Origin: Curvibacter sp.
GTDB lineage: Bacteria; Pseudomonadota; Gammaproteobacteria; Burkholderiales; Burkholderiaceae_C
Length of the DNA: 64,000 nt
Assembly: GCA_020621965.1 (NCBI GenBank)
Contig: JAHRYV010000009.1
Span: 1-64,000 of the forward strand
Direction: 5' to 3'
Shown here one piece after another: positions 1-64,000 of the stretch. Position 1 is the first letter of the stretch, and every line of letters starts with the position of its first letter. Position numbers and translations under genes: made by a program. The notes under the pieces were generated by a model. That model was not told the origin of the DNA and searched no databases. It was given only the letters and a program-made list of their open reading frames with translations.

Positions 1-109
1 GCGCTCCGTCCGCCTTGCGCTCGGGCCGCTCGCTACGATTTCTTCACAAGTTTGGAGCGCTGTGCGACGGCGCCGTTGGCGAGCTTGTCCCTGCAGTGAC
101 AAACCCTCG

Positions 110-137
110 TTGCATCGCAACACAAACCTTTTACAAT
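110..137 (+). promoter_or_regulatory. Putative sigma70-type promoter of the fatty-acid operon (TTGCAT-N16-TACAAT)
   Basis: ttgcat at 110-115 and tacaat at 132-137, 16-nt spacer, just upstream of the first gene (ATG 187). Confidence 0.5.
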
Positions 138-138
138 C

Positions 139-164
139 AAAAATCGAACGATCGTTCTATTTTT
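139..164. promoter_or_regulatory. 26-bp palindromic operator candidate (AAAAATcGAACGATCGTTCtATTTTT), TetR/FadR-like
   Basis: Palindrome read directly, one mismatched pair (145/158); lies immediately after the -10-like box. Confidence 0.6.
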
Positions 165-186
165 GAACCACCCGAGGAACGCAAGC

Positions 187-2275
187 ATGAGCGCTGAATA
201 CAAGGTGCATGGCGACGTCGCCGTGATCACGCTGAACAACCCGCCCGTCAACGGGCTGGGTTACGAAACCCGCAAGGGCATCACCGAGGCGCTGGAGCGC
301 GCCAATGCCGATGGTGCCGTCAAGGCCATCGTCATCACCGGCGCCGGCAAGGCCTTCTCGGGCGGCGCCGACATCAAGGAATTCGGCACGCCCAAGGCGT
401 TGCAGGAGCCGAATCTGCTGAGCGTCATCCTTGCGGTGGAAAATTCCGCCAAGCCCGTCGTGGCCGCCATGCACACCATCGCCATGGGCGGCGGGCTGGA
501 GTTGCCCCTGGGCTGCCACTACCGGATCGCCGCGCCCGGCTGCAAGGTCGCGCTGCCCGAGGTCAAGCTGGGCCTGATCCCCGGTGCCGGCGGCACGCAG
601 CGCCTGCCGCGCGCCCTGGGTGTGGAGCCCGCGCTGAACATGATCGTCAGCGGCGAGCCCGTGCCCAGCGAGATGCTGGCCCAGGTGCCGGGCCAGAAGC
701 TGTTCGACAAGCTGGCCCAGTCCAGCGAGTCCCTGCTGGACGAGGCCATCGCGCTGGCGCAAGAGAAGGCCGGCGTGCGCCCGTTGCCCCTGGTGCGCAA
801 CCTGCCCGCCAAGCACCCGCTGGGCGACGCCTACTTTCAGTTCGCCCGCAACATGGTGGGCGGCATGAGCAAGAACTTCCCGGCGCCGCTCAAGTGTGTG
901 GATGCCGTGGAAGCGGCCACGAAGAAGAAGTTCGACGACGGCCTGGCCTACGAGCGCGAGCTCTTCATCAACCTGATGTGGACACCCGAGTGCCGCGCGC
1001 TGCGCCACATCTTCGCCGCCGAGCGTGCCGCCTCCAAGATTCCCGACGTGCCGGAAGACACGCCCAAGCGTGAGATCAAGTCGGTCGCCGTGATCGGCGC
1101 CGGCACCATGGGTGGCGGCATCACCATGAACTTCCTCAACGCCGGCATCCCCGTGAAGATGCTGGAGATGAAGCAGGAGGCGCTGGACCGCGGCATCGCG
1201 ACCATCCGCAAGAACTACGAAGCCCAGGTCGGCAAGGGCAAGCTCAAGCAGGACAAGTACGAGCAGCGCATGGCCCTGCTGAGCACCACGCTGAACTACG
1301 AGGACCTGAAGAACGCCGACCTCGTGATCGAGGCCGTCTTCGAGGAGATGGGCGTCAAGGAGGCCGTGTTCAAGAAGCTCGACGAGGTGATGAAACCCGG
1401 TGCCATCCTGGCCTCCAACACCTCCACGCTGGACGTCAACAAGATTGCTTCCTTCACCAAACGTCCGCAGGACGTGGTGGGCCTGCATTTCTTCAGCCCG
1501 GCCAACGTGATGAAGCTGCTGGAATGGTGCGCGGCGCCAAGACGGCCGAGGACGTGCTGGCCACCGTGATGACTGTCGCCAAGACCATCAGAAGACCGCG
1601 GTGGTCTCGGGCGTCTGCGACGCTTCATCGGCAACCGCATGATCGAGCAGTACAGCCGCCAATGACTTCCTGCTGGAGGGCTGCACGCCCGCACAGGTGG
1701 ACAAGGCGATCGAAATTCGGCTTCGCCATGGGCTCCGCATGGGCGACCTGGCCGGCAACGACATCGGCTGGGCCATCCGCAAGCGCCGCTATCAGGAAAA
1801 GCCGGGCATGAAATACAGCAAGACGGCCGACCTGCTGTGCGAGCTGGGCCGGTACGGCCAGAAGACAGGCGCCGGCTGGTACGACTACAAACCCGGCAAA
1901 CGCGACGCCATCCCCAGCGCGCTGGTGGTGGAGATGATCGAGAAACACCGCAAGGATCTCGGCATCACCCCGCGCAAGATCTCCGACGAAGAGATCGTGC
2001 AACGCCTGGTCTACGCCCTGGTCAACGAAGGCGCGCACATCGTGGAAGAGGGCATCGCTTCGCGCGCCAGCGACATCGACATGGTCTACCTGACCGGCTA
2101 CGGCTTCCCCATCCATCGCGGCGGCCCCATGCAGTACGCCGATACCGTGGGCCTGTTCAACGTGGTCCAGAGCATGAAGCGCTTCGCGCAGAACCCGCTG
2201 GACGATGCCAAGTTCTGGCAGCCGGCGCCCCTCCTGGCCCGCCTGGTGGCCGAAGGCAAGAGCTTCAACGGCTAA
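187..2275 (+). pseudogene. 3-hydroxyacyl-CoA dehydrogenase/enoyl-CoA hydratase (FadB/FadJ-like), frameshifted at about 1520-1730
   Basis: Crotonase N-terminus, GAGTMGGGI NAD-binding motif, FFSPANVMKLLE; continues in two other frames (ORFs 1524-1811 and 1697-2275). Confidence 0.85.
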
Positions 2276-2293
2276 GCATTAGGAGATTCAGAC

Positions 2294-3469
2294 ATGACCA
2301 ACGCCGTTATCGTTTCCACCGCCCGCACCCCCCTGGCCAAGAGCTGGAAGGGCGCTTTCAACATGACCCACGGCGCCACCCTGGGTGGCCATGCGGTCAA
2401 GCATGCCATCGAGCGCGCCGGCATCGACGCCGCCGAGATTGAGGACGTGCTCATGGGTTGCGCCACGCCTGAAGGCGCCACGGGCTCCAACATCGCGCGC
2501 CAGATCGCCCTGGCCGCGGGCTGCCCGGTCACCGTCTCCGGTGTCACGGTCAACCGTTTCTGTTCCTCGGGCCTGCAGACCATTGCCATGGCCGCGCAAC
2601 GCATCATCGCCGGCGAGGGTGATGTCTATGTGGCTGGCGGCGTGGAGAGCATCTCCTGCGTGCAGAACGAGGCCAACCGCCACATGATCACGGACCCGGC
2701 CTTGCTGAAGGCCAAGCCCGAGATCTACTGGAACATGCTGCAGACCGCCGAGCAGGTGGCCAAGCGCTACAACATCGGCCGCGATGTGATGGACGAATAC
2801 GGTGCCGCCAGCCAGCAGAAGGCCTGCGCGGCCCAGGCCGCCGGCCTGTTCAACGCCGAGATCGCCCCCATCACGGTGACAGCCGGCGTGGCCGACAAGA
2901 CCCTGGGTCTGATCACCAAGAAGGTCACGATCAGCGCGGACGAAGGCCTGCGCGAAGGCACCACGAAAGAAGGCATCAGCGGCATCAAGCCGGCCATGCC
3001 GGGCGGTGTGATTTCGGCCGGCAATGCCAGCCAGTTTTCCGACGGCGCCGGCGCCTGCGTGCTCATGAGCGAAGAACTCGCCAGCAAACGTGGCTTCAAG
3101 CCCCTGGGCCGTTTCCTCGGTTTTGCCGTGGCCGGCTGCGAGCCCGACGAGATGGGCATCGGCCCGGTCTTCGCGGTGCCGAAGGTGTTGAAACGCCTGG
3201 GCCTGAAGGTCTCGGACATCGACCTGTGGGAACTCAACGAAGCCTTTGCCGTGCAGGTGCTGTACTGCCGCGACAAGCTGGGCATCCCGGCCGACCGCCT
3301 CAACGTCAACGGCGGCGCCATCGCCGTGGGCCACCCCTACGGTGTCAGCGGCCAGCGCCTGACCGGCCATGCCCTGATCGAAGGCAAGCGCCGCGGCGCC
3401 AAGCGCGTGCTGGTCACCATGTGCATCGGCGGCGGCATGGGCGCGGCCGGCGTATTCGAAGTGCTCTGA
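2294..3469 (+). CDS. Acetyl-CoA C-acyltransferase (thiolase)
   Basis: [11 protein letters not shown] active-site region, [15 protein letters not shown] and [10 protein letters not shown]-terminal motifs. Confidence 0.93.
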
Positions 3470-3476
3470 GGTCACC

Positions 3477-3932
3477 ATGGGCAAGACTCCCCCGCCGGTG
3501 ACCGTCTCGCCCGAGGCGTTCCTGGCGATGGGGCGCGAAGTGCTGGCCAGCCAGCCCTTCAGCGTGTTGATCGGCGCGCAGCTGCACGCGCTCTCGCCGG
3601 GGCAGTGCGAGCTGCATGTGCCCATCACGGACGCCATCCGCCAGCAGCACGGTTTTGTGCACGGCGGCGTGGTCAGCTACGCGGCCGACAATGCCTTGAC
3701 CTACGCTGGCGGCACTGCCATGCGGGTGCCGGTGGTGACTTCCGAATTCAAGATCAACTACGTGCGGCCCGCCGTGGGCGAGCGCCTGATCGCGCGCGCC
3801 CACGCCGTGCACCACGGCAAGAACCAGGCGGTCTGCCGTTGTGACGTGTTCGTGGTGAAGGACGGCGCGGAAAAACTCTGCGCTGTCGCCCAGGGCACCA
3901 TCACCGCGCTGCCGGCCCAGCCCACGGAATGA
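3477..3932 (+). CDS. PaaI-family hotdog thioesterase
   Basis: QQHGFVHGGVVSYAADNA hotdog signature. Confidence 0.85.
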   Translation: MGKTPPPVTVSPEAFLAMGREVLASQPFSVLIGAQLHALSPGQCELHVPITDAIRQQHGFVHGGVVSYAADNALTYAGGTAMRVPVVTSEFKINYVRPAVGERLIARAHAVHHGKNQAVCRCDVFVVKDGAEKLCAVAQGTITALPAQPTE

Positions 3933-3936
3933 CCCC

Positions 3937-5760
3937 ATGAGCTATCGCCAGACCCTCGACTTCCTGCTCTACCAGTGGCTGGCGGCCGACGCGCTGAACC
4001 AGCGTGAGCGTTTTGCCGACCACAGCCGCGAGACCTTTGACGCCGTGCTCGACACCTGCGAGCGCATCGCGCGCGAGAAATACGCGCCGTTCAACCGCAC
4101 GGTGGACATCGAGGAGCCGCGTTTCGACGGCGAGAAAGTCATCCTGCCGCAAGCCACCCACGACGCGCAGAAAGCCTACGCCGCCTCGGGCATGCTCAGC
4201 GCCGCGCAGGATTACGAGGTGGGCGGCATGCAGCTGCCCTATACGGTGGAGGCCGCCGCCAACTCCTTCTTCGCCATGGCCTCGATCAGCATCGGCTCGG
4301 GCATGCTGACCTCCGGCAACGCCAATCTGCTGATGGCGCACGGCACGGCACTGCAGAAGGAAGTCTTCGCGCAGAACGAGTTCGCCGGGCGCTTCTCGGG
4401 CACCATGTGCCTGAGCGAACCACAGGCTGGCTCGTCGCTGAGCGACATCGCCACCCGCGCCGTGCCCGATGGCGCCGATTTCCAGGATGATCCCCTGGGC
4501 CCGCGCTACCGCCTCAAGGGCAACAAGATGTGGATCTCCGCCGGCGAACACGAGCTGACCGAGAACATCATCCACCTGGTGCTGGCCAAGATCCCCGGCC
4601 CGGACGGCAAGACCATCCCCGGCACACGCGGCATCTCGCTTTTTATCGTGCCCAAGAAATTGGTCGATACGCAGGGCCATCTCACGGGTGAGCGCAACGA
4701 CGTGGCGCTGGCCGGCCTGAACCACAAGTGCGGCTGGCGCGGCACCACCAACACCCTGCTGAACTTCGGCGAAGGCAAGTACCCGGTACGCGGTGCTTCG
4801 GGCGCCATCGGTTATCTGGTGGGCCAGCCCGGCCAGGGCCTGCGCTGCATGTTCCACATGATGAACGAGGCGCGCATCGGCATCGGCATGGCCGCCACCA
4901 TGCTGGGCATGGCGGGTTACCAGGCCAGCCTGGACTACGCGAAGAACCGGCCCCAGGGTCGGCCGATCGGACCCGATGGGAAAGACGCGGCCAAGCCCCA
5001 GATCCGCATCATCGAACACGCCGACATCAAACGCATGCTGTTGGCGCAAAAGGCGTACTGCGAAGGCTCGCTGGCGCTGCAGCTGTATTGCGCGCGCCTG
5101 GTCGACGAGCAGCACACGGGCGCGCCCGAAGTCGCCGACGAGGCTCGCCTGCTGTTGGAGGTGCTGACTCCCATCACCAAGAGCTGGCCCAGCGAATGGT
5201 GCCTGGAGGCCAATTCCCTGGCCATCCAGATCCACGGCGGTTATGGTTACACACGCGATTTCCCCGTGGAGCAGTACTGGCGCGACAACCGCCTGAACAT
5301 GATCCACGAGGGCACCCACGGCATCCAGGCGCTGGACCTGCTGGGCCGCAAGGTGCTGATGGAGGAGGGCCGTGGCCTGGCCTTGCTGGCCGACCGCATC
5401 GGCAACACCATCGACCGCGCGCGCCGGCATCCGGAATTGCTGGAGTTTGCCGAGTCGCTGGAGCAGGCCCTGCGCCAGGTGGCGGATGCCACGCGCCAGG
5501 CCTGGGGCACCGGCCGGCCGGGCGAAGCGCTGGCCAATGCCGTGCCCTATCTGCAGGCCTTCGGCCACACCGTGCTGGCCTGGATCTGGCTGGACGTGGC
5601 GCTGAAATCCCTGGGCGCCCAGGCGGGCCTGGCCGATCAGGGCCGGCTGCTGGCGACCCGCTACTTCTTTCGCTACGAATTGCCGAAAATCGGCGCCTGG
5701 CTTAAGGTGGTGGAATCCCGCGACATGACGTGCGCGGATTTCCCCGAGGAGGCGTTCTGA
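3937..5760 (+). CDS. Acyl-CoA dehydrogenase (long form with C-terminal extension)
   Basis: MCLSEPQAGSSLSD, QIHGGYGYTRDFPVEQYWRDNRLNMIHEGTHGIQALDLLGRK. Confidence 0.92.
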   Translation: MSYRQTLDFLLYQWLAADALNQRERFADHSRETFDAVLDTCERIAREKYAPFNRTVDIEEPRFDGEKVILPQATHDAQKAYAASGMLSAAQDYEVGGMQLPYTVEAAANSFFAMASISIGSGMLTSGNANLLMAHGTALQKEVFAQNEFAGRFSGTMCLSEPQAGSSLSDIATRAVPDGADFQDDPLGPRYRLKGNKMWISAGEHELTENIIHLVLAKIPGPDGKTIPGTRGISLFIVPKKLVDTQGHLTGERNDVALAGLNHKCGWRGTTNTLLNFGEGKYPVRGASGAIGYLVGQPGQGLRCMFHMMNEARIGIGMAATMLGMAGYQASLDYAKNRPQGRPIGPDGKDAAKPQIRIIEHADIKRMLLAQKAYCEGSLALQLYCARLVDEQHTGAPEVADEARLLLEVLTPITKSWPSEWCLEANSLAIQIHGGYGYTRDFPVEQYWRDNRLNMIHEGTHGIQALDLLGRKVLMEEGRGLALLADRIGNTIDRARRHPELLEFAESLEQALRQVADATRQAWGTGRPGEALANAVPYLQAFGHTVLAWIWLDVALKSLGAQAGLADQGRLLATRYFFRYELPKIGAWLKVVESRDMTCADFPEEAF

Positions 5761-5954
5761 TGGCAAGCGAGATCAACAAACTCCGCGTCGAGCGGCTGGC
5801 CTGGATCTGCATCTACGGCGGCCTGCTGACCCTGGTCCTGGGCATGTTCCTGCAACGGCAGGACCGCGCGCTCGGTGACAGCTTCCAGATCGGCGGCACC
5901 GCCGTGGCCGGCGTCGGTGCGGCCCTGATCTGGGTCCGATCCCTCATGAAATGA
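5760..5954 (+). CDS. Small hypothetical membrane protein
   Basis: 64-aa ORF with two hydrophobic stretches, overlapping the preceding stop codon; in the operon. Confidence 0.6.
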   Translation: MASEINKLRVERLAWICIYGGLLTLVLGMFLQRQDRALGDSFQIGGTAVAGVGAALIWVRSLMK

Positions 5955-5976
5955 CACATCAAACGAAGGCAGACAC

Positions 5977-6768
5977 ATGACCCGTACCATCCAGCAACTC
6001 TTCGACCTCAAGGGCAAGACGGCCCTGATCACCGGCGGCTCGCGCGGCCTGGGCCTGCAACTGGCCCAGGCGCTGGGCGAGGCCGGCGCCCGCGTGATGC
6101 TCAGCGCCCGCAAGGCCGAGGAGCTGGAAGTCGCCGTGGCCGACCTGCAGGCCGCCGGCATCGACGCACGCTGGATCGCGGCCGATTGCGCCAAGGAAGA
6201 AGACATCCACCGCCTGGCCGATGAAACCATGCAGCGCATGGGCGAGGTGGACATCCTGGTCAACAACGCCGGCGCCGCCTGGGGCGCGCCGGCCGAGGAT
6301 CACCCGATCCCGGCCTGGGACAAGGTGATGAACCTCAACATCCGCGGATATTTCATCCTGAGCCAGGTCATCGGCAAGAAGAGCATGATCCCGCGCAAGT
6401 CGGGGCGCATCATCAACGTGGCGTCCATCGCCGGCCTGGGCGGCAATCCGCCGCAGATGACCACCATCGCCTACAACACCTCCAAGGGCGCGGTGATCAA
6501 CTTCACGCGTGCGCTGGCCGCTGAGTGGGGCAAGTACAGCATCAACGTCAACGCCATCTGCCCGGGGTTCTTTCCCAGCAAGATGACCGCCGGCACGCTG
6601 GAGGCCTGGGGCGTGGACGAGCTCAAGAAACACGCGCCGCTGCAGCGTCTGGGCGACGACGAGGACCTCAAGGGCCTGTGTGTGCTCTATGCCTCCGACG
6701 CCGGCAAGCACATCACCGGTCAGTGGCTGGCGGTCGATGGCGGCGTCAGCTGCGTGACCGGAGGTTGA
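5977..6768 (+). CDS. SDR family oxidoreductase
   Basis: TGGSRGLG, NNAGAAWG, YNTSKGA motifs. Confidence 0.92.
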   Translation: MTRTIQQLFDLKGKTALITGGSRGLGLQLAQALGEAGARVMLSARKAEELEVAVADLQAAGIDARWIAADCAKEEDIHRLADETMQRMGEVDILVNNAGAAWGAPAEDHPIPAWDKVMNLNIRGYFILSQVIGKKSMIPRKSGRIINVASIAGLGGNPPQMTTIAYNTSKGAVINFTRALAAEWGKYSINVNAICPGFFPSKMTAGTLEAWGVDELKKHAPLQRLGDDEDLKGLCVLYASDAGKHITGQWLAVDGGVSCVTGG

Positions 6769-6772
6769 GCCC

Positions 6773-7207
6773 ATGTCGATTCCTTTTGGCGTGCGTGTCC
6801 CCTTTGTCGATCACCTGGGCTTCACCCTGGAGCGCTTCGAGAACGGCCAGTCCGAGCTGCACTACGAGGCCCGGCCCGAGCATCTGAATTCCTTTGCCGT
6901 CACGCACGGCGGCGCCACCATGACGCTGATGGACGTGGCCATGGCCACGGCCGCGCGCAGTGTGCAGCCCGACATGGGCGTGGTGACCATCGAGATGAAG
7001 ACCAGCTTCATGCAGGCCGCGCGCGGCAAGCTGAAGGCCCAGGGCCGGCTGATCCACCGCACGGCCACGATGGCCTTCACCGAGGCCACGCTCTATGACG
7101 CCGAGGGCAAGCCCTGCGCCCACGCCACCGGTACCTTCAAGTACGTCAGGCGCCTGCCGACCGGCCCCAAGGGCAGCAACGCGCTCAACGTGATTTCCAC
7201 TGACTGA
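6773..7207 (+). CDS. PaaI/hotdog-family thioesterase
   Basis: AVTHGGATMTLMDVAMA and METSFMQ-like hotdog pattern. Confidence 0.82.
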   Translation: MSIPFGVRVPFVDHLGFTLERFENGQSELHYEARPEHLNSFAVTHGGATMTLMDVAMATAARSVQPDMGVVTIEMKTSFMQAARGKLKAQGRLIHRTATMAFTEATLYDAEGKPCAHATGTFKYVRRLPTGPKGSNALNVISTD

Positions 7208-7227
7208 CAGAGACTGAAAGCAACACC

Positions 7228-8244
7228 ATGCCGACCAACCGCCAGATCCTGCTCGACAACCGCCCCGAGGGCGAAGCCACCACCGGCAACTTCAAGCTCG
7301 TCACCGCACAGACGCCCGCGCTGCAGGACGGCCAGGTGCTGGTGCGCCACCATTACCTCAGCCTGGACCCATACATGCGCGGCCGCATGAACGAGAGCAA
7401 GAGCTACGCCCAGCCGCAACCGCTGGGTGAGGTCATGATCGGCGGCACCGTCGGTGAAATCGTCGAAAGCCGCCACCCCAAGTTCGCCGTCGGCGACAAG
7501 GTGGTGGGCATGGGCGGCTGGCAGGAGTACAGCGTGGTCGACGCCAACCAGCCCGGCGCCGTGCGCAAGGTGGACACCACGCACGTGCCGCTGAGCCACT
7601 ACCTCGGCGCCGTGGGCATGCCGGGTGTCACCGCCTGGTACGGTCTGGTCAAGATCATCAACCCCAAGGCGGGCGAGACCATGGTGGTCAGCGCCGCCTC
7701 GGGCGCCGTGGGCAGCGCCTACGGTGCCCTGGCCAAGGCGCGCGGCTGCCGCGTGGTGGGCATCGCCGGCGGCAAGGACAAGTGCGACTATGTGGTCAAC
7801 GAACTGGGCTTCGACGCCTGCATCGACTACAAGCAGCACAAGGACGCCATTTCCTTGTCCAAGGCGCTCAAGCAGGCCTGCCCGAACGGCATCGACGGAT
7901 ATTTCGAGAACGTGGGCGGTTTGGTGCTCGACGCTGTGCTCTTGCGCATGAACGCCTTCGGCCGCATCGCGGTCTGCGGCATGATCGCCGGCTACGACGG
8001 CCAGCCCATGCCGCTGGCCAACCCGGCGCTGATCCTGGTCAACCGCCTCAAGATCGAAGGCTTCATCGTCAGCGAGCACATGGAAGTCTGGCCCGAGGCG
8101 CTCAAGGAACTCGGCACGCTGGTCGGCAGCGGCAAGCTGCGTCCGCGCGAGAGCGTGGCCCAGGGCCTGCAAGCCGCCCCCGAGGCCTTCCTGGGCCTGC
8201 TCAAGGGCAAGAATTTCGGCAAGCAGCTCGTCAAGTTGATTTAA
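7228..8244 (+). CDS. NADP-dependent medium-chain oxidoreductase (CurA/leukotriene B4 dehydrogenase-like)
   Basis: LDPYMRGRM, AASGAVGSAYGALAKARGCRVVGIAGG, GYFENVGG. Confidence 0.9.
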   Translation: MPTNRQILLDNRPEGEATTGNFKLVTAQTPALQDGQVLVRHHYLSLDPYMRGRMNESKSYAQPQPLGEVMIGGTVGEIVESRHPKFAVGDKVVGMGGWQEYSVVDANQPGAVRKVDTTHVPLSHYLGAVGMPGVTAWYGLVKIINPKAGETMVVSAASGAVGSAYGALAKARGCRVVGIAGGKDKCDYVVNELGFDACIDYKQHKDAISLSKALKQACPNGIDGYFENVGGLVLDAVLLRMNAFGRIAVCGMIAGYDGQPMPLANPALILVNRLKIEGFIVSEHMEVWPEALKELGTLVGSGKLRPRESVAQGLQAAPEAFLGLLKGKNFGKQLVKLI

Positions 8245-8273
8245 AGCCGTCCGGGCGCGGCAAGGAGGTCACC

Positions 8274-9914
8274 ATGCACGCCACCCATGAAGTGCTGAAC
8301 CAGCCACAGCCGCTGGTCGGCTACAACCTGTTCGAGACCAACCTGCCCTTGCGCGACGCGTTGAAGTTCAACGCGCCGCAACTCGACACCGAGTCGCTGC
8401 AGGCCCTGGGCGTGACGCTGGGCACGGAGCAGATGCAGACCCACGCGCGCCTGGCCAATGTGCACCGGCCGCAACTGCACAGCCACGACCGCTTTGGCCA
8501 TCGCATCGACCAGGTGGAGTTCCACCCGAGTTATCACGTGCTGATGGGCGCGGCGGTCGAGGCGGGCTTGCACGGGACGCCGTGGTCGGGCCAGGGCACG
8601 TCACCGCACGTGCTGCGCGCGGCCGGCTTCATGCTTTTCACGGAGCTGGAGCCGTCCATCCTGTGCCCGATCTCCATGAGCTACGCCGCCACGCCGGCGC
8701 TGCGCCGCAACGCCGCCCTTCATGCCGCCTGGGGCCCGAAGCTCACCAGCCGCCACTACGATCCGGCGCTCAAGGCCCTCACGCTCAAGGCCGGTGTGAC
8801 CATGGGCATGGGCATGACGGAGAAGCAAGGCGGCTCGGACGTGCGCGCCAATACCACCCGGGCCGTGCCCGACGGCAGCGATGCCTGGGGCCCACGCTTT
8901 CGCCTCACCGGCCACAAATGGTTTTTCTCGGCCCCCATGTGCGACGCCTTCCTGGTGCTGGCGCAGGCGCCGGGCGGCCTGAGCTGCTTCTTTCTGCCGC
9001 GCGTGCTGCCCGACGGCAGCCTGAATGCGCTCTACATCCAGCGCCTCAAGGACAAGCTGGGCAACCACGCCAACGCCAGCTCCGAAGTGGAGTTCGCGCA
9101 GGCCACGGCCTGGCTGGTGGGCGAGGAGGGGCGCGGCGTGCCGCAGATCCTCGAGATGGGCAGCATGACACGGCTGGACTGCGCCCTCGGTACCAGCGGC
9201 CTGATGCGCCAGGCCCTGGCGCTGGCGCTGCACCACACCCGGCAAAGACTGGCCTTCGGCAAGGCCCTGGCCGAACACGATTTGATGCGCAATGTGCTGG
9301 CCGACCTGGCCCTGGAGAGCGAGGCCGCCACCGCGCTGGCCTTGCGCGTGGCGCGGGCCTTCGACCGGCCCGACGATGCCCATGAGCAGCTCATGGCCCG
9401 GCTGCTGACGCCGGTGGCCAAGTTCTGGATCTGCAAACGCGGCAGCGCCTTTGCGCAGGAAGCCATGGAGTGCCTGGGCGGCAACGGTTATGTGGAGGAG
9501 GGCGGTGAGGGCGTGATGGCGCGCATCTACCGCGAGATGCCGGTCAACTCCATCTGGGAGGGCGCGGGCAACATCATGGCGCTGGATCTGCTGCGTGCGC
9601 TGCGCAAGGGCGACGCCGCTGCGGCGCTGGTCCAGGAACTGGCCCCGGCGCTGGGCCAGCACCCGGCGCTTGACCGCCTGGCGCGCAGCCTGCCGCAGCG
9701 TATCGAAGCCCTGACCAGCGAGATCGAGGCGCGCCGGCTGGCGCAGGAGGTGGCCCTGGCCGTGCAGGCCGCGCTGCTGGCCCAGAGTGCGCCGGCCGCG
9801 GTGTTTGGCGCCTTCTGCGCCTCCCGCCTGGGGGGCGACTGGGGCCTGACCTTCGGCAGCCTGGGGACCGGCACCGATTTCAGCACCATCCTGGCACGCG
9901 CGTTGCCGCAATAA
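8274..9914 (+). CDS. Acyl-CoA dehydrogenase, AidB-like
   Basis: MGMTEKQGGSDVRANTT, GHKWFFSAPMCDAFLVLAQ, ECLGGNGYVEEGG; RBS aaggag before ATG 8274. Confidence 0.88.
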   Translation: MHATHEVLNQPQPLVGYNLFETNLPLRDALKFNAPQLDTESLQALGVTLGTEQMQTHARLANVHRPQLHSHDRFGHRIDQVEFHPSYHVLMGAAVEAGLHGTPWSGQGTSPHVLRAAGFMLFTELEPSILCPISMSYAATPALRRNAALHAAWGPKLTSRHYDPALKALTLKAGVTMGMGMTEKQGGSDVRANTTRAVPDGSDAWGPRFRLTGHKWFFSAPMCDAFLVLAQAPGGLSCFFLPRVLPDGSLNALYIQRLKDKLGNHANASSEVEFAQATAWLVGEEGRGVPQILEMGSMTRLDCALGTSGLMRQALALALHHTRQRLAFGKALAEHDLMRNVLADLALESEAATALALRVARAFDRPDDAHEQLMARLLTPVAKFWICKRGSAFAQEAMECLGGNGYVEEGGEGVMARIYREMPVNSIWEGAGNIMALDLLRALRKGDAAAALVQELAPALGQHPALDRLARSLPQRIEALTSEIEARRLAQEVALAVQAALLAQSAPAAVFGAFCASRLGGDWGLTFGSLGTGTDFSTILARALPQ

Positions 9915-9924
9915 GGACCTGACC

Positions 9925-10878
9925 ATGGCCGAGCTCATCCTGCACCACTATCCGTCCTCGCCGTTTTCGGAAAAGATCCGGCTCGTGCTGGGCCACAAGC
10001 AGCTGGCCTGGAAATCGGTCATCGTACCCAGCACGCTGCCCAAGCCCGACGTGGGGGCCCTGACCGGCGGTTACCGCAAGACCCCCTTTCTGCAGATCGG
10101 CTCGCACATCTATTGCGACACCGCCCTGATCTGCGACGTGCTGGAGCAGCTGCAGCCCGAACCGGCCCTGTACCCGGCCGCGCACAAGGGCCTGGCGCGG
10201 GTTGTCGCCCAGTGGGCCGAGGAGCGCCTGTTCTGGGCTGCGATGAGCCACAACTTCCAGCCCCGGGGCGCGGCGCAGGTCTTCGGTGGCGGCCCGCCCG
10301 AGCAGTGGGGCCCCATCGCCAAGGCCTTCAGCGAGGACCGCGCGCGCATGCGCACGGCCGTGCCGCGCCTGCCGCTGCCTGACGCCAGCGCCGCCTACCG
10401 CAGTTATCTGCGCCGCCTGTCCGACATGCTGCACGAACAGCCCTATCTGCTGGGGCCGGCCCCCTGTGTGGCGGACTTCGCCGCCTACCACCCGCTGTGG
10501 TTCACCCGCACCCAGGCCAGCCTGACGGCCGGCATCCTGGAGGCCACGCCGGCCGTACTGGCCTGGATGGACCGCATGGCGGCCATCGGTCACGGCCGGA
10601 TGGAGAAGTCCAGCGCCGCGCAGGCGATTGCGCTGTGCGCCGCCGCGCCGGACCAGGGGGCCGTGCTGCGCAACACACCGTTTCAGGACGAGCACGGCAT
10701 CGCCCTGGGCAGCCGGGTCAGCATCGCCAGCGACAGCTTCGGGCCCGAGCCCAGCACGGGCGAGCTGGTCGCCGCCACCCGCATGCATTACACGCTGCGC
10801 CGCGTCGACGAACGCGCGGGCGTGGTCCACGTGCATTTCCCCCGTATCGGCTATGTGATGAAGAAGGACGAAACATGA
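9925..10878 (+). CDS. Glutathione S-transferase family protein
   Basis: LHHYPSSPFSEKIRLVLGHKQLAW thioredoxin-fold N-terminus. Confidence 0.85.
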   Translation: MAELILHHYPSSPFSEKIRLVLGHKQLAWKSVIVPSTLPKPDVGALTGGYRKTPFLQIGSHIYCDTALICDVLEQLQPEPALYPAAHKGLARVVAQWAEERLFWAAMSHNFQPRGAAQVFGGGPPEQWGPIAKAFSEDRARMRTAVPRLPLPDASAAYRSYLRRLSDMLHEQPYLLGPAPCVADFAAYHPLWFTRTQASLTAGILEATPAVLAWMDRMAAIGHGRMEKSSAAQAIALCAAAPDQGAVLRNTPFQDEHGIALGSRVSIASDSFGPEPSTGELVAATRMHYTLRRVDERAGVVHVHFPRIGYVMKKDET

Positions 10879-11783
10879 TCAAGGATTTCGCCGGCAAGAC
10901 GGCGGTGTTGACGGGCGCGGGCTCCGGCTTCGGCCTGGAGTGCGCACGCATCGGTGCGCGCCTGGGCATGAACCTGGTGCTGGCCGACGTGCAGCAGAAC
11001 GCGCTGGAGCAGGCCGCCGCCGAGATGCGGGCGCTGGGCGTCGAGGTGCTGGCGCAGCAGGTCGACGTGTCGGACGCTGCGCAGATGGGGCATCTGGCCC
11101 AGCGGGTGCAGGAGCGCTACGGGGCGCCGCATTTCGTCTTCAACAACGCCGGCGTGGCCTCCGGGGGCCTGGTCTGGGAGAACACGGTGCAGGACTGGGA
11201 GTGGGTGTTGGGCGTCAATCTGTGGGGTGTCATCCACGGCGTGCGCCTGTTCACGCCCATGATGCTGGAGGCCGCGCAAAAAGACCCGGCCTGGCGCGGC
11301 CACATCGTCAACACCGCCAGCATGGCCGGCCTGCTCACGCCGCCCAATATGGGGGTCTACAACGTCAGCAAACACGCGGTCGTGGCGCTGAGCGAGACGC
11401 TGTACCAGGACCTGGCGCTGGTGACGGACCAGGTGGGTGCCTCGGTGCTGTGTCCTTTTTTCGTGCCGACCGGCATCCACCAGAGCGAGCGCAATCGCCC
11501 CGGCGAGCTCGCCGCCGCGAAACCCACCCGCAGCCAGCTGATCGGCCAGGCCATGAGCGACAAGGCGGTCACCTCGGGCAAGGTGACGGCGGCGGAAGTG
11601 GCGCAGAAGGTGTTTGATGCCATGGCCGCCGGGCAGTTCTACATCTACAGCCATCCCAAGGCCATCGCCTCGGTGCAGACCCGGCTGGAAGACGTCCTGC
11701 AGGCCCGCAATCCGACCGACCCGTTCGCGCACAAGCCCGAACTCGGCGAGGAGCTGCGCCGGGCCCTGCGCGCCGCCGCCTGA
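10875..11783 (+). CDS. SDR family oxidoreductase
   Basis: TGAGSGFGLE, NNAGVASGG, YNVSKHAVV; ATGA overlap with the previous gene. Confidence 0.9.
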   Translation: MIKDFAGKTAVLTGAGSGFGLECARIGARLGMNLVLADVQQNALEQAAAEMRALGVEVLAQQVDVSDAAQMGHLAQRVQERYGAPHFVFNNAGVASGGLVWENTVQDWEWVLGVNLWGVIHGVRLFTPMMLEAAQKDPAWRGHIVNTASMAGLLTPPNMGVYNVSKHAVVALSETLYQDLALVTDQVGASVLCPFFVPTGIHQSERNRPGELAAAKPTRSQLIGQAMSDKAVTSGKVTAAEVAQKVFDAMAAGQFYIYSHPKAIASVQTRLEDVLQARNPTDPFAHKPELGEELRRALRAAA

Positions 11784-11789
11784 GCGGGA

Positions 11790-14789
11790 TCAGTGGATCT
11801 TGGGCGGTGACTGCTTGTCGACGTCCAGCAGCTCCAGCTGGGCCAGCGGGTTGTTCTGGCGGTCGATCGCATCCACGAACTGCCGCAGTTCGGCGCTCTG
11901 GATGAAGCTGGCCGCTGAACTGGCTTCGAGCAGGCGGGCCGGCGTCATGGGCTGGGCGACCGCATAACCCTGCACGTAGTCCACGCCGATCTCCGCCAGC
12001 GCCTGCACCGTGGAGGCGTCTTCGGCCCACTCGGCGATGGTTTTCATGCCCAGGTTGCGGGCCAGATTGACGATGGCCTCGACGATGGACACATTGGCCG
12101 GGTGCTGGTTCATGTTGACGATGAAGCTGCCGTCGATCTTGAGCAGGTCGGCCGGCAACTCCTTCAGGTAGGAGAAGGAGGTGTAGCCGGCACCGAAATC
12201 GTCCAGCGCCACCCGCGCGCCGTAGCTGCGCACGCGGTCGATGAAACGACGCGTGTTCTGCAGGTCGTGCAGGGCCACGCTTTCGGTGATCTCGATGGTC
12301 AGGAAACTGGAGACGTGGCTGTTGCGGCGCAGGATGTCGAACACCTCGTGCATGAACTCCTCGTCGTTGAGCGAGGCGCCGCTGAGGTTGACGCAGACGA
12401 ACTGCGTGCGCTGCAGTTTGGCGCGATGCACGTCGAGCCAGGCCAGGGTCTGGGTCAGCACCCAGCGGTCGATCATGCTCATGCGGCCGCTGTGTTCGGC
12501 CGCGGAGAGCACGCGCGCCACCGGAATCTCGGTGCCGGAGGCGTCGCGCATGCGCAGCAACACCTCGAAATTGAGGGCGTCGAGCGGCCGGGTCAACGAC
12601 ATGATGGGCTGCATCTCCAGGAAGAGCCCCTCGATGATCTCATTGGCCGAGATCTCGCCGATCAGGCGGATCTCCGCCTGGTGCTCCCGGAAGGCCGGGG
12701 AATCCTGTTCGTAGACCACCAGGCCCTTGTGCTGCCCGTGTTTGGCCTCGCGGCAGGCATGGTCCGCCGTGGACACGACTTCCTTGAGCTGGGCACCGCG
12801 GCTGACTTCGAGCAGGCCGATGGAGACCCGCACGTGGAAGGCCTTCTCGCCGACCCGGAAGGGCTTCTCGTCGATGCTGTTGACGATGCCGCGGCAGATC
12901 ACGGTGGCCAGCGGCATGCGGGTGTCGGTGAGCAGGATCACGAACTGGTCGCCGCCGACGCGGCCCAGGCGCATCTGGCCCGACAGCAGGCTATTGACGC
13001 GCAGGCAGAACTGGCGCAGCACCTCGTCGCCGGCATTGTGTCCGTACAGGTCGTTGATGAGCTTGAAACGGTCGAGGTCCAGGTAGCCCAGGGCCATGGG
13101 GTGATCGGCGTCGATCCGGCTGGCCGCCTCGTTGAACATCTTCTCGATGCCGCGCCGGTTCAGCACCTTGGTCAGGGCATCGTTGTCGGCCAGGAAGGTC
13201 AGTTCCTCGGCGGCGATCGACTTGTCGGTCACGTCCTGCATCGAGCCTTCGATCTTGTCGCCCGAAAGCGCGGCCTTGACCAGGTAGCGCCGGGGCCCCT
13301 CGGTTCCGGTGATGTCCACCTGGCTGCGGAATTCCAGTTCGCCGTCGTCGCTGAACTGCACCAGGTCGAGCAGCTGATGCCAGATCTCGACGCCGAAGTA
13401 CTGTTGCCAGGTGTGGTGATAACTCTTGAAGGCGCGCGGCCCCAGCATGCGGCGCAGCGCCGGATTGATGCTGGTGAACTTGCCCTGCAGATCCAGCGTG
13501 AACATGCCGATCGGGATCGCGTCATAGGTGTGCTGCAACTGGGCTTGGGCGGCCAGGCGTGCGCGGTGCTCCTGGCGCATCTGCTCGGCGATGGCCATGG
13601 CCGCCAGCAGGCCGGAGGACAGGGCGGCGTTGACGGTGTTGAAGAGGTCGACCAGCTGCTTCAGGCCGAAGGCCGCTGCGACGATTTCCGACAGGCCGGA
13701 AAACAGGGTCACGGTGAGCGAGGCGCAGTACCAGAACGCGACCAGCGAGCGGGTGCGCAGAATGATGTTGACCAGGGCGGCCAGCAGCAGCACGAGCGCC
13801 ACCGTGCCGATGGCCCACATCGACAGCAGGAAGACGTCGCGCGGGAAGACGAAGGCGGCGACCAGCAGGGCCAGGCACAGCCATGCCGCAATGTCGACCA
13901 GGATGGCCGAGCGGACCTTCTTCAGGTCTTCGCGCAGCAACTCCTTCATCAGGGTCACCGTCAGGATGGCCCAGAGCGCGCGCGTGAGGGATCGTATCTG
14001 CGGCAGCCAGTCCGGCGGGATCTGGTGATTGAGCCACTGGCCGTCCCAGCCGGCCGCCGTGGCACTGATGCGCAGCGTCACGATCAGCCAGGCGGCGAAG
14101 ACGATGTAGACCTTCTGGCGGTTGATCAGCGCCGTGATCAGCACGAAGACGGCCAGCATGATCATCCCGCCGTCGAGCAGGCCCGAGCGGCGATGGAAGT
14201 CGTGCGCCGAGGTGTTCAGATCGTCGGGGGACCAGAGGAAGGCGGTCAGCTTGGCGGGGCCCTGGAACAAGGCCTTGCACAGGACCCGGTCGGTCGAGGC
14301 CGCGATCCGCAGCGCATGCCCCGACTTGACCTCGATGAGGTCGCCGGCGGGGACTTCCGCGGTGGTGTATCCCAGCGGCGCCTGCGTCCTCGCATTCCAG
14401 CAGGCCATCTGGACGAGGTGGCGGGAGGGAATCTCGACCAGGGCCGCGGCCTGGTCCGTCGTCGAGGGCTCCAGCAGAAACCACACCGGGTCCTCGGACA
14501 GCTTGGTTTCGTAGATCTTCTTCGGCCGGACCTTGGTCAGCTGCGCCTCGGCCTGGGCGATGGTCCACTGCTGGCTGGCGTCCTGGGCGGCCCGCAGCTC
14601 AAGTTGCTGGCGCGGCGCTACGGAGTAGAGGTCGTCCCAGAACGACAGGGCGGTCAGGGAAAAAAGTGCGATCGCAACCGGGATGATGAGGGCCGAGAGA
14701 ACCCAATACGCGCGCTCCAGTGCGACTTGCGCAAAGGCCCATCTCGATCTACCCGGTTCAGTCAGATGTTGCGTCATCGCGTTCCACAT
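11790..14789 (-). CDS. Membrane GGDEF/EAL bifunctional protein with 7TM region and PAS domain
   Basis: Multiple TM segments, GYLDLDRFKLINDLYGHNAGDEVL (GGDEF-like, degenerate GRVGGDQF), FEVLLRMRD/DDFGAGYTSFSYLKELPADLLKIDGSF (EAL-like). Confidence 0.9.
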   Translation of the reverse strand: MWNAMTQHLTEPGRSRWAFAQVALERAYWVLSALIIPVAIALFSLTALSFWDDLYSVAPRQQLELRAAQDASQQWTIAQAEAQLTKVRPKKIYETKLSEDPVWFLLEPSTTDQAAALVEIPSRHLVQMACWNARTQAPLGYTTAEVPAGDLIEVKSGHALRIAASTDRVLCKALFQGPAKLTAFLWSPDDLNTSAHDFHRRSGLLDGGMIMLAVFVLITALINRQKVYIVFAAWLIVTLRISATAAGWDGQWLNHQIPPDWLPQIRSLTRALWAILTVTLMKELLREDLKKVRSAILVDIAAWLCLALLVAAFVFPRDVFLLSMWAIGTVALVLLLAALVNIILRTRSLVAFWYCASLTVTLFSGLSEIVAAAFGLKQLVDLFNTVNAALSSGLLAAMAIAEQMRQEHRARLAAQAQLQHTYDAIPIGMFTLDLQGKFTSINPALRRMLGPRAFKSYHHTWQQYFGVEIWHQLLDLVQFSDDGELEFRSQVDITGTEGPRRYLVKAALSGDKIEGSMQDVTDKSIAAEELTFLADNDALTKVLNRRGIEKMFNEAASRIDADHPMALGYLDLDRFKLINDLYGHNAGDEVLRQFCLRVNSLLSGQMRLGRVGGDQFVILLTDTRMPLATVICRGIVNSIDEKPFRVGEKAFHVRVSIGLLEVSRGAQLKEVVSTADHACREAKHGQHKGLVVYEQDSPAFREHQAEIRLIGEISANEIIEGLFLEMQPIMSLTRPLDALNFEVLLRMRDASGTEIPVARVLSAAEHSGRMSMIDRWVLTQTLAWLDVHRAKLQRTQFVCVNLSGASLNDEEFMHEVFDILRRNSHVSSFLTIEITESVALHDLQNTRRFIDRVRSYGARVALDDFGAGYTSFSYLKELPADLLKIDGSFIVNMNQHPANVSIVEAIVNLARNLGMKTIAEWAEDASTVQALAEIGVDYVQGYAVAQPMTPARLLEASSAASFIQSAELRQFVDAIDRQNNPLAQLELLDVDKQSPPKIH

Positions 14790-14794
14790 TTGAC

Positions 14795-14827
14795 GACCTT
14801 GCAGCGCTCCGCAGAGACTGCAAGGTC
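14795..14827 (-). promoter_or_regulatory. 5'UTR hairpin overlapping the SD of the GGDEF/EAL gene
   Basis: gaccttgcag-N13-ctgcaaggtc, perfect 10-bp stem; SD-like AAGG in the start-codon-proximal arm, 7 nt from ATG at 14789 (minus strand). Confidence 0.55.
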
Positions 14828-14954
14828 ATGTTCTTATAGCCATGTCCCAATAACAGCACGTAGCATAACGCCTCTGGCGGGCGTTCATTGGGCGGCGCGA
14901 TGTTTTTGCAACACCTGCAGCAAGGCGCTGGCCACGCGCGACCGCGGCGCTGCC

Positions 14955-15728
14955 TCAGGCGTTGAAGCTGGCCGGCGCGGGCTCATGCAGCGCGTACGCC
15001 GGGTAGCGGGCCGCGCTGCTCTTGGCGCGCACGTCCAGGTCGGTGTGGCGCGTGTGGAAGATGAAGTTCTTCAAGGGATGCTGCGCCCGCGCCCAGCGCT
15101 CATAGGCGGTTGCCACCTCGAATGCCATCACCCGATGAGGGATGTTGTCCATGTGGGGCAGGGGGGTGAAACCCTCGCCCGGGAAGACATCGGAAAACAG
15201 CAGCTGCTGGTACATGCGGTCCAGCGGGGTGCGGGCGGCGACGACGGCCCAATCGGTGCCGTGCTGTTCCCAATAGGTGTACAGCCCCTTGAACAGCATC
15301 AGCTTGACCAGACGGCCCATGCCACCCTGGACCACGCCCAGGCGGCTGACGTGGGCCAGCGACTTGCCCTGCAGCCACTGCGGCAGCTGGATCGAGGTCT
15401 CCAGCGCCAGCGGCTGGTACTGGTTGGTCTGGATCCGCGCCGTGCCCAGCGGCGACCCATCGACCTTGGATTCGGCCAGCAGGACCACCACGCCTTCCTG
15501 CGTGTCCACGGCCTCCGGCGCCTTCAGTTTCTCGGCCACCGCCGGCATGTGGCGGGCATAGGCCGCCTGCCGAATCTGTACCGCCTTGCGCAGGTCCTCC
15601 TCGTTGCGTACCAGCTTGACGGTGAAGGGCAGGCGCTCTTCATTGCCGGGGTGGGACGAGGCCTGGACGGCCGACGGCTCGCCCAGCATGATCGACGAGC
15701 GGAAAAGGGGGGTGCTTTGTGAGTACAT
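14955..15728 (-). CDS. N-acyl amino acid synthase FeeM-like / GNAT-fold acyltransferase
   Basis: RKAVQIRQAAYARHMPAVAEKL, GTARIQTN, AHVSRLGV pattern typical of FeeM/autoinducer-synthase-like proteins. Confidence 0.7.
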   Translation of the reverse strand: MYSQSTPLFRSSIMLGEPSAVQASSHPGNEERLPFTVKLVRNEEDLRKAVQIRQAAYARHMPAVAEKLKAPEAVDTQEGVVVLLAESKVDGSPLGTARIQTNQYQPLALETSIQLPQWLQGKSLAHVSRLGVVQGGMGRLVKLMLFKGLYTYWEQHGTDWAVVAARTPLDRMYQQLLFSDVFPGEGFTPLPHMDNIPHRVMAFEVATAYERWARAQHPLKNFIFHTRHTDLDVRAKSSAARYPAYALHEPAPASFNA

Positions 15729-16017
15729 TTCGGGCCTTTTGGGTTGGGTTGGACGGGACAGGACAAGTCCGGTCCGGCCCTGTTCGGTTCTGGGCCTGCT
15801 CCCGGACTCGCCCCTGTGTAATCGTGCCCGGAAGTGTGAAATAGTGCTGTTGGTATTTGTCTCTAGTTGTTGTATTAGTCGCTTGACATGCCAATCACGG
15901 GCCGTTCACCCGCCCGATTGCGGCCAAGTCGCGGCCGAGTCCGATTTTTGCCTGTGGCACACTCGCTGACTTTCTTCTCGTGAGCTGGCCGTGGCGCCAG
16001 CGATTTGTTACAGAGTC

Positions 16018-18345
<2,328 letters not shown>

Positions 18346-18399
18346 TCCATCCTCCGGCCAGGGGGTGGGGCGGGCCGTGCGGAAGGGGATAATGGCGCC

Positions 18400-19230
18400 A
18401 TGACCACGTCTGAGTACGAGCGCATGGAACTGGCGACGCTGCTGGCACGCCCGGTGGTGTTGCCCAGCATCCCCAAGGTGATCGCGCTGCTGCTCAGTGA
18501 ACTCGACCGCGCGGTCCCCGACCTGCGCAAGATCACCCAGCTCATCAGCACCGACCCGGCGCTGACCACGCGTGTGCTGCAGACCGCCAACGCGCCGCAG
18601 TTCAAGCTCTCGGGCAAGCTCCACGGCGCCTCGGAAGCCCTGGCCATCCTGGAGCTGTCGCATATACGACAGCTGGCCGCCGAGGCAGCCTCGACTGCGT
18701 CCATCAAGGGCGTGCCCGGGGTCAACCTGCCGCAGTTCTGGGCCTACAGCCTGAATGTGGCCAAGCTGGCCCGTTCGCTGGCCGGCGTGACGCGGCAGAA
18801 CCAGGGGGCGGCCTTCACCTGCGGCCTGATCCACGCCATCGGCGAGTTGGTCATGCATGCCGGCATGCCCGAGGAGATGGCGGAGCTGGACCAGGAGCTC
18901 GGCCCGCTGGACATGCGGCGCGCCGAAGCCGAACTCCAGCGCTTCGGCTACTGCTATGGCCACGTCGGCGCCGGTTATGCGCGGCAGTGGCTGTTTCCGC
19001 AACCCATCGTCGACGCGCTGGAGCACCAGTACGCGCCCTTCGAGAACAACGTCTACGAGCCGCTGGCCGGGGTCATCCATCTGGCGGCCTGGCGTGCCCG
19101 TGCCAAGGAAGCCCATCTCAACGAGCGGGCCCTGGCGGTCACCTTCCCCGGCGCAGTCGGCGAGGTCCTGAAACTGGACATCGACATGGTGCTGCAGCAG
19201 GACCCGTTCGACTGGACCGCCCACAGCTGA
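18400..19230 (+). CDS. HDOD domain-containing protein
   Basis: LPSIPKVIALLLSEL, ISTDPALTTRVLQTANAPQF, GLIHAIGELVM. Confidence 0.88.
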   Translation: MTTSEYERMELATLLARPVVLPSIPKVIALLLSELDRAVPDLRKITQLISTDPALTTRVLQTANAPQFKLSGKLHGASEALAILELSHIRQLAAEAASTASIKGVPGVNLPQFWAYSLNVAKLARSLAGVTRQNQGAAFTCGLIHAIGELVMHAGMPEEMAELDQELGPLDMRRAEAELQRFGYCYGHVGAGYARQWLFPQPIVDALEHQYAPFENNVYEPLAGVIHLAAWRARAKEAHLNERALAVTFPGAVGEVLKLDIDMVLQQDPFDWTAHS

Positions 19231-19272
19231 GGGCAGGGCCGGGTGCCCAGGAGTTGCCGTTTTTCTGCACGC

Positions 19273-20385
19273 ATGAAAGCATTGCATCTGTACGCCGGGC
19301 CGCGGGCCCGCGAGCACATCCGCCAGCATGGATTGCTGCCGCAGCACATCCGCACCATCCCCGCGGCCGCCGGCGGCCCCAAGGGCCTGATCCTGGGCGC
19401 CCTGGACCGCTACCTCTTCGGGCACTGGCTGCCGCAATCGACGCAGGCCATCGACCTGATCGGGGCCTCCATCGGCGCCTGGCGCATGGCCACCGCCTGC
19501 CTGGAGCAACCCCTGGCCGCTTTCGAGCGGCTGGAGCATGACTACATCCGCCAGCACTACGAGTTCCGGCCCGGCAACAAGTTGCCGCGGGCCGAAGCCG
19601 TGAGCGCGGAGTTCGCCAAAAGCCTGCGCGCCTTCTACGGCGGGCGCGAGCAGGAGGTGCTGCAGCACCCGCGTTACCGCCTGCACATCGTCACCTCGCG
19701 CGGGCGCCACCTGCTGGGGCGCGAGCACGCCCTGCGCACGCCGCTGGGTTACCTGGGCGCCTTTCTCACCAACAGCGTGCAGCGCCGGGCCATGGGCGCC
19801 TGGCTGGAGCGCGTGGTGTTTTCCACGGCCGGCGACAGCCAGGACGGCCATCACTGCGCCCCCTTGCCCTTCGCCAGCAACGACTACCGCACGCGCCAGC
19901 TTCCGCTGGACGCGGCCAACTTCTACCCGGCGCTGCAGGCCAGCTGCTCGATCCCGTTTGCGCTACGGGCCGTGCACGACATCCCCGGCGCGCCGCCCGG
20001 CGCCTACTGGGACGGCGGCATCACCGACTACCACCTGCACCTGAACTACGCCGCCGCGCCCGACGCCGGGGAGCGGCCCGGCCTGGTGCTCTACCCGCAT
20101 TTCCAGCGTACCGTGGTGCCGGGCTGGCTGGACAAGGCGCTCAAGTGGCGCCATGGCGCCACGCACCATCTGGACAACATGCTCCTGCTGGCGCCCAATC
20201 CGCAGTGGGTCCAGACCCTGCCGCGCGGCAAGCTGCCCGATCGGCAGGACTTCACCCACTACGGCAACGACCTGGCCGCCCGCATCGCGGTCTGGAGTCA
20301 GGCCGTGCAGATGAGCTGCCAGCTTGCCGACGAATTTCAGGCCTGGCTGGAGAAACCGGACCCGACGCAACTGCAGCCGCTCTGA
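19273..20385 (+). CDS. Patatin-like phospholipase family protein
   Basis: AAAGGPKGLILGALDRYLF and GASIGAWRMA (GxSxG), YWDGGITDYH. Confidence 0.82.
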   Translation: MKALHLYAGPRAREHIRQHGLLPQHIRTIPAAAGGPKGLILGALDRYLFGHWLPQSTQAIDLIGASIGAWRMATACLEQPLAAFERLEHDYIRQHYEFRPGNKLPRAEAVSAEFAKSLRAFYGGREQEVLQHPRYRLHIVTSRGRHLLGREHALRTPLGYLGAFLTNSVQRRAMGAWLERVVFSTAGDSQDGHHCAPLPFASNDYRTRQLPLDAANFYPALQASCSIPFALRAVHDIPGAPPGAYWDGGITDYHLHLNYAAAPDAGERPGLVLYPHFQRTVVPGWLDKALKWRHGATHHLDNMLLLAPNPQWVQTLPRGKLPDRQDFTHYGNDLAARIAVWSQAVQMSCQLADEFQAWLEKPDPTQLQPL

Positions 20386-20578
20386 CAGCCGCACCCGGTC
20401 CGGATGCCGCGTGGCCGACACGCGTTTGATCAACCGTTACAACTATTTCGTGCGGGAGGTGCTGCCGGCGTGGCAGGATACGGCGCGCAAGATGACCCGC
20501 ACGCTCCACTTCGGGCCAGGACATCACCCCGCCGTCGCGCCTGCGCAGAGGCGGCCACCCGCAAAGGAACAAGACGCC

Positions 20579-20740
20579 ATGAAGAGACTGCTGCTCGCCC
20601 TCGCAACCCTGACCCTGCTGGCCGGCTGCGCCCCTGAAGTCGGCAGCAAGGCCTGGTGCGAGACCATGCAGGCCAAACCCAAGGGCGACTGGACGGCCAA
20701 CGAGGCGGCCGACTACGCCAAGCACTGCCTGTTCAAGTAG
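20579..20740 (+). CDS. DUF3012-like small lipoprotein
   Basis: MKRLLLALATLTLLAGCAPEVGSKAWCETMQAKPKGDWT; lipobox LAGC. Confidence 0.75.
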   Translation: MKRLLLALATLTLLAGCAPEVGSKAWCETMQAKPKGDWTANEAADYAKHCLFK

Positions 20741-20755
20741 GCGGCCCGGCGCGGT

Positions 20756-21892
20756 TTACATGGCCTGCTGCAGCATGACCCGGTAATCGTCCGCGCTGGC
20801 CAGGCGCGGGTTGGTCTTGTGGCAGTGGTCGGCCAGCGCGCCGCTGATCACGGCATCGAACTGGCTCTCGCTCACCCCCATGGCGCGCAGTCCGCTGGGC
20901 AGGCCCAGGCGGGCATTCATGTCCCGGATGGCCGCACCGATGTCGCCGGCCGAGTCCAGGCTCATGGCCTGGGCCAAACGCAGCAGGCGCGACTCCTTCT
21001 GGATGGATTCGGCGCCGGCGTTGAAGTCGATCACCGCCGGCAGGAACATGGCGTTGAGCGTGCCGTGGTGCAGACGTGGGTCGACGCCGCCCAGGCTGTG
21101 GCTCAGGGAATGCACGCAGCCCAGGCCTTTCTGGAAGGCCATGGCGCCCTGCATGCTGGCGCTCATCAGGTTCAGGCGCGCCTCGCGGTCGCTGCCGTTC
21201 CGGGTGGCGCGTTCGATGTGGGCCCAGGCCCGCTGCAGGCCGTCCAGGGCGATGCCGTCGGCCGGCGGGTTGAAGGCCGGCGCCATGAAGGTCTCCATGC
21301 AGTGCGCGATGGCGTCCATGCCGGTGGCGGCGGTGAGCTTGGGCGGCAGGCCCAGCGTGAGCTCCGGGTCGCAGATGGCGGTCTTGGGCACCAGAAACCA
21401 GGAATGGAAACCCAGCTTGCGGCCGTCGTCGACGATCACGATGGCGCCGCGTGCCACCTCGCTGCCGGTGCCGGCCGTGGTGGGCACGGCGATCAGCGGG
21501 GCCACGCGGTCGGTGATCCTGGTCGAGCCGCCTTCGATGGTGGCGTAGGTCTTGAGCGGGCCCTCGTGCGTGGCAGCGATCGCCACGCCCTTGGCGCAGT
21601 CGATGGCGCTGCCGCCGCCCACGGCGATCAGTCCGTCACAGCCTTGTGCCCGGTAGATGGCGGCGGCCGCGCGCACCGCGGCTTCGGTCGGGTTGGACGG
21701 GGTCTGGTCGAACACGGCGGGCTGCAGGCCGGGCAGGGCGTCCAGCGCCTTTTGCAGCAGGCCCGCAGCCTTGACACCGGCATCGGTGACGATGAGCGGG
21801 CGGCTGATGCCGCTGCGCTCGCACTCCTGTTTCAGCAGCCCGATGGCGCCGAAATCGAACTGGACCTGGGTGATGTAATAGATGAGGGCCAT
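20756..21892 (-). CDS. Iron-containing alcohol dehydrogenase
   Basis: GGGSAIDCAKGVA, PTTAGTGSEVARGAI, GCVHSLSHSLGG. Confidence 0.92.
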   Translation of the reverse strand: MALIYYITQVQFDFGAIGLLKQECERSGISRPLIVTDAGVKAAGLLQKALDALPGLQPAVFDQTPSNPTEAAVRAAAAIYRAQGCDGLIAVGGGSAIDCAKGVAIAATHEGPLKTYATIEGGSTRITDRVAPLIAVPTTAGTGSEVARGAIVIVDDGRKLGFHSWFLVPKTAICDPELTLGLPPKLTAATGMDAIAHCMETFMAPAFNPPADGIALDGLQRAWAHIERATRNGSDREARLNLMSASMQGAMAFQKGLGCVHSLSHSLGGVDPRLHHGTLNAMFLPAVIDFNAGAESIQKESRLLRLAQAMSLDSAGDIGAAIRDMNARLGLPSGLRAMGVSESQFDAVISGALADHCHKTNPRLASADDYRVMLQQAM

Positions 21893-21962
21893 GGCGTCGG
21901 GTCTCCGCGGTGTACGATTTGTGGCTACGAATCCAGCCACTTTAGCAAGCAATTCTCGCCCG

Positions 21963-22922
21963 ATGAGTCACCAACGCAACCCGCGTGCCCAGCTGACGCC
22001 AGCCATGCACCACGTGCTGGACCGCATGGCGCGCGGCCGGCAACTGCCGCTGCATGCGCTGACGCCGCAGCAGGCGCGCCAGGTCTACGAGATCGGCTCC
22101 GGCATGCTGGACATCCCCGGCCACAAGCTGGCGCGGGTGCAGGAACTGCAGATTGCGGTGCGCGACGGCCAGTCCATCGCGGCGCGCCTGTACGCGCCGG
22201 CGCAGCAGGCCCTGCCGGTGCTGCTGTATTTCCACGGCGGCGGTTTCACCATCGGCAGCGTCGCCACGCATGACGCGCTGTGCCGGCACTTGAGCCATCT
22301 GGCGCATTGCGCCGTGCTGTCGGTGGATTACCGGCTGGCGCCCGAGCACAAGTTCCCGACCGCCGCCAACGACGCCTGGGACGCGCTGCAGTGGCTGGTC
22401 GCCCAGGCCGGCGGGCTGGGACTCGATGGCACGCGGCTGGCCGTGGGCGGCGACAGCGCCGGCGGCACCCTGGCCATCGTGTGCGCCCTGCAGGCGCGCG
22501 ACGCCGGCCTGCCGCTGGCCCTGCAGCTGCTGTTCTACCCCGGCTGTGCGGCGCACCAGGACACGCCCTCGCACAAGACCTACGCGCACGGCTTCGTGCT
22601 GGAAGAGCCGCAGATCACCTATTTCTTCAACCACTATGTCAACACGCCGGCCGACCGGGACGACTGGCGATTCGCCCCGCTCAACGCGGCCGACGTCGAT
22701 GGCGTGGCGCCGGCCTGGATGGGCCTGGCCGAATGCGACCCGCTGGTGGACGAGGGCGTGCTCTACGCCGACCGGCTGCGCGCGGCCGGCGTGCCGGTGG
22801 AGCTGGAGATCTATCGCGGCGTGGTGCACGAGTTCATCAAGATGGGCCGCGCCATACCCGAAGCACTGCAGGCGCACGCCGATGCCGCCCGCGCCCTGAA
22901 ACACGCCTTCCAGACCGCATGA
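21963..22922 (+). CDS. Alpha/beta hydrolase (HSL-type esterase)
   Basis: YFHGGGFTIGS (HGGG) and GGDSAGGTLA (GDSAG) motifs. Confidence 0.93.
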   Translation: MSHQRNPRAQLTPAMHHVLDRMARGRQLPLHALTPQQARQVYEIGSGMLDIPGHKLARVQELQIAVRDGQSIAARLYAPAQQALPVLLYFHGGGFTIGSVATHDALCRHLSHLAHCAVLSVDYRLAPEHKFPTAANDAWDALQWLVAQAGGLGLDGTRLAVGGDSAGGTLAIVCALQARDAGLPLALQLLFYPGCAAHQDTPSHKTYAHGFVLEEPQITYFFNHYVNTPADRDDWRFAPLNAADVDGVAPAWMGLAECDPLVDEGVLYADRLRAAGVPVELEIYRGVVHEFIKMGRAIPEALQAHADAARALKHAFQTA

Positions 22923-23794
22923 CCAGACACATCGCGACCCGCGCCGACTTCCGCTTCTTCCATCGCCTGCGCGTGCGCTGGGCCGAGGTGGACATGCAGA
23001 AGATCGTCTTCAACGCCCACTACCTGATGTATCTGGACACCGCCATCAGCGACTACTGGCGCGTGCTGGCCTTGCCCTACGAGGCCGCCATGCAGCAGCT
23101 CGGCGGCGACCTTTATGTGAAGAAGTCCGCCCTCGAATACCACGCCTCGGCCCGCTTCGACGACCAGCTCGACATCGGCCTGAAATGCGAGCGCATCGGC
23201 AACTCGTCGCTCCAGTTCCGTGGTGGCGTGTTCCGCGGCGATCAGCTGCTGGTGGCAGGCGAACTGGTCTACGTCTACGCCGATCCGGCGACGCAGAAGT
23301 CCCAGCCCGTGCCGCAGGCGCTGCGCGACACGCTAACGGGCTACGAGGCTGGCGAGACCATGGCCGAGATCCGCCTGGGGGCCTGGGAGCAGCTGGGCGA
23401 GGCCGCGCGCATCGTGCGCACCGAGGTCTTTCTGCAGGAGCAGCAGATTCCATTGGAACTGGAGTGGGATGCGGATGACGCCACGGCCCTGCACGCGGTG
23501 GCCTACAACCGTCTGGGCATGCCGGTGGCCACCGGGCGCCTGCTGCAGCACGCGCCGGCGGTGGCGCGCATCGGCCGCATGGCCGTCACACGCGTGCTGC
23601 GCGGCAGCGGCCTGGGGCGCGAGCTGCTGCAGTCACTGCTGCAGGTGGCGGCGCGGCGCGGCGACCGCGAGGTCCTGTTGCACGCCCAGCGCAGCGCCGA
23701 GGCCTTTTACGCGCAGCAGGGTTTCGTGGTCCGCGGCCAGCCTTTCGAGGAGGCCGGCATCCCGCACATCGAAATGGCGCGGCCGCTGGTCTAG
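22919..23794 (+). CDS. Fused YbgC/4HBT thioesterase - GNAT acetyltransferase
   Basis: VRWAEVDMQKIVFNAHYLMYLD (4HBT) then EVFLQEQQIPLELEWDADDATALHAVAYN...IGRMAVTRVLRGSGLGRELLQ (GNAT) in one frame; ATGA overlap. Confidence 0.88.
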   Translation: MTRHIATRADFRFFHRLRVRWAEVDMQKIVFNAHYLMYLDTAISDYWRVLALPYEAAMQQLGGDLYVKKSALEYHASARFDDQLDIGLKCERIGNSSLQFRGGVFRGDQLLVAGELVYVYADPATQKSQPVPQALRDTLTGYEAGETMAEIRLGAWEQLGEAARIVRTEVFLQEQQIPLELEWDADDATALHAVAYNRLGMPVATGRLLQHAPAVARIGRMAVTRVLRGSGLGRELLQSLLQVAARRGDREVLLHAQRSAEAFYAQQGFVVRGQPFEEAGIPHIEMARPLV

Positions 23795-24709
23795 TCAGAT
23801 ATCTTCGAGCAGCGGGTAGGGCAGGGGCAGCAATTGCAGCGCCGGCCCGCCGGGCTGGCCCAGCTGCAGGCTGGCCTGGGCGGCCGCGGTCTGCAGCGAG
23901 ACGATGGCATCAAAGCCGCCGCCGGGTGCGGCCGCGGCCTGCGCCACGATGCCGCAGGGCTGGCTGGCGTCGGCGGCGTCGAACACTACCTGACCGGCCT
24001 GCATCTCGGCCGCGCTGTGCGCCAGGTAACCGCGGCGCTTGAGCGTGCCGCGGAACTGGCTGCGCGCCACCACCTCCTGGCCGGGGTAGCAGCCCTTCTT
24101 GAAGTTCACACCGCCGACCGATTCGTAGTTCAGCATCTGCGGCACAAAGGCTTCGAAGATCGGCTGCGTCAGCGTGGCCACGCCGCTGCGCACCTCGCCC
24201 CAAAGCCAGTCCTCGTGACGCAACACGGGGCCGGTGGGCGCCGGGGTGCCGGCCGGGGCCAGCCACAGCGCGCGCGGGCTGCCATCGGCCGGGTAGAGAT
24301 GCACCAGGCTGGCGGCGCCGAGCTCGCTGCGTGTCCAGGGCGGGTGTGCACCCGGCGCCAGCGCCTGCACGGCATCACCGGCCAGGCCGCAGAGCACGAC
24401 CTCGCTGGTGGCGTCGCTCAGCTTGACCTTGGCACGCAAGACGAACATGGACAGGCGCTTGAGCGTGGGCGCCAGCAGGTCGCGGCTGCAGACCAGCCAG
24501 ATCTCGCCGTGGCTGCGCTTGAAGGCGATGAAGCTGGCCTGCATGCGGCCCTTGGCCGAACAGAAGGCGGCCAGCCGGGCCTCGGACAGGCCGAGCAGGG
24601 AGAAATCCTGCGTCAGTTGCCCGTGCAGGAATTTGGCCGCATCCTCGCCTTCGGCGCGGATCACGCCGAGATGGGGCAGGGCGGTTATACCGTTCAAGAT
24701 GTAACTCAT
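23795..24709 (-). CDS. ygfZ: YgfZ/GcvT folate-binding protein
   Basis: KFLHGQLTQDF, GVNFKKGCYPGQEVVARSQFRGTLKR signature. Confidence 0.92.
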   Translation of the reverse strand: MSYILNGITALPHLGVIRAEGEDAAKFLHGQLTQDFSLLGLSEARLAAFCSAKGRMQASFIAFKRSHGEIWLVCSRDLLAPTLKRLSMFVLRAKVKLSDATSEVVLCGLAGDAVQALAPGAHPPWTRSELGAASLVHLYPADGSPRALWLAPAGTPAPTGPVLRHEDWLWGEVRSGVATLTQPIFEAFVPQMLNYESVGGVNFKKGCYPGQEVVARSQFRGTLKRRGYLAHSAAEMQAGQVVFDAADASQPCGIVAQAAAAPGGGFDAIVSLQTAAAQASLQLGQPGGPALQLLPLPYPLLEDI

Positions 24710-24755
24710 GGGGTGAATTATCATCGTCCGCTGTACACACAGTTCTCCTAGGGTC

Positions 24756-25742
24756 GTGAAGTTCATTTCCTCGCTTTTCTTTCTTGTAGCCAGCCTGGTG
24801 TTTGCGGTCGGTGCCTGGTGGTTGCAGCATCCCCTGACCCTGAAGGCCGAACCGGCCGAAATCACCATCGATGCGGGCATGCCGGCGCGCGCCGTGGTCC
24901 AGGCCATCAACAACAGCGGTGTGCAGGTGCAGCCCCAGCTGCTGTACTGGTGGATCCGCCTGACCGGCCAGTCCCGCCAGATCAAGGCCGGCAGCTACGA
25001 GATCAGCGGCAGCCCGACGCCGCGCTCGCTGGTGGCCAGGCTGGTGCGCGGCGAGGTGGCGCAGCGCAGCGTCACCCTGCCCGAAGGCCTGACGTTTGTC
25101 CAGTGGCGTGCCCTGCTGGGCGCCGCGCCGCACCTCAAGCCGGAGATCCAGGCGCTGAGCGACGCCGACGTCATGGACAAGCTCGGCCGCCCCGGTGTGG
25201 CGCCGGAGGGCCGCTTTTTCCCCGACACCTACACCTATGCCAAGGGCTCCAGCGATCTGCTGGTGCTGCGCCGGGCCCTGCAGGAGATGGACCAGCGCCT
25301 GGCCGCGGCCTGGGCGCAGCGCGTGCCCGACAGCCCGCTCAAGAGCCCCGACCAGGCCCTGATCCTGGCCAGCATCGTCGAGAAGGAGACCGGCAGCCCC
25401 GCCGACCGCGCCCAGATCTCCGGTGTCTTCAACAACCGCCTGCGCAAGGGCATGCTGCTGCAGACCGACCCGACCGTGATCTACGGCTTGGGCGCCAAGT
25501 TCGACGGCAATCTGCGCAAGCGCGATCTGCAGACCGACACACCCTGGAACACCTACACCCGCGCCGGCCTGCCGCCCACGCCGATCGCCATGCCCGGCAT
25601 GGACGCCTTGCTGGCCGCCGTGCAGCCGGCCCAGACCGCGGCCCTGTATTTCGTCGCCCGCGGCGACGGCACCAGTGAATTCAGCGCCACGCTGCAGGAT
25701 CACAACCGCGCCGTGCGCAAATACCAGCTGGGACAGCGCTGA
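24756..25742 (+). CDS. mltG: Endolytic transglycosylase MltG
   Basis: Single N-terminal TM; LASIVEKETGSPADRAQISGVFNNRLRKGMLLQTDPTVIYG; GTG start. Confidence 0.95.
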   Translation: MKFISSLFFLVASLVFAVGAWWLQHPLTLKAEPAEITIDAGMPARAVVQAINNSGVQVQPQLLYWWIRLTGQSRQIKAGSYEISGSPTPRSLVARLVRGEVAQRSVTLPEGLTFVQWRALLGAAPHLKPEIQALSDADVMDKLGRPGVAPEGRFFPDTYTYAKGSSDLLVLRRALQEMDQRLAAAWAQRVPDSPLKSPDQALILASIVEKETGSPADRAQISGVFNNRLRKGMLLQTDPTVIYGLGAKFDGNLRKRDLQTDTPWNTYTRAGLPPTPIAMPGMDALLAAVQPAQTAALYFVARGDGTSEFSATLQDHNRAVRKYQLGQR

Positions 25743-25745
25743 CGC

Positions 25746-26381
25746 ATGAGTGGACTGTTCATCAGCTTCGAGGGCATCGACGGCGCCGGCAAGTCCACCC
25801 ACATCGAAGGCCTGGCCGAGGCCTTCCGTGCGCAAGGCCGCCGTGTCACGCTCACGCGTGAGCCCGGCGGCACACCGCTGGCCGAGAAGCTGCGCACGCT
25901 GGTGCTCAACGACGCCATGGACCCCATGACCGAGGCGCTGCTGGTCTTCGCCGCGCGGCGCGACCACCTGCAGCAGTTGATCGAACCGGCGCTGGCACGG
26001 GGTGATGTCGTGTTGTGTGACCGCTTTACCGACGCCACCTTTGCCTACCAGGGCGGTGGCCGTGGCTTCGATCTGGACATGCTGGGCTGGCTCGAGCGTC
26101 AGGTTCAGGCCTTGCCGGGGACAAATACGCTGCGACAACCCGAGCTGACGATCTGGTTCGACCTCGACCCGGCCATTGCCGCCCAGCGCCTGGCCGGCGC
26201 GCGTGTGCCCGACAAGTTCGAGGCCCAGCCGCTGGAATTCTTCCGCCGTGTGGCGGCCGGCTATGGCGCGCGCTTGGCGCAGGCGCCGCAACGCTTTGCC
26301 CGCATCGATGCCGCCCGCAGCCGCGAGGCGGTCTGGCTGGACGTGTTGGCCGCCGTGCGGCAAAAGAACTGGCTGTCATGA
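25746..26381 (+). CDS. tmk: Thymidylate kinase
   Basis: [46 protein letters not shown]. Confidence 0.96.
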
Positions 26382-27382
26382 GCGCCGAAACCGAGCCGGC
26401 CCCCTGGATCGCGCAGCAGAGCCGCCAGCTGCTGGCCCAGCGCGGCCATGCCTGGCTGCTGCAAGGGCCTTCCGGCCTGGGCCAGTACAGCCTGGGCCTG
26501 GCCCTGGTGCGCGCCTGGCTGTGCGAACAGCCGACGGAGCAGGGCGCCTGCGGCCAGTGCCCGTCCTGCCACGCCGTCGACGTGCGCACCCAGGCCGACC
26601 TGTGCGTGCTGATGCCGGAGACCGTGATGCTGGAGCTGGGCTGGCCGCTGGACGAGAAGGCGCAGAGCGACATCGACGAGAAGAAGCGCAAGCCCAGCAA
26701 GGAAATCCGCATCGAGGCCATGCGCGACGCCATCGAATTCGCCCAGCGCACCAGCGCACGCGGCCGCGGCAAGGCCGTGCTGATCTATCCGGCCGAGCGC
26801 ATGAACCACGTCACCGCCAACGCGCTGCTCAAGACGCTGGAAGAGCCGCCCGGCGACGTGCGTTTCGTGCTCGCCAGCGAGGCGGCGCACCAGTTGCTGC
26901 CCACCATCCGCAGCCGCTGTCTGATGCACGTCATGACCTGGCCGCAGGAGCCGCAGGCGCTGGCCTGGTTGCAGCAGCAGGGCCTGCCGGCCGCCGACGG
27001 CCACACCCTGCTGCGCGCCGCCGGCGGGCGGCCCGAGGATGCGCTGCTGTTTGCGCGCTCCGGGCGCGACCCCAAGAGCTGGCGCAGCCTGCCGCGGGCC
27101 ATGCAGCGCGGGGAACTGGCGCCGGTGGCCGACTGGAGCCCGGCCCAGGTGATCGATGCCTTGCACAAGCTCTGCCACGATCTGCTGGCGCTGGGCACCG
27201 GGGCCCAGCCGCGCTATTTCGACGCGCCGGATCTGCCGGCACCACCGGCGCTGCCGGCCCTGGGCGCCTGGCAGCGCGAGCTGGTGCGCGAGGCGCGCAC
27301 GGCCGAACACCCTTTCAACACCGGGCTCATGCTCGAAGCGCTGGTCAGCCGCGCCCAGACGGCCCTAAACTCCAAGCCTTGA
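26378..27382 (+). CDS. holB: DNA polymerase III subunit delta'
   Basis: CGQCPSCH zinc motif, [15 protein letters not shown] overlap with tmk. Confidence 0.94.
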
Positions 27383-27508
27383 GCCTGACCCTGAACCTTG
27401 CGCTCCTGCGCGCGCGCCGGTGCGCCGAACGGACGCCGCCGACGCCCTGAGCCGTGCCAGACCCTGCGCAAGGCACCGCACCAGGCCCTTTGCATTCCTC
27501 CTGCCCGC

Positions 27509-28303
27509 ATGTACACCGATTCCCATTGCCACCTGAGCTTCCCGGAGCTGCGCGACGATCTGCCCCGTATCCGCGAGGCCATGGCGCAGGCCCAGGTGAC
27601 GCGGGCCCTGTGCATCTGCACCACGTTGGAGGAGTTCGACGAGGTGCATGGCCTGGCCCTGCGCCATGACAACTTCTGGGCCACCGTGGGTGTTCATCCG
27701 GACAACGAGGGCGTGACCGAGCCCACGCTGGACGACCTGCTCACGCGCGGACGCCTGCCGCGCGTGGTCGGCATCGGTGAAACCGGCCTGGACTACTACC
27801 GCCTGGGTGAGCGCAGCGTGGCCGACATGGCGTGGCAGCGCGAGCGTTTTCGCACCCACATCCGGGCCGCGCGCCAGCTGGCCAAGCCGTTGGTGATCCA
27901 CACGCGCAGCGCCTCGGACGACACGCTGGCCATCCTGCGCGCCGAGGGCGAGGATGGTTCTGCCGGCGCGGCCGGCGGCGTGTTCCACTGCTTCACCGAG
28001 ACCGCCGCTGTGGCGCGCGCCGCACTCGATCTCGGTTTCTACATCTCCTTCTCCGGCATCCTGACCTTCAAGAACGCCGAGGACTTGCGCGAGGTTGCGC
28101 GCTTCGTGCCGATGGACCGGATGCTGATCGAGACCGACAGCCCCTATCTCGCACCGGTGCCGTACCGCGGCAAGACCAACAATCCCTCCTACGTGCCCTA
28201 CGTGGCACAGCAGATTGCGTTACTCCGCCAGTGCCCGGTGGAGACGGTGGCCGACACCACCAGCCGCAACTTCGAGCGCCTGTTCGCCGGCGTCGTCGGC
28301 TAA
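27509..28303 (+). CDS. TatD family hydrolase
   Basis: DSHCHL, GIGETGLDYYR, ETDSPYLAP. Confidence 0.95.
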   Translation: MYTDSHCHLSFPELRDDLPRIREAMAQAQVTRALCICTTLEEFDEVHGLALRHDNFWATVGVHPDNEGVTEPTLDDLLTRGRLPRVVGIGETGLDYYRLGERSVADMAWQRERFRTHIRAARQLAKPLVIHTRSASDDTLAILRAEGEDGSAGAAGGVFHCFTETAAVARAALDLGFYISFSGILTFKNAEDLREVARFVPMDRMLIETDSPYLAPVPYRGKTNNPSYVPYVAQQIALLRQCPVETVADTTSRNFERLFAGVVG

Positions 28304-28563
28304 ACCCCACCTTTACGCACCATTGAGGTGCCCGGGCGGCCGCCCTATGGCCGCCGCAGCATAGCCGCGCCCACATTTGTAACCAAAACGGGGGTTCTGT
28401 TACGCAGATCGTTTCAAAATTCAAGCAGCTGTAAAAAAATGTAGATTCACTTTGTGAATTTGTTCACAGAATGCAAGATTTTCCCCACGTTGCCAGGAAC
28501 TGCGGCAACGGAATACCGAGCAAGACGGGTTCGGACAACAAGGCCTACACATGGGGAGTCGCG

Positions 28564-29430
28564 GTGAACAATGATCTGCATCAGGGCGGCATCGAGCGCA
28601 TGTATCCGCGCACGGCAGGGGCCGTGGCCGAATCGCAGGCCGCCGCATCGGTGCATGACGAGGTCGGGCCGACCCTCAAGCTGTTCGTGCGCGGCCTCGA
28701 ACGCGACGAACGCCAGCTGCTCGACGGCCTGGTCCACGTTTCCCTGCGGCGCTCCCCCCGGCTGGAAATCCTGGACGAGCGGGACGCCGGTTCAGCCGAT
28801 GTGCTGCTGATCGGCGCCACGGACCACGAGGCGGTCGCCTGGACCCAGCGGCAGGCCTGGCTGGCCGACAAGGCCGTCATCTGGATCGGTGCCGGCGAGC
28901 CGACGGCGCCGGCGCAATCCGTCATCCGGCGGCCCGTGCAGTGGTCCATCCTGCCGATGCTGCTGGCCCGTGCGCTGGAGAAAAAACCGGGCGGGGCCTG
29001 TGCCGTTTCGGGCGCCAGGGCACCGGCGCGCGCATCGGGCCTGCTGCCGTCCCGCACTTCGGCGCGCTCCGTCCTGGTAGTCGACGACAGCCTCGCCATC
29101 CGCAACCATCTGCGCTCGCTGCTGGAGGGCGAGGGCTTCGATGTGAGCTCGGTCGACACGGTGGAGTCCGCGCTCAAGGTACTGGCGCACCAGTCCTTCG
29201 CCTGCGTGCTGATGGACGTGCTGATGCCCGGCATCGATGGTTATGAAGGCTGCCGTCAGATCAAGGCACTGGCGCGCGGCGCGCGCGCGATACCGGTGGT
29301 CATGCTGACCAGCAAGACTTCACCCTTCGATCGCATCCGCGGAAAGATGGCGGGCTGCGACGCGTATCTGACCAAACCCGTCGATCCCCAGCAGCTCGGC
29401 GAGGTGCTGGCCCAGCAGCTGTTGAGCTGA
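28564..29430 (+). CDS. Response regulator with N-terminal extension (PilG-like position); GTG start likely, ATG at 28471 possible
   Basis: REC domain SVLVVDDSLAIRNHLRSLLEGEGFDVSSVD...DVLMPGIDGYEG...MLTSKTSPFD. Confidence 0.85.
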   Translation: MNNDLHQGGIERMYPRTAGAVAESQAAASVHDEVGPTLKLFVRGLERDERQLLDGLVHVSLRRSPRLEILDERDAGSADVLLIGATDHEAVAWTQRQAWLADKAVIWIGAGEPTAPAQSVIRRPVQWSILPMLLARALEKKPGGACAVSGARAPARASGLLPSRTSARSVLVVDDSLAIRNHLRSLLEGEGFDVSSVDTVESALKVLAHQSFACVLMDVLMPGIDGYEGCRQIKALARGARAIPVVMLTSKTSPFDRIRGKMAGCDAYLTKPVDPQQLGEVLAQQLLS

Positions 29431-29457
29431 ATTCGTCAAACCACAGGAGCAAACATC

Positions 29458-29820
29458 ATGACACGCACCATCCTCATCGTCGAAGACAACGCGGCCGACC
29501 GCCAGCGCCTGGAGAAGCTGCTCGGCGAGGCCGGCTATATGGTGGCCACGGCGACCAATGGCACGCAGGCGCTGGCCTCGGTCAAGCGCAGCCGGCCCGA
29601 CGCCATCCTGATGGACGTCAACATGCCGGAGATGGACGGCTTTGCCGCCACCCGCGCGCTGCAGGGCGACGCCGAAACCAAGGGCATCCCCGTGATCCTG
29701 GTCACGGCCAAGAACCAGAAGGCTGACAAGGCCTGGGGCCAGATGCTCGGCGCCAAGGGGTATGTCACCAAGCCCTTCAGCGACGAACAGCTGCTGTCGC
29801 AGGTTCTCTCGCTGCAGTGA
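29458..29820 (+). CDS. PilH-like response regulator (copy 1)
   Basis: ILIVEDNAADRQRLEKLL, DVNMPEMDGFAATR, AKNQKADKAWGQMLGAKGYVTKPF. Confidence 0.92.
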   Translation: MTRTILIVEDNAADRQRLEKLLGEAGYMVATATNGTQALASVKRSRPDAILMDVNMPEMDGFAATRALQGDAETKGIPVILVTAKNQKADKAWGQMLGAKGYVTKPFSDEQLLSQVLSLQ

Positions 29821-29861
29821 ACGGCCAGCCGCAGCCAACGCAAACCAAGGGAGAACAACTC

Positions 29862-30218
29862 ATGGGTAGAAAAGTCCTCATCGTCGACGACATCCAGGCC
29901 GATCGCAACCATCTCGAGCGCATCGTTTCCGAAGCCGGCCACCAGACCCTGCTGGCCGAGAACGGCAACATGGCCTTCGAACGCGCCAAGCGCGACCAGC
30001 CCGACCTGATCCTGATGGACGTGAACATGCCCGAGGTCGACGGCTTTGCCGCGACCCGCATGCTCAAGGCGGACGACGCCACCAAGAACATTCCGGTGGT
30101 GTTTGTCTCCGCCAAGAACCAGAAGGCCGACATGGCCTGGGGCCAGATGCTCGGGGCCAAGGGCTACATCACCAAGCCCTACAGCCGCGAGCAGATCCTC
30201 GCGCAGCTGGCCGCCTGA
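29862..30218 (+). CDS. PilH-like response regulator (copy 2)
   Basis: VLIVDDIQADRNHLERIV, DVNMPEVDGFAATR, AKNQKADMAWGQMLGAKGYITKPY. Confidence 0.92.
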   Translation: MGRKVLIVDDIQADRNHLERIVSEAGHQTLLAENGNMAFERAKRDQPDLILMDVNMPEVDGFAATRMLKADDATKNIPVVFVSAKNQKADMAWGQMLGAKGYITKPYSREQILAQLAA

Positions 30219-30229
30219 GAGGCCGGACC

Positions 30230-30844
30230 ATGCAGGAAGCCATGGACGACACGCTCACCGCCTCCGCGCACGACCTGCTGCCCCCCACCGAGGCCTTGCG
30301 CCGCGGATTCCAGTTCGCGGGCGACGACACGGCCGGCACCGCGCTGGCGGCCGCCTACGCCTCGGCCGCTACGAGTCCGGACGTGGTGAGCGACAGCGGC
30401 GGGATCCAGCAGCGGGAGGGCTTCGCCATCGGCCACCTCGGCCTGATGATGCGTTACGAGGACGGCAGCGAACTCTCCGACCTGCCGACCACCTACCGTC
30501 TGCCCAATGCCCCCGACTGGTTTACCGGGGTGGCCAACCTGCATGGTCTGCTCGTGCCGGTGTTTGATCTGGCGCGGTATCTGGGTGTCGAACACCAGCA
30601 GGGCGTCAAGCCCATGCTGCTGGTGCTCGGCCATGGGCCGGATGCGGCCGGCGTGGTCATCGACGGCCTGCCTATGCGCCTGCGCTTCGCCTCCGGCGAT
30701 CGCGCGGAGGGCGCCCCGGTGCCGGCCGCGCTGGAAGGCTGCGTGAGCCAGACCTACTGGGCGTCTGAGCGCACCTGGATGGACTTGCAGGTGCCGGCCC
30801 TGCTGAGCAAGTTGAGCGACGAACTGGCGGCCATCTGTGCATAG
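30230..30844 (+). CDS. CheW/PilI-like chemotaxis protein
   Basis: PDWFTGVANLHGLLVPVFDLARYLG CheW core. Confidence 0.85.
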   Translation: MQEAMDDTLTASAHDLLPPTEALRRGFQFAGDDTAGTALAAAYASAATSPDVVSDSGGIQQREGFAIGHLGLMMRYEDGSELSDLPTTYRLPNAPDWFTGVANLHGLLVPVFDLARYLGVEHQQGVKPMLLVLGHGPDAAGVVIDGLPMRLRFASGDRAEGAPVPAALEGCVSQTYWASERTWMDLQVPALLSKLSDELAAICA

Positions 30845-30892
30845 CGCAGCCTTGCCGGCCTCTTTGATGATTGAAACGACTGGAGTGCAGAG

Positions 30893-32689
30893 ATGAAATT
30901 GAATCTGACGATCCGAACCAAGGTGCTGGCCGGCTTCGGCCTGCTGCTGGTCCTCTCCGCGGTGTTCGCCGTGGTATCCACCTGGCAGGTGAACACGCTG
31001 CAGCGCCTGCACGCGCTGTCCGAAACCAAGTTCGCGATCATTGCCCAGGCGGAGAACTCGGTCTGGGAATTGCGGTCCGGCTTCCCGCTGTACTACGCGA
31101 GTGACAAGGACGTGAAACGGCGTGAACGCATCAAGGCCGCCAACCCACAACACATCCGCGATGTCGAGCAAGGCCTGCAGACCTACTCGGAGCTGCCGAA
31201 CCTGAGCGCGGAGGAGGCGGACAAGCTGAAGGAGACCCGGCAGTTCCTGGCCCAGTACGTGTCCAAGCAGCCGCTGCTGTTCGATCTGTTCGACGAGGGC
31301 AAGTCGGAAGAGGCCCAGGAAATCCGTCTCAAGTACACCACGCCGGGCGCGGTGGGCACCGTCAAGGGCATCACGGATCTGCGCCGGCTGGCGCAGAAGA
31401 ACAACGAAGAGAGCATTGCCAGTACGCACGCCGCGGCCAATCGCTGGATGGCCCTGACCGGCTTGCTGCTGGCAGCGCTGGGCATCGGTATCGCCATGTA
31501 CGTGTACCGCGGCATCAGCCGCCCGCTGCAGGAGCTGCAGCACACCGTGGAGCGGGTGCGCGCCGGCGAGGAGCTGAAGGAAACCGAAGGCGTGACGACA
31601 GAGGACGAGTTGGGTGGCATCTGGCGCACGGTGCACAGCCTGCTGAGCGAGCGGCGCGACGCGCAGTTGAGAGCCGAGGCCGAGAACGAAAGCCTGAACC
31701 AGTCGGTGATCTCGATTCTGGAATCGGTGCACCAGCTCTCCAAACGTGACCTGACCGTGAAGGCACCGGTGACGCAGGACGTGATCGGCACCGTGTCCGA
31801 CTCCATCAATTCGCTGACCGCCGAGACGTCCAGGGTGCTGCATGGCGTGAGCCAGATTGCCGGCCACGTGGCCCAGGCCTCGGACAAGGTGCGCAGCCAG
31901 GCCGAGATGGTGTCCAAGACGGCGGAAGACGAGCGCAGCAGCGTGGGCAAGATGATCGAGTCACTCACCAATGCCACGCAGACCATGAACCAGGTCGCCG
32001 CGCTGGCCGAGCAGTCCAGCAACTCGGCCTCCAAGGCCACGGCCGTGACCGACACCGCGCTGGAGACGGTGAACGGTACCGTCAAGGGCATGGAGTCGAT
32101 CCGCGAGACGATTGCCGAAACGGAAAAGCGCATCAAGCGCCTGGGTGAGCGTTCGCAGGAAATTTCCGGCATCGTGAACCTGATCAACACCATCTCGGAA
32201 CGCACCCACGTGCTGGCGCTCAACGCCTCCATGCAGGCGGCGGTGGCCGGTGAAGCGGGGCGCGGTTTCGCGGTGGTGGCCGAGGAAGTGCAGCGACTGG
32301 CCGAAAGCTCGCGCACGGCCACCCAGCAGATCAGCACGCTGGTGAACAACATCCAGCTCGAAACCAACGAGACCATCAGCACGGTGAACCGCACCATCGG
32401 TCAGGTGGTGCAGGGCTCCGAGCAGGCGCAGAAGGCCGGCGAACAGATGCGCATGACGCAGCAGATCACCGGCGAACTGGTGGCGCAGGTCAAGCGCATT
32501 GCCGAGGTGTCCGAGCAGCAGCGCGAGATGTCGGCCAACCTGCTGACCTCGGTGCAGCACATCGGCCAGAGCACGGAGCGCACCGCCGATCAGATCACGG
32601 CCCAGAACCGCGAAACCGAGGGCCTGCTGCAGTCGGCGCGCCGCCTGGTGGAGTCGGTCAACGTGTTCAAGCTGCCGCAGATGGCCTGA
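30893..32689 (+). CDS. Methyl-accepting chemotaxis protein, PilJ-like
   Basis: TM-sensor-TM-HAMP; [47 protein letters not shown]. Confidence 0.93.
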
Positions 32690-32734
32690 CGCAAGCACAC
32701 AAGCCGGCAATCCAATCCACAGGAGGCTCCGCCC

Positions 32735-35599
32735 GTGAAGCTAAACGACCTGATCGATGCGCTGGCCGCCGAGATCGAACTCGCCCGCCCGCAACTCGAC
32801 CGCGACCTGGACGAGCTGGCCGCGCTGGACACGGGCGACCAGGCCTTTCTGGTGGCGCTGGATGACTACAGCAGCCTGGCCCAGCGCATGGGCGAGGCCG
32901 CGGAGATGGCCGGCTTTCCCGGTCTGCAGGGGGTCTGCAACCATGTGCTGGAAAACACCCTGGCGCTGCCGGGGCTGGCCGTGGCCGAGCGGGGTGCGCT
33001 GATCAAGTTCCTGCGCGACTGGCCGCCGCTGATCATCTACTATCTGCGCAACATCTCCGATCCGACCACCGCGGCCGGGCTGGTGGATCATCTGGTGCAC
33101 GCTCCCTATGCGCTGGGCGAGGAGCAGGCGCTGAAGATCATGCACATGCTGGGGGCCATGCCCCTGCAGGTGCAGCAACCCGGTGCGGGCGATGGCCAGA
33201 GGGCGCGCGCGGTGCTGGCCACTCCCGAGGATGTGACCCTGGTCATTCCCCCCGACGTCGACACCAGGCTGCTGGAGGGCTTCTTGCACGAGGCGCCGGA
33301 CCAGGCCCGCTATCTGGTTGAGCTGTCGCGCAACATGGCCAGCGGGCAGGGCGACAGTTCGGACCTGGTGGCGGCACGTCGCATGGCGCATACGCTCAAG
33401 GGGTCGGGCTCCATCATCGGCCTGCGTGGCCTGGCGTCCCTGGGACATCACTTCGAGGACATCCTCGATCATTTCGAGGCCGAGGGTGGGGTGGTCGCCA
33501 AGCCCGCAGCCGACACCCTGCTCGATGCCGCCTACTGCCTGGAACAGATGGTCGCTTACGTCACCGGTGGCGATGACTATCCGCAGCAGGCGCAGCAGGT
33601 GCTGCAAAGAGTGCTCGACCTGGCCAACCGCATCGACCGCGGCGAAGTGATCGACCAGCCCCTGGCGCGCAGCACCCCGGTCGCGCTGGTCGACGCCGAG
33701 GCGGCGCAGGACCTGCTGCCCGTGGCGCCGGCCCCGACTCCGGTGTCGGCCCTGCCGCCGGAGGCACAGTTGCAGCCCGCCCGCCATGAGACTGCCTTGC
33801 GCGTCAGCGTCAAGCAGGTCGACGAACTGTTCCGCGTCTCGGGCGAGGTCTCGGTCAACAGCGCCGTACTGGAGGCCCGGCTCAAGAGCCTGACCGATCA
33901 GACCCGCGAGTTGATCAGCCAGAACCTGCGGGTGCAGAAACGCCTGTTCGAACTCGAAACCCTGGTCGACGTGCGGGCCCTGACCATGATGCGCGCGCGC
34001 ACCCGCCGCAGCGACGAGGCCGCCTTCGACCCGCTGGAGATGGACCAGTACAGCGAGCTGCACAGCACGACGCATGCCTTGATGGAAGAGTCTGCGGATG
34101 CCCGGGCGCTGGCGTTCCGGCTGGAAGAGGAAGTCTCCCTGCTGACGGGCGTGCAGACCCTGCAGCAGCGCCTGTCCAAGGATCTGCAGCACCTGGTCAT
34201 CGGCACACGCATGAACCAGGCCGGCATGCTGGAGCCGCGCCTGCAGCGCAACGTGCGCGCCACCTGCCAGGCCACCGGCAAGCAGGCGACCCTGGTGATC
34301 CAGGGCGGCGAGGCGCTGATCGACGGCGACATGCTCAGCCGCCTGGCCGAGCCGCTGCTGCACCTGCTGCGCAACGCCGTGGACCACGGCATCGAGCTGC
34401 CGCAGGAGCGGCTCGCCGCGGGCAAGGATCCGGTCGGTCGCATCGAGCTGAGTTATGCCCGTCAGGGGCAACAGGTGGTGCTGCGGTGCAGTGATGACGG
34501 CCGTGGTCTCGACTTGCCGGCGATCCACCGCCGCGCCCTGGCGCGCGGCTTGGTCAGTCACGAGCAGGTCTTGACGGACGACGAGCTCATGCGCCTGATC
34601 CTGCTGCCCGGGTTCTCGACACGCGACGTGGTGAGCGAAGTGTCGGGCCGGGGCGTGGGGATGGACGTGGTGCGGGACTGGGTCAGCGCCATCAACGGCA
34701 CCCTGCACATCGCCAGCCGGGTAGGGCAGGGCTGCACCATCGAGCTGCGCTTCGCCGCCTCGCTCTCCACCCAGCAGTCGCTGGTGGTGGAAGTGGAGGA
34801 TCAGCGGTTTGCGCTGCCCTCGCTGCATATCGAACAGGCCGTCCCGCGCGGGATCGGTCGCTTCGAGCGTGTCGGCGACAAGCTGGTCTATCACCATGGC
34901 AAGCGGGTGCTGGGCGCCAGACTCCTGGCCGAACTGACCGGCCTGCCCGTCGACAGCGACAAACCGCTCGACGACTACGATGCCGTGATCCTGCGGGTCG
35001 ACCACAAGCTCCATGTGCTGGGGGTGGACAAGCTCATCGACTCCCGCGATCTGCTGGTCAAGAACCCGGGGCGTTATGCCCGCCACATCCGCGGTGTCGC
35101 CGGTCTGTCCATCCTCGGCGACGGCAGCGTGGCCGTGAACCTGGACATGGCCCAGTTGCTGGCGCAGGAGGGCGCACAACGACAGGTGCAGCGTATCCAG
35201 ACCGCTGCGGCCGCGCCGGCGCCGGCCAGAGAAATGCCGGGCGTGCTGATCGTCGACGATGCGCTGTCCGTGCGTTCCTCGCTGATGCAGCTGGTGCAGG
35301 ATGCGGGCTTTCGCGTGCAGGCGGCGCGTGACGGCATCGACGCCATTGACACACTGGGGTCATTTGACGCCGATATCGTATTGACTGATCTGGAGATGCC
35401 CAACATGAATGGCATAGAACTGACCAGCCATATCCGCAGCCGCGATGACCTGAAATCGGTGCCGGTGATCATGATCACCTCGCGCTCGCAGGAGAAACAC
35501 CGCCGCCTGGCCGAACAGGCCGGGGTCAGCCGCTACATCACCAAGCCCTACAACGAGGGCGAGCTTCTGCAGACCATCCGCCAGGCGCTGACCGCCTGA
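32735..35599 (+). CDS. Hybrid CheA/ChpA-like histidine kinase with Hpt and C-terminal REC
   Basis: AHTLKGSGSIIGLRGL (Hpt), LRNAVDHGIELPQERLAAGK, SGRGVGMDVV, CheW-like region, C-terminal VLIVDDALSVRSSL REC. Confidence 0.93.
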   Translation: MKLNDLIDALAAEIELARPQLDRDLDELAALDTGDQAFLVALDDYSSLAQRMGEAAEMAGFPGLQGVCNHVLENTLALPGLAVAERGALIKFLRDWPPLIIYYLRNISDPTTAAGLVDHLVHAPYALGEEQALKIMHMLGAMPLQVQQPGAGDGQRARAVLATPEDVTLVIPPDVDTRLLEGFLHEAPDQARYLVELSRNMASGQGDSSDLVAARRMAHTLKGSGSIIGLRGLASLGHHFEDILDHFEAEGGVVAKPAADTLLDAAYCLEQMVAYVTGGDDYPQQAQQVLQRVLDLANRIDRGEVIDQPLARSTPVALVDAEAAQDLLPVAPAPTPVSALPPEAQLQPARHETALRVSVKQVDELFRVSGEVSVNSAVLEARLKSLTDQTRELISQNLRVQKRLFELETLVDVRALTMMRARTRRSDEAAFDPLEMDQYSELHSTTHALMEESADARALAFRLEEEVSLLTGVQTLQQRLSKDLQHLVIGTRMNQAGMLEPRLQRNVRATCQATGKQATLVIQGGEALIDGDMLSRLAEPLLHLLRNAVDHGIELPQERLAAGKDPVGRIELSYARQGQQVVLRCSDDGRGLDLPAIHRRALARGLVSHEQVLTDDELMRLILLPGFSTRDVVSEVSGRGVGMDVVRDWVSAINGTLHIASRVGQGCTIELRFAASLSTQQSLVVEVEDQRFALPSLHIEQAVPRGIGRFERVGDKLVYHHGKRVLGARLLAELTGLPVDSDKPLDDYDAVILRVDHKLHVLGVDKLIDSRDLLVKNPGRYARHIRGVAGLSILGDGSVAVNLDMAQLLAQEGAQRQVQRIQTAAAAPAPAREMPGVLIVDDALSVRSSLMQLVQDAGFRVQAARDGIDAIDTLGSFDADIVLTDLEMPNMNGIELTSHIRSRDDLKSVPVIMITSRSQEKHRRLAEQAGVSRYITKPYNEGELLQTIRQALTA

Positions 35600-35629
35600 A
35601 CCACCACGCCAGGGCAGGGCCGATCGACC

Positions 35630-36082
35630 ATGAGCCAGACCAGAACAGTGAAGATGCGGGGCGACTTCGTGGTGTTGCGCGCCGATGCCCTGCGCCTGCT
35701 GCTGCCCCAGCGCGACGTCGCGGGCACCGAGTACATCGAGCAGGCCCCTGTGGCCACCGACCAGGCGGGGCGCTTCGTGCTCCATGACGACAGCGGGACG
35801 CCGCGGCCCCTGTGGGCGCTCTCGGAGCAGCTGCGTCCGCTGGAGCGTTTCCCGGCCGACCGCTTTGTGCTGACCCGGCTCAGTGGCGCGGGCCCGGCGG
35901 TCTCGCTGGCCTGGAACGAGGTCCGGGTGCTGATCGACACGGAACTCGAGTTTCACGCACTGCCGGCGGTCATGCAAGGCGCGGGTGGCCTCGTCGATGC
36001 CTACGTCGAGCTCGACGGCGAGCTGGCTTTCTGCACTTCCGCCCGGCAGGTCCTGCCCGAAGCGCTGGCGCAACCGGATTGA
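35630..36082 (+). CDS. Hypothetical chemosensory-cluster protein, possibly divergent CheW-like
   Basis: Position in the operon; LRADALRLLLPQRDVAGTEYIEQ resembles the start of CheW domains. Confidence 0.6.
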   Translation: MSQTRTVKMRGDFVVLRADALRLLLPQRDVAGTEYIEQAPVATDQAGRFVLHDDSGTPRPLWALSEQLRPLERFPADRFVLTRLSGAGPAVSLAWNEVRVLIDTELEFHALPAVMQGAGGLVDAYVELDGELAFCTSARQVLPEALAQPD

Positions 36083-36085
36083 CGC

Positions 36086-36616
36086 ATGGACATGCAGCCG
36101 CCCGCACTGCTTGAAGATCACGGCCATCCCGGCGCGCCCGCGCTCGCAACGCCTACGGCCCTGGCCTGCGTGCTGGAGTACGCCGCCGGCGCACAGATCG
36201 CCCTTCCCATCCATGCCGGCGTCGAACTGGTCGAGCAGCCGCGCGTCGTCCCGGTGCCGGGCATGCCGCACTTCTGCCTGGGCCTGCTGGCCTGGCAGGG
36301 CAGGCAGCTGCCGCTGATCGATTTCCAGGTCTATCTGCAGCAGCCCGGGACCGCCCCGGCAACACGGGCCTGCAGCCATGTGCTGGTGGTGGCCTATCAG
36401 ACCGCATACGGACAGCCTATCGAATACGGTGCGTTGTGCGCACCGTTTCTGATCCGCATGATCGAGGTCGCCGATAACCAACAGTGCCCGTTGCCGGCAG
36501 GGCAGCCGCGCTGGACGGACATTGCCATCTCTTGTTTAATGAACCAGGGGCAGGCTGTCCCGGTACTTGACCTCGCACGCGTTTTTGGCAGATCGGTTTC
36601 ATCCGGCACTAATTAA
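36086..36616 (+). CDS. CheW domain-containing protein
   Basis: FCLGLLAWQGRQLPLIDFQVYL CheW core; close spacing. Confidence 0.75.
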   Translation: MDMQPPALLEDHGHPGAPALATPTALACVLEYAAGAQIALPIHAGVELVEQPRVVPVPGMPHFCLGLLAWQGRQLPLIDFQVYLQQPGTAPATRACSHVLVVAYQTAYGQPIEYGALCAPFLIRMIEVADNQQCPLPAGQPRWTDIAISCLMNQGQAVPVLDLARVFGRSVSSGTN

Positions 36617-36626
36617 AGGAGGGCGT

Positions 36627-37541
36627 ATGCTGGCACAAAATTTTCTCGATACACCGAAGCGCATCCCGAAGCCGCGGGACTTCGGGCTCACCGCCTTGAT
36701 CGACAACGGCGTTCCCACACGCTACTTCAAGGATGTGGTGGAGAGCGATGCCGACTTGATCGATGTCGTCAAGTTCGGCTGGTGCACGGCCATGGTGACC
36801 AGTGAACTGGAGACGAAGATCCAGTGCCTGATCGACAACAACGTGATGTTCTATTTCGGCGGCACCCTGTTCGAGAAAGCCCTGGCCCAGGGCAAGCTGG
36901 ACGCCTTCTACCGCTTCCTCAAACACTACAAGTGCGAGATCGTCGAGATCTCCAACGGCACGCTGCCGCTGTCCGCCCAGGACAAGGCCCAGCACATCGC
37001 GGATTTCGCCGACGAGTTTTATGTCCTGAGCGAAGTCGGCAAGAAGGACATCGACGAAGCCGACGACATGCCGATCTCCCAGTGGATCGCCGAAATCCAC
37101 TCTGACCTGGCTGCCGGCGCGAAACGGGTCATCCTGGAAGCGCGGGAATCGGGCAAGAGCGGCATCTGCGATGCCCAGGGCCGCCTGCGCACCGACCTGG
37201 TGGAGAGCATCTCCAATGCCCGCTTCAACTCCTCCGATGCCATCTGGGAGGCGCCCACCAAGTCCTTGCAGGCCAAGCTGATCGCCGCCCTCGGGCCCAA
37301 TGTCAATCTGGGCAATATCGCTTTTGGCGATGTGATCGGCCTGGAAACCCTGCGCCTGGGCATACGCTCCGACACCTTCAATCTGTACGACGGCCCGGAC
37401 GGCCGCTTTGTCGAACCCCAGGTCCAGGAGAGCCGGTACAGCACGGGCGTCGAGCGCCGCCGCAAGGAGCTGGAAGCCGCCGCCAGGAATGGATGGCCTA
37501 TACCCGCGCCGCTGATGCCCGGCATGAGGCGGCTCAAGTAA
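36627..37541 (+). CDS. comA: Phosphosulfolactate synthase (ComA family)
   Basis: GLTALIDNGVP, VVKFGWCTAMV, GGTLFEKALAQGK, VEISNGTLPLS, VLSEVGKK, ILEARESGKSG, NLGNIAFGDVIGLETLRLGIRSDT match the ComA family pattern. Confidence 0.9.
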   Translation: MLAQNFLDTPKRIPKPRDFGLTALIDNGVPTRYFKDVVESDADLIDVVKFGWCTAMVTSELETKIQCLIDNNVMFYFGGTLFEKALAQGKLDAFYRFLKHYKCEIVEISNGTLPLSAQDKAQHIADFADEFYVLSEVGKKDIDEADDMPISQWIAEIHSDLAAGAKRVILEARESGKSGICDAQGRLRTDLVESISNARFNSSDAIWEAPTKSLQAKLIAALGPNVNLGNIAFGDVIGLETLRLGIRSDTFNLYDGPDGRFVEPQVQESRYSTGVERRRKELEAAARNGWPIPAPLMPGMRRLK

Positions 37542-37543
37542 GC

Positions 37544-38251
37544 GTGAAGATCCGCATCCTCCAGGGAACCGACCGGAGCTATCCCGCCGCCGACATCAAC
37601 GTCGTCATCGACGTGATCCGGGCCTTCACCGTGGCCCACGTCGCCTTTGCGCGCGGGGTACGGGAGATCCTGCTGGTCAACACGGTGGAGGAGGCGCTGG
37701 CACTGAAAAGCCAGCGCCCCGACTATCTGTTGGCCGGGGAGATCAAGGGTCTGGGCATACCCGGCTTCGACCTCGACAACTCGCCCCACCGGGTCGCCCA
37801 GGCCGAACTGGCCGGGCGCACCCTGGTGCAGAAGACCACCAACGGGGTCAAGGCCACCCTGGCCGCGCTGGCCGCCCGCCATGTGTTCGTGACCGGTTAT
37901 TCCAATGCCGCCAACACCGCCCGGCACGTACGTCAGCTGTTGACCGGAGCCGGCTTGCAGACCGTCAACGTGATTGCCTCACACGGCCAGGACGACGACG
38001 ATCTGGCCTGCGCCGAATACATCCGCGATCAGATCCTGGACCTGCAGCAGCTGCGGCCGCAGGAGGTCGTCGAACGCATCCGCCATTCCCGACCTGCGGC
38101 CAAGTTTCTGGTCCAGCCGCCGGGCGAATTCGAACCCCGGGATCTCGACTATTGCACCCAAGTGCGACCCTGCGGCTTCGTCATGGCGGTCGATCGCGCG
38201 AGTGCCATTCCGGCGATACGAAAATACACGATAGTGGAAGCCTCGCCGTAA
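37544..38251 (+). CDS. comB: 2-phosphosulfolactate phosphatase (ComB family)
   Basis: VVIDVIRAFTVAHVAFARG, LLAGEIKG, FDLDNSPHRV, LVQKTTNGVKATLAA, VTGYSNAANT; GTG start. Confidence 0.9.
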   Translation: MKIRILQGTDRSYPAADINVVIDVIRAFTVAHVAFARGVREILLVNTVEEALALKSQRPDYLLAGEIKGLGIPGFDLDNSPHRVAQAELAGRTLVQKTTNGVKATLAALAARHVFVTGYSNAANTARHVRQLLTGAGLQTVNVIASHGQDDDDLACAEYIRDQILDLQQLRPQEVVERIRHSRPAAKFLVQPPGEFEPRDLDYCTQVRPCGFVMAVDRASAIPAIRKYTIVEASP

Positions 38252-38366
38252 CGGCGTGAGCCTCATCCGTTCTTTAACAATCCGCCTCCATTGCGCCCGT
38301 CGCTGACGACAACAGCGGCGGGCCACCGCCTGCGACTACGACCGCTTCGAGAGCCGCCTGTACCTG

Positions 38367-40667
38367 GTGGCCGGCAACGGCATCGCCACCAGCTACAGCT
38401 ACGACCCGGCCAACCGCCGCCTGGCCCGGCTGCAGTCGGGCCTGAGCAGAACCCCCGGCGAAGTGGCCGGCAGCCTGCAAGACCTGGCCTACGGCTATGA
38501 CAGCGTGGGCAACATCCTGAGCCTGGCCGACAGCGCCCCCATCCCGAAAAGCAACGAATTCGGCGGGCAGAGCACGCAGAACTTCCACTACGACGACCTG
38601 TACCGCCTGATCAAGGCCCAGGGTGTCTACACCACCGCGCGCGAAGTGCAGAACTACGACTTCGCGATGCAGTTTGATGCCATCCACAACATCACCAACA
38701 AGTACCAACAGCACACCGTGGCCAAGACCGGCGGTAGCTCGCGGATCGAAACCGCCACCAGCTACGACTGGGCCTACGCCTACCGGCAACGCAGCCACAC
38801 CCAGCCGCACGCCCCAACAACGATCGGCAACCGCACCTTCGACTACGACGAAAACGGCAACCAGACCGGCTGGCAAAACCTGGACAACGGCACCCGAAGA
38901 ACTATCGTCTGGGACGAAGACAACAGAATCAGAGAGGTGCAAGACCCCAAACACGGCGCCGCCTTCAGCTACGACGACCGCGGCGACAGAAAGCTCAAGA
39001 AGAGCCAGTACGGCGAGACCGCCTACATCAACCAGTTCTTCACGGTCAGGAACGGGGCCATCGCCTCTACCCACGTCTATGCCGGCACCAGCAGGATCGT
39101 CACCAAGCTGGGCGCGGGCACGCCGGTGGGCAAGGTGACGAACAACACCAAGGGCACCGGCAACCTGAGCACGGCAGACGCCAGCCTGACGGAGTATGTG
39201 GCGCCGGATGGGACGGGCACGACGACGACGACCGCCACGACGGCAACGATAGCGGCCACCACCACTCTGAGCAAAGGCCAGGGACAGGGCAACAAGCCGA
39301 CCGGAAACCTCGCCGCGCTGGGGAGAGGGCAGGGAGAGGGGCAAGCCAACCCGGCCAGCATGGGCAGCTTCCCCGGCCAGGGCATGGCCCACCGTAGCGA
39401 GCGCGCCAACGAAGTCGCCCGCAACAGCGAGAAGAACAAACACCTTAACGGCGGCGATCCGGGCGGGGCGCAGGGCGCTGTCAACAGCAACGCCGGCGGC
39501 CATGAAAGCAATGCCGGCGGCAACGGCGGCGGCAACGCCTACGCCTGGGGCCGCAGCGAGCAGGGCCGGGGCAATGCCGGCGGCAACCCGGACCATGCCG
39601 GCGGTGGTCAGGGTGCCGGTGCGGGCAGTGGCGTTGGCAGTGGTGGAGGCTCCGGCAACGGTGCCGGCAACACCAGCGGCGGCGGCACTGCCGGCAGCGG
39701 CGAAGGCCGCGAGTTCATCTACTTCTACCACCCGGACCACCTGGGCTCCACCGCCTACGTCACCGACGAGAAAGCCCAGCGCTACGAACACCTGGCCTAC
39801 TTCCCCTTTGGCGAGACCTGGGTGCAGGAGAGCACGGCCACCTGGCGGGTTCCGTACCAGTACACCGCCAAGGAGATGGACTCGGAGACGGGGCTGTATT
39901 ACTTCGGGGCGCGGTATTACGATCCGAGGACGTCGGTTTGGGCTAGTGCGGATCCGATCCTGAGCAGATATTTGCCGAGCACCCCTCATGAAGAAATGGG
40001 CTTGGTAAAGCTGCGGATGCCCGCAGTCCAAAACCCATTACCGAAATTCAACTTGCCAGGGATGGGCGGGGTTTTTAATCCGGCGAATTTGGCGCTATTT
40101 AGCTATGCGCATCAAAACCCGTTGCGGTATGTTGATCCAGATGGGCGGCAAGTGCTTAATGGTGAGACAGAGGCACCTGTATTTGAGAAAAAAGGTGAGG
40201 TGCGAGGCGCAGAGTGGAAGGTCGCTGGACAGGTTACGGTCGGAAATAATAGCGGAGGGCCGTATGTATCCAAACCAAAAGTAGAGGCTAGTATTAGTTT
40301 TCAGAAAAAAGGGCAACCGTATACTCCCAATACAGGTGCAGGGGAGCCGCCAAGAAATCAAGGAGACCCAGAGAAGCAAGCGAAAGATGCTGCAACTGAT
40401 TTCGTGCTAGCCGCCGCTAGTGCTGTAGCGGGAACGGATGTGGGTCAAGCAATAAAAGATAAGACAGGAAAAGATGTCAAACCTCAGTCTGACCCATCTG
40501 TTGGGTTGCCTCAGATTGTGACCCCCATACTGTTTGAGGCCGGTGTTAGTTTGTGGCTGCAGAATGGAATTCAGGTGGGTCCTGTCAATAATAATTTCTG
40601 GGCCGACGGTCTATATAGGAATAATGGTCCGACTACGTTTGGGTTAATGCTTTTTGTGAGATTTTGA
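38367..40667 (+). CDS. RHS/YD-repeat protein, N-terminally truncated, with variable C-terminal tip (frame open from about 38307)
   Basis: YD repeats (YSYDPANRRLARL, FDYDENGNQTGW), core FYHPDHLGSTAYVTD...YGARYYDP-like (YYFGARYYDPRTSVWASADP), NPLRYVDPDGR, then a non-Rhs tip. Confidence 0.88.
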   Translation: MAGNGIATSYSYDPANRRLARLQSGLSRTPGEVAGSLQDLAYGYDSVGNILSLADSAPIPKSNEFGGQSTQNFHYDDLYRLIKAQGVYTTAREVQNYDFAMQFDAIHNITNKYQQHTVAKTGGSSRIETATSYDWAYAYRQRSHTQPHAPTTIGNRTFDYDENGNQTGWQNLDNGTRRTIVWDEDNRIREVQDPKHGAAFSYDDRGDRKLKKSQYGETAYINQFFTVRNGAIASTHVYAGTSRIVTKLGAGTPVGKVTNNTKGTGNLSTADASLTEYVAPDGTGTTTTTATTATIAATTTLSKGQGQGNKPTGNLAALGRGQGEGQANPASMGSFPGQGMAHRSERANEVARNSEKNKHLNGGDPGGAQGAVNSNAGGHESNAGGNGGGNAYAWGRSEQGRGNAGGNPDHAGGGQGAGAGSGVGSGGGSGNGAGNTSGGGTAGSGEGREFIYFYHPDHLGSTAYVTDEKAQRYEHLAYFPFGETWVQESTATWRVPYQYTAKEMDSETGLYYFGARYYDPRTSVWASADPILSRYLPSTPHEEMGLVKLRMPAVQNPLPKFNLPGMGGVFNPANLALFSYAHQNPLRYVDPDGRQVLNGETEAPVFEKKGEVRGAEWKVAGQVTVGNNSGGPYVSKPKVEASISFQKKGQPYTPNTGAGEPPRNQGDPEKQAKDAATDFVLAAASAVAGTDVGQAIKDKTGKDVKPQSDPSVGLPQIVTPILFEAGVSLWLQNGIQVGPVNNNFWADGLYRNNGPTTFGLMLFVRF

Positions 40668-40668
40668 A

Positions 40669-42291
40669 GTGAACTTCGAATATTTGTTTGAGCGGTATTG
40701 GCCATTCGTTGGACGCATACTGCATCTCTGCCTGCGGCTCACGCTTGCGTTTACAGTGAGTATGGCTTTTATCGCGCATGCAGGACTGCAAGAAGATGTT
40801 GGGGCGGCATCGAATGCATTTGATCGAGACGATCACGAGCAAGCCATCAAACTATACAGTCGCATACTAGAGTACCCAGATTTATCGATTGAGTTGAGGG
40901 ATGCTGCTTATTTCAATCGGGCCATTATGTACCGGACGGCAGGCTCATATGAGTTAGCCATTGATGATTTCACCAAACTCATCCGTGAAGAAAAATATCT
41001 TTATTTGTCATATCTACATCGAGGCATGACATATTTATTCAAGGGTAACAATCAAGCAGCGCTCAAGGATTTGGATGCAGCCATTCGTCTCAACAGGACT
41101 TCCGAGGCTTTGTACAGTAGGGGGATGATTTACCGTTATTCGGATGACGCGAAAAAAGCTCTAATCGATCTTGAAGAAGCACTTCAGGTTGACCCGAATA
41201 ATCACATCGCTTTCTATGAGAGGGGGGTTGCATATGCGATGAGTGGTCAATATGAAAAAGCCATTGCCGACTTTCATCACGCAATCAAATACTTTCCAAA
41301 CGAGGCGAAAATGTATTCTTCTCGTGGGCTTGCATATCTGCAAAACATGCAAGCAGATCGGGCCTTGACCGATTTTGATGTGGCCATTCGATTGGAGCCG
41401 AATAATGGAGAGATATATCGCAGGCGCGGGATGGCTCTGGCTGACTTGGGGCGTGTCAAAGAGGCACTGGGTCCATATGCGATGGCCCGCCGGCTTAACC
41501 CAGATAACAGCGATGTTTACGCTAGTGAAGGTAAAGCATACCTCAGGCTGTTGGAAGTCGATAAAGCACTTGATGATTTTAATACAGCACTGCGCCTCAA
41601 CTCGCTCAATGAGCTTGCATATTTGAACCGTGGTCTGGCCTATATGCATAAAGAGGAATTCAAGAAGGCTCTAGATGATTTGGATAGGGTGTTGCACTTG
41701 GATCCGCAGTCGGCCGATGCATTGGGGTATAGAGCTTTGGCGCAAATTTATCTTGGGAATTTTGAATTGGCTATGGCTGATCTTGAGACTGCGGTCTCGT
41801 TGAAGCCCAAAGACATAGTCAATCTTCGAATTCTTGGTTTTCTATATTTCGGGCTGGGGCAATATCAGAAAGCCGAGGACGTGTTTGAGCGTCAGATCAG
41901 AATCGCCAACCGCATGGAGGCGAGTTTTTGGCGCCACCTGTCGCGAGTGCGTATGGGCAAGGCAACTGCCACAGAACTTGAAGTGGATGTTGCCAAGATG
42001 GATATTTCTGGATGGCCGAGGCCTTTGATCAATTTTTATCTTGGGAAAGAGAGTCTTGCTGAGCTGTTGGTTAAGGCAAAACATGAAAGCAAAGAGATCG
42101 AACGCTTTCATCTCTGTCAGGTCGCTTTGCTCCGAGGAGAGCTCCGGATTGGTGTGGGCGACACAAAGGACGCAAGCACCTTGTTTAAGGAGGCTGTGAA
42201 AACCTGCCCGTACGCCTACCCGGAACGAGCATTCGCAGAAATCGAATTGAGGAAGGCGGGCGCTGTCCCGAGTATCGGAAAGGGAAACTGA
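40669..42291 (+). CDS. Tetratricopeptide (TPR) repeat protein with N-terminal hydrophobic/signal segment
   Basis: Many TPR units (e.g. AFYERGVAYAMSGQYEKAIADFHHAIKYFP); GTG start 1 nt after the rhs stop. Confidence 0.88.
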   Translation: MNFEYLFERYWPFVGRILHLCLRLTLAFTVSMAFIAHAGLQEDVGAASNAFDRDDHEQAIKLYSRILEYPDLSIELRDAAYFNRAIMYRTAGSYELAIDDFTKLIREEKYLYLSYLHRGMTYLFKGNNQAALKDLDAAIRLNRTSEALYSRGMIYRYSDDAKKALIDLEEALQVDPNNHIAFYERGVAYAMSGQYEKAIADFHHAIKYFPNEAKMYSSRGLAYLQNMQADRALTDFDVAIRLEPNNGEIYRRRGMALADLGRVKEALGPYAMARRLNPDNSDVYASEGKAYLRLLEVDKALDDFNTALRLNSLNELAYLNRGLAYMHKEEFKKALDDLDRVLHLDPQSADALGYRALAQIYLGNFELAMADLETAVSLKPKDIVNLRILGFLYFGLGQYQKAEDVFERQIRIANRMEASFWRHLSRVRMGKATATELEVDVAKMDISGWPRPLINFYLGKESLAELLVKAKHESKEIERFHLCQVALLRGELRIGVGDTKDASTLFKEAVKTCPYAYPERAFAEIELRKAGAVPSIGKGN

Positions 42292-42354
42292 CATTCCCCT
42301 GAGTTGTCCCGTTGTCCCGTCCAAACTGTCCACGCACTGATTGCGTCTGCCTGC

Positions 42355-42372
42355 CGGTCACTTTTTTGACCG
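42355..42372. repeat. Inverted repeat CGGTCA-cttttt-TGACCG (hairpin)
   Basis: Perfect 6-bp stem in the TPR-transposase intergenic region. Confidence 0.4.
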
Positions 42373-42545
42373 TCAGTGCTGCTGGCGCACTGATTTTTTG
42401 CCGTTGATTGCCTGCTTCTTCAGCAGTCGCTCGCCGGCTTTTCCGTCGTTCCCCCGGTTTTCCACCTCCCGCGCGCCGCTACCCCCGGCCAACCCTCGTT
42501 GACCGTGGACAGTGATGTTCTGCTTCCTTCCTCTCCCGCCGCCTG

Positions 42546-43460
42546 TCACCTTCGCAGGTAATACCCCGTCAACATCCCACCCCAGCCCTCGAACCAGATC
42601 GCCTGCTTCGGAGCCCTGGCATACGGGTCGATCCCGCTCCAGGCCTCGGCCGGCGTCAGCCCGCCCAGGTTCTGATGCGGCCGCACGTGGTTGTACCAAG
42701 TGCGGAACTCGGCCATCAACCGGGACAGCGCAGCCTGCGAGTCCACCTCCAGTTGATCCAGCTTGTGCTTGAGCGTGCCGAACAGCCGCTCGATGCGCCC
42801 ATTCATCCACGGGCAGCCTGGCACGGTGAACTGTTGGCGGATGCCGGCCCAGGCGCAGACCACCCGGAACCTCCAACTCCGGAACACCGAGTCGTTGTCC
42901 GTGCGTATCGCTCTGGGCTTGCCGAACCGCCCGATGACCAGAAACAGATGTCCCAGCAGCGTCCAGGCGTTTCTGTGCTGCAACACCTCCAATGCCAGCA
43001 AGGCCCGCGTGCCATGGTCCTCGATGCCAAGAATCGAGTGAATCTCCCCAGACATGTCCCCCTTGCCCGTCATGTCCAGCGCCCAGATGTGGTTGCTCGG
43101 CACGACGCGTGGCGGTCGCTGCTTGATCAACCGGCGCAGCACCTCCACCTCATGGCGATGTCGGCGCACCGTGTAAGCCACATAGGACTTGCTCACCGTC
43201 ATCTTGGTGCGGGCGGCATGCAGCCGATTGAACAGCCTCTCGATGGCGCGACAACCCTTGTTTGTCAACGCCGCCAGCCGCAACACCTCACGCTTGACCC
43301 ACTCGGGTTTGCGCTGGCCACGGCAGGCACTTGGCGTACGAAGACGTGCACGAAACCCGCGCGGCGCTACAGGCCGCAGACCACCCAGCCCGCATGTGCC
43401 GCGGTAAAGCAACACCAGCCCACGGAGCAGCCAGGCAAAAACGAACAGCACGACTCCCAT
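42546..43460 (-). mobile_element. DDE (rve integrase-core) transposase
   Basis: IWALDMTG...RTDNDSVF...WMNGRIERLFGTLKHKLDQL...RTWYNHVRPHQNLGGLTPAEAW. Confidence 0.88.
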
Positions 43461-43564
43461 GGCCCGAGCATGCCAGGGGCGTCAGGGTGACGGGCGCTAT
43501 TTCCTGCGCGCTATATCTGCCAGGGAGTGAAGAGGATCGGGTAGGGAGAGAAATCACGCACGTT

Positions 43565-43676
43565 GGCTTGCGCTGAATACATCCGCGATCAGATCCTGGA
43601 CCTGCAGCAGTTGCGGCCGCAGGATGTCGTCGAACTCATCCGCCATTCGAGCGCAATTCCAACGATACGCAAGTAC
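43565..43676 (+). pseudogene. Degraded duplicate of the comB 3' end
   Basis: 43565-43648 matches comB 38005-38088 with 5 mismatches in 84 bp by eye; then about 110 bp missing, then AIPTIRKY similar to comB AIPAIRKY. Confidence 0.8.
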
Positions 43677-43829
43677 GTGGCGCAGTCGGGCGCTGTGGTT
43701 GTGGGTTCAGTTCTGGACGGCCCCCATAGAAAGTTGACTTGCAACTTTAGAAACAAGTAAAAAGACATTGATTTAGCTCGATTTTTAAAAAACAGAGTTT
43801 TGAGGAGACCTTGGGGATGGTTTGTTTAA

Positions 43830-43867
43830 CTTCATACGATGTATATTATGTTAACTAACGTATGAAG
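43830..43867. repeat. Inverted repeat CTTCATACG-N20-CGTATGAAG
   Basis: Perfect 9-bp arms downstream of the cyclase gene stop (43879, minus strand). Confidence 0.5.
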
Positions 43868-43878
43868 ACAGCGACGGC

Positions 43879-44784
43879 TTAGCTCACCTTGAAACGAACG
43901 GTCGGAACGCTGGAATCCGAGAACGGCGCCCCCAGGCCGATTTCCCCTTCGCCATACAGCACACACTCCTCGCGCCGCAGCAGCACCTCGGAGCGTGAGC
44001 CCGAGAAACGGATCCAGGTTCCATAGCTGCTGACATCCACCAGCATGATGCGGCCATTGCGCCATTCCAGCCGGACGTGCGTGCGGGACACGCGCGGGTC
44101 GGCGACGATGAACTCGCAGTGACGGATGCGCCCCACATGGATGGGGAGATCGAAGCACATATAGGTGCGGGTCTGGTCCAGGAAACTCAGCTCGACGACC
44201 TGCCCCAGGGCGTCGCCCTTGGCGTCCTGACCGTAGTTGCCCTGCATGGTGATGAAGTCGCTGGACTCGTCCTCGTGCCATTCGACCTGATGCACCGGAC
44301 AAGGTTCCACCCGCCCCCGTACATTGATCTGGCCGAGCGGTCGATAGCGGATGCCACCGGCCCCCCGGGTGTAGTCGAGGTCGGGGCTGCTGACCCAGAT
44401 CTCGTGGGGGCCGGCCAGGTCGGACAGGCGGGAGGCCACGTTGACGGCATCACCGTAGCAGTCCCCGTTGACGATCTCCACCTCGCCCGTTGCCACGCCC
44501 ACCCGGATCGGCAGGTGTTCCGCCGGGGGTTGTTGCAGGAGGTTGGCCTGGTGCTGTCGTTGCAGTTCGACCACCGCGTCAACGGCGACAGCGGCTTTCG
44601 GAAAGACGATCAGCACACCGTCGCCCAGGGTCTTGATGACCTTGCCCCCCCTGGCCTGCATCAGCTTGCAGATCCAGTGCGTCAGATGCGTCACGGTCCG
44701 GGTGGCCCTGAGATTCCCCAGCGTCTCGAAAACGGAAGTGCTGCCGGCCAGGTCTGTGAAAACAACGGTGGTGTGGACACCCAT
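43879..44784 (-). CDS. Class III adenylate/guanylate cyclase with C-terminal FHA domain
   Basis: VVFTDLAGSTSVFE, KTLGDGVLIVF, GDCYGDAVNVASRLSDLA; FHA: IHVGRIRHCEFIVADPRVSRTHVRLEWRNG. Confidence 0.93.
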   Translation of the reverse strand: MGVHTTVVFTDLAGSTSVFETLGNLRATRTVTHLTHWICKLMQARGGKVIKTLGDGVLIVFPKAAVAVDAVVELQRQHQANLLQQPPAEHLPIRVGVATGEVEIVNGDCYGDAVNVASRLSDLAGPHEIWVSSPDLDYTRGAGGIRYRPLGQINVRGRVEPCPVHQVEWHEDESSDFITMQGNYGQDAKGDALGQVVELSFLDQTRTYMCFDLPIHVGRIRHCEFIVADPRVSRTHVRLEWRNGRIMLVDVSSYGTWIRFSGSRSEVLLRREECVLYGEGEIGLGAPFSDSSVPTVRFKVS

Positions 44785-45136
44785 GCGGTAGCTTCAGTTG
44801 GTGACGGTTGTGTACGAGACGAGTTTAGGGCATAGCCGCAGGCTTGAATACCAAGGGCGCGCCCTCGGCGGCGGACCTTCGGCACTTGACTCAGCGGTCG
44901 GAGGCACACCTCGTTCCGGTCGCTGCCGGGTTGATGCGCCGCCCCGCGCCGCTGATCTACCCCAGGACGACCGGATCAGGATACGTATTTGAGCATTGCT
45001 TGATGTATCCGGGGTAAGCGATTGAATTTCTTGTTGTTTTCCACGCATTCCTCGTGGATTACCCTATTGCCGAACTGGCCCGGGCCGATTAACCTCATGC
45101 CTGTTGTTGGGAAGTCTTATCCATAAAGACCAAAAC

Positions 45137-45481
45137 ATGAACCGATTGGCTAGCCAATTCATCAGCAGCATGCAAGGGCTGTTGGGTCTGTCCGTTCCGG
45201 ACGAAGGCCGCCATGCCTGCCGTATCGAAGACATCCGCCAGGCCATGCTGGACTCCCTGGGTGACGAGGGCTGCACTTGCTACCCCCACATCGAACGCCG
45301 CGTGCTGTTCGCACCGGACCTGCAGGGCCTCTGGTATTTGCGCAGCGACATCATGGTGGTCCTCTCTTCCTTGCAAGGCGAGATGATCGCCAGCCAGCGC
45401 ATCCGGCAGATCACCCGCATGTTTGAGGGCCTCCTGCCCGGCAGCATGGTCAGCCGCCCGGCCGCTGCCGGCCGCCGCTGA
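45137..45481 (+). CDS. Hypothetical protein (115 codons)
   Basis: ORF with ATG and host-like codon composition; no family recognised. Confidence 0.55.
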   Translation: MNRLASQFISSMQGLLGLSVPDEGRHACRIEDIRQAMLDSLGDEGCTCYPHIERRVLFAPDLQGLWYLRSDIMVVLSSLQGEMIASQRIRQITRMFEGLLPGSMVSRPAAAGRR

Positions 45482-45498
45482 GAACACCAGCGTTCGGG

Positions 45499-45516
45499 CC
45501 GGGCGCGCCCGGCCAC
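45499..45516. terminator. Palindrome GGCCGGGCGCGCCCGGCC between convergent genes
   Basis: Perfect palindrome in the 42-bp convergent gap; no clear T-tract. Confidence 0.35.
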
Positions 45517-45523
45517 ACGCACC

Positions 45524-46522
45524 TCAATCCCCCCAGACCAGCAGCACGTCGCGGCCCTGTACCTGCAGGTCACACCGCTTGCCCACCGGCAGCAGCACCT
45601 TGGTCGGCACGTGACCGAAGGGCAGATTGGTCAGCACCGGCACCTTGAGCCGGCTGCGCAGCCAGTTCAGCACGGACTGCAGCTGGAAGCCTTTGTCATG
45701 CGGCACCAGCCGGTACTCGGTGAACTGCCCGAGCACGATGGCCTTTTGCCGGGCCAGCACCCCGGCGTGCAGGAGCTGGGTCAGCATGCGTTCGATGCGG
45801 TACGGGTGCTCGGCCACGTCCTCCAGGAACAGGATGCCGTCCTGCACGGCCGGGAAATACGGCGTCCCCAGCAGCGCGCACAGCACGGCCAGGTTGCCGC
45901 CCCAGAGCGGGCTGTCCTGCACGGTGAAGTCCGCCGCCTCGCCCAGGCGCTTGGCGTGGAAGGCGCCGGCCTGCGCGATATCCTCCGCCCGCTCCTTGTG
46001 CTGGCGCCAGCCCGTGCCCTCCCCCTGGCCCAGGATCATGTCCTCGAAACAGGCTTCCATGATCTCGTCCGGACCACCTTTGCCCCCTGCCCCATGACCA
46101 TCGGCCGCATCGGCCTCGTCGCTGACGCCAAAGCCCTCGCACAGCGAGGGGCCGGCCCAGGTCGCGGCCCCGCTTTGCGCCAGCACCGCCAACTGGAAGG
46201 CCGTGAAATCGCTCAGGCCCACGAACTGGGTGCCGTTGCCGATGGCTTTCGCCACCGCCTTGTACTTGATGCCGTCGAGGATGCGCGTCAGGCCGTAGCC
46301 GCCGCGCGAAATCATGGCCACGTCGGCGCCACTGGCCGCGGCCCGGTGGATGGCCGCCAGCCGCATGCTGTCGTCCCCGGCAAAACGCTGGAAGGACGCC
46401 AGCGCCGCCTCGTCCACCTCGACCTCATGGCCCAGGGCCTGCAGGCGTTTGACGCCACGGCGAAAGGCGGCCTTGTCGCGCACGGCGCCGGAGGGGGAAT
46501 AGATGTAGATGTGTTTTTTCAT
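45524..46522 (-). CDS. LD-carboxypeptidase (peptidase S66, LdcA-like)
   Basis: IYSPSGAV, AMISRGGYGLTRILDGI, GLSDFTAFQLAVLAQSG, LFLEDVAEHPYRIERML. Confidence 0.92.
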   Translation of the reverse strand: MKKHIYIYSPSGAVRDKAAFRRGVKRLQALGHEVEVDEAALASFQRFAGDDSMRLAAIHRAAASGADVAMISRGGYGLTRILDGIKYKAVAKAIGNGTQFVGLSDFTAFQLAVLAQSGAATWAGPSLCEGFGVSDEADAADGHGAGGKGGPDEIMEACFEDMILGQGEGTGWRQHKERAEDIAQAGAFHAKRLGEAADFTVQDSPLWGGNLAVLCALLGTPYFPAVQDGILFLEDVAEHPYRIERMLTQLLHAGVLARQKAIVLGQFTEYRLVPHDKGFQLQSVLNWLRSRLKVPVLTNLPFGHVPTKVLLPVGKRCDLQVQGRDVLLVWGD

Positions 46523-47913
46523 GGCTGGGGCCGATTATCCGGGGCGAAATGGCGCAGCGCGGCCTGCGCGATCGCCTCCCCCTGCTCGGGCACGAAATGC
46601 CCGCCCTGCTCCACCCGCAAGGGCTCGGGGCAGTTCCTGATCAGGCCACGCAGTTCCTGCATCACCGGCCAGCCCAGCACCGGGTCCTGCAGGCCCACGG
46701 CCATCAGGCTGCGGCCTTGCCACTGCTGTTGCCAGAACGCGCGCGCCAGGCGTGAGACGGCCGCACCGTCGGCATCCGTCGTTTCGGGCACCATGGGCGG
46801 GAAGGCGCGCAGTGCCGCGCGGTGGCCTCGATCGGGGAACGGCGCGTTGTAGGCCGCGCATTCCTGCGCGCTGAGTTGCGGGTTGCCGCGGGCCAGCAGG
46901 CGGCCCACGTCGTAATCCGGCTTCTTGGCGCACATCTCGCGCCAGGCCAGAAAGCCCGGCGTGAGCGGCGCCTCGCCGGTGGCCAGCAGCGTGTTCATGA
47001 CCAGCAGGCCGGCGTAACGCGATGGTGCCGCCATCGGCAGCGTCAGGCCCAGCAGGCCGCCCCAGTCCTGCACCACCAGCACCACGTTCCTCAGGTCGAG
47101 CCGTTCGATGAACTCCAGCAGCACCTGCCGATGCCAGCTGAAGCTGTGCGCGGCCTCCTTCTTGGGCTTGTCGCTCCTGCCGAAGCCGATCAGGTCCGGC
47201 GCCACCACGCGCTGGCCAGCGGCCAGGAAGACCGGGATCATCTTGCGATAGAGGTAGCTCCAGCTCGGGTTGCCGTGCAGACAGAGCCAGGTCAGCGGCG
47301 CGTCCTTCTGGCCTTCGTCCAGATAGTGCAGGCGCAGCCCGGCCAGGGCCGGCAGGTCGCTGAGGTAATGCGGTGCCCAGGGATAACCGGGCAGGTTGGC
47401 AAAACGCTCCTCGGGCGTGCGCACCGCATCCTCGCGCACCGGCTGGCTCAGGCGCCGCTGCGTTTCCCGTTTCCTCTGGAAGAAGTCCTGCAGCAGGGCG
47501 CCGCATTCGGCCGCCAGCACGCCACCCTGCACCTGGGTCTGGTGATTGAGTTGTGTATTGGCGAACAGGTCGAGCACCGAGCCGGCGGCGCCGGTCTTGG
47601 GGTCGGGGGCGCCGAAGACGACCCGCTTGAGGCGGGCATGCAGCAGCGCGCCGGCGCACATGGGACAGGGTTCGAGCGTGACGTAGAGCTCGCAGTCCTC
47701 CAGCCGGTAGTTGCCCCGCAGGCTGGCGGCCTCGCGCAGGGCCCGGATCTCGGCATGGGCCGTCGGGTCGTGGCTGCCGATGGGCGCGTTGTGGCCGGTG
47801 GCGATGACCTGGCCCTGGTGCACCAGCACCGCACCGACCGGCACCTCGCCGGCCTCGGCGGCTTGGCGCGCCAGGGCCAGGGCCTGGCGCATGAAATCTT
47901 GCTCAGTGGCCAT
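46519..47913 (-). CDS. tadA: Fusion: tRNA adenosine(34) deaminase TadA + haloalkane dehalogenase (alpha/beta hydrolase)
   Basis: TadA HAEIRALREAA, LEPCPMCAGALLHARL; then ERFANLPGYPWAPHYLSDLPALAGLRLHYLDEG...LCLHGNPSWSYLYRKMIPVF...VVQDWGGLLGLTLPMAAPSRY...GGHFVPEQG (DhlA-like). Confidence 0.92.
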   Translation of the reverse strand: MATEQDFMRQALALARQAAEAGEVPVGAVLVHQGQVIATGHNAPIGSHDPTAHAEIRALREAASLRGNYRLEDCELYVTLEPCPMCAGALLHARLKRVVFGAPDPKTGAAGSVLDLFANTQLNHQTQVQGGVLAAECGALLQDFFQRKRETQRRLSQPVREDAVRTPEERFANLPGYPWAPHYLSDLPALAGLRLHYLDEGQKDAPLTWLCLHGNPSWSYLYRKMIPVFLAAGQRVVAPDLIGFGRSDKPKKEAAHSFSWHRQVLLEFIERLDLRNVVLVVQDWGGLLGLTLPMAAPSRYAGLLVMNTLLATGEAPLTPGFLAWREMCAKKPDYDVGRLLARGNPQLSAQECAAYNAPFPDRGHRAALRAFPPMVPETTDADGAAVSRLARAFWQQQWQGRSLMAVGLQDPVLGWPVMQELRGLIRNCPEPLRVEQGGHFVPEQGEAIAQAALRHFAPDNRPQP

Positions 47914-48523
47914 GGAGACCGAGTTTGTCCATCCAGGCGGCCAGGGCGCGCTGGTTCTCGTCGCCGGCGGCGTAGGCCGCTTTCATGGCGGCATGCGCCT
48001 CGGGCCGGTGCTGGTTGAGCTTGAGCTTGCACTGCAGGTCGGTCACGCGCAACTCGAAGGCCACGATGCCGGCCAGCATCTTGCGCGCGTAGTCTTCTCC
48101 CAGGCTGCGCCACTGCGCGGCATAGGCCGGCTCGTGGTCGCCGATGAGCTGCTTGAGCAGCGTGTCCTTGGCGGCGGGTTCTTCGATCAATTGCGCCTGC
48201 ACCGTGCAGTGCACGGCCAGGTAGTTCCAGGTCGGCACCCGGGCCAGGTCCGGATAGACCGAGGGCGACATATAGGCATGCGGCCCAAGAAAGGTCACCA
48301 CGGCCTGCGGTCGCGCCTGCAGGTAACGCCAGTGCGCATTGGGCCGGGCCACATGGCCCAGCAGCACCAACTGGTCGCCCTGCTCCTGCGCATGCAGCGG
48401 CAGGTGGGTCACATAGGGCAGGCCCTGCTCGTCGGTGCTGATCAGGCTGGCCAGCGGGTACGCGCGCATCAGGGCCAGCGCCTGCGCGCGGTCGTCGGAC
48501 TGGAATTGCGGGGGCAGGTACAT
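47903..48523 (-). CDS. PaiB-like FMN-binding negative transcriptional regulator
   Basis: MYLPPQFQ, ASLISTDEQGLPYVTHLPL, VPTWNYLAVHCTVQAQLIE. Confidence 0.9.
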   Translation of the reverse strand: MYLPPQFQSDDRAQALALMRAYPLASLISTDEQGLPYVTHLPLHAQEQGDQLVLLGHVARPNAHWRYLQARPQAVVTFLGPHAYMSPSVYPDLARVPTWNYLAVHCTVQAQLIEEPAAKDTLLKQLIGDHEPAYAAQWRSLGEDYARKMLAGIVAFELRVTDLQCKLKLNQHRPEAHAAMKAAYAAGDENQRALAAWMDKLGLHGH

Positions 48524-48618
48524 GGTCCTGCCTACTTTAGCAGTCCTGCCCGGCGTTGCGCCATTTCTGCTACCGTAGACCGCAGCACAGACAAGTACAG
48601 GACGCGAGAGAGACAGGC

Positions 48619-50454
48619 ATGAGCGGCGCGCTGGTGGGGTTGCGGATCGATGGCGGGAACAAGCTGATGCGGCTGCACGGCGAGCGCAGCTGTGCAGGCG
48701 TGCTCACCGCCTTGCTGGACTACCTGCGCGGCGTCGACGACGTCCGCCTGGGTACCTATGCGCGCACGCTGAAGATGGTGGAGCCGGCGCACGGCCCTTT
48801 CCCCGACGAGGCTGCCCGGGCCGTGCTGCAAGCCTTTTTCGAAGACCGTTTCGGCGAGAGCTTCCGGCCACAGACCTGGGCCGAAGCCTTTGCCGCCTTG
48901 CCCGAGCTGGAGGGCTGGCATGCGGGCGCGCCCTACCTGCCGGCGGCCAGCCTGGACAGCTGCGGCGACGTGACCTGGGGCTTTCTGATCGACCTCGATG
49001 CCGATGCGCTGCAGATCTTCGTCAACCGCAATGCGCGTTTTCATTGGCGTGACATGGCCGGCTCCCAGCCCGCCTACTGCACCCTGTCCCTGGCCCACGC
49101 GCGCCAGTTGACGGTGCCAGACCTCGAGGCGCTGCACGGCCTGCTGCAGCAGCATTCCTACTCCGATGGCATCGATCCGGTCCTGCCGCTGCGCGATGCC
49201 GAGTCCGCGCCCTTTCCCGGCCCCGGCGCCTGGCAGGCGCGGCTCAGGCTGGCGCACGGGCGCGTGCGGCTGCTGCTCGAGCGCGGATCGCTGCGCGCCA
49301 GGGTCCGGCAGGTCGGCGAACTCAGGCTGGACGATCCCCACTGCGGGGCCCTGCTGCGCGCAGCGCTGGATCCGCCGGTGCTGGCGCTGGCGCAATCCAT
49401 CTACGGGCCGGGGGCGCGCCTCGGGCAGCTCGCCCAGGTGGCGACGCAGCTGCCTGCGCTGCCCTTCGCCCCTGGCGATGGCGGCCTGCCCCTGCTCGAC
49501 CTGGGCCTGAGCCCGGCCTGCGGGCTGAGCCTGCCGCTGGGGCCGGCTTTCTTCGATGCGGTGCGCGCACGTTTCCTGGCCGCCGGCATGAGCGCGCAAG
49601 GCTGGCGTTTCCTGATCAAGCAGGACAACGCGGTGCTGCGCTTCGTGCTGCAGTTCTTCCCGCCGTCGGCGCGCATCCTGGGCAGCTTTGCCCATTTCGT
49701 CAACCTGCTGGCCAGCGCGCTGCAAAACGAGGCGCTGCGGATCGAGCGCTGCCAGCCGGCGCTGCGCGGTGTCGAGCGCATCCTCGACCGTACACGCGGG
49801 CGCCCCGGCCCCTTGCGGGAAGAAAACGCGCGCATCTTCCTGCGCGCCATCATGCGCGCGCGCCTGTCCGGGGATGAAGAGGCCAACCTGGCCCACGAGG
49901 CGCAGGACGTGTCCGACTTCGTCTACGCCCACACGGTGGTGCTCAAGGGCGCGTCCTGGCGCTCGCTGTGCCGCCGCTCCGATGCCTGGCACCGGGCGCT
50001 GCTGATCACGGTCGACCCCGACAAGGACGTGCGCTGGCCGGCGCTGCTGCCGGTGTACCGCACGGGCCCCTTCCTCGCGGTCGAGCTCGATTGCGGCTTC
50101 CTGCTGGCCGAGGACGGCCTGGAGCAGCGCCACTGCATCGGCACCTATGCCAATGCCTGCGCCAGCGGCGCCACCCGGGTGTTCTCGCTGCGCCGCGACG
50201 GCCGGCGCACCGCCACCATCGAACTGCAGCGCGGCCATGACGGCGCCTGGCGCATGGTTCAGATCCGTGGCAAGGCCAATACGGTGGTGTGCGACCCGGC
50301 CATCCTGGAGGCGGCCGACCAGGTGAGCCAAAGTTATGCGGAGGCGGCACGCACGCGCGAGCACGCGGAGTTTGCGCGGGCGCGCGAACGCGGCCCGGCG
50401 AGCGGTTACCTGTCGCCCGCGCTCCCGATCCAGGGGGAGTACTGGACCGGCTAG
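48619..50454 (+). CDS. PcfJ domain-like protein
   Basis: C-terminal EDGLEQRHCIGTYANACASGATRVFSLRRDGRRTATIELQ pattern typical of PcfJ-like proteins. Confidence 0.72.
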   Translation: MSGALVGLRIDGGNKLMRLHGERSCAGVLTALLDYLRGVDDVRLGTYARTLKMVEPAHGPFPDEAARAVLQAFFEDRFGESFRPQTWAEAFAALPELEGWHAGAPYLPAASLDSCGDVTWGFLIDLDADALQIFVNRNARFHWRDMAGSQPAYCTLSLAHARQLTVPDLEALHGLLQQHSYSDGIDPVLPLRDAESAPFPGPGAWQARLRLAHGRVRLLLERGSLRARVRQVGELRLDDPHCGALLRAALDPPVLALAQSIYGPGARLGQLAQVATQLPALPFAPGDGGLPLLDLGLSPACGLSLPLGPAFFDAVRARFLAAGMSAQGWRFLIKQDNAVLRFVLQFFPPSARILGSFAHFVNLLASALQNEALRIERCQPALRGVERILDRTRGRPGPLREENARIFLRAIMRARLSGDEEANLAHEAQDVSDFVYAHTVVLKGASWRSLCRRSDAWHRALLITVDPDKDVRWPALLPVYRTGPFLAVELDCGFLLAEDGLEQRHCIGTYANACASGATRVFSLRRDGRRTATIELQRGHDGAWRMVQIRGKANTVVCDPAILEAADQVSQSYAEAARTREHAEFARARERGPASGYLSPALPIQGEYWTG

Positions 50455-50463
50455 CCGGTCCGC

Positions 50464-50485
50464 CGCGCGGCCCGCAGGCCGCGCG
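50464..50485. terminator. GC-rich hairpin CGCGCGGCC-cgca-GGCCGCGCG between convergent genes
   Basis: Perfect 9-bp stem, 4-nt loop. Confidence 0.45.
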
Positions 50486-50491
50486 CTCGCC

Positions 50492-52111
50492 TCACTCCCA
50501 CTCGATGGTGGCCGGCGGCTTGGAGCTGACGTCGTAGGTGACGCGGTTGATGCCGCGCACCTCGTTGATGATGCGGCTGGAGACCTTCTTGAGCAGGCTG
50601 TAGGGCAGCTCAGCCCAGTCGGCGGTCATGAAGTCGCTGGTCTGCACGGCGCGCAGGGCCACCACGTAGTCGTAGGTGCGGCCGTCGCCCATCACGCCCA
50701 CGCTCTTGACCGGCAGGAAGACCGTGAACGCCTGGCTGGTCAGGTCGTACCAGGTCTTGCCGGAGATCGGATCGATGGTGGAGCGCAGCTCCTCGATGAA
50801 GATGGCGTCGGCGCGGCGCAGCAGGTCGGCGTAATCCTTCTTCACTTCACCCAGGATGCGCACGCCCAGGCCCGGGCCCGGGAAGGGATGGCGGTACACC
50901 ATGTCGTGCGGCAGGCCCAGGGCCACGCCCAGCTCGCGCACCTCGTCCTTGAACAGGTCGCGCAGCGGCTCCAGCAGCTTGAGGCCCAGTTGTTCCGGCA
51001 GGCCGCCCACGTTGTGGTGGCTCTTGATGGTGACGGCCTTCTTGCTCTTGGCGCCACCCGATTCGATGACGTCCGGATAAATCGTGCCCTGGGCCAGGAA
51101 GGTCGCGCCCTTGTGACCGGTGCCGCTGGCCTTGAGCTTGGCCGCCTCGGCCTTGAAGACGTCGACGAACAGGCCGCCGATGATCTTGCGTTTGGCCTCC
51201 GGGTCGCTGACGCCGGCCAGCTTGCCCAGGAACAGCTCGCTGGCGTCGACGCGGATCACCTTGGCGTGCAGCTTGCCGGCAAACATGTCCATGACCATGT
51301 CGCCCTCGTTCAGGCGCAGCAGGCCATGGTCGACGAAGACGCAGGTCAGCTGCTCGCCGATGGCGCGGTGGATCAGCGCCGCCGCCACGGACGAATCGAC
51401 GCCGCCGGACAGGCCGAGGATCACCTCTTCGTCGCCCACCTGCTTGCGGATGGCCGCCACCGCCTCGGCCACGTGGTCGCGCATGACCCAGTCCGGCCGG
51501 GTGCCGCAGATCTCCAGCACAAAGCGCTCCAGGATGGCGCGGCCCTGCACGGTGTGGGTGACTTCGGGGTGGAACTGCACGGCGTAGAAGCGGCGCTGCT
51601 CATCCGCCATGCCGGCGATGGGGCAGCTCGGCGTGCTGGCCATGAGCTTGAAGCCGGGCGGGAACTCGGTGACCTTGTCGCCGTGGCTCATCCAGACCTT
51701 GAGCATGCCGTGGCCTTCGGGCGTCGTGAAGTCGGCGATGTCCTTGAGCAGCGCGGTGTGGCCATGGGCGCGCACCTCGGCGTAGCCGAATTCGCGCTGG
51801 TGGCCGCTTTCGACCTTGCCGCCCAACTGCTGCGCCATGGTCTGCATGCCGTAGCAGATGCCCAGCACCGGCACGCCGAGTTGGAACACGGCGTCCGGCG
51901 CCTTGTCGGTCGATTCCTCGTAGACGCTGGCATGGCTGCCCGAGAGGATCACCCCCTTGAGCTGGCCGTCGGCGGCGAACTGGCGCACCCAGTCGTCCGT
52001 CACGTCGCAGGGATGGACCTCGCAGTACACATGGGCTTCGCGCACCCGGCGCGCGATCAGCTGCGTGACCTGGGAGCCGAAATCGAGGATGAGGATCTTC
52101 TGGTGTTGCAT
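50492..52111 (-). CDS. guaA: GMP synthase (glutamine-hydrolyzing)
   Basis: [61 protein letters not shown]-terminus. Confidence 0.97.
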
Positions 52112-52120
52112 GGCGTTCTA

Positions 52121-52160
52121 AAAGGCAAAGGCCCGAACGCCAAGGGGTGGGTTCGGGCCT
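52121..52160 (-). terminator. Intrinsic terminator/attenuator between guaB and guaA
   Basis: aggcccgaac-N12-gttcgggcct, perfect 10-bp stem; T-containing tract on the minus strand (ttgcctttt). Confidence 0.6.
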
Positions 52161-52174
52161 GTGTTTGAAGGCGG

Positions 52175-54268
<2,094 letters not shown>

Positions 54269-54275
54269 CCCGGCC

Positions 54276-54611
54276 TCAGTAGCCGGCCTTGGCGCCGGCG
54301 CGCCGCTTGGCAAACAGCCCGGTCGTGCGTGCCCCCTGGGTGGCAAAGCGTTCCCGCCGCGCGACCTTGGGGTCGACCCGCAGCGGCCGGTAGATTTCCA
54401 CCCGGTCCCGGTCGCGCAACAGCTGTTCGCGTGTCGCCTTGCGGCCCCAGATGCCCACGGTGGCATGGTCCAGATCCAGTTCCGGATACATCGTGGCCAG
54501 GCCACTGGCCTGCAGGGCCTGGGCCAGCGTGGCGCCGGCCAGCAGGCGCAGGCGCAGTTCGCACACCTGGCGCGCGGCCGGGGCATAGGCGACGACCACC
54601 TCGATGTCCAT
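54276..54611 (-). CDS. rnfH: RnfH family protein
   Basis: IEVVVAYAPAARQVCELRLRLLAGATLAQALQASG...VGIWGRKATREQLLRDRDRVEIYRPLRVDPK. Confidence 0.9.
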   Translation of the reverse strand: MDIEVVVAYAPAARQVCELRLRLLAGATLAQALQASGLATMYPELDLDHATVGIWGRKATREQLLRDRDRVEIYRPLRVDPKVARRERFATQGARTTGLFAKRRAGAKAGY

Positions 54612-54612
54612 C

Positions 54613-55056
54613 TCAGCCCCCATAAACCTGCTCGGCCCGCTTGACGAAAGCGTCGACCATGCTGGCGGCGATCTTGTCGAAGACCGGCCCCACCAGCTTG
54701 CCCAGCAAGGCGTTGGAAAAACCGTAGTTCAGCGTCAGCTCGACCTTGCAGGCCCGCTGGCCGCCCTCGCCCACCGGCAGGAACTTCCACTGGCCATGGA
54801 GCTGGGAGAACGGGCCGTTGATCAGTTCCATCTTCACGGCGCTGCCCGGCAGGTGGGTGTTGCGGGTGGTGAAGGTCTGGCGCACGCCGCTGAAGGCGAT
54901 GCCGACCTCGGCCGTCACCCCGCCATCGTGGGCCTCCAGCACGCGGGCGTGGTCGCACCAGGGCAGGAACTTGGGATAGTCGGCCACGCCGGTGACCAGC
55001 TCGTACATTTCCTGCGGGCTGTACCAGATCAGAACGGACTTGTGCACGGTTTTCAT
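54613..55056 (-). CDS. RatA/Coq10-like START-domain protein
   Basis: [34 protein letters not shown]. Confidence 0.92.
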
Positions 55057-55120
55057 AGAATGCAGGGCTCGCAGGCCTAGACTGAATTGTAAGTTTGGCA
55101 GCTGCCCCTATCTGACCCCC

Positions 55121-55594
55121 ATGGCCAAAAAACCCGAAACACCCGCCCGCATCGCTGAAAACAAGAAGGCGGCCTTCAATTACTTCTTCGAGGAACGCTT
55201 CGAGGCCGGCATGGTGCTGGAGGGCTGGGAGGTCAAGGCCGTGCGCGAAGGCAAGGTCCAGCTGACCGACGGCTACGTGGTGATCCGCGGTGGCGAGCTC
55301 TACATCATCGGCGTCCTGATCAACCCGCTCAAGAGCGCCTCCACCCACGTCAACCCCGAAGCCGCGCGCACGCGCAAGCTGCTGCTGCACAAGGAAGAGA
55401 TCCGTCGCCTGATCGGCAAGGTCGAGCAAAAAGGCTACACCCTGGTGCCGATCAACCTGCACTGGAAGAACGGCCGCGTCAAATGCGAGATCGCCCTGGC
55501 CAAGGGCAAGGCCGAACACGACAAGCGCGACACCATCAAGGACCGCGAAGGCAGGCGCGAGGTGGAGCGGGCCATGAAAAACCGCAGTCGCTGA
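55121..55594 (+). CDS. smpB: SsrA-binding protein
   Basis: [38 protein letters not shown]...[13 protein letters not shown]. Confidence 0.97.
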
Positions 55595-55676
55595 TTTTTC
55601 TGTGGCGGGCTGGAATAAACCCGGGTCGGCCAGCGTTTATCTCTTTGTGCACGCCTTTGTGCGCAAACCACCGGAG

Positions 55677-56078
55677 ATGAACATGCCATTGACCGCCTCC
55701 CGCGCCAAGCGCGCCTTCCTGACCCTTACCCTGAGCGCGGCCCTGCTGGCCGGCTGCGCTGCCATGGCCGGTGCCCCGGCCCAGGTGACCGATGGCGTGC
55801 TGACCGGCCCCACGGGCATGACCCTCTATACCTTCGACCGGGACGCGGCCGGCAGCGGCAAATCGGTCTGCAACGGCCCCTGCGCGACCAACTGGCCGCC
55901 ACTGCTGGCCGGAGACATGGACCAGGCCAGCGGCGACTACAGCATCATCACCCGCGACGACGGCAAGAAGCAGTGGGCCTTCAAGGGCAAGCCGCTGTAC
56001 TACTGGAGCAAGGACAGCAAACCGGGCGACCGCACGGGGGACGGCGTCAACAAGGTCTGGCAGCTCGCGCGGCCTTGA
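55677..56078 (+). CDS. COG4315-like lipoprotein with tandem short repeat motifs (copy A)
   Basis: LLAGCAA lipobox; GMTLYTFDRD...CATNWPPL...QWAFKGKPLYYWSKDSKPGDRTGDGV. Confidence 0.85.
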   Translation: MNMPLTASRAKRAFLTLTLSAALLAGCAAMAGAPAQVTDGVLTGPTGMTLYTFDRDAAGSGKSVCNGPCATNWPPLLAGDMDQASGDYSIITRDDGKKQWAFKGKPLYYWSKDSKPGDRTGDGVNKVWQLARP

Positions 56079-56102
56079 AGCCCGGGCTATAACGCCTGAG
56101 TG

Positions 56103-56627
56103 ATGAACCGCCAGCCGCTGATCGACCAGATTCCCGCCTTGCGCCGCTACGCGCGCGCGCTGACCGGGGACGCCTGGGCGGCCGACGATCTGGTGCAGGA
56201 CACGCTGGAGCGGGCCTGTGCCAAATGGCGTCTCTGGCTGGCGGGCTCGGATCTGCGGGCCTGGCTGTTCACGCTCATGCACAACCTGTACGTGAGCCAG
56301 GTTCGCCACCGCCTGCGCCAGGGCGAGCTGGCCCAGCCGCAGGATCTGGCGGAGCTGGCCCAGGAACCGGCGGCGCCCGCCAGCGGCGCCGACAGCGCCA
56401 TCGACCTGCAGCGCTGCCTGCTGCGCCTGCCCGAGGAGCAGCGCGTGGTGCTCCTGCTGGTCACGCTGGAAGACCTCTCTTATGCCGAGGTCGCACGGAT
56501 CACGGGTGTGCCCGTGGGCACCGTGATGTCGCGCCTGTCGCGCGCACGCAGCCGGCTGCAGGAACTGATGGCGGCGTCCGCGGTTGCTGCCGGCTCCGTG
56601 GCCCCGCCCCTGCGGCGCCTGAAATGA
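56103..56627 (+). CDS. ECF sigma-70 family RNA polymerase sigma factor
   Basis: DDLVQDTLERA, LPEEQRVVLLLVTLEDLSYAEVARITGVPVGTVMSRLSRARSRL. Confidence 0.93.
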   Translation: MNRQPLIDQIPALRRYARALTGDAWAADDLVQDTLERACAKWRLWLAGSDLRAWLFTLMHNLYVSQVRHRLRQGELAQPQDLAELAQEPAAPASGADSAIDLQRCLLRLPEEQRVVLLLVTLEDLSYAEVARITGVPVGTVMSRLSRARSRLQELMAASAVAAGSVAPPLRRLK

Positions 56628-56643
56628 GGAACTGAAGATCGCC

Positions 56644-57453
56644 ATGGATAAGCGCCCCGCTCCCCCCGTCCTTGAAGAGGAACTGCATGCCCTGCTCGAC
56701 GGCCGGCTCGACGCCACCGCGCGCACCGACCTTGAGCAGCGGCTGGCGCGGGACCCGGCGGCCAGCGCCACGCTGCAGGCCTGGCAAGGCCAACGCGAGG
56801 CCCTGCGCCGCCTGCATGGGGAGGTGCTGGACGAACCCGTGCCGGCGTCCCTGCTGGCGGCGGCCGGCCAGGCGCAACAGACCCGCGAGCAGCTGCAGCA
56901 ATGGTGGCGCTGGGGCGGCGTGGCCGCCGGCGTGACCCTGGCCTTCGGCCTGGGCTGGTTCATGCACGGGCAACAGCCGCTGTCGCCGGGTTCCCAGCTG
57001 GCCCGCCAGCAGCCGGCACGCGAATTCGTGCAGCAGGCCGCCCTTGCCCACGCCGTTTATGCGCCAGAAGTTCGTCATCCGGTGGAGGTGGGCGCGGCGC
57101 AGGAGGAACACCTGGTGCAGTGGCTGTCCAAGCGCCTGGGCCGTCCGCTCAAGCTGCCCCGTCTGAACGAGCGGGGTTACGAGTTGATGGGCGGCCGCCT
57201 GCTGCCCGGCAGCGACGGTGCGCGGGCCCAGTTCATGTACCAGAATGCGGGCGGCGAACGGGTCACCCTGTACTTGGGCAGCACGCCCGGGCAGCTGGGG
57301 GCGGCGGCCGAGGTCACCGAATTCCGCTACAGCACCGACGGCCCGGTGCCCGGCTTCTACTGGGTCGACGAGGGCTTTGCCTATGCGCTGTCGGGCCCCT
57401 TGACACGCCAGCAGCTGCTGCAGCTGGCGCAGGCCGTCCATCACCAGTTGTGA
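56644..57453 (+). CDS. Anti-sigma factor
   Basis: ELHALLDGRLDATARTDLEQRLARDP zinc-finger-like N-terminus, single TM (VAAGVTLAFGLGWFM). Confidence 0.85.
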   Translation: MDKRPAPPVLEEELHALLDGRLDATARTDLEQRLARDPAASATLQAWQGQREALRRLHGEVLDEPVPASLLAAAGQAQQTREQLQQWWRWGGVAAGVTLAFGLGWFMHGQQPLSPGSQLARQQPAREFVQQAALAHAVYAPEVRHPVEVGAAQEEHLVQWLSKRLGRPLKLPRLNERGYELMGGRLLPGSDGARAQFMYQNAGGERVTLYLGSTPGQLGAAAEVTEFRYSTDGPVPGFYWVDEGFAYALSGPLTRQQLLQLAQAVHHQL

Positions 57454-57563
57454 GCCCAAGCCGCCGCCCCGTGCGGCTGACATGAAACTGCAATATCGCT
57501 GACATACAAACGGGGGGACGCCTGGGCGCTGAGCCAGGTGTTCTCAACCCTAGGAGTACCTGA

Positions 57564-57956
57564 ATGAAAAAATCGATTGTTATCCTGGCCTCTGTCGTGC
57601 TGGCCACCCTGCTGAGCGCCTGCGGCACCCTCTCCGGCTCGGCTTCCGGCAGCCTGCCCTCCAAGGCGGCCGACGGCACCCTGGTCGGCGCCAACGGCAT
57701 GACCCTGTACACCTTCAAGAAGGACGGCAAGAACACGGGCATGTCGGAGTGTTATGAGCAGTGCGCCACCAACTGGCCGCCGCTGACGGTCCAGCCCGAT
57801 GAGCACCCGACCCAGGAGTACACCCAGATCATCCGCATGGATGGCAGCCGCCAGTGGGCCTACCAGGGCCAGCCGCTCTATTTCTACGCCAAGGATGCCA
57901 AGCCCGGCGACAAGCTGGGTGATGGCGTGGGTGGCAACTGGAACGTCGCCAAATAA
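57564..57956 (+). CDS. COG4315-like lipoprotein (copy B)
   Basis: LLSACGT lipobox; GMTLYTFKKD...CATNWPPL...QWAYQGQPLYFYAKDAKPGDKLGDGV. Confidence 0.85.
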   Translation: MKKSIVILASVVLATLLSACGTLSGSASGSLPSKAADGTLVGANGMTLYTFKKDGKNTGMSECYEQCATNWPPLTVQPDEHPTQEYTQIIRMDGSRQWAYQGQPLYFYAKDAKPGDKLGDGVGGNWNVAK

Positions 57957-58005
57957 GCACCTGTCCCCGCCGGGGGCGATGTTTCCCGACCCCCGTGCGG
58001 ACAAC

Positions 58006-58034
58006 AAAAACCGTGGCGCGCCACGGTTTTTTTT
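58006..58034. terminator. Bidirectional intrinsic terminator
   Basis: aaaaaCCGTGGCGCGCCACGGtttttttt, perfect palindrome between convergent genes. Confidence 0.9.
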
Positions 58035-59148
58035 ATTTCAGCCCCGCCAGCGGGTGCGCGTGCGCCGGCCAGGGCGAGACGAAAAAGCCCTCCACCATCG
58101 CGGGCGTGACATCTTCCAGCTGGGCGGGCTGCCATCTCGGCGCGCGGTCCTTGTCGATCACCAGGGCGCGGATGCCTTCCATGGTGTCGGTCGCGGTCAT
58201 GAAACGCTCCAGGTGGCGCGTGTTGAAGCAGTGGCGCACCATGTCGCGCTCCATGCGCAGTTCGTCGGCCAGCGACATGCCAGCACCGCGGCGGATCTGC
58301 TCCAGCGTCACCTGCAGCATCAGCGGTGCATGGGTGCGCAAGGCCTTGACGGTGCTGGCCGCCCACTCGCCGCTTTCCTCTTCCAGTGCCAACACGATGT
58401 GCAGCACGTCCGGCTGCTCGAAGCAGCGGGCGATGGTGTCCAGCGGCAAGGTCGCGGCGGGCGCTGGTGCGAGGTAGTTCTGCTGCCAGGCCTGCAGGGC
58501 CGCCGCGTCGAAACGCGGCTGGGTCGCCAGCACATCCCAGGCCTCGCCCAGGCGGGCGGCATCGAAACAGCAGTCGGCCAGTTGCAGGGCCAGCGCATCG
58601 CCGGCGCCGACGACCTCGCTGGTCAGGGCCAGCCACTCGCCGCCATGACGCGGGCAACGGGCCAGGAACCAGCCACCGCCCACATCGGGGAACAGGCCGA
58701 TATTGGTCTCGGGCATGGCCATCTTGGTGCGCGGCGTGACGATGCGCAGCTTGGCGCCTTGAGAAATCCCCATGCCACCGCCCATCACGATGCCGTCCAT
58801 GAAGGCGATGTAGGGTTTGGGGTAATGGTGGATCAGGTGGTTGAGCGCGTATTCCTCGGTGAAGAAGTCTTCCAGCTCGGCGTCGCCACGCAGCATGGCC
58901 TGGTGGAAGAAGCGGATGTCACCACCGGCGCAGAAGGCACCGAAGGGCCCCTCCTTGCCCATGCCGCGGATCGCCACGGCCTGCACGGCCGGATCGTCGC
59001 GCCAGGCCAGCAGCGTGGCGGCCAGGGCACGGATCATGGGCAGGGACAGCGCGTTGAGCGCGCGCGGGCGGTTCAGCGTGATGCAGCCGAGCTGGCCGCG
59101 AACTTCGGTTTGCACCTCGGGACAGGTGTAGGCAATCGTATGTGTCAT
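58033..59148 (-). CDS. Enoyl-CoA hydratase/isomerase family (3-hydroxyisobutyryl-CoA hydrolase-like)
   Basis: GCITLNRPRALNALSLPMI, FCAGGDIRFFHQ, YIAFMDGIVMGGGMGISQGAKLRI, PETNIGLFPDVGGGW. Confidence 0.92.
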   Translation of the reverse strand: MTHTIAYTCPEVQTEVRGQLGCITLNRPRALNALSLPMIRALAATLLAWRDDPAVQAVAIRGMGKEGPFGAFCAGGDIRFFHQAMLRGDAELEDFFTEEYALNHLIHHYPKPYIAFMDGIVMGGGMGISQGAKLRIVTPRTKMAMPETNIGLFPDVGGGWFLARCPRHGGEWLALTSEVVGAGDALALQLADCCFDAARLGEAWDVLATQPRFDAAALQAWQQNYLAPAPAATLPLDTIARCFEQPDVLHIVLALEEESGEWAASTVKALRTHAPLMLQVTLEQIRRGAGMSLADELRMERDMVRHCFNTRHLERFMTATDTMEGIRALVIDKDRAPRWQPAQLEDVTPAMVEGFFVSPWPAHAHPLAGLK

Positions 59149-60020
59149 CGTTTCTTGTTCCAGACCAACCATTCGTTCATCAGCAAGGCGCTCAGCACCA
59201 GCGCGCCCCCTTGCAGCACGGCCACCCCCGGCCGTTCACCAGCACCGAGCCAGACCAGCAGGATGCCGAAGAGGATTTCCAGCTGGGCCAGCAGCGAGAT
59301 CTCGGGCGCCTTGAGCACGCGCGCGCAGATCACCAGCAGCGTACACGGAACGGCCAGCTGCACCAGTCCCAGAAGTGCCAGCAGGCCGAGGTCGTGCGCC
59401 GTGGCCTGCAGGGGCAGCGCCAAAGGCAGCGTGGCCAGCGCGGAAAAGACGCCGCCGACCAGCACCGAGGGGATCAGGTCCACGTCCTCCCCCTGGGCGT
59501 GGGCGTGCTGCACCACGATCCAGTTGATGGCCGCCGTCAACGGCACGAACAGGGCCACGACCAGGCCCTGCCAGGCGCCGCCGTCGAGCTGGCGGCCGAA
59601 CATCCAGACCGTGCCCAGGCCCGCCAGCACAATGGCCAGCCAGGTAAACCAGGCGATGCGCTGGCGCAGGAAAACGCGCGCCAGCAGCGCGGTCAGCAGC
59701 GGATTGAGGGAGGAGATCACCAGCACCCCGGCCACGCTGGTCATGGTCAGCGCCAGCATGAAGGAGGTGAACATGGCGCTCCAGCACAGGCCCGACCACC
59801 ACAAGGCGGCCGGCGCCGTGCGCAGCTGGCGCCAGACCGTGGCCGGGCCGCGCCACAGCGGCAGGATGAGCAGCAGCGACAGCGCGGTGAAGAAGCTGCG
59901 CCAGAAAGTGACCTCGAAGCTGCGCGCCGCCTCCAGCTGGCGCGTGACAACACCGGCGATGGACCACATCAGGGTCACCGCCACCATCATCCACACGGCA
60001 CGCCGGTGCGTCAGCCTCAA
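59145..60020 (-). CDS. EamA/DMT superfamily transporter
   Basis: About 10 hydrophobic segments in two halves; overlaps the next gene start. Confidence 0.88.
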   Translation of the reverse strand: MRLTHRRAVWMMVAVTLMWSIAGVVTRQLEAARSFEVTFWRSFFTALSLLLILPLWRGPATVWRQLRTAPAALWWSGLCWSAMFTSFMLALTMTSVAGVLVISSLNPLLTALLARVFLRQRIAWFTWLAIVLAGLGTVWMFGRQLDGGAWQGLVVALFVPLTAAINWIVVQHAHAQGEDVDLIPSVLVGGVFSALATLPLALPLQATAHDLGLLALLGLVQLAVPCTLLVICARVLKAPEISLLAQLEILFGILLVWLGAGERPGVAVLQGGALVLSALLMNEWLVWNKKR

Positions 60021-60159
60021 TTTCTTGATCCGTCGGTATTGACGACCAAGCGACGGGTTCCCAGTTGCCTATCCGGGGGACGCCGTGGAACCGGCTTTGC
60101 CGGGCCACTGGCGTCGTCCCCCTTCCAGGGGGAAGGCGGCCGCAGGCCGACTCAGGGGG

Positions 60160-61985
<1,826 letters not shown>

Positions 61986-61989
<4 letters not shown>

Positions 61990-62936
61990 GGTTGGCTCTC
62001 CAGGATTTGTTGGATTTCGATCGGGCTCAACAGGCGCCCGGGTATGAGTTCACCGGCCTTGACATGGGCGGTGCCCAGCAAGGTGCGGGGGTGGTCGCCG
62101 TAGACGGCCACTTGTTCGGCATCCGGCCAGCTGCCGCGGCGGCGCAGGCCGCTGAGGAAACGACCGGCATTTTCGTCGTCCAGCGTGACGGCGGCATGAC
62201 CTTCCAGCAGCACGTCCACCGGCTTGAGTTGCCGGGGACGTTCGGCCTCGTCCAGGGCTTCGAGCCCTTCCAGGGTCACGCACTGGCTTTGCTCGAAGGG
62301 CCCGGTCGCAATGCGGCGCAGTGCCACCAGATGGCCGCCGCAGCCCAGGGCTTCCCCGATGTCTTCACCGAGGGTGCGGATGTAGGTGCCCTTGCTGCAC
62401 TGCACGCGCAGGCGCAGGAAGGGTTCCTCGCCCTGCAACTGGACGTCCAGCAGCTCCAGCTCGTGGATGACCACGTCGCGGGGCTCCCGCTCCACCGTTT
62501 CGCCCTCGCGGGCATATTCGTACAGCGCCTTGCCGTCCTTCTTCAGGGCGCTGTGCATGGGTGGGATTTGGCGGATCGGTCCCATGAACCGGTCCAGCAC
62601 CTCGACCACCTGGCCCAGGGTGCAGGTCACCGGACGCGTCTCGATGACCTCGCCTTCGGCGTCGGCCGTGCTGGTACGCACGCCCAGGCGTACCGTAGTC
62701 TCGTAGGTCTTGTCGGCGTCCAGGTGCAACTGGCTGAATTTGGTGGCGGCGCCAAAGCAGATGGGCAGCACGCCCGTGGCCAGCGGGTCCAGCGTGCCGG
62801 TGTGGCCGGCCTTTTCGGCGCGCAGCAGCCACTTGGCCTTCTGCAAGGCGTTGTTGCTCGAGAGTCCGAGCGGTTTGTCCAGCAAGAGCACCCCATGCAC
62901 AGGGCGCCGTTGCACCCTGGTGCGTGGCGCTTGCAT
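61986..62936 (-). CDS. truB: tRNA pseudouridine(55) synthase
   Basis: [39 protein letters not shown]. Confidence 0.96.
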
Positions 62937-62938
62937 GC

Positions 62939-63313
62939 TTATCCCTCGTCTTTGGAACGCGATGCGACCGCCTGCGCGATCAAAGCATTCATGTCGGCGG
63001 CCCGCTCGGTGGTGCGGTCGAACAGGAAGTGCAGGGTCGGCACGGTGTGGATGTGCAGGCGCTTGAACAGGCCGTTGCGCAGGAAACCGGCGGCCTGGTT
63101 CAGGGCATCCTGTGTTTCCTGCGGGTCACCGACCAGCACGCTGAACCACACCTTGGCATGCGCGTAGTCGGGGGTGACCTCCACGCTTTGCAGCGTCACC
63201 ATGCCCACGCGCGGGTCTTTCAACTCGCGCGCGATCAACTCCGTCAGATCGCGCTGGATCTGATCGGCGACCTTGAAGCCGCGGTTCGGAGTGGATGACT
63301 TCTTCGCTGCCAT
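62939..63313 (-). CDS. rbfA: 30S ribosome-binding factor RbfA
   Basis: RVADQI-like [44 protein letters not shown]. Confidence 0.95.
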
Positions 63314-63318
63314 GGTGC

Positions 63319-64000
63319 TTACAGGGTACGGGCGATTTCCTTGATCTCGAAGAACTCCAGCTGATCACCTTCCTTGATGTCGTTGTAGTTCTTGAGCTTG
63401 ATACCGCACTCGAAGCCTTCCTTGACCTCGCGCACATCGTCCTTCATGCGCTTGAGGGAGTCGAGCTCGCCGGTGTAGATCACCACGTTGTCGCGCAGCA
63501 GGCGGAAATGCGCGCTGCGGGTTACATGGCCGGAGGTCACCATACAGCCGGCCACGGTGCCGATCTTGGAGGCGACGAACACGGTGCGGATCTCGGCCAT
63601 GCCGATGACCTCTTCGCGCTTCTCCGGCGCCAGCATGCCCGACATGGCCGCCTTCAACTCATCCACGGCGTCGTAGATGATGTTGTAGTAGCGGATCTCG
63701 ACGTCATTGCCTTCGGCCAGCTTGCGCGCCCCGGCGTCAGCCCGGGTGTTGAAGCCGATGATGATGGCCTTGGAGGCGATCGCCAGGTTGACGTCGGACT
63801 CGCTGATGCCGCCGACGGCCGCATAGACCAGCTGCACCTTGACCTCGTCGGTCGAGAGCTTGAGCAGAGAGGCGGCCAGCGCTTCCTGCGAGCCCTGCAC
63901 GTCGGCCTTGACGATGATGGGCACCGTCTTGACTTCACCGGCGGAGATGTCGGAGAACATGTTCTCCAGCTTGGCTGCCTGTTGCTTGGCCAGCTTGGTG
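63319..64000 (-). CDS. infB: Translation initiation factor IF-2 (C-terminal part, gene continues past the window)
   Basis: [61 protein letters not shown]. Confidence 0.95.

Follow-up and report, generated by a model that had tools for sequence, protein, structure and literature searches.

The window analysed here is a stretch of 64,000 nucleotides from a contig of a Curvibacter sp., and it contains a block of ten genes on one strand in which the genes of a chemosensory array are followed by comA and comB (Table 1). The gaps between consecutive genes are, in order, 27, 41, 11, 48, 45, 30, 3, 10 and 2 nt, and the last two of these (cheW to comA and comA to comB) agree with the spacing of about 10 nt and 2 nt given in the initial annotation of this DNA. 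The span which that annotation assigned to the comAB pair, 36086 to 38251, ends where comB ends, but its start is that of the second CheW gene rather than that of comA. No terminator-like sites were found on the coding strand of the block, and the ten genes, comA and comB included, are probably co-transcribed. A strong Shine-Dalgarno sequence, AAAGGAGG, lies upstream of comA, and the reading frames of both comA and comB are intact. Further in-frame starts are open at 28471 for the first response regulator and, for comB, at an ATG at 37493, which lies within comA.

Table 1. Genes of the block and neighbouring features, by position in the window.
Feature	Position	Strand	Match or remark
Response regulator; N-terminal ~165 aa without known family, C-terminal REC	28564-29430	+	Pfam REC, 91 bits
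PilG-like single-domain response regulator	29458-29820	+	Pfam REC, 105 bits
PilH-like single-domain response regulator (ORF open from 29817)	29862-30218	+	Pfam REC, 92 bits
PilI-like CheW adaptor	30230-30844	+	Pfam CheW, 45 bits
Chemoreceptor; 4HB_MCP sensor (residues ~1-190), HAMP region, MCP signalling domain	30893-32689	+	Pfam MCPsignal, 4HB_MCP_1
Short ChpA-like kinase, 954 aa; one recognised Hpt, HATPase, CheW, C-terminal REC	32735-35599	+	Pfam
150-aa protein, family not recognised	35630-36082	+	Conserved in block
Second CheW adaptor, final chemosensory gene	36086-36616	+	Pfam CheW, 48 bits
comA, phosphosulfolactate synthase, 304 aa, ATG start at 36627, C-terminal extension of ~50 aa	36627-37541	+	PF02679; 1u83 match
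comB, 2-phosphosulfolactate phosphatase, 235 aa, GTG start	37544-38251	+	PF04029; 2z0j match
Insertion downstream of comB	38367-43286		Seen in the window only; weak Rhs-repeat match
TPR repeats within insertion	40669-42291		Strong match
rve integrase within insertion	42546-43286	-	
Class III cyclase catalytic domain with FHA domain	43879-44694	-	Right-hand neighbour of the site, also in block-less genomes

The enzymes encoded by comA and comB

The initial annotation described the two terminal products as clear homologs of phosphosulfolactate synthase and 2-phosphosulfolactate phosphatase, and profile comparisons agree with it. ComA scores 267 bits against the Pfam ComA profile PF02679 (cut-off 25.2) and covers positions 2-243 of its 243. 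It matches the Bacillus subtilis protein 1u83 with an E value of 1e-78 and 51% identity over 247 residues and is 42% identical to 1qwg of Methanocaldococcus jannaschii, and is therefore closer to the Bacillus enzyme. K140 of ComA aligns with K137 of the M. jannaschii enzyme, a catalytic lysine. The motifs KFGW, GTLFE, RESG and EAP, which are positions common to the B. subtilis and M. jannaschii enzymes, are also retained. Against the NCBIfam equivalog for archaeal ComA, TIGR03849, the protein reaches 228.8 bits, under the cut-off of 280, and by these comparisons ComA is a bacterial-type member of the family.

ComB scores 130 bits against PF04029 (Pfam 2-ph_phosp, cut-off 26.4), a match which covers only positions 12-167 of the 226 in the profile, and the C-terminal third of the protein departs from the Pfam model. 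The match of ComB to 2z0j has an E value of 3e-21, and an alignment of ComB with related proteins and with 2z0j and 1vr0, both of solved structure, shows that it retains every position invariant in this set. ComB falls under the cut-offs of the NCBIfam equivalogs (PRK14100, TIGR00298 and others), the best score being 101.9 against a cut-off of 332, and on TIGR00298 it scores 73.5 against a cut-off of 175. Loss of active-site residues had been raised initially as a point that would speak against sulfolactate formation, and alignments show that the family-conserved positions are retained in both ComA and ComB.

Phosphoenolpyruvate and sulfite are converted to sulfolactate in the first two steps of coenzyme M synthesis (PMC5695019). 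In the host of the block, ComA would combine sulfite with phosphoenolpyruvate to give (R)-phosphosulfolactate, from which ComB would remove the phosphate to give (R)-sulfolactate, and sulfolactate is the best prediction for the product. The initial annotation saw no ComC, ComD or ComE partners in the window, and none of the three is encoded in the block. A coenzyme M pathway was considered and rejected, and coenzyme M is an unlikely product, because no gene of the ComC family (PF02615) was found in the window's genome (86% complete); none was found either in G009, another genome that carries the block. No sulfolactate exporter or consumer was found linked to the block.

The sensory array and its distribution

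Judged from Pfam matches, the array has the gene kit of the Pil-Chp and Flm (Tfp) systems, with a ChpA-type kinase (Hpt, HATPase, CheW and REC), PilG-, PilH- and PilI-like proteins and an MCP encoded in one cluster. The PilG-like regulator is 82-85% identical in the four relatives and the PilH-like regulator 84-87% identical in relatives, and the response regulator gene that opens the block is present in all five block-bearing genomes. Pfam reported no PilJ-type N-terminal sensor, the P. aeruginosa type, in the receptor, and identified 4HB_MCP_1 instead. For the 150-aa protein there was no Pfam match and the predicted structure model was of poor quality; it is possibly a divergent adaptor. Similar kits control twitching in Pseudomonas aeruginosa and biofilm formation in Comamonas testosteroni, where Flm, a member of the Tfp class, acts via SoxR (PMC6391922, PMC8880074). 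By analogy, surface behaviour would be the likeliest output of the array.

The genus also possesses a separate long ChpA-like kinase, with open frames of roughly 1750-2100 aa, to which the short ChpA is about 30-35% identical. The chemosensory operon noted initially in this region is a second, short-ChpA paralogue and not the main long-ChpA system. The window's genome has another short-ChpA operon on contig C51, the kinase of which is 62% identical and which lacks comAB; the receptor of this sister operon (locus L119, G000 contig C51, 12000-30500) has a different sensor domain. In a further sister operon without comAB (L120, G040), a gene for an SBP_bac_3 periplasmic solute-binding protein lies at 5909-6574, an insertion which suggests that the sensory inputs of sister operons are variable.

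Twenty-six genomes of the genus (Curvibacter/Hylemonella type, Comamonadaceae) were compared. Genes for comA, comB, the terminal cheW (as a strong match) and the short chpA (at >80% identity) occur in exactly the same five of them, which include Curvibacter sp. PAE-UM, a Hylemonella MAG and Burkholderiales MAGs; wherever comAB is present so is the block, and the block always comes with genes for comA and comB. Since the arrangement is present in five genomes, a chance juxtaposition on one contig was ruled out, and the lack of conservation that the initial annotation had named as a counter-indication is not seen, as comAB adjoins the chemosensory genes in every genus member with the block. The gene immediately 3' of cheW is comA in all five holders; in the window, G009 and G015, comB comes next. 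In G006 a contig break falls within comA, and the remainder of comB is on a different contig. In the MAG G013 a gene for a Tn3-like transposase follows comA, and comB is split over two contigs (L010 10524-13519 and L187 1-805), one of which has only its first codons; the 5' end of comB appears to be interrupted by a Tn3-like transposon, unless the assembly itself is mixed or faulty.

In G009 and G015 the block is flanked directly by tatD and the cyclase-FHA gene, while in the window the Rhs/IS insertion sits between comB and the cyclase-FHA gene. The empty site measures 174 nt from tatD to the cyclase gene in G012 and 306 nt in G023. The genome G018 of a close relative, a single contig estimated as 99% complete, lacks both the chemosensory half and comAB; at its tatD-cyclase site are two pilus-type ATPases, one PilT-like and one PilB/MshE-like (L164 9747-13285). 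The block is also absent from G017, where an assembly gap may explain the absence, given a completeness of 83% and a contig that stops at tatD. Beside the cyclase-FHA gene there is a conserved AT-rich stretch (around ATACGATGTATATTATGT) at both occupied and empty sites, located at about 8150-8200 in L011, at about 11430-11470 in L012, and at the empty sites L165 and L168. Adenylate cyclase is a known output of Pil-Chp in P. aeruginosa.

On a species tree of the genus built on five genes, at least three changes of block state are needed to account for the five holders, and a single clade of holders is rejected (AU test, p=0.0017). Because the holders do not form one clade, there has been more than one gain or loss of the block, each time as a whole. 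The species tree is blind to the difference between gain and loss, but the identical site speaks for a single gain with several losses. In all three independent contrasts the chemosensory set changes jointly with comAB, a number with which significance is out of reach (sign test, p=0.25), and one of the three is G017. Values of dN/dS are 0.11-0.18 for comA and 0.16-0.18 for comB, within the spread seen for the sensory genes of the block (0.12-0.39), so that both genes are constrained and under purifying selection.

Cargo or component of the array

When about 85,000 species genomes were scanned for proteins closely related to this ComA, six loci emerged, four of them within the genus. The other two (L021 and L022) belong to other betaproteobacteria and are free-standing comA-comB pairs, whose neighbours are unrelated and mutually different, and they are the closest outside relatives, with ComA about 62-71% and ComB 55-57% identical. 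From searches at the levels of order, family and class, 69 ComA loci were scanned for chemosensory genes, many spanning only 1.5 kb per side, some overlapping and about 20 spanning 10-20 kb, and among these only that of the block holder G006 has chemosensory neighbours, which rules out a general linkage of ComA with chemotaxis. In four genomes of other genera that have a short-ChpA operon (kinase 62-67% identical), comAB does not adjoin the operon, and none of the four came up as ComA-positive in the family search. The linkage of ComA and ComB with chemosensory genes that had been noted at the outset therefore stands for five members of the genus but does not extend to sister operons or to the other comA loci scanned. 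Two ComA loci of genome G572 (L092 and L124) contain a 488-aa ORF with ComA plus a ComB-like stretch inside, a possible ComA-ComB fusion. Plasmid-borne ComA homologues belong to the same family, occur in other gene contexts and are all less than 42% identical; that of Xanthobacter autotrophicus Py2, a case of bacterial coenzyme M, is 38% identical. Carriage by a mobile element was rejected on these plasmid identities and on the absence of any tRNA in 26000-46000 and of any integrase within the block.

What is seen directly is that comA and comB are intact, closely spaced on one strand with the array genes, conserved and under purifying selection, that the block comes and goes as a whole, and that the sensor domain is specific to comAB-bearing operons. 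On balance it is probable that the block is a second Pil-Chp/Flm-like array with a co-expressed sulfolactate-making tail, and that sulfolactate is accumulated or released in a surface or biofilm programme of the array. Through co-expression, the levels of ComA and ComB would be scaled to the sensory array, and the sulfolactate formed in this programme, which the array would control, would not be converted to coenzyme M. The array may regulate sulfolactate, which would make the connection between signalling and sulfolactate a functional one, and the output would be a surface or biofilm behaviour, as in the analogous systems.

The main rival, and a serious one, is that comAB has nothing to do with the array beyond being on its transcript. 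A free-standing betaproteobacterial comAB would have landed behind the operon in the common ancestor and would be kept for its own use, in sulfite disposal, as a source of a compatible solute, or for storing sulfur or carbon, unconnected to sensing. The free-standing pairs in L021 and L022 are consistent with such an origin, as is the lack of chemosensory neighbours at all scanned ComA loci beyond the five. What follows the last cheW in sister operons differs from one to the next, and in some no gene follows, and because this position varies among operons lacking comAB, the tail of the operon looks like a variable cargo position with comAB as the cargo in one genus. Sister operons without comAB, both in the same genome and in other genera, also indicate that comAB is dispensable for such signalling. 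Moreover, the five blocks represent one ancestral arrangement, and joint inheritance is therefore no proof of joint function. Against hitchhiking are the findings that comAB and the block are never apart in the 26 genomes and that the sensor domain of the receptor is specific to operons with comAB, and we consider this explanation possible but rather less likely than a tail that serves the array.

The sensor half of the receptor is 77-80% identical within operons having comAB and 19-27% identical between operons with and without it, whereas the signalling half is still 75-79% identical between the two kinds. The sensor thus differs along with comAB, an association that is correlation only because the comAB-bearing operons form a single lineage. 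The predicted model of the sensor (mean pLDDT 82) has as its best fold match the ligand-binding domain of MCP2201, which binds malate and citrate (PMC10735184, PMC12112095). This raises another explanation, in which the receptor encoded in the operon binds sulfolactate, so that the module both makes and reads the signal. Sulfolactate is malate with a sulfonate in place of one carboxylate, and its resemblance to the ligand of a malate sensor makes the idea attractive, as does the conservation of the sensor domain only together with comAB. The Foldseek E value is only 1e-3, however, and four-helix sensors are common. A search of the sensor sequence against the PDB gave no matches, the malate-pocket pattern of MCP2201, R-x2-Y-x3-R, was not found in the receptor, and a route for sulfolactate export was not identified. 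A make-and-sense loop is accordingly given only a slim chance, and the chance is just as slim that an organosulfonate signal steers surface behaviour, with a dedicated receptor that reads sulfolactate or its competition with malate.

It is very unlikely that the enzymes have changed their chemistry, acting on related substrates or with ComA alone being useful, and form a product other than sulfolactate, as the scores of ComB far under the equivalog cut-offs and of ComA under the archaeal one, the divergent C-terminal third of ComB, the apparent interruption of comB in G013 and the ~50-aa extension of ComA might suggest, given the 51% identity of ComA to the B. subtilis enzyme, the retention of family-conserved positions in ComA and of every family-invariant position in ComB, and the continued pairing of comA and comB in free-standing relatives.

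Comparison with known systems

We know of few sulfolactate makers described beyond spores and methanogens, and a heritable unit of sulfolactate synthesis and sensory array would offer a place to ask what cells use sulfolactate for. Array operons that contain a biosynthetic pathway would also be unusual. At least one holder, Curvibacter sp. PAE-UM, is listed as a strain and not as a MAG, which may open the idea to testing. In keeping with the initial statement that no described system of this kind was known to its author, a literature search, mostly confined to papers available without subscription, found none that joins ComA or sulfolactate with chemosensory operons.

The methanogen pathway of ComA, ComB, ComC and ComDE has its first two steps in common with the block (PMC5695019) but includes ComC, the family of which was not found in the window's genome or in G009. 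The yitCD genes of B. subtilis share with the block a ComA (1u83) that is 51% identical, and sulfolactate makes up ~5% of the dry weight of B. subtilis spores, with yitCD inferred to be involved (PMC517825). The yitCD genes are expressed in the mother cell late in sporulation and have not been described with chemosensory genes, and the host of the window is a betaproteobacterium. With Flm of C. testosteroni and Pil-Chp of P. aeruginosa, the block shares clustered genes for ChpA, PilG, PilH, PilI and a receptor, but its kinase is short (954 aa), the sensor of its receptor is of the 4HB type, and it has as extras a response regulator, the 150-aa protein, a second CheW and comAB. Both halves of the block are of kinds already known, and what appears to be new is their union as a heritable module.
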